Assembly (NCBI GenBank): GCA_036001065.1
Contig: DASYUQ010000143.1
Location: forward strand, 1-37,252
From: Candidatus Methylomirabilota bacterium
Lineage (GTDB): Bacteria > Methylomirabilota > Methylomirabilia > Rokubacteriales > CSP1-6
Direction: 5' to 3'
DNA: 37,252 bases
Each line of letters begins with the position of its first letter. Position 1 is the first letter of the stretch. Below, piece by piece: positions 1 to 37,252 of the stretch. A program made the translations under genes and the position numbers. The notes under the pieces are model-generated. The model made no database searches. It saw only the letters and a list, made by a program, of their open reading frames with translations, and was not told the origin of the DNA.

Positions 1-1
1 C

Positions 2-91
2 ATGCCGCTGGCCCACGCGCTGGCCAGCATGCGGCTCATGAGCGACGAGCTGCTGCCCGCGCTCCATCGCCTGCCGGCCGTCCCCGCGTGA
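2..91 (+). CDS. LLM-class flavin-dependent oxidoreductase, C-terminal end (partial)
   Basis: This is the last 29 codons of a gene that begins outside the window. The visible tail contains SMRLMSDELLPAL, which resembles the final helix of luciferase-like monooxygenase family proteins, where the last strand is followed by a helix ending in a similar LxxxVxP pattern. It stops 10 bases before the acyl-CoA synthetase start, so the two are probably cotranscribed. Only the tail is seen, so the family call is an inference from a short motif. It is supported by the number of LLM genes elsewhere in the window. Confidence 0.5.
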   Translation: MPLAHALASMRLMSDELLPALHRLPAVPA

Positions 92-101
92 CCTGCCGTC
101 C

Positions 102-1742
102 GTGACGTCGGCAGAGTGGTTCGACAAGGTGCCGATCGGCACCTTGCCCGAGCGCGCGGCCCGGCGCTGGGGGACGCGGCAGGCGCTGTGGTTCGGGGAC
201 CGACGGTGGACGTTCGCCGACGTGGCGGCCGGCGTCGACCGGATCGCGCGCGGGCTGATGGCGCTCGGTGTCGACGCCGGCGACAAGGTCGCCCTCTGGA
301 TGCTGAACCGGCCGGAGTGGATCGAGACCGCGTTCGCGGTCATGAAGATCGGCGCCGTGCTCGTGCCCATCAACACGCGGTTGCGGACCGACGACGTCGC
401 CTACATCCTCGATCAGTCCGGGTCGACCACGCTCGTGCTCGCCGAGCGCTCGGGGCCCGTGGACTATCTCGCCATGATCCGGGAGCTGCAGCCTCTCGGG
501 GCGGCGCGCGCGGAGAGCCGGCTGCCCAAGCTCGCCCGCCTCGTGCTCCTCGGCGGGGAGCCGCGCGCGGGCACCGTGGGATGGCCGGAGCTGCTCGACC
601 GCGCCTCGGACGTCGACGACGCCAGGCTCGCCGGCCGCGCGCGGGGGGTCGATCCCGAGGATCTCGCCTTCCTCATGTACACCTCGGGGACGACCGGGTT
701 TCCCAAGGGCGCGATGCACAACCACCGGCTCGTGCGCAACGTGACCGACCGCGCGTTCCGGCTGGCCATCGGCGCCGAGGACGTCATCATGATGTACCTG
801 CCGCTCTTTCACCTCTTCGGCTTCTCCGAGGGCATGCTCACCTCGATGGTGACGGGCGCGCGCCAGGTGCTCACTGAGACGTTCGACGGCGACGAGAGCC
901 TCGCGCTGATCGCCCGGGAGCGCGCCACCGTGGTCCACGGCTTCGACACGCACTTCAAGGCGCTCTGCGAGGCGTACGAGCGGCGGCCGGTGGACGTGTC
1001 GAGCGTGCGCACGGGGATCCTCGCCGCGGGCATGTCGAGCTCGACGTCGATCGCGCGGCAGGGGCGCAAGCTCTTCGGCCCGCTGGTCTCCGGGTACGGG
1101 ATGAGCGAGTTCGGGGTCGGGGTGGCGATCGGCGCGCTCGATTCCACGGAGGAGCAGTCCTGCGAGGCGTCGGGCTACCCGGCGCCGGGCTACGAGATCC
1201 GGGTCGTCGACCCCGCGACCGGGCGCGATCAGCCGCCGCAGACGCCGGGCGAGATCCTCGTCCGCGGCTACAGCCTCATGCGGGGCTACTACGACAAGCC
1301 CGAGGCGACGGCGGCCGCCATCGACGGCGAGGGCTGGATGCACACCGGCGACATGGGCATGTTCCGGACGGACGGCCATCTGCGGTTCATGGGCCGCTAC
1401 AAGGACATGCTGAAGATCGGCGGCGAGAACGTGGATCCCATGGAGGTCGAGGCCTACCTCATGACCCACCCGGGCGTCGACGTCGCCGCGGTGGTCAGCT
1501 ATCCCGACGCGCGGCTCGGCGAGGTCGGGGTCGCGTTCGTGCGGCGCCGGCCGGGCCGTCCGCTCACCGCGGAGGACGTGCTGGCGCACTGTCGCGGCCG
1601 CATCGCGAGCTTCAAGATCCCCCGGCACGTCCTGTTCGTGGACGACTTTCCGATGACCAGCTCCGGCAAGATCCAGAAGGTGACGCTGCGCGACGAGGCG
1701 CTGCGCCGGCTCGCCGCGCCTACCCGCGGAACTTCGGCATGA
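102..1742 (+). CDS. AMP-binding acyl-CoA synthetase (class I adenylate-forming)
   Basis: The 546-residue product activates a carboxylic acid as an acyl-adenylate and transfers it to CoA. The whole ANL fold is present. The phosphate-binding loop YTSGTTGFPKG lies near residues 193-203, the A5-type motif GYGMSEFG near the middle, GWMHTGD before the hinge, and the catalytic lysine in SSGKIQK near residue 523. The length is normal for fatty-acid or aromatic-acid CoA ligases. The start is GTG, 10 bases after the preceding LLM gene. The 3' end overlaps the convergent LLM gene by 23 bases. The substrate cannot be read from the sequence. Beside flavin oxidoreductases, it could activate a ring-cleavage product or a branched or aromatic acid. 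Confidence 0.9.
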   Translation: MTSAEWFDKVPIGTLPERAARRWGTRQALWFGDRRWTFADVAAGVDRIARGLMALGVDAGDKVALWMLNRPEWIETAFAVMKIGAVLVPINTRLRTDDVAYILDQSGSTTLVLAERSGPVDYLAMIRELQPLGAARAESRLPKLARLVLLGGEPRAGTVGWPELLDRASDVDDARLAGRARGVDPEDLAFLMYTSGTTGFPKGAMHNHRLVRNVTDRAFRLAIGAEDVIMMYLPLFHLFGFSEGMLTSMVTGARQVLTETFDGDESLALIARERATVVHGFDTHFKALCEAYERRPVDVSSVRTGILAAGMSSSTSIARQGRKLFGPLVSGYGMSEFGVGVAIGALDSTEEQSCEASGYPAPGYEIRVVDPATGRDQPPQTPGEILVRGYSLMRGYYDKPEATAAAIDGEGWMHTGDMGMFRTDGHLRFMGRYKDMLKIGGENVDPMEVEAYLMTHPGVDVAAVVSYPDARLGEVGVAFVRRRPGRPLTAEDVLAHCRGRIASFKIPRHVLFVDDFPMTSSGKIQKVTLRDEALRRLAAPTRGTSA

Positions 1743-2874
1743 CCTCCGTGGCGAACCAGCGGAGCTGCTCGAGCATGACGGCCTGCGGGGTGCCCATGCT
1801 GTTGCTCACGTTGACGTAGGCGAGGCCGGGGAAGCGCGACTGGAGGTCGCCGAGGTAGGCGACCAGGTCCTCGGGCGGCCCCGCGAACCACGCGCCCGTC
1901 TTCATGTAGTGCTCGACCGTGGGGACGCCGGCCGCGCCCCAGCCGCCGCGGCGCGTGCTCGCCTCCAGCTGGGCCGGCGTGATTCCCGGCACGAAACCGA
2001 GCGGCCCGAACATCTTCACGTGCTCCTCGTAGAACGGCGTGATCTCGCGGATCGCCCGCTCGCGGCTGTCGGCGAGGTGGAAGAAGATGCCGAGACAGAG
2101 ATCCTCGCCGAGCGCGAGATCTCGGCCCGCCCGCGCGGCGGCCTCGCGATACCCGTGGATCGGGCCCTCGGCCATGGTCGCGGCGCCGCCGCCGATGACG
2201 CCCTTGATGCCGTGACGCACCATGAAGTCGAGCCCCCGCGCGCTCGCGCTGACGATGGGCTGCCAGCACTCCACCGGCCGGCGCCGCGGCCGCGGCACCA
2301 GGGTCAGCTCGCGCAGCTCGTAGCCGCGGTAGGGGACGGCCGGGGGCAGCGTGTACCGCTTGCCGTGATGCGCGAACGATTCCTCGTTGAACGCCTTGAG
2401 GACGATCTCGACCTGCTCCTCGAACAGCTCGCGGTTGGCCTCGGCGTCGAGCATGGGCGCCCCGAACGTCTCCACCTCGCGCGTGTGATAGCCGCGGCCC
2501 ACGCCGAAGATCGTCCGGCCGCCGGTGAGGATGTCGGCCGTCGCGTAGTCCTCGGCCAGCCGGAGCGGATGCCACATGGGCGTGATGTTGAAGCCGCACC
2601 CGATGCGCAGCCGCGAGGTCAGGTGGGCGAGGTGGACGGCGGCCATCAGGATGTTGGGGATGCACTCGTAGCCTTCGTGCTGGAAGTGGTGCTCGGCCAG
2701 CCAGAGGATATGGTACCCGTGCTCGTCCATACAGCGCGCGACGGCCTCGGTCTTCTCGAAGACGGACACGAGGTGTTCGTTCGAGTAGCGCCGCTCGTTG
2801 GCGGGCGTGGCCAGCTGGCCCAGGTCGCCCAGATCGACGTGGCCGGCGTAGACGGTCGAGAACTTGGTGATCAT
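1720..2874 (-). CDS. LLM-class flavin-dependent oxidoreductase
   Basis: The 384-residue protein is a luciferase-like TIM-barrel flavoprotein. Members reduce or oxygenate substrates using FMNH2 or F420H2. Visible signs are the N-terminal helix with LAEHHF, typical of the LxEHH region of this family, the strand RLRIGCGF, and GRTIFGVGRGYH, the glycine-rich segment after the central strand. The length is at the long end of the family and resembles the LuxA/alkanal-monooxygenase-like branch. The start is ATG at 2874 with only a weak ribosome-binding site. The stop lies inside the end of the convergent acyl-CoA synthetase. Cofactor and substrate are unknown. Confidence 0.85.
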   Translation of the reverse strand: MITKFSTVYAGHVDLGDLGQLATPANERRYSNEHLVSVFEKTEAVARCMDEHGYHILWLAEHHFQHEGYECIPNILMAAVHLAHLTSRLRIGCGFNITPMWHPLRLAEDYATADILTGGRTIFGVGRGYHTREVETFGAPMLDAEANRELFEEQVEIVLKAFNEESFAHHGKRYTLPPAVPYRGYELRELTLVPRPRRRPVECWQPIVSASARGLDFMVRHGIKGVIGGGAATMAEGPIHGYREAAARAGRDLALGEDLCLGIFFHLADSRERAIREITPFYEEHVKMFGPLGFVPGITPAQLEASTRRGGWGAAGVPTVEHYMKTGAWFAGPPEDLVAYLGDLQSRFPGLAYVNVSNSMGTPQAVMLEQLRWFATEVMPKFRG

Positions 2875-2907
2875 GCCGGTGTCCTCACCCCCCTGTCGGG
2901 GTCACGG

Positions 2908-3048
2908 CTACTTCATCGGTCCCGCTCGGCCTCTCGCCGGCCCGACGAAGGCGATGTAGGCGCCGCAGGCGTGCTCGGGCCCCACCAGCATCGCTTGTTC
3001 CCCGGTGTTTGGCACGCAGATCATGACGTGATCGATGCGGGTCAGCAC
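2908..3048 (-). pseudogene. VOC/glyoxalase-like gene remnant with the middle missing
   Basis: A GTG-started frame of 46 codons begins with LTRIDHVMICVP, the classic first strand of a vicinal-oxygen-chelate domain, including its metal-binding-type His. Instead of the expected 120-250 residues it runs straight to GAYIAFVG and a stop. This looks like a VOC gene whose interior was removed in frame. It lies 19 bases downstream of the amidohydrolase stop on the same strand, where a small partner enzyme would be expected. It could instead be a functional micro-protein. No zinc-site set or second beta-alpha-beta module is left, so a remnant is more likely. Confidence 0.5.
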
Positions 3049-3067
3049 GATGAGGCCTCCGCCCGCG

Positions 3068-4066
3068 TCACTTGAGCTCCAGCAGCCGTTCGAGGTTCTT
3101 GTACAGGATCGCCTCTTTCTCGTCCTGGGAGAGGCTCTTCATGCCGAGGATCCACGAGACCGGCCAGTCCAGGGCCATGTCGTAGGGCCAGTCGGTCCCG
3201 AACACCACCCGGTCGGCGCCGACGGTGTCGATGAGATAGCGCAGGGCTTGCTCGGTGTACACGATGCAGTCGTAGTAGAACCGCCGCAGATACTCGCTCG
3301 GCGGCCTGGTGATGTGGGCCCGCGCCTCCGCGCGCACCTTCCAGGCGTGGTCCATGCGCCCGATCCCGTAGCAGGTGTAGCCGCCACCGTGGCCGAGCAC
3401 GATGTTGAGGTCCGGGTACTCGTCCAGGACCCCGCCGTGGACCAGCGTGGCGAACGTCACCGCCCGGTCCACGAGATTGCCGATGCTGTTGGGGAGGTGA
3501 TACCGCTTGCTCCGAGCCGTGACCAGCGTCTCCCCGCCCTGGTGAAAGAAGATCACGGCGCCCATTTGCTCGGCCGCCCTCCAGAACGGGCGGAACTCCG
3601 CCTCGTCGAGGGTGCGGCCGTTGACGTGATCGTTGATCTCCGCGCCTTTGAGCCCGAGCTGGGTCATGCACCGCTCCAGCTCGGCGATCGCGGCCTTCAC
3701 GTCCTGCATGGGCACCGTACCGAGCCCGGCGAACCGCTGGGGCCAGGTTCCGACCATGTCGGCGATCTCGTCGTTGGTGGCCCGCGCGGTGGCGACGGCG
3801 ACCGGGGTGTCGAGATGATAGTTGTAGAACCCGACGTACGGCGAGACCACGTGGACGTCCACGCCGAGAGAAGCCATGTCCGCCAGGCGTTGTTCCGGCG
3901 TCCACCGGGCGCGCGGCGGCAGCGGCTGCCGCTGGCTTCCGACGACCGCGCACTCCGCTCCCCGCGCGTCCTTCTCGCGCCTGATCGTGTGCCAGTCCCC
4001 ACCGTTCTCGGTCGCCCGCCAGAAGCACTGCGGCGTCAGATGGGCATGGATATCGATGCTACGCAT
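3068..4066 (-). CDS. Amidohydrolase family protein (ACMSD-like decarboxylase/hydrolase)
   Basis: The 332-residue TIM-barrel metalloenzyme resembles aminocarboxymuconate-semialdehyde decarboxylase and related gamma-resorcylate-type decarboxylases. The metal site begins with DIHAH (His7, His9), continues with a GHGGG segment on a later strand and ends with FGTDWPYD, whose Asp is the usual last ligand. The start at 4066 is chosen because AAAGGAG lies just upstream and MRSIDIHAH is the usual N terminus. A longer in-frame extension to 4207 has no such support. The VOC remnant follows directly. The family decarboxylates or hydrolyses ring-derived acids; the exact reaction is unknown. Confidence 0.88.
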   Translation of the reverse strand: MRSIDIHAHLTPQCFWRATENGGDWHTIRREKDARGAECAVVGSQRQPLPPRARWTPEQRLADMASLGVDVHVVSPYVGFYNYHLDTPVAVATARATNDEIADMVGTWPQRFAGLGTVPMQDVKAAIAELERCMTQLGLKGAEINDHVNGRTLDEAEFRPFWRAAEQMGAVIFFHQGGETLVTARSKRYHLPNSIGNLVDRAVTFATLVHGGVLDEYPDLNIVLGHGGGYTCYGIGRMDHAWKVRAEARAHITRPPSEYLRRFYYDCIVYTEQALRYLIDTVGADRVVFGTDWPYDMALDWPVSWILGMKSLSQDEKEAILYKNLERLLELK

Positions 4067-4205
4067 GATTCTCCTTTCGTACCGGGGCTTCCCGGGCTCG
4101 CTCGGCGAGACTAGGACGACCATGGGCGAAGAGTCAAGCAGAGTCGGTTCTTGACAGCGCCCCGTCATCGGGATACGAGGAGGCGCTGGTGGGCACCGCT
4201 CGACC

Positions 4206-4388
4206 ATGACGCCTCGTCACCCGCACCTGGCGCTGGCTCTCCGGGTCTGCGCCGGCTTTCTCGCAGGCTGCGCCGGCGCGACCTCCGGCCTGTCCATTAC
4301 GACGACTGCCCCCAACGGCGCCCGGGAGCAGATCCCGGCCACGGTGTCCCGGCCGGTCGTCGCGTTCTTCGGCCAGCACCTGAAATGA
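4206..4388 (+). pseudogene. Collapsed dienelactone-hydrolase-like lipoprotein gene
   Basis: A 60-codon frame starts with a lipoprotein-type signal (GFLAGCAG lipobox). It continues with an N-terminal strand-like segment ending in IPATVSRP, as in secreted dienelactone hydrolase family proteins, and then jumps to VAFFGQHLK and a stop, which resembles the last helix of the same family. The catalytic core of roughly 200 residues is absent. The junction lies near 4355-4360 and is in frame. It sits 13 bases before another collapsed gene. It could in principle encode a short lipoprotein, but the match of both ends to one family favours an internal deletion. Confidence 0.45.
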
Positions 4389-4401
4389 TCGGAGGACATC
4401 C

Positions 4402-4673
4402 ATGAAAGTCAAAGCGGTGAATGGCTTCGCGCGGATCTTGAAATCCGAGGGCATCCCTGGAAGGTCTCCGATCACGCCTCGGCGTGCATGTCAGCCATGG
4501 CCAGGGCCGTGGGCTTCCATGGAGAGGATGTGACCGAGCCGTCAGAAGTGATCCCGGCGCTGAAGCGGGCGCTCGACGAGAACGCCAGGGGCCGGCCGGC
4601 CTTTCTGGAGTTCATCTGCTCGCACCATCCGGTCCACGGAGGCTGGGTCAGGCCCGCGGCGAGCGGCCACTGA
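4402..4673 (+). pseudogene. Collapsed thiamine-diphosphate enzyme gene (acetolactate-synthase-like)
   Basis: The start is preserved with a strong site (GGAGG, then ATG). The first 18 codons, MKVKAVNGFARILKSEGI, match the N terminus of TPP-dependent enzymes of the acetolactate synthase group. After about position 4453 the reading frame changes and the C terminus of the same family appears: SDHASACMSAMARAVGF, then a run through PSEVIPALKRAL to the end. About 450 residues, including the GDG-type thiamine site, are missing. The junction is out of frame, so no full product can be made. The C-terminal frame alone runs from about 4464 to 4673. Confidence 0.65.
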
Positions 4674-4688
4674 CGGGCGCGCCCGAGC

Positions 4689-4778
4689 CTAGTGCCGTTC
4701 CAACTTGTTGATACTAAATCTGTCCACGAACGACGTACACGGTGCCTTCCTAGGCGCGAATAGTTGGAACGGCACTAG
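4689..4778. mobile_element. 90-bp inverted-repeat element (MITE-like)
   Basis: A perfect 17-base inverted repeat bounds the element: 4689-4705 reads CTAGTGCCGTTCCAACT and 4762-4778 is its exact reverse complement. The 56 bases between the arms are more AT-rich than the surroundings and have no reading frame of note. The size, long perfect terminal repeats, outer CTAG and location in an intergenic gap fit a miniature transposable element without a transposase. The right arm supplies the stop codon of msrB. A transcription terminator for the two converging genes is possible, but the loop is long and there is no T-run. Confidence 0.6.
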
Positions 4779-5230
4779 CGTTCGGGCTTCTTCTCGAACA
4801 GCGCCCGGTACTTCCCGTAGCCGGCCTCCTCCAGCTTGGAGGCCGGAATGAACCGGAGCGCCGCCGAGTTGATGCAGTAACGGAGCCCCCGGGGCCCGGG
4901 GCCGTCGGGAAAGAGGTGGCCGAGGTGGGAGTCGGCCTGCGCGGACTGTACCTCGACGCGGAGCATCCCGTGAGAGGTGTCGGTGTGCTCCTTCACGTTC
5001 TCGGCCTCGAGCGGCCGGCTGAAGCTCGGCCAGCCGGTGCCGGAATCGAACTTGTCGAGGGAGGAAAACAGTGGCTCACCGGACACGATGTCGACATAGA
5101 TCCCCGGCTCGTGGTGGTTCCAGAACTCGTTTCGGAACGGCGGCTCGGTGGCGCTGCACTGGGTGACGTCGTACTGGGTCGGGCTGAGCCTCGCCCTCAA
5201 CTCCTCGTCGGTCATCTTTTGGTCGGTCAT
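4775..5230 (-). CDS. msrB: Peptide-methionine (R)-S-oxide reductase
   Basis: The 151-residue cytoplasmic enzyme reduces methionine-R-sulfoxide in oxidised proteins. The SelR/MsrB fold is complete: GTGWPSF near residues 64-70, [11 protein letters not shown] near 101-111, and catalytic Cys119 in [11 protein letters not shown]. The two CxxC zinc pairs of the zinc-containing subtype are absent; the first position reads IVSGEPLF. Cys25 may act as resolving cysteine. The start at 5230 is chosen for its GGGAG site; longer in-frame starts lack one. Its TAG stop lies inside the right arm of the 90-bp inverted-repeat element, so the final codons may have been changed by that insertion. Confidence 0.93.
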
Positions 5231-5269
5231 GATCCACATCTCCCGTGCGGTTTCTTCCCGGGTATGAAG

Positions 5270-5275
5270 AGTATA
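5270..5275 (-). promoter_or_regulatory. Possible -10 box for msrB
   Basis: On the minus strand this reads TATACT, five of six matches to the sigma-70 -10 consensus, about 40 bases upstream of the msrB start at 5230. The -35 position at a 17-base spacing is poor (ACCGTT), so the promoter may be weak or activator-dependent. Confidence 0.35.
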
Positions 5276-5297
5276 CCCGCCGAGCAGGGGGGAACGG

Positions 5298-5327
5298 TTG
5301 ACAGGCCGGCGAGGGCGGCGGTATGTC
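5298..5327 (+). promoter_or_regulatory. Possible promoter for the ABM-domain gene
   Basis: TTGACA (5298-5303) is a perfect -35 box. It is followed after 18 bases by TATGTC (5322-5327) as a weak -10. The ABM gene starts 52 bases further on. It lies back-to-back with the msrB promoter region. Confidence 0.35.
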
Positions 5328-5379
5328 TGTGACCCACCAGACACTGGGAACGATCCACGTGAGTGGCGAGAGGAGAGCC

Positions 5380-5691
5380 ATGGCTGACGTGCTGACGGTG
5401 GTCGCGAAGGTCCGAGCGGCGAAGGGCAAGGGCGACGCCCTGGCGGCGCTCCTCAAGGAGCAGGTGGCGGCGGTGCGGAAAGCGGAGCCGGGCTGCCTCG
5501 TGTACCGACCCCACCGGTCCACGAAGGATCCCGACCTCTTCATCTTCTACGAGCAGTACAGGGACGCCGCCGCCTTCGACGCCCACCGCAAGGCGCCCCA
5601 CCTCGCCGCGTATCGTGAGCGCCGTGAGCAGGAAGGGCTCACCGAGGGCGCGGTCGAGGTGGAGATCTACCGCTCGCTCACCGACGACTGA
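5380..5691 (+). CDS. Antibiotic biosynthesis monooxygenase (ABM) domain protein
   Basis: The 103-residue protein is a single dimeric alpha/beta-barrel ABM domain, as in YgiN-type quinol monooxygenases. It begins with [14 protein letters not shown], has the helix with [16 protein letters not shown], the strand [11 protein letters not shown], and the HRKAPHL segment typical of the family. The start at 5380 has AGGAGAG just upstream; a longer in-frame start at 5323 has no such site. It is transcribed divergently from msrB. Members are cofactor-free oxygenases of quinol-like substrates or have no known activity. The reaction here is unknown. Confidence 0.85.
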
Positions 5692-5698
5692 GCCGCCG

Positions 5699-6352
5699 CT
5701 ACTTCGGCTGCGCCACGGTCCGCAGATACGGCTTCAGCGTCTTGAAGCCCTGCGGATACCTCTTCTTGGCGTCGTCGTCGGACACGGACGTCGGAATGAT
5801 GACGTCCTGGCCCGGCTTCCAGTTCACCGGCGTGGCGACCGTGTGCCTGGAGGTCAGCTGGCAGGAATCCAGCAGGCGGAGCACCTCGTCGAAATTGCGG
5901 CCGGTGCTCATCGGATAGACGATCATCGCCTTGACCTTCTTGTCGGGCCCGATGACGAACACCGAGCGCACCGTCGCATTGTCGGCGGCGGTGCGGCGGC
6001 CGCCGGTCGCGTTGGGGTGGATCATGTCGTAGAGCTTCGCGACCGTCAGGTCGGCGTCGCCGATCAGCGGATAGTTGACGGCGTGCCCCTGGGTCTCCTG
6101 GATGTCCTTGACCCAGGACTTGTGATCGCTCACGGGATCGACGCTCAGCCCGATGATCTTGGTGTTGCGCTTGTCGAACTCGGGCTTGAGACCGGCCATG
6201 TAGCCGAGCTCGGTGGTGCACACGGGCGTGAAATCCTTGGGATGCGAGAACAGGATCACCCACTTGTCGCCGATCCATTCATGGAAACGGATCTTTCCCT
6301 CGGTGGTTTCCGCCGTAAAATCCGGCGCCTCGTCGCCAATGCGTACGGGCAT
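5699..6352 (-). CDS. 1-Cys peroxiredoxin (Prx6 subfamily)
   Basis: The 217-residue thiol peroxidase removes hydrogen peroxide and organic peroxides. The peroxidatic cysteine is Cys45 in PVCTTELG, preceded by HPKDFTP, and the Prx6-type C-terminal domain carries TPVNWKPGQDVI. There is no resolving Cys in the usual 2-Cys position. The length matches the Prx6 family. The start at 6352 has GGAGG 6 bases upstream. It follows the collapsed NMT1 gene and lies at the end of the sugar-transporter gene row. With msrB nearby it forms a small oxidative-repair neighbourhood, though on separate transcripts. Confidence 0.93.
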   Translation of the reverse strand: MPVRIGDEAPDFTAETTEGKIRFHEWIGDKWVILFSHPKDFTPVCTTELGYMAGLKPEFDKRNTKIIGLSVDPVSDHKSWVKDIQETQGHAVNYPLIGDADLTVAKLYDMIHPNATGGRRTAADNATVRSVFVIGPDKKVKAMIVYPMSTGRNFDEVLRLLDSCQLTSRHTVATPVNWKPGQDVIIPTSVSDDDAKKRYPQGFKTLKPYLRTVAQPK

Positions 6353-6399
6353 GTCTGACCTCCATTTCTCTGAGAGAATCCCGGTCGTATTTCGGGATA

Positions 6400-6686
6400 G
6401 AAATTGTAGCGCGCCGTCAGGTCGAGGTCCACCCAAGGGTCCCATCCCCACCGCTCGAAGGCCATCACGATCGCGCAGGGGCGGCGTCACCGTGGGCGAG
6501 CACGCCCCAGCGCTTGCCGCGCAGGTCCTCCCGGCGCCTGAGGCCCGGCCGCGCGTTCGGGTGGCCCTGGTAGTAGAGCAGCTCGGGGTCGAGCCCTTGC
6601 TCCTTGAAGTAGCCGCCCTCGACGGCGGCGAAGAGCGGTGCGGTGCCCACCCCGCGGTTGCCACAGGCGACCCGGATCTTTTCCAT
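6400..6686 (-). pseudogene. Collapsed NMT1/SsuA-type substrate-binding protein gene
   Basis: The start is intact (AAAGGAG, then ATG at 6686). The first 45 codons read as the N-terminal lobe of an NMT1-family binding protein, with ACGNRGVGTAPLF and GGYFKEQGLDPELLY. The next preserved piece is EDLRGKRWGVLAHGDA, the usual second-lobe entry. The frame then stops, and a different frame carries FERWGWDPWVDLDLTARYNF, which looks like the C-terminal region. At least two stretches, together about 200 residues, are missing. The gene lies 22 bases after the MalG-type permease. The exact 3' limit is uncertain. Confidence 0.55.
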
Positions 6687-6708
6687 CGGGGCACTCCTTT
6701 CGCGGACG

Positions 6709-7539
6709 TCAGCCCTTCAGGCCGGAGAGGCCGAACCCGCTGCGCAAGGCGCGCTGGAGAAGCAGGAAGAGCAGGAAGACGGGGATGGTGGCCAGCACGG
6801 CGATGGCCATCTGCTCGGTGGGCGGGTTGCCGTAGTCCTCGCCGAACCGCACGAGCCCGAGCGGATAGGTCCGGTAGTCATCGTGGGACACGACGGCCAG
6901 CGGCCACAGGAACTGATCCCAGCTGTCGCGGAAGGCGAGGAGGGCCAGCACGGCCAGGGCGGGCCGGCACTGGGGCAGCACGATCTTCCAGAGGATCCGC
7001 AGCTCGCCGGCTCCGTCGATCCGCGCCGCCTCCAGGTAATCGGTGGGGATCTTGAGGATGAACTGACGCATGAGGAACACCCCGAAGGCGTCGATGAGGA
7101 GCGGGCCGGCGATCCCCTGGAGGCTGTTGACCCAGCCCAGCTTGTGGATGATCAGGAAGGTGGGGACGAGCGTGACCTCGAGCGGGAGCATGAGCGTGCT
7201 GAGGATCAAGATCAGGAGGAGCTTGTCCCCGGGGAAGCGGTACTTGGCGAGCCCGTAGCCGGCCAGGGTGCAGAAGACGAGGTTCCCCACCATGACGGCA
7301 GAGGACACGATGACGCTGTTGCGGAAGAAGAGCGGGAACGCCGCCCGCCCCATGGCGTTGGGGTAGTTCTCCGGGTGCCAGACGGAAGGGATCCACTCGG
7401 TGGTGAGCTGGAACATCTTCTCCCCGGCCTGGAACGACGTGGTCACCATCCAGATGATGGGCAGGACGAAGACGACGGTGAGGCCGGCCAGCGGGAGCAG
7501 GCCGAGCCAGGCGGCGTGGGCGGCCAGCCGTCGCCTCAT
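6709..7539 (-). CDS. Carbohydrate ABC transporter permease, MalG type
   Basis: The 276-residue inner-membrane protein has about six hydrophobic segments, including LAGLTVVFVLPIIWMV near the N terminus. The permease EAA loop reads EAARIDGAG near residue 185. The C-terminal LSGLKG is typical of MalG/UgpE permeases. It starts at ATG 7539, overlapping the stop of the MalF-type gene by 4 bases (ATGA), so translation is probably coupled. A much longer open frame upstream is the shadow of that gene. It pairs with the MalF-type permease to form the channel. The ATPase is not encoded here. Confidence 0.92.
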   Translation of the reverse strand: MRRRLAAHAAWLGLLPLAGLTVVFVLPIIWMVTTSFQAGEKMFQLTTEWIPSVWHPENYPNAMGRAAFPLFFRNSVIVSSAVMVGNLVFCTLAGYGLAKYRFPGDKLLLILILSTLMLPLEVTLVPTFLIIHKLGWVNSLQGIAGPLLIDAFGVFLMRQFILKIPTDYLEAARIDGAGELRILWKIVLPQCRPALAVLALLAFRDSWDQFLWPLAVVSHDDYRTYPLGLVRFGEDYGNPPTEQMAIAVLATIPVFLLFLLLQRALRSGFGLSGLKG

Positions 7540-8477
7540 GCCGCCGCGTCCTCCTCGCTCCGCGTGAAGAGACGCATCTGGATGACGGTGAACACCATCG
7601 CGATGGCGAAGAGCACGACCGAGATGGCGGCGGCCCGTCCCATCTTCATGTACGAGAAGCCCGTCTCGTAGATCAGCATGGACAGGACGCGGGTGGCCCC
7701 CCCCGGCCCGCCCCCCGTGATCAGGAAGGGCATGAGGAAGATCCGCGCCGACAGGAGCGCCGCCACCACCACGACGAAGAAAGTGACCGGCATGAGGAGC
7801 GGCAGCGTGATGGACCGGAAGCGCCACACCAGTCCCGCGCCGTCGATGGCGGCCGCTTCGTAGTACTCGCGCGGGATGGCCAGGAGGCCGGCCAGGAACA
7901 CCACCATGAAGTAGGGCGCGAAGCGCCAGACGGTCACCCCGATGATGGCGGGCATGGCGGTCGCGGAGTCGGTGAGCCAGTCGATGCGCCCGACGCCGAG
8001 GGGGCTCAGGATCTGATTGACGAGGCCGTGGGGATGGAAGAGGAACCGCCACACCAGGCACACGGCCACGATGGGCATGATGTTGGTCAGGAACATGCCG
8101 GCCAGGCACAGGCGCCGGCCGCGGCCCCGGCTGTTGACGGCCAGGGCCAGCCCCAGGCCCACGGCCGTGATGAACACCGTGGAGCCGGCGATGTAGACGA
8201 GCGTGTTGAGGAGGGCCTGGATGAAGATGGGATCGCGGCCGAGGCTGGCGTAGTTCTCCAGGCCCACGAACCGCGGCGTCTTCAGCATGTCGTAGCTGGT
8301 GAAGCTCAGGCCCATCGCCCACAGCATGGGCCCGTACTTGAAGACGAGGAAGAAGAGCACGGTCGGCAGCACGAAGCCGAGGCCCCACAGCCGGATGCGC
8401 AGCCGGTAGTGCAGCGGCCAGCCTAGCGGGATCCTGGCCGACAGCGAGCCGGCTCTCGCCTCCGGGATCGAGCTCAC
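7536..8477 (-). CDS. Sugar ABC transporter permease, MalF type
   Basis: The 313-residue inner-membrane permease has hydrophobic segments starting with FVLPTVLFFLVFKYG and the EAA motif EAAAIDGAG that contacts the ATPase. It uses a GTG start at 8477, 13 bases after the stop of the binding-protein gene, and overlaps the next permease by 4 bases. The order binding protein, MalF type, MalG type is the standard CUT1 arrangement for oligosaccharides or glycerol phosphate. The substrate is not evident. Confidence 0.92.
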   Translation of the reverse strand: MSSIPEARAGSLSARIPLGWPLHYRLRIRLWGLGFVLPTVLFFLVFKYGPMLWAMGLSFTSYDMLKTPRFVGLENYASLGRDPIFIQALLNTLVYIAGSTVFITAVGLGLALAVNSRGRGRRLCLAGMFLTNIMPIVAVCLVWRFLFHPHGLVNQILSPLGVGRIDWLTDSATAMPAIIGVTVWRFAPYFMVVFLAGLLAIPREYYEAAAIDGAGLVWRFRSITLPLLMPVTFFVVVVAALLSARIFLMPFLITGGGPGGATRVLSMLIYETGFSYMKMGRAAAISVVLFAIAMVFTVIQMRLFTRSEEDAAA

Positions 8478-8490
8478 GGTCGGGATCGGC

Positions 8491-9873
8491 TCAGGACTTC
8501 TTGAACTCCGCCGTCGCCCGGTCCACCTCCGCCGCCGCCTCGTCCAGGGCCACCTTGATGTCCACGTTGTTGAGCATGACCTTCTGCACCGCGCGGTGCA
8601 TGGCGTCGGCCAGCTCGTTCCACACCGGCGTCCGCGGGAAGAACACGCCGTTGTCCTTGGCGCGGATGATCTCCTGGACGTGGGGGAAGCTCTTCACCCG
8701 CGGGTCGTCGGTCCAGCCGCTCTTGCGGGCGAGCGTGAAGGGGGCGGTGGCCTGCCAGCAATCCACGAGGTCGCTCATCACGAACCGGTACATGTCGTGA
8801 AGGACCTCCTGCTTGTCCCGGGGCGCGTTGGCGTTGACGACGAAGTTGAAGCCGTAGCAGGTGGAGTACCGCTTGTCGGCGGTGACGCCGGGGAGCTGCA
8901 GGGGGCGGTAGTACCCCTCGGCCTCCATCACGGGGTTCTGGGACTTGATGGCCACGGGCGGAATGGGATGGCAGCTGAACATCGAGCAGCGCTCCTTGAG
9001 CCAGTCCATCTGGGGCAGGGGCGCGGTGGCGATGGAGTCGGCGGGGTCCTCGGCCCCGTACTGCTTGGCCAGGGAGGCGCGGACGGTCATCGCCCGCACG
9101 CCCGCCTCGTTGTTGATGGTGCACTTGCCGGTCCGGTCGAACCACTGCCCCCCGCTCTGCACGACGATGGGGTTGAACTGGATCATCGTCCACTGGGGCG
9201 CGTGCATCGCGAACTTGAACCCCTGGCGGACGAACTTGTTCCCCTGCTTGATGGTGAGCCGCTTGGCGACCTCCCCGAGCTGGGCGTAGGTCTGCGGCTG
9301 GTCGCGCTCGGGATCCAGGCCGACCTCCTTGAACTGCTTGGTGTTGAGGTAGTTGCAGAAGCCGTAGAACCAGATGGGATAGCCGTAGACCTTGCCGTCC
9401 TGGATGGCGCCCGCGATGAAGGCGTCGGCGTGGTCCCGCCGGAAGGCGTCCACCGAGGGGTAGCCGAGCTGCCGGACGTCGAGGGGGGCGATGAGGTTGC
9501 GGGCCAGCCAGGTCGGCATGAGCCAGTCGCCGGTCGTGAACCCGTCGGGCGCCGTCCCCGTGGCGAAGCCGACGCTCACCTTCTTGCCGAGGTCGGTGAA
9601 GGTGAACCACTGGAAGTCGACCTTGATGTTCGGGTGGTTCTCCGTGTACTGCGTGATCCGCTTGTGGAGCCAGGGACGCTGCTGCGGGTTCTCCCACGTC
9701 CAGAAGGTGAGCTTCAGCGGGGCCCTGGTTGGTTGGGCCGCGCCGCGGCGCGGAGCCGCCGCGACCGCCGCCCCCGCACCGAGCGCGCCGAGATGGCCGA
9801 TCGCTTCGCGCCGCGTCATCGCCGTGGCCTGCCCCGGAAGCGTCCCGCCGTCACTCGCTCGAGAGGTGTCCAT
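8491..9873 (-). CDS. Extracellular sugar-binding protein of an ABC transporter
   Basis: The 460-residue family-1 solute-binding protein captures the substrate in the periplasm. An N-terminal MTRREAIGHLGALGAGAA segment looks like a Tat signal (twin arginine, then hydrophobic alanine-rich stretch), followed by the mature start LKLTFWTWENPQQRPW. The HPNIKVDFQWF strand and the FATGTAPDGF hinge are typical of CUT1 binding proteins. The start at 9873 has GGAGG 5 bases before it. Met19 is a second possible start that would place the twin arginine at residues 3-4. It is first in the transporter operon. No ATP-binding subunit is adjacent. Confidence 0.9.
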   Translation of the reverse strand: MDTSRASDGGTLPGQATAMTRREAIGHLGALGAGAAVAAAPRRGAAQPTRAPLKLTFWTWENPQQRPWLHKRITQYTENHPNIKVDFQWFTFTDLGKKVSVGFATGTAPDGFTTGDWLMPTWLARNLIAPLDVRQLGYPSVDAFRRDHADAFIAGAIQDGKVYGYPIWFYGFCNYLNTKQFKEVGLDPERDQPQTYAQLGEVAKRLTIKQGNKFVRQGFKFAMHAPQWTMIQFNPIVVQSGGQWFDRTGKCTINNEAGVRAMTVRASLAKQYGAEDPADSIATAPLPQMDWLKERCSMFSCHPIPPVAIKSQNPVMEAEGYYRPLQLPGVTADKRYSTCYGFNFVVNANAPRDKQEVLHDMYRFVMSDLVDCWQATAPFTLARKSGWTDDPRVKSFPHVQEIIRAKDNGVFFPRTPVWNELADAMHRAVQKVMLNNVDIKVALDEAAAEVDRATAEFKKS

Positions 9874-9968
9874 ATGGTCCTCCGCCGTGGGTCGAAGCGG
9901 TTTTCCTCGCGCTCTCGGCGGCGACGCTACGCTCCGCCTCTCGCGCCTGTCAAGCGTCTCGCGTCGTC

Positions 9969-9991
9969 ACCCCGGGCCCCGGCCCCGGGGT
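9969..9991. repeat. GC-rich hairpin upstream of the sugar transporter operon
   Basis: ACCCCGG (9969-9975) and CCGGGGT (9985-9991) form a 7-bp stem around a 9-base loop. It lies about 95 bases upstream of the binding-protein start and 40 bases before the LLM remnant, in the only non-coding stretch here. It could be an operator-like palindrome or a terminator for something now lost. Nothing else marks it. Confidence 0.35.
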
Positions 9992-10030
9992 TGAGTTGCC
10001 ACCTCCGTGTCCCTCTGATCGGCTACCCAG

Positions 10031-10171
10031 GTGGCCATCGGCTTCGGGCTCTTCTACTACTGTCAGGGGCGCGGGGTGCCCCACGCTCAGGCCTACGCCG
10101 AGATGCTGGACCAGATCGCCCGAGCGGAGCGGCTCGGCTTCTCGGAGTGCTGGTTCGCCTCGCGCTCCTGA
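10031..10171 (+). pseudogene. LLM-family oxidoreductase remnant (N terminus only)
   Basis: This is a 46-codon frame from GTG. It reads as the first 42 or so residues of a luciferase-like oxidoreductase: AIGFGLFYYCQGRGVPHAQA, then the helix MLDQIARAERLGFSECWFA, where an intact gene would continue with E-H-H. Here it ends after two more codons. The remaining approximately 300 residues are absent, so it is a truncated gene. It lies 36 bases before the molybdopterin dehydrogenase. No clear ribosome-binding site is visible. Confidence 0.6.
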
Positions 10172-10207
10172 AGCGTCTCCGCGCGACCTCGCGTATACTC
10201 ACGCCCC

Positions 10208-12564
10208 ATGAGCGAGCGGGGAACCGTCGAGAAGTTCGCCGTCGGACAGTCCGTGCGCCGTCTGGAGGACCCGCGCCTGCTGCGCGGCTTCGGCCGGTAT
10301 TCCGACGACGTAACGCTGCCGCGCCAGGCGCACGCCGTCCTCGTGCGCTCGCCCCACGCGCACGCCCGCATTCAGACGGTCGAGGCGACGGCCGCGGCGA
10401 AGATTGCGGGCGTCATCGCGGTGTTCACCGGCGAGGACCTCGCCGCCGACAGCCTGGGGAACCTGCCTAGCGACACGACGCGCAAGCGACGCGACGGCTC
10501 GCCGGCCTTCGCCACGCCGCGACCGGCGCTCGCGCGCGGGCGCGTTCGCCACGTCGGCGATCCGGTCGCGCTCGTCGTCGCGGAGACGCCCGAGCAGGCG
10601 GCAGACGCGGCGGAGCAAGTGACCGTCGACTACGAGCCCCTGCCGGTGGTGGCGACGATCGCGGAGGCGACGCGCGCCGGAGCGCCGACGGTCTGGGACG
10701 AAGCGCCCGATAACGTGGCCTTCGTGTGGGAGGCCGGCCACCGCGAGGCGGTGGCACGCGCGTTCGAGACCGCGGCGCACGTCACCACCCTCGACTTCGT
10801 CGTCACGCGGGTGGCGGCCGCGCCGCTCGAGCCGCGCGCCGCCGTCGGCGACTACGACCGCCGGACCGGCCGCTACACCCTGCACACGGGCATCCAGGCG
10901 CCGCATGGCCTGCGCTCGCTGCTCGCCGATGTCCTCCGCATACCGCAGAGCCACCTGCGCGTCGTCACCGGGGACGTGGGCGGTAGTTTCGGGATGCGGA
11001 GCGGCATCTACCCGGAGCTGGTGCTCGTCCTCTGGGCGGCCAAGCGGCTGGGGCGGCCGGTGAAGTGGACGTCCAGCCGGCGCGAGGGCTTCGCCACCGA
11101 CGAGCCCGGGCGTGACAACAGGTCGACCGCCGAGCTGGCGCTCGACGCCGAGGGCACGTTCGTGGCCTTGCGCGTAGCGATCGGGCTGAACGTCGGCGCG
11201 TACCTCACGCCGCGCAGCGCGGGGCCGGGCACCAACAACGTCGGGGGCGTGGCGGGCGTGTACACGACGCCGGTCATCCACGTCCGCACCACCGGCGTGT
11301 TCACCAACACGACGCCGACCGGGCCCTATCGCGGCGCCGGTCGCCCCGAGGCCACCTACGCGATCGAGCGGCTGATCGACGTCGCGGCGCGCGAACTGGG
11401 TGTGGACCCATCGAGCTGCGCCGTCGCAACATGATTCCCGCCTCCGCCATGCCCTTCAAGACCGGACTCGTCTTCACCTACGACTGCGGCGATTTCGCCC
11501 GCGGCATGGAGATGGCGCTGGCACTCGCGGATCACGCGGGCTTCGAGAAGCGAAGGGATGCGGCGCGCGCGCGCGGCAAGCTTCGCGGTCTAGGGATCGC
11601 GAATCCGATCGAGGTCGCGGGGGGCCCCTACACCGCGCTCAACCCCGACACCGCCGAGGTGCGTGTCAATCCCGACGGCTCGGTGACGGTCTTCGCCTGC
11701 TCGACCTCGATGGGGCAGGGCAACGAGACGGCGTTCGCGCAGATCGTCAGCGACCGGCTCGGGGTGCCGCCCGAGCGCATCCAGGTGCTGTGGGGCGACA
11801 GCGACGCGCTCGGCGCCGGGCGGGGCAATGGCGGCTCGGGCGCGCTCAGCGTCGGCGGATCCGCGGTGACGCGCGCGACGGAGAAGGTCATCGAGCGCGG
11901 CCGCCGCATCGCCGCGCACCTGATGGAGGCGGCACCCCCGGACGTCGTCCTGCGCGACGCACGGTTCACGGTGGCCGGCACCGACCGCGGCCTGACGCTG
12001 GCCGCCGTCGCCCGCGCCGCCTACCAGCCGAAGCAACTCCCGCCCGGCCTGGAGCCGGGGCTCTCCGAGACCGCGGCGTTCGCGCCGCCCGCGGTCACCT
12101 TCCCGAACGGCACCCAGGTGTGCGAGATCGAGATCGACGAGGAGACGGGCGCCGTGCGCGTGGTGCGCCACACCGTGGTCGACGACGTGGGACGGATGGT
12201 CAATCCCATGCTCGTGAAGGGACAGATCCACGGCGGCGCCGTGCAGGGCCTCGGCCAGGGACTCTTCGAGCTGCTGGCCTACGACGCCGAGACCGGCCAG
12301 CTCCTGACCGGCTCCTTCATGGATTACGCGATGCCCCGCGCGGACGACGTGCCGTTCTTCGAGGTGGACTCGCACGAGGTGCCGACGCAGGTGAACCCGC
12401 TGGGCGCCAAGGGTGTGGGCGAGGCCGGCACGGTGGGCGCGCTGCCCGCGCTGATGAACGCCATCAACGACGCGCTGGCGCCGCTCGGCGTCCGCCACCT
12501 CGACATGCCGGTCACACCCGCGCGCGTCTGGCGCGCGATCCGGACCGCGCGGGCCGCGCGCTGA
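10208..12564 (+). pseudogene. Xanthine dehydrogenase-family molybdopterin-binding subunit, split by a one-base frameshift
   Basis: Two abutting frames, 10208-11434 and 11431-12564, together make one molybdopterin hydroxylase large subunit of about 785 residues, the usual length. The first carries the a/b hammerhead domain, GDVGGSFGMRSG and GPYRGAGRPEATYA. The second resumes with NMIPASAMPF and has SMGQGNE and the active-site region GAKGVGEAGTVGALPA with the catalytic Glu. A base is missing near 11407-11410: the expected ELRRRN is read in another frame as SSCAVAT. The break creates ATGA, so the second half could still be translated separately. No Fe-S or FAD subunit genes are adjacent. It may be a sequencing error, a real mutation or a functional split. 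Confidence 0.8.
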
Positions 12565-12565
12565 G

Positions 12566-12908
12566 TCAGCTCGTCCGCAGCTTCTCGAGCAGTCGGGGGT
12601 CCGGATCCACCCCCAGGCCCGGGCCCTGGGGCACCGCGATGCGGCCGTGCCGGGGATGGATGGCCTCGCCCAGCGGGTTGTCGGCGCAGTCGCAGTAGAA
12701 GCGCTCCACCAGAGATTCGGCCGGCATCGCGGCGATGCAGTGGATCGACGCGAGCAGGCCGGGCCCGAAGTACGCCGAGTGCGGAACGATCTGGACGCCG
12801 AACGTCTCGGCGAGGGTCATGACCCGGCGCAGCTCGGTCACCCCACCGATCTTGGTCACGCTGGGCTGGCAGGTTGAGGACGAGGCTTTCGACCCTGGTG
12901 ATCTTCAT
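12566..12908 (-). pseudogene. Collapsed enolase-superfamily (mandelate racemase/muconate-lactonizing type) gene
   Basis: The gene begins with MKITRVESLVLNLPA, a textbook start for the MR/MLE group. Within about ten bases (junction near 12863-12872) it jumps to SVTKIGGVTELRRVM, the strand containing the conserved K-x-G-G region, and then runs to a normal C terminus ending LLEKLRTS. About 250 residues with the metal-binding Asp/Glu residues and the K-x-K motif are missing, and the two parts are in different frames. It is convergent with the molybdopterin dehydrogenase, with stop codons 1 base apart. No active enzyme can result. Confidence 0.72.
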
Positions 12909-13019
12909 GCGCTGGGCGATAATCGGCGGCGCGCCGCCACCGTGTCAAGGCGCTGGAGGCACGCGCCGTGGCGTCGGCCCCCGCAGCACTTTAGACTGGG
13001 GCCCGGAGGGATTCCGACC

Positions 13020-13376
13020 ATGGACGAACAGATCGTCGAAACCGCCACCGGACTCGGGTACGTCGACCTCGTCGAGGGCACGGGCCCGCAACCCCAGACC
13101 GGCGACTCCGTGAGCGTGCACTATACCGGCTGGCTCAAGAGCGGCCAGAAGTTCGACTCCTCTCACGACCGCGGCGAACCTATCGTGTTTCCGATCGGCC
13201 GCGGCCGGGTGATCAAGGGCTGGGACGAAGGCGTCGGCTCGATGCGCGTGGGCGGCAAGCGCAAGCTCATCGTCCCCGCGCACCTGGGCTACGGTGACCT
13301 CGGCGCCGGCGGCGTGATCCCCCCGGGGGCCACGCTCATGTTCGAAGTGGAGCTGGTCGGCATCAACAACGCATAG
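13020..13376 (+). CDS. FKBP-type peptidyl-prolyl cis-trans isomerase
   Basis: The 118-residue single-domain cytoplasmic immunophilin accelerates proline isomerisation during folding. The complete FKBP fold is visible: VHYTGWLKSGQKFDSS, the active-site stretch FPIGRGRVIKGWDEGV, then GVIPPGATLMFEVEL at the C terminus. The start at 13020 is preceded by GGAGGG; open frame further upstream has no such site. There is no signal peptide and no IF insertion of SlyD. It is probably monocistronic, with the next gene 38 bases away. Confidence 0.95.
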   Translation: MDEQIVETATGLGYVDLVEGTGPQPQTGDSVSVHYTGWLKSGQKFDSSHDRGEPIVFPIGRGRVIKGWDEGVGSMRVGGKRKLIVPAHLGYGDLGAGGVIPPGATLMFEVELVGINNA

Positions 13377-13414
13377 GGCGGGGTTCACCCTCCCCTCATG
13401 ACAAGGAGCGCCAC

Positions 13415-14080
13415 ATGACGAAGAAGAAGGGCACGGGGCTGTTGATGGTCTGGGCCGACGTCCCGGCGGAGAAGGAAGAGGAATTCAATCGCTGGTACAA
13501 CAAGGAGCATCTCGCCGAGCGACTTTCGATACCTGGGTTTCTCGGCGGGGCCCGCTACGAAGCGGTGAAAGGTGGACCGAAGCATCTCGCCTACTATGAG
13601 CTGGAAAGCCCCGCGGTGCTGGAGAGCGAGGCGTACAAGCGCGTCCAGGCCCATCCCACTGAAGGGACCAAGCGCTACGGCCCAGGGGTCATCGGCACAA
13701 CCTACATCCGGAACGTCTATACGATGATCCATCCGACGACATTGACGCCGGCGGCGGCTCAGAGCGAGATGGCGCCCGCGCTGCAGATCGGGCGCATGGA
13801 CGTGCCGCCCGAGGTCGATAAGGAATTCAACACCTGGTACAACACCATCTACGTGCCCAACTACGAGAAGGTCCCCGGCGTGATTCGTGGCCGGCGCTAC
13901 CGCGCCATGACCGGCACGCCCACGTATCTCACCCTCTACGAGTTCGAGCACCCCAAGGTGTCGGAGAGCGCCGCGTGGAAAGAGCAGCAGAACGCCTCGC
14001 CGGTGTCGGCCGGCATGCGAGCACACATGCGCCACGCTACAGGCTCTCCCGGCATCTACGTCATGACGTTTCAGCTGTGA
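13415..14080 (+). CDS. Tandem EthD-like dimeric alpha/beta-barrel protein
   Basis: The 221-residue protein consists of two similar halves. The first has MVWADVPAEKEEEFNRWYN and IPGFLGGARYEAV with YYELESP. The second has IGRMDVPPEVDKEFNTWYN, VPGVIRGRRYRAM and LYEFEHP. Each half is about 95 residues and looks like one ferredoxin-like EthD/ABM-type domain, so the pair may form the barrel within one chain. The first gene of a co-directional row; its TGA overlaps a possible GTG start of the deacetylase. The start has AAGGAG upstream. Members are small-molecule binding or oxygenase-like proteins; no reaction can be assigned. Confidence 0.75.
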   Translation: MTKKKGTGLLMVWADVPAEKEEEFNRWYNKEHLAERLSIPGFLGGARYEAVKGGPKHLAYYELESPAVLESEAYKRVQAHPTEGTKRYGPGVIGTTYIRNVYTMIHPTTLTPAAAQSEMAPALQIGRMDVPPEVDKEFNTWYNTIYVPNYEKVPGVIRGRRYRAMTGTPTYLTLYEFEHPKVSESAAWKEQQNASPVSAGMRAHMRHATGSPGIYVMTFQL

Positions 14081-14109
14081 AGGCGCTTCACGATCTCGGG
14101 CGGCCAGGA

Positions 14110-15315
14110 ATGTACGATCTCGTGCTGAAGGGGGGAACGGTCCTGGACCCGTCGAGCGGCCTCGACGGTGTCCTCGACGTCGCGGTTCAGAACGGGGTGA
14201 TCGCGCGCATCGCGCCGGCAATCGCGCCCGCCGAGGCAGCGCGGGTGATCGAGGTCGGCGGGAAGCTCGTCACCCCGGGGCTGATCGACGTCCACGCCCA
14301 CGTCTTCGAGGGCATCAACCGGACCGGCGTGAATCCCGACCTGGGCGGCGTCTACGCCGGCGTGACCACCATCGTCGACGCCGGGAGCGCCGGGGCGGCC
14401 ACCTTCGGCGGCTTCCCCCGGCACATCATCCCGCACTGCCAGACCGAGATCGTGCCGTTCCTCCACATCTGCCAGACCGGGCTGGCGACGATCCCCGACA
14501 TCATCGCGGAGAGCAGCGTGAACCTCGACGACACGCTGCGGGTCGCCCGCCAGCACCAGGGGCTCATCGTCGGGATCAAGGCTCGCATGGTCTCACCGGC
14601 GCTCGAGATCATGGGCATGGAGATGCCGCGGCTGGCCAAGCGCGCCGCGCGCGAGTGCGGCATCAAGCTCATGGTCCACATCGGCGACACCGAGAAGCGC
14701 TACGACCCGAAGGTGATCCACCCCCTGCTGGCGCTGCTCGAGCCCGGCGACATCCTCACCCATTATTTCACGCCCAACCCCGGCGGCGTCCTCGACGGCA
14801 ATGGGAAGCTGGTGCCGGAAGCGCGCGAGGCCGCCGACCGGGGCGTGTGGTTCGACACCGCGCACGGCCGGATGAACTTCAGCTTCGACGTCGGCCGCCG
14901 CATCATCGACCAGGGGCTGCTCCCGCACTGCATCAGCACCGACCTCACCGTGCCCGGGCGCCTCACCACCGTGCACAGCATGACCGAAATGATGACGCGC
15001 TTCCTCGGTCTCGGCTTCACGCTGCCGCAGGTGGTGACGATGTCCACCGCCAACCCGGCCAAGGCCATCGGCGCCGAGAAGCGGCTGGGAAGCCTCGCGG
15101 TGGGACGTCAGGCCGACATCTCGGTGCTGGAAATGCAGGAGGGGGACTGGGTGGTCTACGACATCCTCCGCTCGGGCCTGCGCGTCGATCGCGCGCTGGC
15201 CCCTCACCTGACGGTGAAGCGGGGCAAGGTCTTCACTCCCGACTTCGGCCCGCGCCCGTGGGGCTGGTGGCCCGATCGCGCGCCGGCCAAAGTGGTGGCA
15301 GGAGGGTGCTGCTAA
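14110..15315 (+). CDS. Amidohydrolase/deacetylase family metallohydrolase with C-terminal GGCC tail
   Basis: The 401-residue protein is of the dihydroorotase/deacetylase branch of the amidohydrolase superfamily. It begins MYDLVLKGGTVLDP, has GLIDVHAHVF with the first two metal His, KARMVSPALE with the likely bridging Lys, MVHIGD with the third His, and STDL with the catalytic Asp. The end TANPAKAIGAEKRLGSLAVG is standard. It then extends through a Trp/Pro-rich stretch to finish VVAGGCC. An alternative GTG at 14077 overlaps the previous stop but adds an unusual N terminus. The GGCC ending recurs in the VOC protein at 17605. The substrate is unknown. Confidence 0.85.
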   Translation: MYDLVLKGGTVLDPSSGLDGVLDVAVQNGVIARIAPAIAPAEAARVIEVGGKLVTPGLIDVHAHVFEGINRTGVNPDLGGVYAGVTTIVDAGSAGAATFGGFPRHIIPHCQTEIVPFLHICQTGLATIPDIIAESSVNLDDTLRVARQHQGLIVGIKARMVSPALEIMGMEMPRLAKRAARECGIKLMVHIGDTEKRYDPKVIHPLLALLEPGDILTHYFTPNPGGVLDGNGKLVPEAREAADRGVWFDTAHGRMNFSFDVGRRIIDQGLLPHCISTDLTVPGRLTTVHSMTEMMTRFLGLGFTLPQVVTMSTANPAKAIGAEKRLGSLAVGRQADISVLEMQEGDWVVYDILRSGLRVDRALAPHLTVKRGKVFTPDFGPRPWGWWPDRAPAKVVAGGCC

Positions 15316-15324
15316 GACACGGCC

Positions 15325-15782
15325 ATGCCTAAAGCGCTCATGGTACGCACCGCCACGCTCGAGATCGGCTACGAAGCCGACGGTCCCAGCGACGGCCTCC
15401 CCATCGTCTTGCTGCACGGCTTCCCGGACGACGTGCGCGCGTGGGACGACGTCGTGCCGCCGCTGGCGGCGGCCGGTTATCGGGTGTTGGTCCCGTATCT
15501 GCGCGGGTATGGGCCGACCCGCTTCCTCGATGCTGCGGAGCCGCGGATGGCGCAGCAGGCCGCGATTGGCCAGGACGTGCTCGATTTCATGAACTCGCTG
15601 GGCTTGGCCACCGCCGGTCTGGCCGGCTACGACTGGGGAGGCCGAGCCGCGTGCATCGCCGCCATCCTCGCTCCCGAGCGTGTCCGCGCCCTCGTGAGCT
15701 GCAACGGCTACAACGTCCAGAACAGATGCCGCGCGAGAAGCCCGGCGCGGTCGTGGACGCGCTGCTGACGGCTCTCCGTTAG
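15325..15782 (+). pseudogene. Collapsed alpha/beta hydrolase gene
   Basis: The first 133 codons are a normal alpha/beta hydrolase: VLLHGFPDD with the oxyanion His-Gly, LRGYGPT, then the nucleophile region GYDWGGR where Asp replaces Ser, as in epoxide hydrolases and haloalkane dehalogenases. After SCNGYNVQN (near 15720) the reading frame shifts, and QMPREKPGAVVDALLTALR completes the C-terminal helix in another frame, ending at 15782. The cap domain and the catalytic His region, about 130 residues, are gone. The read-through frame stops at 15768. It belongs to the same co-directional row as the metallohydrolase before it. Confidence 0.75.
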
Positions 15783-15807
15783 CATAGAGCCCTTAGGGAG
15801 GTTCCAC

Positions 15808-16641
15808 ATGCGTACGCAAGCAGAGAAGGCCGCAGCGTTTCGGGCACTGCACGAGCGTCCGGGCGCTTTCATCATTCCAAATCCGTGGGACGCGGGCACC
15901 GCCAGGCTTCTCGCTTCGCTGGGCTTCGAGGCCCTGGCGACGACGAGTCTGGGTTTCGCGAACAGCCTCGGGCGCCCCGATGGGACCAACGCTGTGAGCC
16001 GGAGCGAGGTGCTCGAGAATTGCCGAATGATTGCAGGCGCGACGGACCTGCCCGTCAATGCCGATTTGGAGAACTGCTATGCCCATGAGCCCCGGGCCGC
16101 GGCCGAAATGATCCGGCTGGCGGCGAACGCCGGCGTCGTGGGCGGCTCGATCGAGGACACGACGGGTGACTCGACGAGGCCGATCTATGACTTCCAGCTT
16201 GCGGTCGAGCGGGTGCAGGCCGCGGTCGAGACGGCGCGGTCGCTTGCCGTCCCGTTCATGCTGACGGCGAGGGCCGAAAATTTCCTGCACGGCCGCCCCG
16301 AGCTCGATGACACCATCCGACGGCTGCAGGCGTTCGAGAAGGCCGGGGCGGACGTCTTGTACGCGCCAGGGCTGAAAGACCTCGCCACGATCCGCACCGT
16401 CGTCGCCGCCGTGACCAAGCCGATCAACGTCGTGATGAGTGCCGCCGATCCGTCGATTACGGCCGAGCAGCTGGCCGAAGCCGGCGTCAAGCGCATCAGT
16501 GTCGGGGGGGCGCTGTCGCGGCTTGCGCTCGCGGCGTTTCTCAAGGGCGCGCGCGAAATGAAGGACAAGGGCGGGTTCACGTGGATGCGCGACACCATCC
16601 CCAGCCGGGAGCTCAAAGCAATCTTCAAACGATGGGAGTGA
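15808..16641 (+). CDS. Isocitrate lyase/PEP mutase superfamily protein
   Basis: The 277-residue TIM-barrel enzyme acts on 2-oxo or 2-hydroxy acids by C-C or P-C bond cleavage. It shows the N-terminal IPNPWDAGTARLL, the metal strand VNADLENCYA, GGSIEDTTGD with the second acidic pair, and LTARAEN. The lyase signature KKCGH is replaced, so it is closer to the oxaloacetate-decarboxylase/phosphonomutase-like members than to true isocitrate lyase. The start has GGAGG upstream. It follows the collapsed alpha/beta hydrolase and precedes the MDR oxidoreductase. The reaction cannot be fixed from sequence. Confidence 0.87.
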   Translation: MRTQAEKAAAFRALHERPGAFIIPNPWDAGTARLLASLGFEALATTSLGFANSLGRPDGTNAVSRSEVLENCRMIAGATDLPVNADLENCYAHEPRAAAEMIRLAANAGVVGGSIEDTTGDSTRPIYDFQLAVERVQAAVETARSLAVPFMLTARAENFLHGRPELDDTIRRLQAFEKAGADVLYAPGLKDLATIRTVVAAVTKPINVVMSAADPSITAEQLAEAGVKRISVGGALSRLALAAFLKGAREMKDKGGFTWMRDTIPSRELKAIFKRWE

Positions 16642-16656
16642 GACTCGGAGGTGCGT

Positions 16657-17592
16657 GTGAGCGACAATCGCGCCGTCGTCGTCGATCCGGAAGTGCCGGG
16701 CCGTCTCGTCATCCGTCCGGTGGCGGAGCCCGTCCCCGACCGTGGGGAGGCCGTGGTGCGCGTGCGAGCGATCTCGCTCAACCGCGGTGAGGTGCGGCGC
16801 TCGGGCATGGCCGCCGCCGGCTGGCGTCCCGGCTGGGACCTGGCCGGCGAGGTCGAGCGTGCTGCCGCCGATGGCTCGGGCCCCCGCGGCGGGGCGCGAG
16901 TGGTCGGGCTCCTGCCCGAAGGGGCGTGGGCGCAGCGGGTGGCGGTGCCCACGCACGCGCTGGCCGAGCTGCCCGATAAGGTGACGTTCTCCCAGGCCGC
17001 GACCTTTCCCGTGGCCGGCCTCACCGCGCTCCACGCGCTCGCGAAGGGCGGGCTGCTCCTCGGGCGCCGCGTGCTCGTCACCGGCGCGACGGGCGGTGTC
17101 GGCGACTTCGCGGTGCAGCTCGCGCGGCTGGCCGGCGCTCGCGTGACGGGGAGTGCCCGACGCGCCGACCAGGCGCCCGCGCTGCGGCAGCGGGGCGCCC
17201 ACCAGGTGGTCGTGGGCGACGACATTCCGCCCTCACCCAAGTACGATCTCGTCCTCGAGTCCGTGGGCGGACGCACGCTCGGCACGGCCCTGGCCGCCCT
17301 CGAGCGCGGCGGCGTGTGCGTCACGTTCGGTGTCTCCGCCGCCGCCGAGGTCACGTTCGACGCGCGGCAGTTCTTCTTCGCCGGCCGGACGACGCTGTAC
17401 GGCTTCTATCTCTTCAAGGACCTCGGGAGCGAGCCGGCGTCGGTAGGCCTCCGGCGGCTCGCCGACCTCGTGGCGGCGGGGCAGCTGGCGCCCCCCATCA
17501 GCCTGGAGCGGCCGTGGAAGGAGATCGGCCAGGTCGCGGACGACCTCATGGCCCGGCGCTTCCCCGGCAAGGCCGTGCTGATACTCGACTGA
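16657..17592 (+). CDS. Zinc-independent MDR family alcohol dehydrogenase/quinone oxidoreductase
   Basis: The 311-residue medium-chain dehydrogenase/reductase transfers hydride from NAD(P)H to a quinone or enone. It has an N-terminal GroES-like domain with VRVRAISLNRGEV and the nucleotide-binding GATGGVGDFAVQLA near residues 143-156. No structural or catalytic zinc Cys/His set is visible. The GTG at 16657 is chosen because GGAGG lies 5 bases upstream; an in-frame GTG two codons earlier is too close to that site. It starts 15 bases after the PEP-mutase-like gene and is followed 12 bases later by the VOC gene, so the three are likely one operon. Confidence 0.9.
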   Translation: MSDNRAVVVDPEVPGRLVIRPVAEPVPDRGEAVVRVRAISLNRGEVRRSGMAAAGWRPGWDLAGEVERAAADGSGPRGGARVVGLLPEGAWAQRVAVPTHALAELPDKVTFSQAATFPVAGLTALHALAKGGLLLGRRVLVTGATGGVGDFAVQLARLAGARVTGSARRADQAPALRQRGAHQVVVGDDIPPSPKYDLVLESVGGRTLGTALAALERGGVCVTFGVSAAAEVTFDARQFFFAGRTTLYGFYLFKDLGSEPASVGLRRLADLVAAGQLAPPISLERPWKEIGQVADDLMARRFPGKAVLILD

Positions 17593-17604
17593 AAGGAGCG
17601 CGTC

Positions 17605-18024
17605 ATGGCCTATCGCATCAACCACGTCCATCTCAAGGCCCCGGACCCGAGGAAGACGGCCGAGTGGTACTCGAGGGCGTTCGGCTTCAAGATCGTCAGC
17701 GATGACGTCCGCGTCTTCGGCGACCGCTTCGTCCGCTGCCAGAGCGAGGACGGCGGCATGATGGTGAACATCTCGGGGGCGCGCACGGGCGAGACGCTCG
17801 GCCCCGGCGACGCGAGCGCCCATCATGGGCTCGAGCACTTCGGCTTCGACTCGCAGGATATCGAAGCGGACATCGCGCGGCTCGAGGCCCTCGGCGCCCG
17901 CCTGCTGGAGGGGCCGATCCAGGTGCCCAACGGCCCCCGCATCGCCTTCCTGCGCGCGCCCGACGATGTCCGCGTCGAGCTGGTCGAGCCCCGGAGGACG
18001 GGCATCTCCGGCGGTTGCTGCTGA
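17605..18024 (+). CDS. VOC family protein with C-terminal GGCC tail
   Basis: The 139-residue vicinal-oxygen-chelate protein belongs to the glyoxalase/ring-cleavage dioxygenase fold. It starts with AYRINHVHLKAPDPRKTAEW, giving the first metal His and the AEWY helix. A second module has HHGLEHFGFDSQD with the next His, and RVELVEP near the end supplies the usual Glu. The protein then ends GISGGCC. The start has AAAGGAG upstream. It is the last intact gene of the 13.4-18.0 kb row. The GGCC end is the same as in the metallohydrolase at 14110 although the proteins are unrelated. Metal and substrate are unknown. Confidence 0.88.
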   Translation: MAYRINHVHLKAPDPRKTAEWYSRAFGFKIVSDDVRVFGDRFVRCQSEDGGMMVNISGARTGETLGPGDASAHHGLEHFGFDSQDIEADIARLEALGARLLEGPIQVPNGPRIAFLRAPDDVRVELVEPRRTGISGGCC

Positions 18025-18037
18025 GCCGCCGCGAACG

Positions 18038-18058
18038 ATGGCCGGAGGCTGCTGCTAA
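18038..18058 (+). other. Third GGCC-ending mini frame (possible tail of a lost gene)
   Basis: ATG GCC GGA GGC TGC TGC TAA would encode MAGGCC. It lies 13 bases after the VOC stop, in the direction of the operon. It may be the surviving end of a deleted gene with the same tail, or chance. No further coding sequence follows in this direction. Confidence 0.3.
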
Positions 18059-18131
18059 GAGCAGAGGTATTCAGACGGCCGGACATGACCGCCTCGCGAG
18101 TGGGAAGCAGGACGCCGAACTCGACCGCCAT
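18057..18131 (-). pseudogene. LLM-family oxidoreductase N-terminal fragment
   Basis: From ATG at 18131 the minus strand encodes MAVEFGVLLPTREAVMSG, the typical first strand and loop of F420/FMN LLM oxidoreductases. After about 25 codons the sequence becomes the antisense of the GGCC mini frame and has no further family similarity. Only the beginning of the gene is left. It lies head-on to the VOC gene and downstream of the DUF2235 gene. Confidence 0.5.
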
Positions 18132-18197
18132 CTCTACCTCCGCGCGATCAGGCGCCTGGGCCTCGAGAACCCGCTCCGGATCCACGCCGGCCCGGCT

Positions 18198-20459
18198 CTA
18201 GCGGGGGCCCCTGGCCAGCGGTTCCACGGTCACGCGGGCCGTCCCGGCATTGTTGCGGTAGAAGACGGTCCGCAGCCCCGGTAACTCGATCACCGCGTCG
18301 TTGACGAAGAGGAACAACTCGCCGGACGTCCGCGCCCCGATCTGGCTCACCAGGCCCCGCGTCGTGGCCGGGCCGGGGCCGGTGTCGACCGGAGTCAGCG
18401 CGTAGTCGTCGTTCCCCTGAGAGCCGATGCGCGCGATGGGCCGGAACCAGGACTCTCCCATCCAGCGCCGGAACGGCAGGCCGAGGTACATCGGCGCCGT
18501 CATCGCCTCGAGTCCGAAGCCCGTGAGCTCGGGCGGGACGGCGATCGCGCCGTCCTTCCACGGCACGAGCGGCTCGATCTTGATGCGGTAACGCCTTCCC
18601 GCCTCGAGGCGTACGCCGCTCGCCCAGCAGAACGCGTCCGTCCGGAACCCGTCCCTGAGGATGGGGCCCGTCGCCACCGCCGCTGTCCCGGTGCCCGTGC
18701 ACACGAATCCCAGCGAGCTTGTAGTCGCGAACGCCACCCGGCTGAGGCCGGCGAACAGCGCGAAGACGATGACCGCCGCGAAGAACGTCGGCAGCACGTG
18801 GCGCTTCCACGTGCGGAAGAGCCGGCGGTACAGGGGGTGCGTGCGAAGGCGGTAGATCCAGTCATCGGGCCACGCGCCCGCCGTGGTCCTGGCCTGCCAG
18901 AGGCTCCGCATCCGGTCGCTGATCCGGTATTCGAGGCGACGCCCCGCCACCATCAGAGCGACGACGATGACCGCCCACACCGCGAACCACCCGGGGTTGG
19001 CGGCGAACGTCTCCACCCAGTCCTCCACGGCCTCGGGCAGCACGGCGGCGGCGGCGCGGATGGGTCCGGCGAGGAAGCTCCAGGCGCTCGCCCGGGGCGG
19101 GTGACTCGTGTGAATCCAGGGAAACAGCGCCAGGTACGCCGACGCGGCCACGGACGCAAAGTACGCGAGGCGGCGGCACCACACGAGGTTCCAGATTCGC
19201 TCCTGCAAGTGGGCCCGGCTCACCGCCTCATCGCTGGTCTCGTACGGATTGGCCTTGCCCTGGAGGATGTCGCCCCCGGCCGTGACCACCGCGTAACGGT
19301 CGGGAAGCCCGACGGGGGCGTAGCCGCGCGCGCCCCTCCTCAGCCGATGGAAGACGCTCTCGTGGATCTTCGGGAGGTCGATGGTCACCTCGTCGTTGCG
19401 CTCGCTCGAGAACTTGTCGCGGGTGAGGTCCGCGAGCTTGCGGGGGCAATAGCGGTAGTACGCCGCCAGTCCGTACCGCGAGTCGTACAGGCGTCCATCC
19501 TCGTCTGACGCCAGCCGCACCGCCTCGATCGCCTCCCTGTCCTTCTTGAACTCCAGCCCGCATGCCCTGGCCTCGCCCATCATCCAGTGCAGGGACACGT
19601 GAGCGAGGCCGTCGTCGGGATAGCCGCCACCGACGTTGGAGTGCACGCCGGCGAACCACACCTGGCTGATCCTCTCGTTACCGATGTTGGAGACCACCTT
19701 CTCGCCCCGCTCCGTCCACAGCACCGGGTGAAAGGTCGTCCGCTCGTCGTCGAGGGCGAGGGCGTGACGCGCGCGCTCCACCTTGCCGTGAAGCTTGCGG
19801 TCGGGCAGGGAGAGCGGCCACAGCCACAGGCTCACTCCGCGGGTCATCTCCTCGATGGGGAGACCGTAGGCGGCCACGGAGTCCCACAGGCCCAGGAATT
19901 TGATAACGGGCACTTGGCGGTTCTTCGCCGGCTCGTACGCGGAGTGGCGCAGGAGACGGTTCCACCCGTCGATGACGGGGTCGCGGAGGGCGCGCAGGGA
20001 GCGGACGAGCAGGCCGAGCGCCGTGGTATATCGCCGGCGATAGCTTCGGTAGGCCGCAGCCGCGTCACGGTGGAGCTGGGCCTCGGACTCTACGGGCACC
20101 AACCCTTCGTTGGCGACGAGGCCCATCAGCACCCGGATGGTGAAGGCGCCGCGGCTGAAGCCGAAGCCGTAGAGCTCCGCGTCGTCCTGCCAGTTCCGGC
20201 ACACGAAGCGGTAGAGGTCGAGGACGTTGCGCTTGAGGCCCCAGCCGAAGGCGCCGCCGAGCATGGCGAGGGGCTTGAAGGTCGAGCTGCCCACGCCATC
20301 GTCGTACAGCGCGACCTGCCGGCCGTTCGAGAGGTCGAGCGCCTGGTACAGCCGCCAGACGTTGGTGCGCCACACCTTGGCGGCACTGTTACCCGTGCCG
20401 TCGGACAGCACGACGATCCGCTTGATCTTTTTACCGTGGATGGCCCCTTTTGCCGTCAT
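18198..20459 (-). CDS. DUF2235 alpha/beta hydrolase with C-terminal membrane segments
   Basis: The 753-residue protein has an N-terminal DUF2235 domain, the fold of Tle1-type type VI phospholipase effectors and related uncharacterised hydrolases. It opens with RIVVLSDGTGNS, has the nucleophile elbow GFGFSRGA with Ser102, Asp193 in GLWDS and His273 in AGVHSNVGGGY, giving a complete Ser-Asp-His set. Hydrophobic segments near residues 430-449, 491-506 and 556-577 are followed by a 175-residue C-terminal region of unknown fold. No VgrG, PAAR, chaperone or immunity-like gene is adjacent, so a role as a secreted toxin is not supported here. The start at 20459 has GGGAGG upstream. Membrane-anchored lipase activity is an inference. 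Confidence 0.85.
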   Translation of the reverse strand: MTAKGAIHGKKIKRIVVLSDGTGNSAAKVWRTNVWRLYQALDLSNGRQVALYDDGVGSSTFKPLAMLGGAFGWGLKRNVLDLYRFVCRNWQDDAELYGFGFSRGAFTIRVLMGLVANEGLVPVESEAQLHRDAAAAYRSYRRRYTTALGLLVRSLRALRDPVIDGWNRLLRHSAYEPAKNRQVPVIKFLGLWDSVAAYGLPIEEMTRGVSLWLWPLSLPDRKLHGKVERARHALALDDERTTFHPVLWTERGEKVVSNIGNERISQVWFAGVHSNVGGGYPDDGLAHVSLHWMMGEARACGLEFKKDREAIEAVRLASDEDGRLYDSRYGLAAYYRYCPRKLADLTRDKFSSERNDEVTIDLPKIHESVFHRLRRGARGYAPVGLPDRYAVVTAGGDILQGKANPYETSDEAVSRAHLQERIWNLVWCRRLAYFASVAASAYLALFPWIHTSHPPRASAWSFLAGPIRAAAAVLPEAVEDWVETFAANPGWFAVWAVIVVALMVAGRRLEYRISDRMRSLWQARTTAGAWPDDWIYRLRTHPLYRRLFRTWKRHVLPTFFAAVIVFALFAGLSRVAFATTSSLGFVCTGTGTAAVATGPILRDGFRTDAFCWASGVRLEAGRRYRIKIEPLVPWKDGAIAVPPELTGFGLEAMTAPMYLGLPFRRWMGESWFRPIARIGSQGNDDYALTPVDTGPGPATTRGLVSQIGARTSGELFLFVNDAVIELPGLRTVFYRNNAGTARVTVEPLARGPR

Positions 20460-20584
20460 CGTGGCCTCCCCTGGACGGATCCCCGAATCGCGGAGACGCA
20501 TACTATCCCATTCCTTGGACCCGGCCTAGCGTGCGATCATCCACTCGGCTTGTCGGCGGCTACCGCCAGGCCTCGGAGGTCATC

Positions 20585-21424
20585 ATGGCGAGTCACATCA
20601 TCCGCGTCGGCAACGTGGAAATCATGGCGTTGTCGGACGGCATGCTCGAATTCGATCTCTGCAACTTCTTCCCGACCATTCCGGACGACGAGTGGCAGCC
20701 GTACGAGTCCCATCTCACGGAAGAACACAAGGTCCGCTTCAATCTCGGCTCTTACCTGATACGGTCCGACGGGCGCACGATCCTCGTCGATACGGGGCTC
20801 GGTCCCAGGCCCGCCGATACGCCCGACGTCCCCTGGGGCCAGCTCCTGCACGACTTCCGGGCCAATGGCGTGCGCCCGGAAGAAATAGACATGGTGGTGA
20901 TGACGCACCTGCACCGTGACCATGTCGGCTGGAACCTCCGGGCCCAAGGGAAGAAGTACGTGCCGACCTTTCCGAAGGCCCGCTACTGGATGAGCGCCAA
21001 AGACTGGGAGGTGTGCCACCAACCCGAGGTTCAGCCGGCCCGCTTTCCCAACGCCCCCACCTGTGTCTGGCCGCTGGCCGAGCTCGGCCTGGTCGAGCTG
21101 ATGCAGGGCGAGCACAGCCTGACGCGTGAGTTGACCGCGATGCCGACGCCCGGCCACACGCCAGGGCACATGAGTATCCTGATCACCTCAAGAGGAGAGC
21201 GCGCGCTCGTGCTCGGCGACGCGGCGCACAGCCCGGTGCAGGTGCACGAGCCTGACTGGGTCTCGCGCGCCGATATGGATCCGGAGCTGACCCGCCGGAC
21301 ACGACGAGCCCTGCTGGACCGTCTGGAGCGCGAAGAGATCCTCGTGGCGGCCGGACACTTCATGGCACCCGGGTTCGGGAAGATCGTGCGCCTGCAGGGG
21401 CGCCGTTACTGGCAGGGACTCTAG
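20585..21424 (+). CDS. MBL-fold metallo-hydrolase (quorum-quenching-lactonase-like)
   Basis: The 279-residue metallo-beta-lactamase-fold hydrolase shows the dinuclear metal motif THLHRDHVGW (His108, His110, Asp112, His113), then PTPGHTPGHMS with the next His, LGDAAHSP with the bridging Asp, and AAGHF with the last His. The spacing resembles AttM/AiiA-type N-acyl homoserine lactonases and the wider lactonase/arylesterase group. There is no signal peptide. The start has GGAGG at 20575-20579. It is divergent from the DUF2235 gene and convergent with the PIG-L gene. No LuxI/LuxR gene is present, so a lactone or ester role in catabolism is as likely as quorum quenching. Confidence 0.9.
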   Translation: MASHIIRVGNVEIMALSDGMLEFDLCNFFPTIPDDEWQPYESHLTEEHKVRFNLGSYLIRSDGRTILVDTGLGPRPADTPDVPWGQLLHDFRANGVRPEEIDMVVMTHLHRDHVGWNLRAQGKKYVPTFPKARYWMSAKDWEVCHQPEVQPARFPNAPTCVWPLAELGLVELMQGEHSLTRELTAMPTPGHTPGHMSILITSRGERALVLGDAAHSPVQVHEPDWVSRADMDPELTRRTRRALLDRLEREEILVAAGHFMAPGFGKIVRLQGRRYWQGL

Positions 21425-21428
21425 AACA

Positions 21429-21497
21429 TCGGAGGGGGCGGACGTTACGACCGCCTCCGAGATCCACAGTCGGAGAGGGCCTCGCGGCCCCCTCCGA
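21429..21497. terminator. Two consecutive hairpins between convergent genes
   Basis: Two stem-loops share the same outer sequence TCGGAG/CTCCGA. The first covers 21429-21460 (outer 7 bp plus CGG/CCG inside a 3-base bulge). The second covers 21470-21497 (12-bp stem with one mismatch and a four-base loop). They start a few bases after the MBL stop and probably end transcription in one or both directions. No T-run follows. Confidence 0.5.
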
Positions 21498-21513
21498 ACC
21501 TCCCCAGCGGATT

Positions 21514-21532
21514 GCGCCGGCGAAGCCGGCGC
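21514..21532. repeat. Dispersed hairpin repeat, copy 1
   Basis: GCGCCGGC-GAA-GCCGGCGC is a perfect 8-bp stem with a 3-base loop. The same 19 bases, with similar flanks (TTGCGCC... before, GCT-TGA/CGA after, and a TCGGAG-G-GGCC block upstream), occur at 31694-31712. It belongs to a small intergenic repeat family in this genome. Confidence 0.65.
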
Positions 21533-21573
21533 TCGAACGGCAACTGCTCCGACAGGTCTCTGGGGGCGCGGCC

Positions 21574-22287
21574 TCACCGCCGAGCGATCAGGCGCCTGAA
21601 CACCGCGCCGTATTGGAAGCCGTAGCCCGTCGCCAGCTCGGCCGCGTGGTGCTTCAGCCGCTGGCCGATCGTCTCCCCGGCCGGCACGTTGAAGCCGGGC
21701 ATCTGGCTCTCGTGGCGGACGAGGGCCGCGATCTGCCGGTCGATCGAGTCGGTGACATCGACGATGACGTTCGGCTCGTCCATGCCCCAGTACCAGAGCT
21801 CCCGGACCCGGTAAGGCTGGAGGCCGTCCCTCGTGATCTGCTCGGCGAAGTGCAGATGGTCGCGGGCATATGGATAGACGGCGTCCGTCGTCACGATGCC
21901 CGCCTTGCGGTGGTCGCGATGCTGGAATCCCTTGATCCGGTAGGGGTCGTGGACGAAGACGGTGTGCGGCCGGTATTTTCTGATGGCCCGCACGACGTCT
22001 CCGAGGAACTCCCGGGTGTCTTCGAGCCCGCCGTCGGGATAGCCGAGCATGACGACGTGCGTCACGCCCATGAAGTCGGCGGCGGCGCGTTGCTCGTCCG
22101 CCCGCTTCTTCGCGAGCTGGGCCGGTGTCAGCGACTGGTCGGCGGTGCCGGCGTCGCCGTTGGTGCAGAGGACGTACGTGACCTCGCAGCCCGCAGCCAC
22201 CCACCTGGCCACGACGCCTCCGGATGCGATCTCGGCGTCGTCGGGGTGGGCGAAGATCACCATCGCCTTGTCGGGGATGTCGGTCAC
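21574..22287 (-). CDS. PIG-L family N-deacetylase
   Basis: The 237-residue protein has the LmbE/PIG-L fold, which removes acetyl groups from GlcNAc-type substrates. It carries the zinc motif FAHPDDAEIASGG, the middle HTVFVHDP segment and the later FQHRDHRKAG with the third zinc His. The GTG start at 22287 gives MTDIPDKAMVIFAHPDD, the usual N-terminal length; an internal ATG at 22263 would leave no residue before the first strand. It lies 53 bases after the TauD/TfdA stop on the same strand, so cotranscription is likely. Its deacetylation target is unknown; bacillithiol/mycothiol-type and small-amide members exist. Confidence 0.9.
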   Translation of the reverse strand: MTDIPDKAMVIFAHPDDAEIASGGVVARWVAAGCEVTYVLCTNGDAGTADQSLTPAQLAKKRADEQRAAADFMGVTHVVMLGYPDGGLEDTREFLGDVVRAIRKYRPHTVFVHDPYRIKGFQHRDHRKAGIVTTDAVYPYARDHLHFAEQITRDGLQPYRVRELWYWGMDEPNVIVDVTDSIDRQIAALVRHESQMPGFNVPAGETIGQRLKHHAAELATGYGFQYGAVFRRLIARR

Positions 22288-22340
22288 GAGCTCGAGCTTC
22301 GGGATGGCGATCCTCGAGAACCGGTCGGACGCTGGGCGGG

Positions 22341-23228
22341 TTAGGAGCCGCTCGCGACGGGCGCGGGCTCCGCGATATCGAGGGTCGTCACGCGACGGAG
22401 CTCGCGGCGATACGTCGCGTCCTCGAACGGCCGCGCGCGATGCATCGTGGCCCGGTTGTCCCAGATCACGAGGTCTCCGACGCGCCACGCATGGCGGTAG
22501 ACGAACTCCGGCTGGGTCGCGTGCTCGATCAGATCTCGCAAGAGGAGCCGCCCCTCGGGGACCGGCCAGTCGATGATCCTCGACGCGTGCGAGGCGACGT
22601 AGAGCGACCGGCGGCCGGAGCGCGGGATCGTGCGGACGAGCGGATGCACCGCGCCTTTCAACTTCTCTTGCTCGTCTTCGGAGAACTCGAAGCCCAGCGT
22701 CTGGCGCGAGTACGCGATCGAGTGGTGGACGTGGAGCCCCTCGAGCTGCGCCTTGATCGGAGCGGGCAGCGCGTCGTAGGCGGCGCGCATGTCGGCGAAC
22801 TCCGTGTCCGCTGCGACCGGAGGGACGATCCTCGCCGAGAGCATCGAGTACCGTCCCGGCGGATCCTGGAACGACGCATCGGTGTGCCACAGCCGATTCC
22901 CGAGCCCGTACATGCGCCGCCGATCGTCGGCCTTCAGAAGTTCGCCGTGCTCGTCGACGTTCGAGATGTCGGAGAGGGCTTCGTTGCCCAGGCGGCTCTT
23001 CCCGAGGACGGCGCTCCCCGTCCTCGCGTGCAGCTGGCCGTCGAGACGCTGCGCGAACGCGAGCTGTTCCGCGTCGGTGAACGGCTGATCGCGGAAGACG
23101 AGAATGGCGTATTCGTCCATCCCCGCCCGGATCCGGGCCAGCGTCTCGCGATCGTAGACCTGACGTAGATCGACCGGGCCCACCTCGGCCACGAAGTGCG
23201 GGTGAAGCTTACGGAATGTCAGTGTCAT
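22341..23228 (-). CDS. TauD/TfdA family 2-oxoglutarate-dependent dioxygenase
   Basis: The 295-residue non-heme iron oxygenase couples 2-oxoglutarate decarboxylation to substrate hydroxylation. The iron triad is His115 and Asp117 in LWHTDASF and His263 in ATMHRARPF; Arg274 or Arg275 in the YRRELRR segment would bind 2-oxoglutarate. It also has the family's RGLVVFRDQ-type strand (here AILVFRDQPF). The sequence is closer to TfdA-like herbicide or alpha-ketoglutarate dioxygenases than to taurine dioxygenase because no sulfonate context is present. It is first in a two-gene unit with the PIG-L deacetylase. Confidence 0.92.
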   Translation of the reverse strand: MTLTFRKLHPHFVAEVGPVDLRQVYDRETLARIRAGMDEYAILVFRDQPFTDAEQLAFAQRLDGQLHARTGSAVLGKSRLGNEALSDISNVDEHGELLKADDRRRMYGLGNRLWHTDASFQDPPGRYSMLSARIVPPVAADTEFADMRAAYDALPAPIKAQLEGLHVHHSIAYSRQTLGFEFSEDEQEKLKGAVHPLVRTIPRSGRRSLYVASHASRIIDWPVPEGRLLLRDLIEHATQPEFVYRHAWRVGDLVIWDNRATMHRARPFEDATYRRELRRVTTLDIAEPAPVASGS

Positions 23229-23440
23229 GGCAATGAGCCTAGGGCGATCCGGGGCAGAGAGTCAAGCGCGGTTGGGATCCCAAGCGAGTACGACGCAGGT
23301 CGCCTCAGCCGGGATCGCGGGTCGATGGACGCGAGCGCGGCTGTCGGGTCGTGATCAGCCTGCCGCAGGGGGGTGCGGCCTGAGCCGGCTCCGCTTACAA
23401 ATATTTACCGGACTTTCCCACGCCGGCCAGTCTGCGGGGG
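23229..23440. other. Non-coding stretch upstream of the dioxygenase
   Basis: These 212 bases separate the TauD/TfdA start (minus strand) from the DinB remnant (plus strand). They include the only AT-rich word nearby, ACAAATATTTACC at 23397-23409. No gene, convincing promoter pair or repeat was recognised. An open plus-strand frame through it has no family resemblance. Confidence 0.5.
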
Positions 23441-23563
23441 TGGTTTCAGACCGTTGCCGCCGAGCGATCTGCGTTCCTGGCGGAACTGACGCCTCACAGG
23501 CTCCAGCAGGTGATCGAGTACACGAACGTCAACGGTAGAGCCGGCCGACGCCGGGGCAGGTGA
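23441..23563 (+). pseudogene. DinB-family gene fragment
   Basis: In one frame the plus strand reads WFQTVAAERSAFLAELTP, then RLQQVIEYTNVNG, before an arginine-rich tail and stop. This matches the middle helices of DinB/YfiT-type four-helix-bundle proteins (E-R-x-x-F-L..L-T..., then Y-T-N-x-x-G). There is no start codon or first helix upstream in the same frame, and the His-bearing last helix is missing, so it is a fragment of a broken gene. Confidence 0.5.
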
Positions 23564-23615
23564 CTGGCTGTCAGTTGGGACAGGGACACCGGGAGGAGGG
23601 TGCTGACGATGCAGA

Positions 23616-23644
23616 GGGGGGAAGGGGACGGCCCCCTTCCCCCC
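23616..23644 (-). terminator. Strong hairpin after the secreted-protein gene
   Basis: A perfect 12-bp stem, GGGGGGAAGGGG (23616-23627) paired with 23633-23644, closes a 5-base loop 10 bases downstream of the stop codon of the gene at 23654-24103. Position and strength suggest a terminator, though no T-run follows. Confidence 0.5.
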
Positions 23645-23653
23645 CAACGCGGA

Positions 23654-24103
23654 CTAATGACACTCGCCGCTGACCTGGAAGAACGCTCTCTCTCCGTCGA
23701 CGACGAACCCATCCGAGAACTCGCCATTCACGTGAATCTCTCCGTTCATGAAGCCGCCGAGGATGCTCAACTGAGCGGAGATGGTCATGTGGAGATTGTC
23801 ATCCACATTGTCGACGCCGTTGAAACTGACATGACCATTCTTGCCGACCGAGCCGGAACCGACGAGGATGATGTCCTTTCCGGCGTGACCGCCGATCTTC
23901 TCGAGCTCGGCTTCGAAGCGGTCCCCGCTCTTGGCGGTCACCCTGAACTCGATCCCCGTCGATTCGATGGTCGGGATCACGAGGCTGTGGGCCGTGCCCA
24001 TGTAGCAGTCCCGAAGCAGGTCGATATCGGCGGCGCTGGTCCCCGACACCAGAAACAGGCTCGAAGCAAACGACACGACCGAGGCAACAGCGAGTCTTTT
24101 CAT
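23654..24103 (-). CDS. Small secreted protein of unknown function
   Basis: The 149-residue protein has a clear Sec signal peptide (MKRLAVASVVSFASSLFLVS, cleavage near TSAAD). The mature part of about 125 residues is rich in Gly, Asp, Asn and beta-prone segments, such as GIEFRVTAKSGDRFEAELE and HLHMTI-like strands. It contains only two Cys residues, one near each end (DCYMG and GECH), which could form a disulfide. I do not recognise the family. It has a good ribosome-binding site (AGGAGGAG), a promoter and a terminator-like hairpin of its own. Its base composition is less GC-rich than its neighbours, which hints at transfer. Confidence 0.75.
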   Translation of the reverse strand: MKRLAVASVVSFASSLFLVSGTSAADIDLLRDCYMGTAHSLVIPTIESTGIEFRVTAKSGDRFEAELEKIGGHAGKDIILVGSGSVGKNGHVSFNGVDNVDDNLHMTISAQLSILGGFMNGEIHVNGEFSDGFVVDGERAFFQVSGECH

Positions 24104-24154
24104 GCTCTCCTCCTGCGCAACGCTTCGTTACGGGGAGGGTAGAACACGCCTCGA

Positions 24155-24165
24155 CCCCCCCCCCC
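24155..24165 (-). repeat. Eleven-base homopolymer (G on the transcribed strand)
   Basis: Eleven consecutive C on the plus strand, hence G11 in the message of the secreted-protein gene. It sits between the likely transcription start and the ribosome-binding site. Tracts of this length are prone to slippage. Confidence 0.7.
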
Positions 24166-24175
24166 GGAGTCTCCC

Positions 24176-24203
24176 AATCTACGTCCCGTTCCCGGCAAGT
24201 CAA
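24176..24203 (-). promoter_or_regulatory. Likely promoter of the secreted-protein gene
   Basis: On the minus strand TTGACT (24203-24198) and TAGATT (24181-24176) are separated by 16 bases. They match five and four of the six sigma-70 consensus bases. The start codon lies about 65 bases downstream of the expected transcript start, with the G11 tract in the leader. Confidence 0.5.
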
Positions 24204-24540
24204 TCTTTTTATTACCGCACGCGGCCGCTTCGTGTGACACGTCCTGGCCGATCTAGCCGCGGTGACGTTTCCCCGGTTCTGATTGGCATCCCGGACGACC
24301 CCGGCGAACCGATAGGACGTTGAAGCTTTATCGCCACGGTGGTGGCGGGAACCGGTTGGCCCTTCGGCACCTTACTTGGATGCTTCGTGAGACACCCCCT
24401 CCTGCGGAGTCCTGTCCTCTCGAAGATGTCGCGTCACCCACTGGGTGGTGCCCTCCGCGTCAGCGAGGAGCCGCCGAGAGCCGCGTTTCTTGCAGGTGTT
24501 AAGCGATTATGGTCTGGTCCGTTCGCCTCTCAAAACGAAA
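24204..24540. other. Gap without a recognised gene
   Basis: This stretch of about 340 bases separates the secreted-protein promoter from the antitoxin core. The frame upstream of 24541 that joins the antitoxin gene runs back to 24445 but shows no family resemblance before LSQAQL. It may hold the antitoxin promoter and the remains of its N terminus. Nothing else was recognised. Confidence 0.45.
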
Positions 24541-24702
24541 ATGTGGGCTCAGTTGTCGCAAGCCCAGCTTACGGCGGCGCTCATGTACTACAGGCGATAT
24601 CCCGAGGAGATTCAGCGCCAGATCGACGCGAACGCTGCCCTGACACCCGAAACGATCGAGAAGCAGTATCCCGGGCTGGTACGCTTCGTCACCGCTCGGT
24701 GA
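24541..24702 (+). CDS. DUF433-like antitoxin, possibly shortened
   Basis: The frame from ATG 24541 encodes 53 residues, MWAQLSQAQLTAALMYYRRY and then IDANAALTPETIEKQYPGL. This resembles the C-terminal half of DUF433-type antitoxins, in which an L-x-x-A-Q-x-x-A-A-L-x-Y-Y-x-x-H/Y helix is followed by an acidic tail. The N-terminal helix-turn-helix half expected from the family is not visible, although the frame stays open to 24445. Its stop overlaps the toxin's GTG (GTGA), as in many toxin-antitoxin pairs. It would be autoregulatory if functional. Confidence 0.5.
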   Translation: MWAQLSQAQLTAALMYYRRYPEEIQRQIDANAALTPETIEKQYPGLVRFVTAR

Positions 24703-24959
24703 AGGTCTACCTCGACGAGAATCTATCGGCCGGATGACCGAGCTCAGCTCGCGTATGCCACCGGAGAGTCGATTTCCTCGCTCTTGCTCACGAAGCGGTC
24801 GCCACGAATACCGAGCACGCCGGCATTATGCTGATTCCGTCCAGCTTCCCTGGAGACGAGGTCAAGACGATCGCGGACGGTATCGGCGACGTCGCGAAGC
24901 AATATTCCGAGGACGTTCGCGGTGCCGTGATCTACATCCAGCGAACACCAACGCGGTAG
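24699..24959 (+). pseudogene. DUF5615 PIN-like toxin gene with two internal deletions
   Basis: The gene starts with GTG and MKVYLDENLS, the hallmark of DUF5615 (Mut7-C/PIN-like) toxins with the first acidic residues. It then jumps in another frame to DDRAQLAYATGES, and in a third frame to VDFLALAHEAV, then GIMLIPSSF, and runs to a normal C terminus. Two short stretches are missing, near 24730 and 24772, probably about 20-25 and 8-10 residues. The first frame stops after 12 codons, so no toxin can be made. The antitoxin lies immediately upstream. Confidence 0.72.
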
Positions 24960-24971
24960 CGAACCGCCGCC

Positions 24972-26201
24972 TCACCCTCCAGAGGGCACGGCGCTCGGCC
25001 TCCCGGCCGCCGCGGCGGCGGCGGCCTTCTGAAAGTCAGCCTCCGTGAAGCCGTAGAGATGGGCGCCCCCCATCAGGATCTGGGCCGCGACCTGGCGCGG
25101 GACGTTCTTCAACAAGTTCTCCGCCACGTGGGGGAAGTTGGAGTCGAAGTGCGGGTAGTCCGTGGAGACGCACATCCGATCGGCGCCGATCAGCCCGGCC
25201 GTGGCTTCGATCTCGGGCTCGCTGCCCTCGACCGCGGCCCAGCAGTTGCGCCGGAAGTACTCCCGCGGGGTGAGGCTGAGATAGGGAGCGTGGGAGTCCC
25301 GGTACTGGGGGTAGTCCCACTCGATGCGGGTCAGGATACCGGGTACCCAGGAGTTCTGGGCTTCGAGGAATCCCACCCGGAGCTTGGGGTGGAACTCGAA
25401 CACGCCGCCGATGATCATGGCGATGAGCGCCTGCTGCATCTCGATCCAGTGGCTGGCCACGTGGCGATAGAACCGGTTCTCGCCGTACAGCTCGATCATG
25501 CGGGAGTACACGGCGCTCACGCCCTCGTGGAATCCCCAGGTCACGTTCAGCTCTTCGTGCAGGCGGTAGAGAGGCTCCCAGTAGTTCGAGTGCCAGTAGC
25601 GGCCGTTCACCAGATTCGGCCGGATGAACGACCCGACGGCGCCGAGCTCCCTCACGCACCTCACCAGCTCCCGACAGGCCAGGTGAGCGTCGTGCACGGG
25701 CAGCATCGCCACGAACTTCAGGCGATCGGGGCTGTACTGGCAGAAGTCGTGGATCCAGTTGTTGTAAGCCTGGCAGAGGGCCAGCGAGAGCCGGGGGTCC
25801 ATGTTGTTGCGGCCGAGGAGGGCGAGGCCGTTGGTGGGGTAGAGCACCGCGATGTCGACCCCTTCCATCTCCATGCCCATCACCTGGGCTTCGGGGTTGT
25901 AGTCGCGCTCGATGGCAAAGTCCAGCCGGCCCGTGTCGAAGATCCGTGATCCCGAGAGCGGCTGACTGCTCTGCGTGGGGCCGGAACGGTGCCGCTTCCG
26001 GTACTGCTGCAGGTCGGCGTCCGAGATGGGCACCCCGTCCACGACGACCAAGCCGGCGGCCCAGCCCCGGGTCGGGTGGCCGTCGGCTCCCACCGGCACG
26101 CTGACGCGGTCCTTGAATGTCGGGTCCAGATAGCGCTCGAAGAGGTCGGGCGGTTCCATGATGTGCATGTCGGAGTCGACGAACCGGAGGCCGTCTTTCA
26201 T
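24972..26201 (-). CDS. Amidohydrolase family protein (ACMSD/TIM-barrel metal-dependent hydrolase)
   Basis: The 409-residue member of the Amidohydrolase-2 group starts with FVDSDMHIMEPPDLFERY, where the usual H-x-H appears as D-M-H-I-M-E as in several large soil-bacterial paralogues. It has HEGVSAVYSR with a later His, FLEAQNSWVPG, and ends with STDYPHFDSNFP, whose Asp is the catalytic one. The C terminus carries an alanine run (near residue 393). It is full length, starting at ATG 26201, and is the last gene of the 34.9-25.0 kb minus-strand row. It could hydrolyse or decarboxylate a ring-cleavage product; the reaction is unknown. Confidence 0.87.
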   Translation of the reverse strand: MKDGLRFVDSDMHIMEPPDLFERYLDPTFKDRVSVPVGADGHPTRGWAAGLVVVDGVPISDADLQQYRKRHRSGPTQSSQPLSGSRIFDTGRLDFAIERDYNPEAQVMGMEMEGVDIAVLYPTNGLALLGRNNMDPRLSLALCQAYNNWIHDFCQYSPDRLKFVAMLPVHDAHLACRELVRCVRELGAVGSFIRPNLVNGRYWHSNYWEPLYRLHEELNVTWGFHEGVSAVYSRMIELYGENRFYRHVASHWIEMQQALIAMIIGGVFEFHPKLRVGFLEAQNSWVPGILTRIEWDYPQYRDSHAPYLSLTPREYFRRNCWAAVEGSEPEIEATAGLIGADRMCVSTDYPHFDSNFPHVAENLLKNVPRQVAAQILMGGAHLYGFTEADFQKAAAAAAAGRPSAVPSGG

Positions 26202-26264
26202 GGCATCCTCCTGGCAGCGGTGACGGCGGTTGTCGGTCGCCCCTCGGGTGGGGGTTGGCCGGAA

Positions 26265-26432
26265 CTATATCGGGCTGGGCCGGGGAGTCAAGCGCAGGCC
26301 TCCTCGGTCAGTCCGCATCCGCGCATCGAGCGGGGCACCGAGCGCCAGCCCGACGAGCCGGAGCGGCGGATCGTCCTCGGCGATGAGCAGCCGCTCGTGA
26401 TTACCCACGGCCGCCGGCCAGGGCGCTCGCAT
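26265..26432 (-). CDS. Short uncharacterised frame downstream of the PEP-mutase-like gene
   Basis: A 55-codon frame starts with ATG 1 base after the preceding stop codon. It contains HERLLIAEDDPPLRLV, which looks like the first strand and acidic pocket of a response-regulator receiver domain, then an unrelated tail. It may be another collapsed gene or chance coding in a 230-base gap. I cannot tell which. Confidence 0.25.
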   Translation of the reverse strand: MRAPWPAAVGNHERLLIAEDDPPLRLVGLALGAPLDARMRTDRGGLRLTPRPSPI

Positions 26433-27302
26433 TCATGTCGTCGGCTTCTCCACGGTCGCGCGCTCGACCGCCAGCAGCTTCTCGAGCTCGATCGTGGCCA
26501 GCATGTCTCTTTCGATCGGGCCCCACTCCGGCTTCGTCGTGTGCTGGGCGCCGAACCCGTCGGCGAGGTCCTGGTAGACCTTCTTCCATGCCGCATACGC
26601 CGCCAGCAACGGCGTCTGCGGGTCGGCGACGATCTTATAACCGAGGCCGCCGAGATCCCGAAGCGTCATGCCCAGGCCGGCCAGTCCGCCGCGTGACGTG
26701 AGATACATCAGCGGCCCGCCGAGCCGCTCGGCGATGGCGCGCAGCTGCTCCGGCTTGTGGGCCATCGAGAGGAGCAAGACGTCGGCCCCGGCCTTTCGGT
26801 AGGCTTCGCCGCGGCGGAGAGCGTCGTCCAGGGTGCTGGCCCGCATCGCATTGGTGCGCGCGATGATGACAAAGTCGTGGCGGCGGCGGGCCGCCACGGC
26901 CTCCTTGACCTTGGCCGCCATCAGCTCCATGGGGATCATGTGCTCAATCCCGATGTGATGATGTGCCCGCTTCGGCACGAGCTGGTCCTCGATCTCGATC
27001 GCCGCGAAGCCGGCCGCCTCGCTCATGCCGATCGTCCGGTGCATGTGCATCGGGTCGCCGTAGCCGCAGGCGCCGTCGAGAATGAGCGGGAGCGACGAGA
27101 CGGCGTGGATCTCGATGGCCGCCTGGCACATCTCGGTCAGGTTCAGATTGGCCTCGAGCGAGACCTTCTGGTAGCCCGTCGCGCCGCCGCCGAGATAGCC
27201 GGCCGAGAAGCCGGCGGCCTCGGCCATCCTGGCCATCAGCGGATTCAGGACCAGCGGCGCGGTCACGGGCAGCGGCCCCTGCATCAGAGCGGTGAGCGCC
27301 AT
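26433..27302 (-). CDS. Isocitrate lyase/PEP mutase superfamily protein (catalytic Cys replaced)
   Basis: The 289-residue TIM-barrel protein resembles 2,3-dimethylmalate lyase and carboxyphosphonoenolpyruvate mutase-like members. It has APLVLNPLMARMAEAAGF, YLGGGATGY, the metal strand LDGACGYGDP and IEIEDQLVPKRAHHH, then IIARTNAM. The loop that in lyases reads K-R-C-G-H is here K-R-A-H-H, so the general-acid cysteine is missing. Full length, ATG start at 27302. It follows the alpha/beta hydrolase by 12 bases. It may be an oxaloacetate hydrolase/decarboxylase-like enzyme or a lyase with altered chemistry. Confidence 0.87.
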   Translation of the reverse strand: MALTALMQGPLPVTAPLVLNPLMARMAEAAGFSAGYLGGGATGYQKVSLEANLNLTEMCQAAIEIHAVSSLPLILDGACGYGDPMHMHRTIGMSEAAGFAAIEIEDQLVPKRAHHHIGIEHMIPMELMAAKVKEAVAARRRHDFVIIARTNAMRASTLDDALRRGEAYRKAGADVLLLSMAHKPEQLRAIAERLGGPLMYLTSRGGLAGLGMTLRDLGGLGYKIVADPQTPLLAAYAAWKKVYQDLADGFGAQHTTKPEWGPIERDMLATIELEKLLAVERATVEKPTT

Positions 27303-27314
27303 GAGCGTCCCTGC

Positions 27315-28166
27315 TCACCCGAGCTGCTTGTGGACGAACTCGATGATCCGCTTCCTCGCCTGCTCCGCGGTAGGCGAATCCTTCTTGGCGAACCCTTCGC
27401 CCTCCGCCTCGTACAGCTCCAGCTCGAGCTGGCCTCCCGCCTTGCGGTAATAGGCGAGGAAGCGGTCGAGGTCGGCGCGGGGATGCGCGACGTCGCGGGT
27501 GGCTTGGATGTACAGCACGGGGGGCAGCTCGACCCGCTCGCCGCGCTCGAGGGCGAGCACCGGGTTGCCCTCGGCCATCGCCTCTTCGGTCTGCCAGTAT
27601 TGGTCGTGATCCGGCAGGACGCGGTCTATGACATCCGGGTACGGTTTGCCGCCCTCGCGGAGCTTCTTGGCATAACGATAGCGCGCCAGCGGATCGATGA
27701 CCGGCCAGCACAGGACGGCGCAGCGCACGCTGGCATCGACAGCCGCCGCGCCAGCGGGCAGCGGAACCACCGAGTATCGCGGATCGCGCGGCCTCATCGC
27801 GGCCAGCATGGCCTGGTGGGCGCCGCTCGAGGTGCCCATGAGCCCCATCCGGTCGGGGCGAGTGCCCAGCTCCGCGGCCCGGGTCTTGAGCCAGCGGATC
27901 GCGTAATTGATGTCCACCAGCGAGGCCGGGTACGGCGCCTCGGGCGGCATGCGGAAATCCAGCGCCGCCACCACCACGCCGCTTTTCGCCAGTGGTTCGT
28001 TGAGTGGGGTGTCGTCCAGACGGTCCTTCCGGCACCACGCGCCGCCATGCACCTCGACGATGAGCGGGAACGGCCCGGTGCCCCGCGGCTTGAAGAGACG
28101 AGCCAGCAGGGGCGTGTCCCCGTGGCGGACATATTCGACGTCTTCGATGTGGATCTCATGAGTCAT
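27315..28166 (-). CDS. Alpha/beta hydrolase (hormone-sensitive-lipase-like esterase)
   Basis: The 283-residue cytoplasmic serine hydrolase has the oxyanion HGGAW (residues 40-44), the strand VVVAALDFRM, and the nucleophile elbow GTSSGAH with Ser113. ATRDVAHP carries the acidic residue. A C-terminal His is less clear; candidates lie near FVHKQLG. It belongs to the BD-FAE/HSL-type esterase group that acts on small esters or amides. ATG 28166 has GGAGG upstream. It is flanked by a collapsed binding-protein gene and a PEP-mutase-like gene in the same direction. Confidence 0.88.
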   Translation of the reverse strand: MTHEIHIEDVEYVRHGDTPLLARLFKPRGTGPFPLIVEVHGGAWCRKDRLDDTPLNEPLAKSGVVVAALDFRMPPEAPYPASLVDINYAIRWLKTRAAELGTRPDRMGLMGTSSGAHQAMLAAMRPRDPRYSVVPLPAGAAAVDASVRCAVLCWPVIDPLARYRYAKKLREGGKPYPDVIDRVLPDHDQYWQTEEAMAEGNPVLALERGERVELPPVLYIQATRDVAHPRADLDRFLAYYRKAGGQLELELYEAEGEGFAKKDSPTAEQARKRIIEFVHKQLG

Positions 28167-28192
28167 GCTGTCCTCCTTCCCGAGCTCCCTTG

Positions 28193-28368
28193 CTAAGGCT
28201 TGATGTCCTGGAGGAACCCTGGCGCCAGAACGCCTCCGGGGGCACCACGGGGATGTAGTTCAGCTCGATGCCTTCCGGACGCACTTCGCCCGTGGCCAGG
28301 GGCGCGGTGCGGTCGTACAGGCCGCCGGCGTAGGTCAGGCGGATGGGCGCGCTGGTCAAGAAGCTCAT
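28193..28368 (-). pseudogene. Collapsed substrate-binding-protein-like gene (4,5-dihydroxyphthalate-decarboxylase-like)
   Basis: The first 50 codons, with IRLTYAGGLYDRTAPLATGE, then EGIELNYIPV and PPEAFWR, match the N terminus of the periplasmic-binding-like proteins annotated as 4,5-dihydroxyphthalate decarboxylases. In another frame the C-terminal GFLQDIKP and a stop follow at once. About 270 residues are gone. The ATG lies 2 bases downstream of the stop of the intact NMT1 gene. The first frame otherwise runs on into the next gene's leader. Confidence 0.65.
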
Positions 28369-28370
28369 CC

Positions 28371-29354
28371 CTAGTTCAGGGGCTTGCCCATCTCCCGCAG
28401 CACCTCCTGCAGGAGGTCGCGGGCCACGAACTGCTCGACGTCGGGCAACGGCTTGTCCTTGGGCCAGCCGAGCTCGGGCGTGGCGACCGAGTCGAAGAGC
28501 TGCCGGAAAAGATCCTTGGGGATCTGCGGCGCGAACTTGTCCTGCAGCTGGTTGTAGAGGTTCTCGGCGACGCGCGCGTCCTGGATCTGGAAGTACTTCT
28601 GGATGATCTCCACGGTCCCCACCCTCTCGGTGCGGATGTAGTCGGCAGCCCTGGCCACGGCCCGGATGAAGCGCTTCATGACGTCGCGCCGGTCGCGGAC
28701 GTTGTCCCGGTGGGTGCTGATGGTGCCGCCCAGCCGCGGCAGGTGGTCCCCCGCCCGCACCAGGATCTTGAGGCCCTCGGCCTCGGCCCGAGCCGCGTGG
28801 GGGAACGAGAGTCCCGCGCCCTGGATCGAGCCGGCAATGATCGCGGCGATCCGCTCCGGCTCGCCGCGGAAGTTGATGACCTTGTAGTCCTTCCCGGCCT
28901 CCATCTTGAAGAACTTGCTGAGGACGACGACCAGCTCGCTGTAGTCCGCCGACCCGGGACGGCCTAATCCCAGGGTCTTGCCCCGCAGATCCTCGACCTT
29001 CCGGATGTCGGCCGTCGTGGTGAGCGTCCACTGGGACACCAGCGACTCACCCACCACGAAGACGAGGGGAGCCCCTTTGAGCATCGCCTCGGTGCTGCCG
29101 CCCGGGATCGGGGCGAAGTCGATCTCCTTGGCGATGGTGGCCCGGACGATCTCGCCGCCCGTCATGCTCACGAACTCCGCGTCGAGCCCCTCGGCCTTGA
29201 AGAGCCCGCGGTCCATGGCCACGTAGGTCGGGATGTGGAAGCCGCTGGCGCCCGTGGTGCGGCCCACCTTGATCTTGAGCGCCTGGGCCGACGCCACGCC
29301 GCTTCCGAGCAAGGCCGCGATGAGCACCAGCGCCGCCGCGCACACGTTCTTCAT
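28371..29354 (-). CDS. NMT1/SsuA-type ABC transporter substrate-binding protein
   Basis: The 327-residue periplasmic binding protein has a Sec signal (AAALVLIAALLGSGVASAQA). The mature part opens with LKIKVGRTTGASGFHIPTYV, then MDRGLFKAEGLDAEFV, and DLRGKTLGLGRPGSADYSE, the standard first and second lobes. Members bind sulfonates, nitrate, pyrimidine-like or aromatic acids. No permease or ATPase is adjacent. The start has GGAGG upstream. It follows the molybdopterin dehydrogenase by 19 bases and may deliver the substrate of this gene row. Confidence 0.9.
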   Translation of the reverse strand: MKNVCAAALVLIAALLGSGVASAQALKIKVGRTTGASGFHIPTYVAMDRGLFKAEGLDAEFVSMTGGEIVRATIAKEIDFAPIPGGSTEAMLKGAPLVFVVGESLVSQWTLTTTADIRKVEDLRGKTLGLGRPGSADYSELVVVLSKFFKMEAGKDYKVINFRGEPERIAAIIAGSIQGAGLSFPHAARAEAEGLKILVRAGDHLPRLGGTISTHRDNVRDRRDVMKRFIRAVARAADYIRTERVGTVEIIQKYFQIQDARVAENLYNQLQDKFAPQIPKDLFRQLFDSVATPELGWPKDKPLPDVEQFVARDLLQEVLREMGKPLN

Positions 29355-29373
29355 GGACCCCTCCTCATTTGGG

Positions 29374-31668
29374 CTACGCCGCGCCGGCGTCGCGGAGCGC
29401 GCGCCAGACGCGCTCGGGGGTGAGCGGGAGATCCTTCACGCGGGCGCCGGTGGCGGCGAAGAGGGCGTTGGCGATGGCCGGCGCGACCGGGATGATGCTG
29501 CCCTCGGCGACGCCCTTGGCGCCGTGAGGGCCCGGGCCTCCCCCGCCCTCCACGATCACCGCATCGAACGCCTCCGGCAGATCCGAAAAGAGCGGGAGCC
29601 GGTAGTCGATCATGTTGCCGTTCACGAGCTGGCCGTCGTCGTAGACCAGCCCCTCGAAGAGCGCGGGGCCGAGGCCCTGCATGGCGCCGCCGAGGTCCTG
29701 CCCCTCGACGCCGGCCGGGTTGATGGCGCGTCCCGGGTCGGAGAGCGAGACATAGCGATGGACCGCGATGGCCCCCGTCTCGCGGTCGACCGACACCCGC
29801 GCCGCCCCGAGCCCGATCTCCCAGAAGCTGGCGGTCGCGCCGAGCGCGTTGAGCCCGGTGGCCGGGCGCTGATAGCCGTGACCGATCAGCTCCCCGCCCG
29901 CGTCGCGGAAGAAGCGCTGGATGACCTCACCGAATCCGAGCCGCCGGCCGCCCGCGCTGACGCCTCCGCCCTCGAGCCGGCACTGGGCGGGGCTCACGTC
30001 GAGCGCCTCGGAGGCGATGGCCCGGACCTGGTCGGCCACGCGCTGAGCCGCCTCCTGCACGGCGTGGCCCAGCAGCGACGTCGCGCGGCTGGCGTTGGTG
30101 CGCTGGTCGAAGGGCGTGACGCCGGTGTCGGGCGCGGTGACGATCACGCGGGACGGGTCGATCCCGAGCTCGGCGGCGGCGATCTGGCCGAGCACGCTCT
30201 GCACGCCCTGGCCGATCTCGGCCGAGCTGGCGAGCACGGTGGCGCTCCCGTCCTGATGGAGCCTCACGATCGCCGTGGACGACGTCCGCGTCCCCCCGCC
30301 GTCCTTGATCGCGCAGGCCAGGCCCACGCCCTCACCCGGCGCGCGCGCCTCGCGCCATCCGACCTCCTTGGCGAGGATGTCCAGCGCCTGATCCATATCG
30401 CTGTCGATCGGCCGATCACCCGGCGCATACTCCTCATCGCGCTTGAGCAGATTTTTCATCCGCAGTGCGAACGGGTCCATACCGACCTTCGCGGCGATGA
30501 TGTCCATCTGCGACTCGTAGGCCCAGCAGACCTCCGGGGTGCCGAAACCGCGATAGGAGCCGGCCGAGACCGTGTTGGTGAACACCGCGTAGGAGTTCAC
30601 CTCGACGTGGGAAATGCGATAGGGGCCGATGATCCGGTAGCCGGCCTTCTTCGAGACGCGCGAGCCCTGGTCGGTGTAGGCGCCGGTGTCGAGGTGGATC
30701 TCCGCGCGGCGGCCCACGATGGTGCCGTCCTTCCCCACCGCGGTCTGGATCCTCACGCGGCCGCCGTTCCTCACCACCGTCCGCGCCGTGTCCTCCGACG
30801 AGAAGACGACCCGCACGGGCCCGCCGGCCTTCCGCGAGAGCGCGGCGGCGATCGGCGCCGCCGGGATCAGCTCCCGGCTCCCGAACGCGCCGCCCACGTA
30901 GGGGACGATGATCCTCACGCGGCTTTGCGGCAAACCGAACATCTCCGCCAGCGACTGCCGCATCGCGAACGGGTACTGCGTGCCCGTCCAGACCGTCAGG
31001 TCGCTCCCCTGGTGGTGGGCGATCGCGCCGAGCGGCTCGAGGGGAAAGTGGTGGACGCTCGGCAACGTGAACGTATCGTCGAAGACGAAATCCGCCTGGC
31101 GAAACGCGTCGTCAGGGTCCCCGCGGCGATAGTTGAAGTGGTGGCAGATGTTGCGCGTGACGTCGGGCTTGATGTCCTGGACGTCGGGGAAGAGCGTCGA
31201 GCGCGGCCGATCCACGTGGAGCTGGGGGGCGCCGGCTGCCAGCGCTTCGGCGACGTTCCGCACCACCGGCAGGGGCTCGTAGTCCACGACGATGCGCCGC
31301 GCCGCTTCTTCGGCGGTCAGCGCATCGACCGCCGCCACCGCGGCGACGGGCTCCCCCGCGAAGCGGACGCGCTCGATGGCCAGCAGCGGCTGGTCCCTCA
31401 CCGCCTGGCCGAAGTAGGGATCGATGTCGGTGAGGTCGGCGCCCGTGATGACCGCGATCACGCCGGGGAGCCGCTCGGCCTGCCTGGTGTCGATTCCCAG
31501 GATCCGCGCGTGAGGATACGGACTCCGGAGCACCTTGCCCTCGACCATCCCGGGGATCCTGAGATCGACGGTGTAGCGCGTGCGGCCGGTGACCTTGTCC
31601 CGCGCGTCCTGGCGCTCGAGCGACCGGCCGATCAGTGAGCGGCCCTCGACGCGGCCGGAATCGCTCAT
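29374..31668 (-). CDS. Xanthine dehydrogenase-family molybdopterin-binding subunit
   Basis: The 764-residue large subunit is a molybdenum hydroxylase that hydroxylates an N-heterocycle or aldehyde with water as oxygen source. The hammerhead domain is at the N terminus (GRTRYTVDL, KVLRSPYPHARI). It has YVGGAFGSRE, the SYRGFGTPE loop, the dipyrancofactor-binding SAEIGQGVQ and the active-site Glu in GPHGAKGVAEGSIIP. No CoxL-type Cys active-site loop was seen. It is full length. It lacks neighbouring Fe-S and FAD subunit genes, which the enzyme normally needs. Between it and the LLM gene upstream lies a hairpin repeat. Confidence 0.92.
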   Translation of the reverse strand: MSDSGRVEGRSLIGRSLERQDARDKVTGRTRYTVDLRIPGMVEGKVLRSPYPHARILGIDTRQAERLPGVIAVITGADLTDIDPYFGQAVRDQPLLAIERVRFAGEPVAAVAAVDALTAEEAARRIVVDYEPLPVVRNVAEALAAGAPQLHVDRPRSTLFPDVQDIKPDVTRNICHHFNYRRGDPDDAFRQADFVFDDTFTLPSVHHFPLEPLGAIAHHQGSDLTVWTGTQYPFAMRQSLAEMFGLPQSRVRIIVPYVGGAFGSRELIPAAPIAAALSRKAGGPVRVVFSSEDTARTVVRNGGRVRIQTAVGKDGTIVGRRAEIHLDTGAYTDQGSRVSKKAGYRIIGPYRISHVEVNSYAVFTNTVSAGSYRGFGTPEVCWAYESQMDIIAAKVGMDPFALRMKNLLKRDEEYAPGDRPIDSDMDQALDILAKEVGWREARAPGEGVGLACAIKDGGGTRTSSTAIVRLHQDGSATVLASSAEIGQGVQSVLGQIAAAELGIDPSRVIVTAPDTGVTPFDQRTNASRATSLLGHAVQEAAQRVADQVRAIASEALDVSPAQCRLEGGGVSAGGRRLGFGEVIQRFFRDAGGELIGHGYQRPATGLNALGATASFWEIGLGAARVSVDRETGAIAVHRYVSLSDPGRAINPAGVEGQDLGGAMQGLGPALFEGLVYDDGQLVNGNMIDYRLPLFSDLPEAFDAVIVEGGGGPGPHGAKGVAEGSIIPVAPAIANALFAATGARVKDLPLTPERVWRALRDAGAA

Positions 31669-31693
31669 AAGTCGGAGGGGGCCCCAACGGGTT

Positions 31694-31712
31694 GCGCCGG
31701 CGAAGCCGGCGC
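31694..31712. repeat. Dispersed hairpin repeat, copy 2
   Basis: This is a perfect copy of the 19-base hairpin at 21514, with a shortened upstream TCGGAGGGGGCC block (31672-31683). It lies between the LLM gene stop (31754) and the start of the molybdopterin dehydrogenase (31668). It would fold in the message and could separate the two transcripts. Confidence 0.6.
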
Positions 31713-31753
31713 TTGAGGAAGCGCGCGCGACTCTTGGCTTGACACGGGAGCGC

Positions 31754-32737
31754 TCACGCCCCCATCACCGCCGAGGCGAAGCGGCGAAGCGTCGCCTCGC
31801 GATCCCCGCCGCCGGCGCCGTAGGGGATGATCGCGATCTGCCTGATGCCGCTCTCGCGGAGACGCTCCACCCCGGCGTGAATTTCCGCCGGCGTTCCCGC
31901 CACCGCGAACTTGTCGACGAGCCAGTCGGGGACGACCATCGCCTGGCTCGCCCCGGGATCCATGTGCTGATAGTAGTTGTAGGCGCGCCGGATCTCGTCG
32001 ACGACCTTCTGCTCGTCCGGGGCGAGCGTGTAGGGCAACGGATGCACGACCACGCGGGCCACGTGGGCCTTCACCACCTCCCGCGCGCCGGCATCGGCCA
32101 CCGCGCAGGGGACCCAGAGCACGAGGTCGATGTCGTCGAGCGCGCGCCCGGCGGCCCGCGCCCCGGCGCCGATCGTCTCGATCGCCTGTCGCACCCTGGG
32201 CGGATCGACGCCGACGAGGACGATCACCCCGTCGGCGATCCGCCCGGCCAGCTCGAGCATCTTCGGCCCGCTCGCCGCCAAGTAGATCGGGACGCGCTCG
32301 CGAGGGCCGTGCTTGAGCCGGATCGTCCCCGTGTCGATGCGGACGTCCTGGCCGGCCATCAGCTCCCGCATCCGGCGGACGGCCAGCTCGAAATCGGCGA
32401 GGCGCGCCTGCTTCCTGCCCATCGTCTCGACCGCGCTGTCGCCGAGCCCGAGGCCCAGGATCAGCCGGCCGGGGTACGCCTCCTGGAGCGTCGCGAACGC
32501 GCTGGCGACGACGGACGGATCGCGGGTGAGGACGTTGGTCACGCCGGTGCCGAGCACGACCCTCGACGTGCTGAGCGCGGCGGCGGCGAGGTTCACGTAG
32601 GCCTCACGCCAGATCAGGTGCGAATCGCCGACCCAGACGTGGCTGAAGCCGAGCGTCTCGGAGACCTTCGCGAGGTGGACCATGGTCGGCAGCGGATCGG
32701 TCGGAAAGAGGCCGACGCCGAACGAGAGGCGGCTCAC
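31754..32737 (-). CDS. LLM-class F420/flavin-dependent oxidoreductase
   Basis: The 327-residue TIM-barrel protein opens with LSFGVGLFPTDPLPTM and VSETLGFSHVWVGDSHL, and has VVLGTGVTNVLTRDPSV and GLGLGDSAVETMG, all typical of the F420-dependent methylenetetrahydromethanopterin-reductase-like branch. The GTG start overlaps the enamidase stop (GTGA), so the two are translationally coupled. No F420 synthesis gene is in the window, so the cofactor is unproven. Third gene of the LLM-enamidase-LLM unit. Confidence 0.88.
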   Translation of the reverse strand: MSRLSFGVGLFPTDPLPTMVHLAKVSETLGFSHVWVGDSHLIWREAYVNLAAAALSTSRVVLGTGVTNVLTRDPSVVASAFATLQEAYPGRLILGLGLGDSAVETMGRKQARLADFELAVRRMRELMAGQDVRIDTGTIRLKHGPRERVPIYLAASGPKMLELAGRIADGVIVLVGVDPPRVRQAIETIGAGARAAGRALDDIDLVLWVPCAVADAGAREVVKAHVARVVVHPLPYTLAPDEQKVVDEIRRAYNYYQHMDPGASQAMVVPDWLVDKFAVAGTPAEIHAGVERLRESGIRQIAIIPYGAGGGDREATLRRFASAVMGA

Positions 32738-33924
32738 ACGCGGCCTCCCGTGATCGTCACCGGACGCTCCGGCGGCGGCGTCTGCTCGCTGCGACCGGCG
32801 ACCCTCAGGTGGCCATCGATCAGCACGGCGGAGATGCCCGGCAGGTCGCCCTTGCCGAACGAATCGAGCGCGTCGCTGGCGACCGAGCCCTTGATCCGAT
32901 CGAGCAGCACGATGTCGGCGGGCCGACCTTCCTCCAGGATCCCCTGAGGCAGGCCGTGGGCCCGGGCGACGTTGCCGGTGGCCATGGCGATGGCAGTCTC
33001 GGGCGGCACCCCGGCCACGGAAGAGACATAGGCGATCTCGCGGAGCATACCCCGCGGCAGCACGCCGGTGCCGCCGGGGGTGTCGGTTCCGATGAGTACG
33101 CGATCGAAGGCGCCGCTGGCGCCTGCCACCCGCACGAGCGTCAGAACCATGCGTGGATTGCCGGAGCTGCAGATCTCCAGCGCGCATTCGGTCTCGGCCA
33201 CGAGACGCTCGACCTCCTTCTCGGGCATCGGGATCGGCCCGCCGGTGGCGTGGCCGATGATGTCGGGTTTCAACCGCTTCACGATGTCGATGCCGGCGAC
33301 CTGGCTCACGCCCGAGCGCGAGACGCCGCCGGAATGGATCTTGACCTTGATCCCGCGCTTGCGCGCCCACGCCACGTAGCGCTCGGCCTCGCCGTTGGGC
33401 AGCAGGCCGTAGTCGTAGAAGATGAACTTGACCAGCCGGATCCCCACCGCTTGAAGATCGACGAAGTCGCTCTCGGTGAGGCCGGGCACGAGCAGGAGGG
33501 TGCCGGCGTAGACCCTCACGCCGGAGGGGCGCAGATTGTCCCAGCAGCGCTTGGCGAGGTGGGCGAGCGCCATCGCGGTGCGGGCGTCGGGGGGCGTGGG
33601 CAGACCCGGCAGATGCAGCTCGCCGGCGGAGATCAACGCCGTCACGCCGCCGTGCATGTAGTGGGTGATCCAGCCGAGCGCGTTCTGGGCCGGCGTGAAG
33701 TCGCCGAACGTCGGATGCGAGTGCGAGTCGATCAGCCCCGGCACCGCGGTGATCCCATGAGCATCGATGGCGATGTCGGCCGCGCGGGTGATGCCCGAGC
33801 CGATCTCGCGGATCAGGCCGCCCTCGAGATAGATAGAGTCGGCGCGGCGGAGGGGCCGCGCACAGTCCCCCGTCGCGAGGGCGCCGATGTTGCGGATGAG
33901 GCAGCTCGGGGCGGCGGGGCTCAC
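32734..33924 (-). CDS. Enamidase-like amidohydrolase
   Basis: The 396-residue protein matches the enamidase of nicotinate fermentation (6-oxo-tetrahydronicotinate ring opening) along its length by my reading: CLIRNIGALATGD, ADSIYLEGGLIREIG, GLIDSHSHPTFGDFTP (metal His pair), KIHSGGVSRSG, GHATGGPIPMPEKEVERL, FDRVLIGTDTPGGTG and ISAVLIDGHL. The metal site and catalytic Asp are in place. It would hydrolyse a cyclic enamide or lactam. The start is GTG, overlapping the upstream LLM stop by 4 bases, and the end overlaps the next LLM start. Members outside anaerobes act on unknown substrates, so the exact reaction is an inference. Confidence 0.8.
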   Translation of the reverse strand: MSPAAPSCLIRNIGALATGDCARPLRRADSIYLEGGLIREIGSGITRAADIAIDAHGITAVPGLIDSHSHPTFGDFTPAQNALGWITHYMHGGVTALISAGELHLPGLPTPPDARTAMALAHLAKRCWDNLRPSGVRVYAGTLLLVPGLTESDFVDLQAVGIRLVKFIFYDYGLLPNGEAERYVAWARKRGIKVKIHSGGVSRSGVSQVAGIDIVKRLKPDIIGHATGGPIPMPEKEVERLVAETECALEICSSGNPRMVLTLVRVAGASGAFDRVLIGTDTPGGTGVLPRGMLREIAYVSSVAGVPPETAIAMATGNVARAHGLPQGILEEGRPADIVLLDRIKGSVASDALDSFGKGDLPGISAVLIDGHLRVAGRSEQTPPPERPVTITGGRV

Positions 33925-34928
33925 GTCGCCAGGGCGCCGGCCGGGCGCAGGATCTCTTCCGCGATCATCTGGAGGTACTCGATGCGCGCCTTGGTCTCGC
34001 GCGGCAGGCTGTAGATCGTGAACCCGATGTGGTCGAGCCCTGTCGCCCGGGCCCGCGCGATGGTTTCGACGCAGTCGGCCGGCGAGCCGCAGACCGTCCA
34101 GCTCTCGAGCGGCACGTCGAAGCTGAGCTGGAGCTCCATCATCGTCGACTCTTGCATCTCCCAGGCCCGGTACATCGCGAACGTCTTCTCGAGGTAGGGC
34201 CGCGCCGCCGCCGCGGCCGCCTCGCGGCTGGCGCCGACGATGAGGGCCCGCGAGGCGCCGACCGTCCCCGGCGTCTGGCCCGCTTCCTGGCGCGCTTCGC
34301 TGAACACGACCGCGAGCTTGGCCACCGCGTCCCAGGCCATCTGGGGGCCGAAGAGGACTCCGTCGGTCAAGCGCGCCGCCCTGCGGGTGGCGCCGACGCT
34401 CTGGGCCCCCATTTCGAGCGGTGGGTGGGGCTGCTGGTAGGGCCTGAAGCCCATCCGCCCCGCGGTCACCCGCGTGTAACGGCCCTGGAACGTCACCTCC
34501 TCGCCCGCCCAGAGCCGCTTCATCAGCGCCAGGGACTCCTCGAGCTTGGGCACGCGGTCACCGCGTGAAAGCCCGACGGTCTCGAGCTCCTTCTCGCGGT
34601 AGCCGATGGAGACGCCGACATCCAGGCGGCCGTGGGTGATGTGGTCGAGCGTCGCGATGTTTTCGGCGGCGTCGACCGCGGCCACGAGCGGCAGCAGCAG
34701 CATCGAGGTCTTGAGCCGCATCCGGCCCGTCTCCGGCGCCAGCCGGGCCAGCGTCGGGAAGGGCTGCGGCCAGACCGTGGGATGGGACAGGAGGTGGTGA
34801 CCGATCGAGACCCAGGCGTAGCCCAGCCGGGACGCCGCGCCCACGACCTCGATCACCTCGTCGATGATCTGGGTCGGAGGGCGGTCGGTCGGACTCCAGA
34901 ACGGCGTGAGATGGAAGCCGATGCGCAT
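33921..34928 (-). CDS. LLM-class flavin-dependent oxidoreductase
   Basis: The 335-residue luciferase-like protein opens with RIGFHLTPFWSPTDRPP and ASRLGYAWVSIGHH, has LKTSMLLLPLVAAVDAAEN and GRLDVGVSIGYREKELE, and ends with the CGSPADCVETI segment before the last helices. It is first in the 34.9-25.0 kb minus-strand row. Its stop overlaps the GTG of the enamidase-like gene, so the oxidoreductase and ring-opening hydrolase are likely made together. The cofactor (FMN or F420) and the substrate are unknown. Confidence 0.88.
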   Translation of the reverse strand: MRIGFHLTPFWSPTDRPPTQIIDEVIEVVGAASRLGYAWVSIGHHLLSHPTVWPQPFPTLARLAPETGRMRLKTSMLLLPLVAAVDAAENIATLDHITHGRLDVGVSIGYREKELETVGLSRGDRVPKLEESLALMKRLWAGEEVTFQGRYTRVTAGRMGFRPYQQPHPPLEMGAQSVGATRRAARLTDGVLFGPQMAWDAVAKLAVVFSEARQEAGQTPGTVGASRALIVGASREAAAAAARPYLEKTFAMYRAWEMQESTMMELQLSFDVPLESWTVCGSPADCVETIARARATGLDHIGFTIYSLPRETKARIEYLQMIAEEILRPAGALAT

Positions 34929-35011
34929 CGCGTTCCGTAGGCGGCTGTATACTACTGCGGGCCGCGAGAGTCAATCACGTCAGACCGGCGCCGCTCGGGG
35001 TCTCCGGGGAC

Positions 35012-36124
35012 TCAGACGCGAAGGCGAATATCACGCCGGTACAGCACCCACATCGCCCCCCACCAGACGAGGACATAGGCGAGAGCGTACGCGAGCGACG
35101 CGTTGACGGGCATGGCCCAGGGCGCGAAGACACGGTCGAAGAGCCACGCCTGAAGGCTGGGGCCATCCAGCCCTACCCGAATGAGTATGAAGAGACTGGC
35201 CACCAAGCTCGACAGGAAGTAGAGGGCCAGGGCGTTCACGCCGAGGACGACGAAAGGGACCGCCCATCGCCGGTAGCCCTGGACCTCGATGAGCCAGTAA
35301 CAGGCGGCCAGGGCAAGCAGCGCCAGGCCCACCATCAGCAGCGCGTAGGAGCTCGTCCACAGGGCCTTGTTCACCGGGAACCACTGGCCCCAGAGCTGCC
35401 CGAGGCCGAGGCCGACGAACCCGGCCAGGGCGAGACCGGCGGCGATTGCGCGCGGCGTCCGCCCACTGCGAAGCCAGTACCCGGTCAGGACACCGAAGAG
35501 CACCGTGGCCAGGGCCGGCGCGGTGCTCAGCATCCCCTCCGGGTCATAGACCCCTGTGGCCTGCCAGAGGTGGGGTCCGAGGAGGGTTCGATCGAGGTAG
35601 GCCGCCAGGTTTCCTTCCTTGCTCAGGTCGCCCGCGCCGTAGCCGGGAACCGGGACGACGCTCGTCACGACCCAGTAGCCAAGCAGGAGTGTCGAGGCGA
35701 TGAGGGCGTTCACTCTCCAGCTCGTCGCCAGGAAGAGCACCGCTGCCACGAGGTAGCACACGGCAATCCGCTGAAGCACGCCCGGGATCCGCAACGTCGC
35801 CCAATGAAACCCCGGGAAACCGTTGAGCACGATCCCGAGGCCGAAGATCACGACGGATCGCCACAGCACCCTGCCCATCACCCACCGGCCTCCCGACTCC
35901 TCTTCCCTCGGTCCGAGGGCCAGGGGCACCGCCACGCCGACAATGAACAGAAAAAAGGGGAAGATTACGTCGGTCAGGGTCCAGCCGTGCCACGCCGCGT
36001 GACGAAGCGGCGGATGGACAGCGCGCCAGGTGCCGGGATTGTTGACGAGGACCATCGCCGCCACCGTGAGGCCACGGAACGCATCGAGGGAGAGGAGCCG
36101 CTGCGGCCTCGGTCGGGGCGGCAT
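35012..36124 (-). CDS. DUF5009/HGSNAT-type membrane acyltransferase
   Basis: The 370-residue protein has about ten hydrophobic segments. It begins with LLSLDAFRGLTVAAMVLVNN, the signature of the heparan-alpha-glucosaminide N-acetyltransferase/DUF5009 family, and has HAAWHGWTLTDVIFPFFLFI with a conserved active-site-type His and a TDxxFPFFLF motif. IPGVLQRIAVCY is also typical. The human homologue acetylates glucosamine on the lumenal side using acetyl-CoA; the role in bacteria is probably surface polysaccharide or murein sugar acetylation. It is 24 bases from the desaturase gene and in the same direction. Confidence 0.88.
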   Translation of the reverse strand: MPPRPRPQRLLSLDAFRGLTVAAMVLVNNPGTWRAVHPPLRHAAWHGWTLTDVIFPFFLFIVGVAVPLALGPREEESGGRWVMGRVLWRSVVIFGLGIVLNGFPGFHWATLRIPGVLQRIAVCYLVAAVLFLATSWRVNALIASTLLLGYWVVTSVVPVPGYGAGDLSKEGNLAAYLDRTLLGPHLWQATGVYDPEGMLSTAPALATVLFGVLTGYWLRSGRTPRAIAAGLALAGFVGLGLGQLWGQWFPVNKALWTSSYALLMVGLALLALAACYWLIEVQGYRRWAVPFVVLGVNALALYFLSSLVASLFILIRVGLDGPSLQAWLFDRVFAPWAMPVNASLAYALAYVLVWWGAMWVLYRRDIRLRV

Positions 36125-36148
36125 CGCGTCATCACGTACTCTTCCTGT

Positions 36149-36880
36149 TCACGAGCCCCGACCCGACGGCCCGATGATCACCAGCAGCTTGACCGCCGCG
36201 AACGCGCGGATCACCAGCCACGAGGGATCGAACTCGAAACGCCCCATGCTGAACTTCGGCGCGCGCGGGTGCGCGTGATGATTGTTGTGAAGGCTCTCGC
36301 CGCCCGTGACCCAGGCCAGGACGCGCCAGTTATACGCCGTGTTCTGGAAGTTCTGCGTCCCGCGCCAGTGGCCAAGGGCGTTGATCAGCGGGGCCAAGAC
36401 AAAGACGTAGAGCAACGCGTGCGCCAGTCCGGCGAGGAGGCCGGCCCCGATGCCGAGGACGAGGCATAGCAGTGCAGTGCCGAGACCGAGACCGACCACG
36501 CCCCATGAAAAGACGGCACGATCCAGTCGGTCTTCCGGAATGTCAGGCGCAAACTTCTCGATCGTCTCCGGGTTCCGCCCTTCGCGCACGTAGTAGTAGA
36601 CGTTCAAGAGCTGGACCCGCCAGACGCCGAGCAGCCGCGGGCTGTGGGGATCACCCTCCCGGTCGGTGAACGTGTGATGTTTGCGATGGACAGCGACCCA
36701 CTCCCGGCGGCGCTGTCCCGTGGTGAGCCACAGCAGAATCCGGAAGAACACATCCGCGAGGGGGTGTACGAGCAGCGCCCGATGGGCGAGGGCCCGATGC
36801 AAATAGATAGACGTCGCGATCACCGCCACCTGGGTGATCGCTACTGCGACAAGCGGCACGATCCAAATGTGAAATGACAA
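36149..36880 (-). CDS. Acyl-CoA/fatty-acid desaturase
   Basis: The 243-residue integral-membrane di-iron desaturase inserts a cis double bond into a fatty acyl chain. All three histidine boxes are present: HRALAH (28-33), HRKHH (65-69) and HNNHH (198-202). There are hydrophobic spans at the N terminus and in the middle. It uses a TTG start at 36880: AAGGAGG lies 5 bases upstream, and no ATG exists in that frame nearby. The length is slightly short for the family (often 250-300). It could adjust membrane fluidity. The electron donor is not encoded nearby. Confidence 0.93.
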   Translation of the reverse strand: MSFHIWIVPLVAVAITQVAVIATSIYLHRALAHRALLVHPLADVFFRILLWLTTGQRRREWVAVHRKHHTFTDREGDPHSPRLLGVWRVQLLNVYYYVREGRNPETIEKFAPDIPEDRLDRAVFSWGVVGLGLGTALLCLVLGIGAGLLAGLAHALLYVFVLAPLINALGHWRGTQNFQNTAYNWRVLAWVTGGESLHNNHHAHPRAPKFSMGRFEFDPSWLVIRAFAAVKLLVIIGPSGRGS

Positions 36881-36924
36881 GGCATCCTCCTTCCTTCACA
36901 ATCACCTCCGGCGCGGCGACCTCA

Positions 36925-37252
36925 TTACTTGCCCGCGCTGATCGACACGGTGAAGTTGACCGCCTCCTCCCGATACGGCGACGGGATATACGCGAGCTCG
37001 AGGCGGATTTCCTTCAGCTTCTTCGCCTTCAGGGCGTCGGCAGGGAACTCCACGTCCAGGGACTGGGTCGCATCCTGCCCGGGGTCGAGGCGCTCGTTAC
37101 CGTACGTGGGAAACCTGAGGGTCGGTTCGGTCCGCGCCGCCTCCAGCTTGATGGGCTGCCCCTGGGCATCGATGTACTGGATCTTCCCTGCGACCAGACG
37201 GACGGTCTGATTGGCCGACGTGTTCTTCAGCTTGAGCGTCCCGGTGAGCTTC
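36925..37252 (-). CDS. Unknown protein, C-terminal part (partial)
   Basis: The last 108 codons of a gene that begins outside the window. The product is beta-rich: LKLKNTSANQTVRLVAGKIQ, then YGNERLDPGQDATQSLDVEF, and ends VNFTVSISAGK. Such alternating strands suggest an immunoglobulin-like sandwich, as in periplasmic or envelope proteins. No catalytic motif and no signal peptide can be seen because the start is missing. It lies 45 bases upstream of the desaturase start, in the same direction. Confidence 0.7.
   Translation of the reverse strand, partial: KLTGTLKLKNTSANQTVRLVAGKIQYIDAQGQPIKLEAARTEPTLRFPTYGNERLDPGQDATQSLDVEFPADALKAKKLKEIRLELAYIPSPYREEAVNFTVSISAGK

Follow-up and report, generated by a model that had tools for sequence, protein, structure and literature searches.

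An enamidase-like amidohydrolase (AH) and a luciferase-type PF00296 oxidoreductase (LLM-B) are encoded side by side in a Methylomirabilota genome, and the pairing is conserved: AH was followed by LLM-B on the same strand in 27/27 related loci whose contigs extend beyond AH. We tentatively propose that the two proteins make up a two-enzyme, F420-linked module that would open a small nitrogen-containing ring by reduction and hydrolysis, a reading we regard as possible rather than probable.

Organization of the AH locus

The window, i.e. the whole stretch of DNA analyzed (contig C143, 37,252 nucleotides), belongs to a 4.46 Mb genome assembled in 239 contigs and rated 100% complete. Direct reading of the minus strand revealed the order LLM-A, AH, LLM-B, with two 4-base GTGA overlaps joining the genes; together with Pfam analysis this confirmed the arrangement described in an earlier note on this DNA, namely an amidohydrolase between two LLM genes with overlaps at both junctions. 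LLM-A (33921..34928; ATG 34928, TGA 33921) encodes a 335 aa PF00296 oxidoreductase (153 bits) that resembles TIGR03619 but scores under the family cut-off. Its stop overlaps the start of AH at 33921..33924, a junction shared with loci L009-L011 and lost in L082 (genome G119). AH (32734..33924; GTG 33924, TGA 32734) encodes 396 aa with matches to PF07969/PF01979, and its stop overlaps the start of LLM-B at 32734..32737. A 4-bp overlap was also present at this second junction in L009, L010, L011 and L013, and the AH/LLM-B spacing in other loci ranged from -4 to about +270 bp. LLM-B (31754..32737; GTG 32737, TGA 31754), the conserved partner of AH, encodes a 327 aa Mer-like PF00296 oxidoreductase (196 bits). 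The overlapping GTG at 32737 was taken as its start; the position given in a mechanical list of open reading frames, 33370, precedes the homologous region. Because 4-base overlaps are frequent in operons, and a further one lies in the window at 11431-11434, the GTGA junctions are ordinary and on their own indicate just likely co-transcription.

The gene 85 bp downstream of LLM-B (29374..31668, minus strand) encodes a 764 aa large subunit of a molybdenum hydroxylase of the xanthine dehydrogenase family (PF01315, PF02738, PF20256), with both MoCo-binding domains present by Pfam. The gap contains a perfect REP-like hairpin, GCGCCGGC-TTC-GCCGGCGC (31694..31712, minus strand), which separates the two genes and occurs in 116 copies in the genome (≤1 mismatch) compared with 1 for a control pattern. 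A search for the Fe-S partner subunit identified no Fer2_2 match on contig C143 and 13 elsewhere in the genome; at locus L091, no Pfam match was obtained for the genes that separate the Mo hydroxylase from the substrate-binding protein, and no partner subunits were identified among them. An NMT1/SsuA-type substrate-binding protein (28371..29354) adjoins the Mo hydroxylase, an arrangement conserved in L009-L011. An alpha/beta hydrolase (27315-28166) and a PEP-mutase/isocitrate-lyase family protein (26433-27302), encoded on the same strand, are retained in the same-genus genome G114, and their membership of the unit is uncertain.

Conservation of the AH and LLM-B pair

The 27 loci comprised 26 from a contig search plus L082, from a Methylomirabilota genome of another family. 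Their hosts are Methylomirabilota and metagenome-assembled genomes (MAGs) labelled Binatia/Deltaproteobacteria and Acidobacteria, with LLM-B identity outside the family of 61-70%. Certain phylum labels are doubtful: L031 carries the label 'Dehalococcoidia' but hardly differs from L030 (Binatia), and we did not score it as an additional phylum. The 4.46 Mb of the window genome contain 44 PF00296 matches; retention of the pair in 27/27 loci places the linkage of AH with an LLM beyond chance.

Conservation of the complete trio, which the earlier note had put forward as a check, was found in part. LLM-B was retained across phyla, whereas LLM-A, together with the Mo-hydroxylase large subunit, accompanied AH in 5/5 Methylomirabilota genomes that have an AH orthologue and in 0 of the remaining AH loci, outside Methylomirabilota. 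Thus, the downstream Mo hydroxylase to which the note had drawn attention is real and kept in these five genomes, but it lies outside the conserved core beyond Methylomirabilota, and in the window the hairpin intervenes. Outside Methylomirabilota the pair has diverse neighbours, among them zinc transport, aminotransferase, UbiD and ABC transporter genes, and no single pathway emerges from them. Zinc-transport genes were observed beside the pair in several Deltaproteobacteria-labelled MAGs; as a functional clue these may reflect just shared synteny.

AH is an enamidase homologue outside the enamidase clade

When AH was compared with all PDB sequences, the sole strong match was the Eubacterium barkeri enamidase 2vun (phmmer, residues 8-390, E = 1.4e-91), with approximately 40% identity over the full length; the next PDB match had E = 4e-5. 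A fold search again identified enamidase (Foldseek E = 2e-25), and the best NCBIfam models for AH did not include SsnA. The closest relatives of AH, 93, 86 and 85% identical, are in Candidatus Rokubacteria genomes, which places the host among bacteria of the Rokubacteria/Methylomirabilota type. The AlphaFold model of AH had a pLDDT of 61, and under 50 in the metal-loop region 63-104; we therefore did not interpret its active-site geometry.

An alignment that included plasmid relatives revealed conservation of four histidines and an aspartate in AH and its orthologues (His68, His70, His197, His225 and Asp281 in AH). These positions, read from the alignment, correspond to enamidase His67, His69, His193, a fourth histidine and an aspartate, which we take to have metal-site roles. 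Enamidase Glu164, on strand beta-4, is replaced in every AH orthologue by a lysine within an LVKFIFYDY motif (Lys166 in AH). The glutamate is present ('GEVG'/'GEIG') in E. barkeri enamidase, in proteins linked to the ferredoxin-type 6-hydroxynicotinate reductase (Hnr), including the Sulfitobacter and Comamonadaceae proteins encoded beside that reductase, and in the group-2 proteins described below. Carboxylated metal-bridging lysines are seen in hydantoinases, and the sequence suggests that Lys166 is probably a residue of this kind.

Phylogenetic analysis resolved the enamidase family into three groups: K1, consisting of AH and its orthologues (support 100/100); K2, of Lys-type plasmid proteins and some Rokubacteria proteins (99/97); and E, of the Glu type and including E. 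barkeri enamidase (92/91). A constraint uniting K1 with E. barkeri enamidase alone was rejected (AU, P = 0.0026). The designation of AH as enamidase-type in the earlier note therefore holds for homology and not for placement, since comparison with the characterized enamidase put AH in a separate clade. Given this separate clade and the lysine in place of Glu164, 6-oxo-tetrahydronicotinate is not a likely substrate of AH. Hnr was absent from the window genome (G000) and from 11 other genomes tested, with both positive-control plasmids detected by the same search; another reductase would therefore be required.

LLM-B is related to F420-dependent Mer

LLM-B was Mer-like by sequence (E = 1.6e-42, about 30% identity), with a score against the curated Mer model of 168.8 bits, far under the 348.7 cut-off. 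The top fold matches of its structural model (pLDDT 85.5) were all Mer (TM 0.83), followed by the F420-dependent FGD and Adf. An LLM tree grouped LLM-B with F420-dependent Mer (support 93/91), with the monooxygenases elsewhere. The Mer catalytic Glu6 corresponds to an invariant glycine (Gly9) in LLM-B orthologues. The 'TDH' motif of Mer has an approximate counterpart in Asp38 and His40 of LLM-B, allowing for one inserted residue. Glu6 of Mer is the residue mutated in structure 8qq8. LLM-A lies on a different LLM branch; it has weak resemblance to TIGR03619 and to the monooxygenase RslO1 (7bip), its best solved match. RutA was among the weak matches.

CofD-type proteins were identified in all AH/LLM-B genomes tested, with the CofD of the window genome exceeding the NCBIfam equivalog cut-off, and CofH was above its cut-off in 8/8 of these genomes. 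The presence of CofD/CofH is a lineage trait and not specific to the unit; it permits, without proving, the use of F420 by LLM-B. PF00296 also includes O2-using monooxygenases, which weakens the case for reduction by the LLMs. Endocyclic imines are known to be reduced by F420-dependent hydride transferases of the luciferase-like type (PMC8498797).

A second pairing of an LLM with enamidase homologues in Rokubacteria

A scan of the phylum identified enamidase-family proteins in 50/95 genomes, with AH orthologues in just five. Most of the others, from about 25 Rokubacteria loci, were of one type (group 2), carrying the glutamate and falling inside the enamidase clade. We examined 25 group-2 loci over 8-19 kb. 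The usual cluster contained a LIV-type ABC transporter, the enamidase homologue, a PF06684 protein, a third LLM and the large subunit of a Mo hydroxylase. In 20/25 loci the LLM was full-length and from a single conserved family, sharing 74-91% identity with its counterpart in L083; L092 had part of it at the contig end, two further loci stop too early to judge, and the LLM was missing from two (L085 and L086). This LLM exceeds the TIGR03619 F420-family cut-off and has no relation to LLM-A or LLM-B beyond the superfamily. LLMs thus came to be partnered with hydrolases of the enamidase type on at least two occasions, once with AH and once with the Glu-type homologues.

An Hnr query gave no match in the group-2 loci. 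Hnr-linked plasmid clusters have PF06684 and the enamidase homologue in common with group 2, and one (L046) also the Mo hydroxylase; by gene content, the group-2 LLM therefore holds the place of Hnr. The idea of the earlier note that an LLM takes over from Hnr, with an enamidase and a Mo hydroxylase nearby, fits this cluster better than the window. Publications on PF06684 are limited to structures and a tentative link to amino-acid metabolism. PF06684 was missing from the window genome and, of the four relatives that have an AH orthologue, from all but G119, which also encodes a group-2 protein.

Proposed mechanism and alternative explanations

From the gene order, homology, conservation of the pair, residue substitutions and F420 genes we infer an F420 cofactor, a redox direction, an N-heterocyclic substrate and an order of steps. 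LLM-B would transfer hydride from F420H2 to a C=C or C=N bond of the ring, which might be a lactam, an enamide or an imide, and AH, as a binuclear metal amidohydrolase with a probable carboxylated lysine, would hydrolyze the reduced cyclic amide or enamide and so pull the ring reduction forward, which is the simplest account of these observations taken together. In Methylomirabilota LLM-A and the Mo-hydroxylase large subunit are added to the unit, the ring possibly being prepared by hydroxylation. A ring-opening role for AH is suggested because enamidase is its only strong structural relative and the five metal-site positions besides Glu164 are conserved; the link to F420 is suggested by the fold matches of LLM-B to F420-dependent Mer and by the presence of CofD/CofH. 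The reading also draws on a separate LLM subfamily that was independently combined, in other Rokubacteria, with a Mo hydroxylase and enamidase homologues of the Glu type. More broadly, enamidase-family hydrolases may have acquired F420-linked luciferase-type reductases as partners on two or more independent occasions: LLM-B alongside the Lys-type AH in several phyla, and a TIGR03619-type LLM alongside Glu-type homologues and a Mo hydroxylase in many Rokubacteria. These would form an undescribed O2-independent, Hnr-free route of N-heterocycle reduction and opening, a generalization that we consider conceivable but doubtful.

The main rival is oxygenative opening, in which LLM-A and/or LLM-B would act as monooxygenases dependent on reduced flavin and use O2 to break a ring of the pyridine or pyrimidine type, after which AH would hydrolyze the resulting N-formyl enamide. 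Oxygenative ring opening is found in the trigonelline (TgnB) and pyridine (PyrA) pathways. The RutA pathway offers a further parallel, PF00296 holds such enzymes, the best solved match of LLM-A, to RslO1, and a weak match to RutA fit this explanation, and the host lineage includes soil bacteria. However, it is LLM-B, grouped with Mer and not with the monooxygenases, that is the conserved partner, and a flavin reductase gene is not conserved next to the pair; we regard oxygenative opening as unlikely. We judge it less probable again that the substrate is an amide or ureide without a heterocycle, or that the pair serves to detoxify a metabolite; the idea of an N-heterocycle would then over-read the homology to enamidase. 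Amidohydrolases switch substrate easily, the neighbours of the pair are variable, and KpiC, which shares 28% identity with enamidase, opens a ring as a dioxygenase (PMC7356986); yet the pairing with a redox enzyme is persistent, and the combination of an enamidase-type hydrolase, an LLM and a Mo hydroxylase recurs in the second cluster.

The nicotinate reading of the locus was partly supported. If AH were an enamidase acting on 6-oxo-1,4,5,6-tetrahydronicotinate, with an LLM replacing 6-hydroxynicotinate reductase, its full-length identity to enamidase, the adjoining Mo hydroxylase and the absence of Hnr would all be accommodated. Its exclusion from the enamidase clade, the lysine at the Glu164 position in every orthologue and the lack of conservation of the Mo hydroxylase with the pair outside Methylomirabilota make this route very improbable. 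Hardly to be expected, finally, is a role of LLM-B as a bacterial Mer-type enzyme of C1/pterin metabolism, with AH acting on a formyl or pterin derivative: LLM-B shares the Mer fold and scores 169 bits against the Mer model, but this is far under the cut-off, and the glycine in place of Glu6 is invariant.

Soils and the subsurface harbour abundant Rokubacteria and Binatia, which carry F420 genes and many LLM enzymes; according to a review, the role of F420 in such lineages has not been addressed by any experiments (PMC8498797). As a small, expressible two-enzyme test case, AH and LLM-B could reveal what a bacterial F420 enzyme does and show that ferredoxin-type ring reductases have an alternative in N-heterocycle breakdown.

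Comparison with known systems

AH resembles the E. barkeri enamidase in full-length homology, fold and the His/His/His/His/Asp metal-site positions, and the module would share the reduce-then-open logic of the enamidase/Hnr system; the separate clade, the lysine for Glu164, the LLM partner and the absence of Hnr set it apart. LLM-B resembles Mer (1f07, 1z69, 8qpl) in fold, sequence identity and tree grouping, but differs in the glycine for Glu6, the score under the curated cut-off and the gene context. KpiC, from the 4-hydroxypyridine catabolism of Arthrobacter sp. IN13 and compared here by description only, is likewise an amidohydrolase distantly related to enamidase with a pyridine-ring substrate; it is oxygenolytic and partnered by an FAD monooxygenase. 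The plasmid clusters of Sulfitobacter and Comamonadaceae (L046, L048), the former with a Mo hydroxylase, also have an enamidase-family protein adjoining a ring reductase (Hnr), but the protein is of the Glu type, the reductase is ferredoxin-type, and PF06684 and UPF0280 genes are present.

In the reductive uric acid pathway, the flavoenzyme YgfK and the amidohydrolase SsnA reduce and then open yanthine, with product formed only when the two are coupled and none by YgfK alone; SsnA loci of Chloroflexota have a luciferase-family F420 enzyme instead of YgfK (PMC12507026). AH belongs to the enamidase family and not to SsnA, and HyuA and the later genes of the pathway were not found in the window. 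The XdhD/YgfK/SsnA system nevertheless parallels the proposed module in its Mo-enzyme, reductive dearomatization and opening by an amidohydrolase, and its Chloroflexota variant does so with an LLM.

The hairpin GCGCCGGCTTCGCCGGCGC was present at two sites in the window (31694-31712 and 21514-21532). Pattern counts over the whole genome revealed 116 copies with at most one mismatch, compared with 1 for the reversed control; on this basis the hairpin is a REP-like repeat family.

Among the related loci, zinc-uptake genes (ZnuA, ABC-3 permease and ZIP) were located upstream of the enamidase-like amidohydrolase and its conserved luciferase-type partner LLM-B in L018, L019, L021 and L022, all Deltaproteobacteria-labelled MAGs. 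In the L011 MAG (= L052), the second luciferase-type gene, LLM-A, was interrupted across several frames at about 7137-8001, which may reflect decay or an assembly error. L034 encoded a radical SAM protein with a LAGLIDADG intein (3180-5267). Locus comparison revealed that L031, labelled 'Dehalococcoidia', is near-identical to the Binatia locus L030; its label is probably a binning error.

A separate cluster (group 2; L083-L086, L092 and L094-L113) was widespread in Rokubacteria and comprised a LIV-type ABC transporter, an enamidase homologue retaining Glu164 (Glu-type), PF06684, an LLM and a Mo hydroxylase. No ferredoxin-type 6-hydroxynicotinate reductase (Hnr) was identified in the cluster at these loci.

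Elsewhere in the window, the large subunit of a second molybdenum hydroxylase was encoded on the plus strand by two ORFs with a 4-base overlap, MoCoBD_1 (10208-11434) and MoCoBD_2 (11431-12564); this two-ORF state (10208-12564) may represent a real split or a frameshift. The minus-strand gene at 18198-20501 encoded a protein of 767 aa that carried PF09994, a catalytic domain of the T6SS Tle1-like phospholipase type. A DUF4286 gene followed by another amidohydrolase gene occupied 13415-15315 (plus strand); an enamidase homologue of Agrobacterium vitis (L045) was likewise adjoined by a DUF4286 gene.
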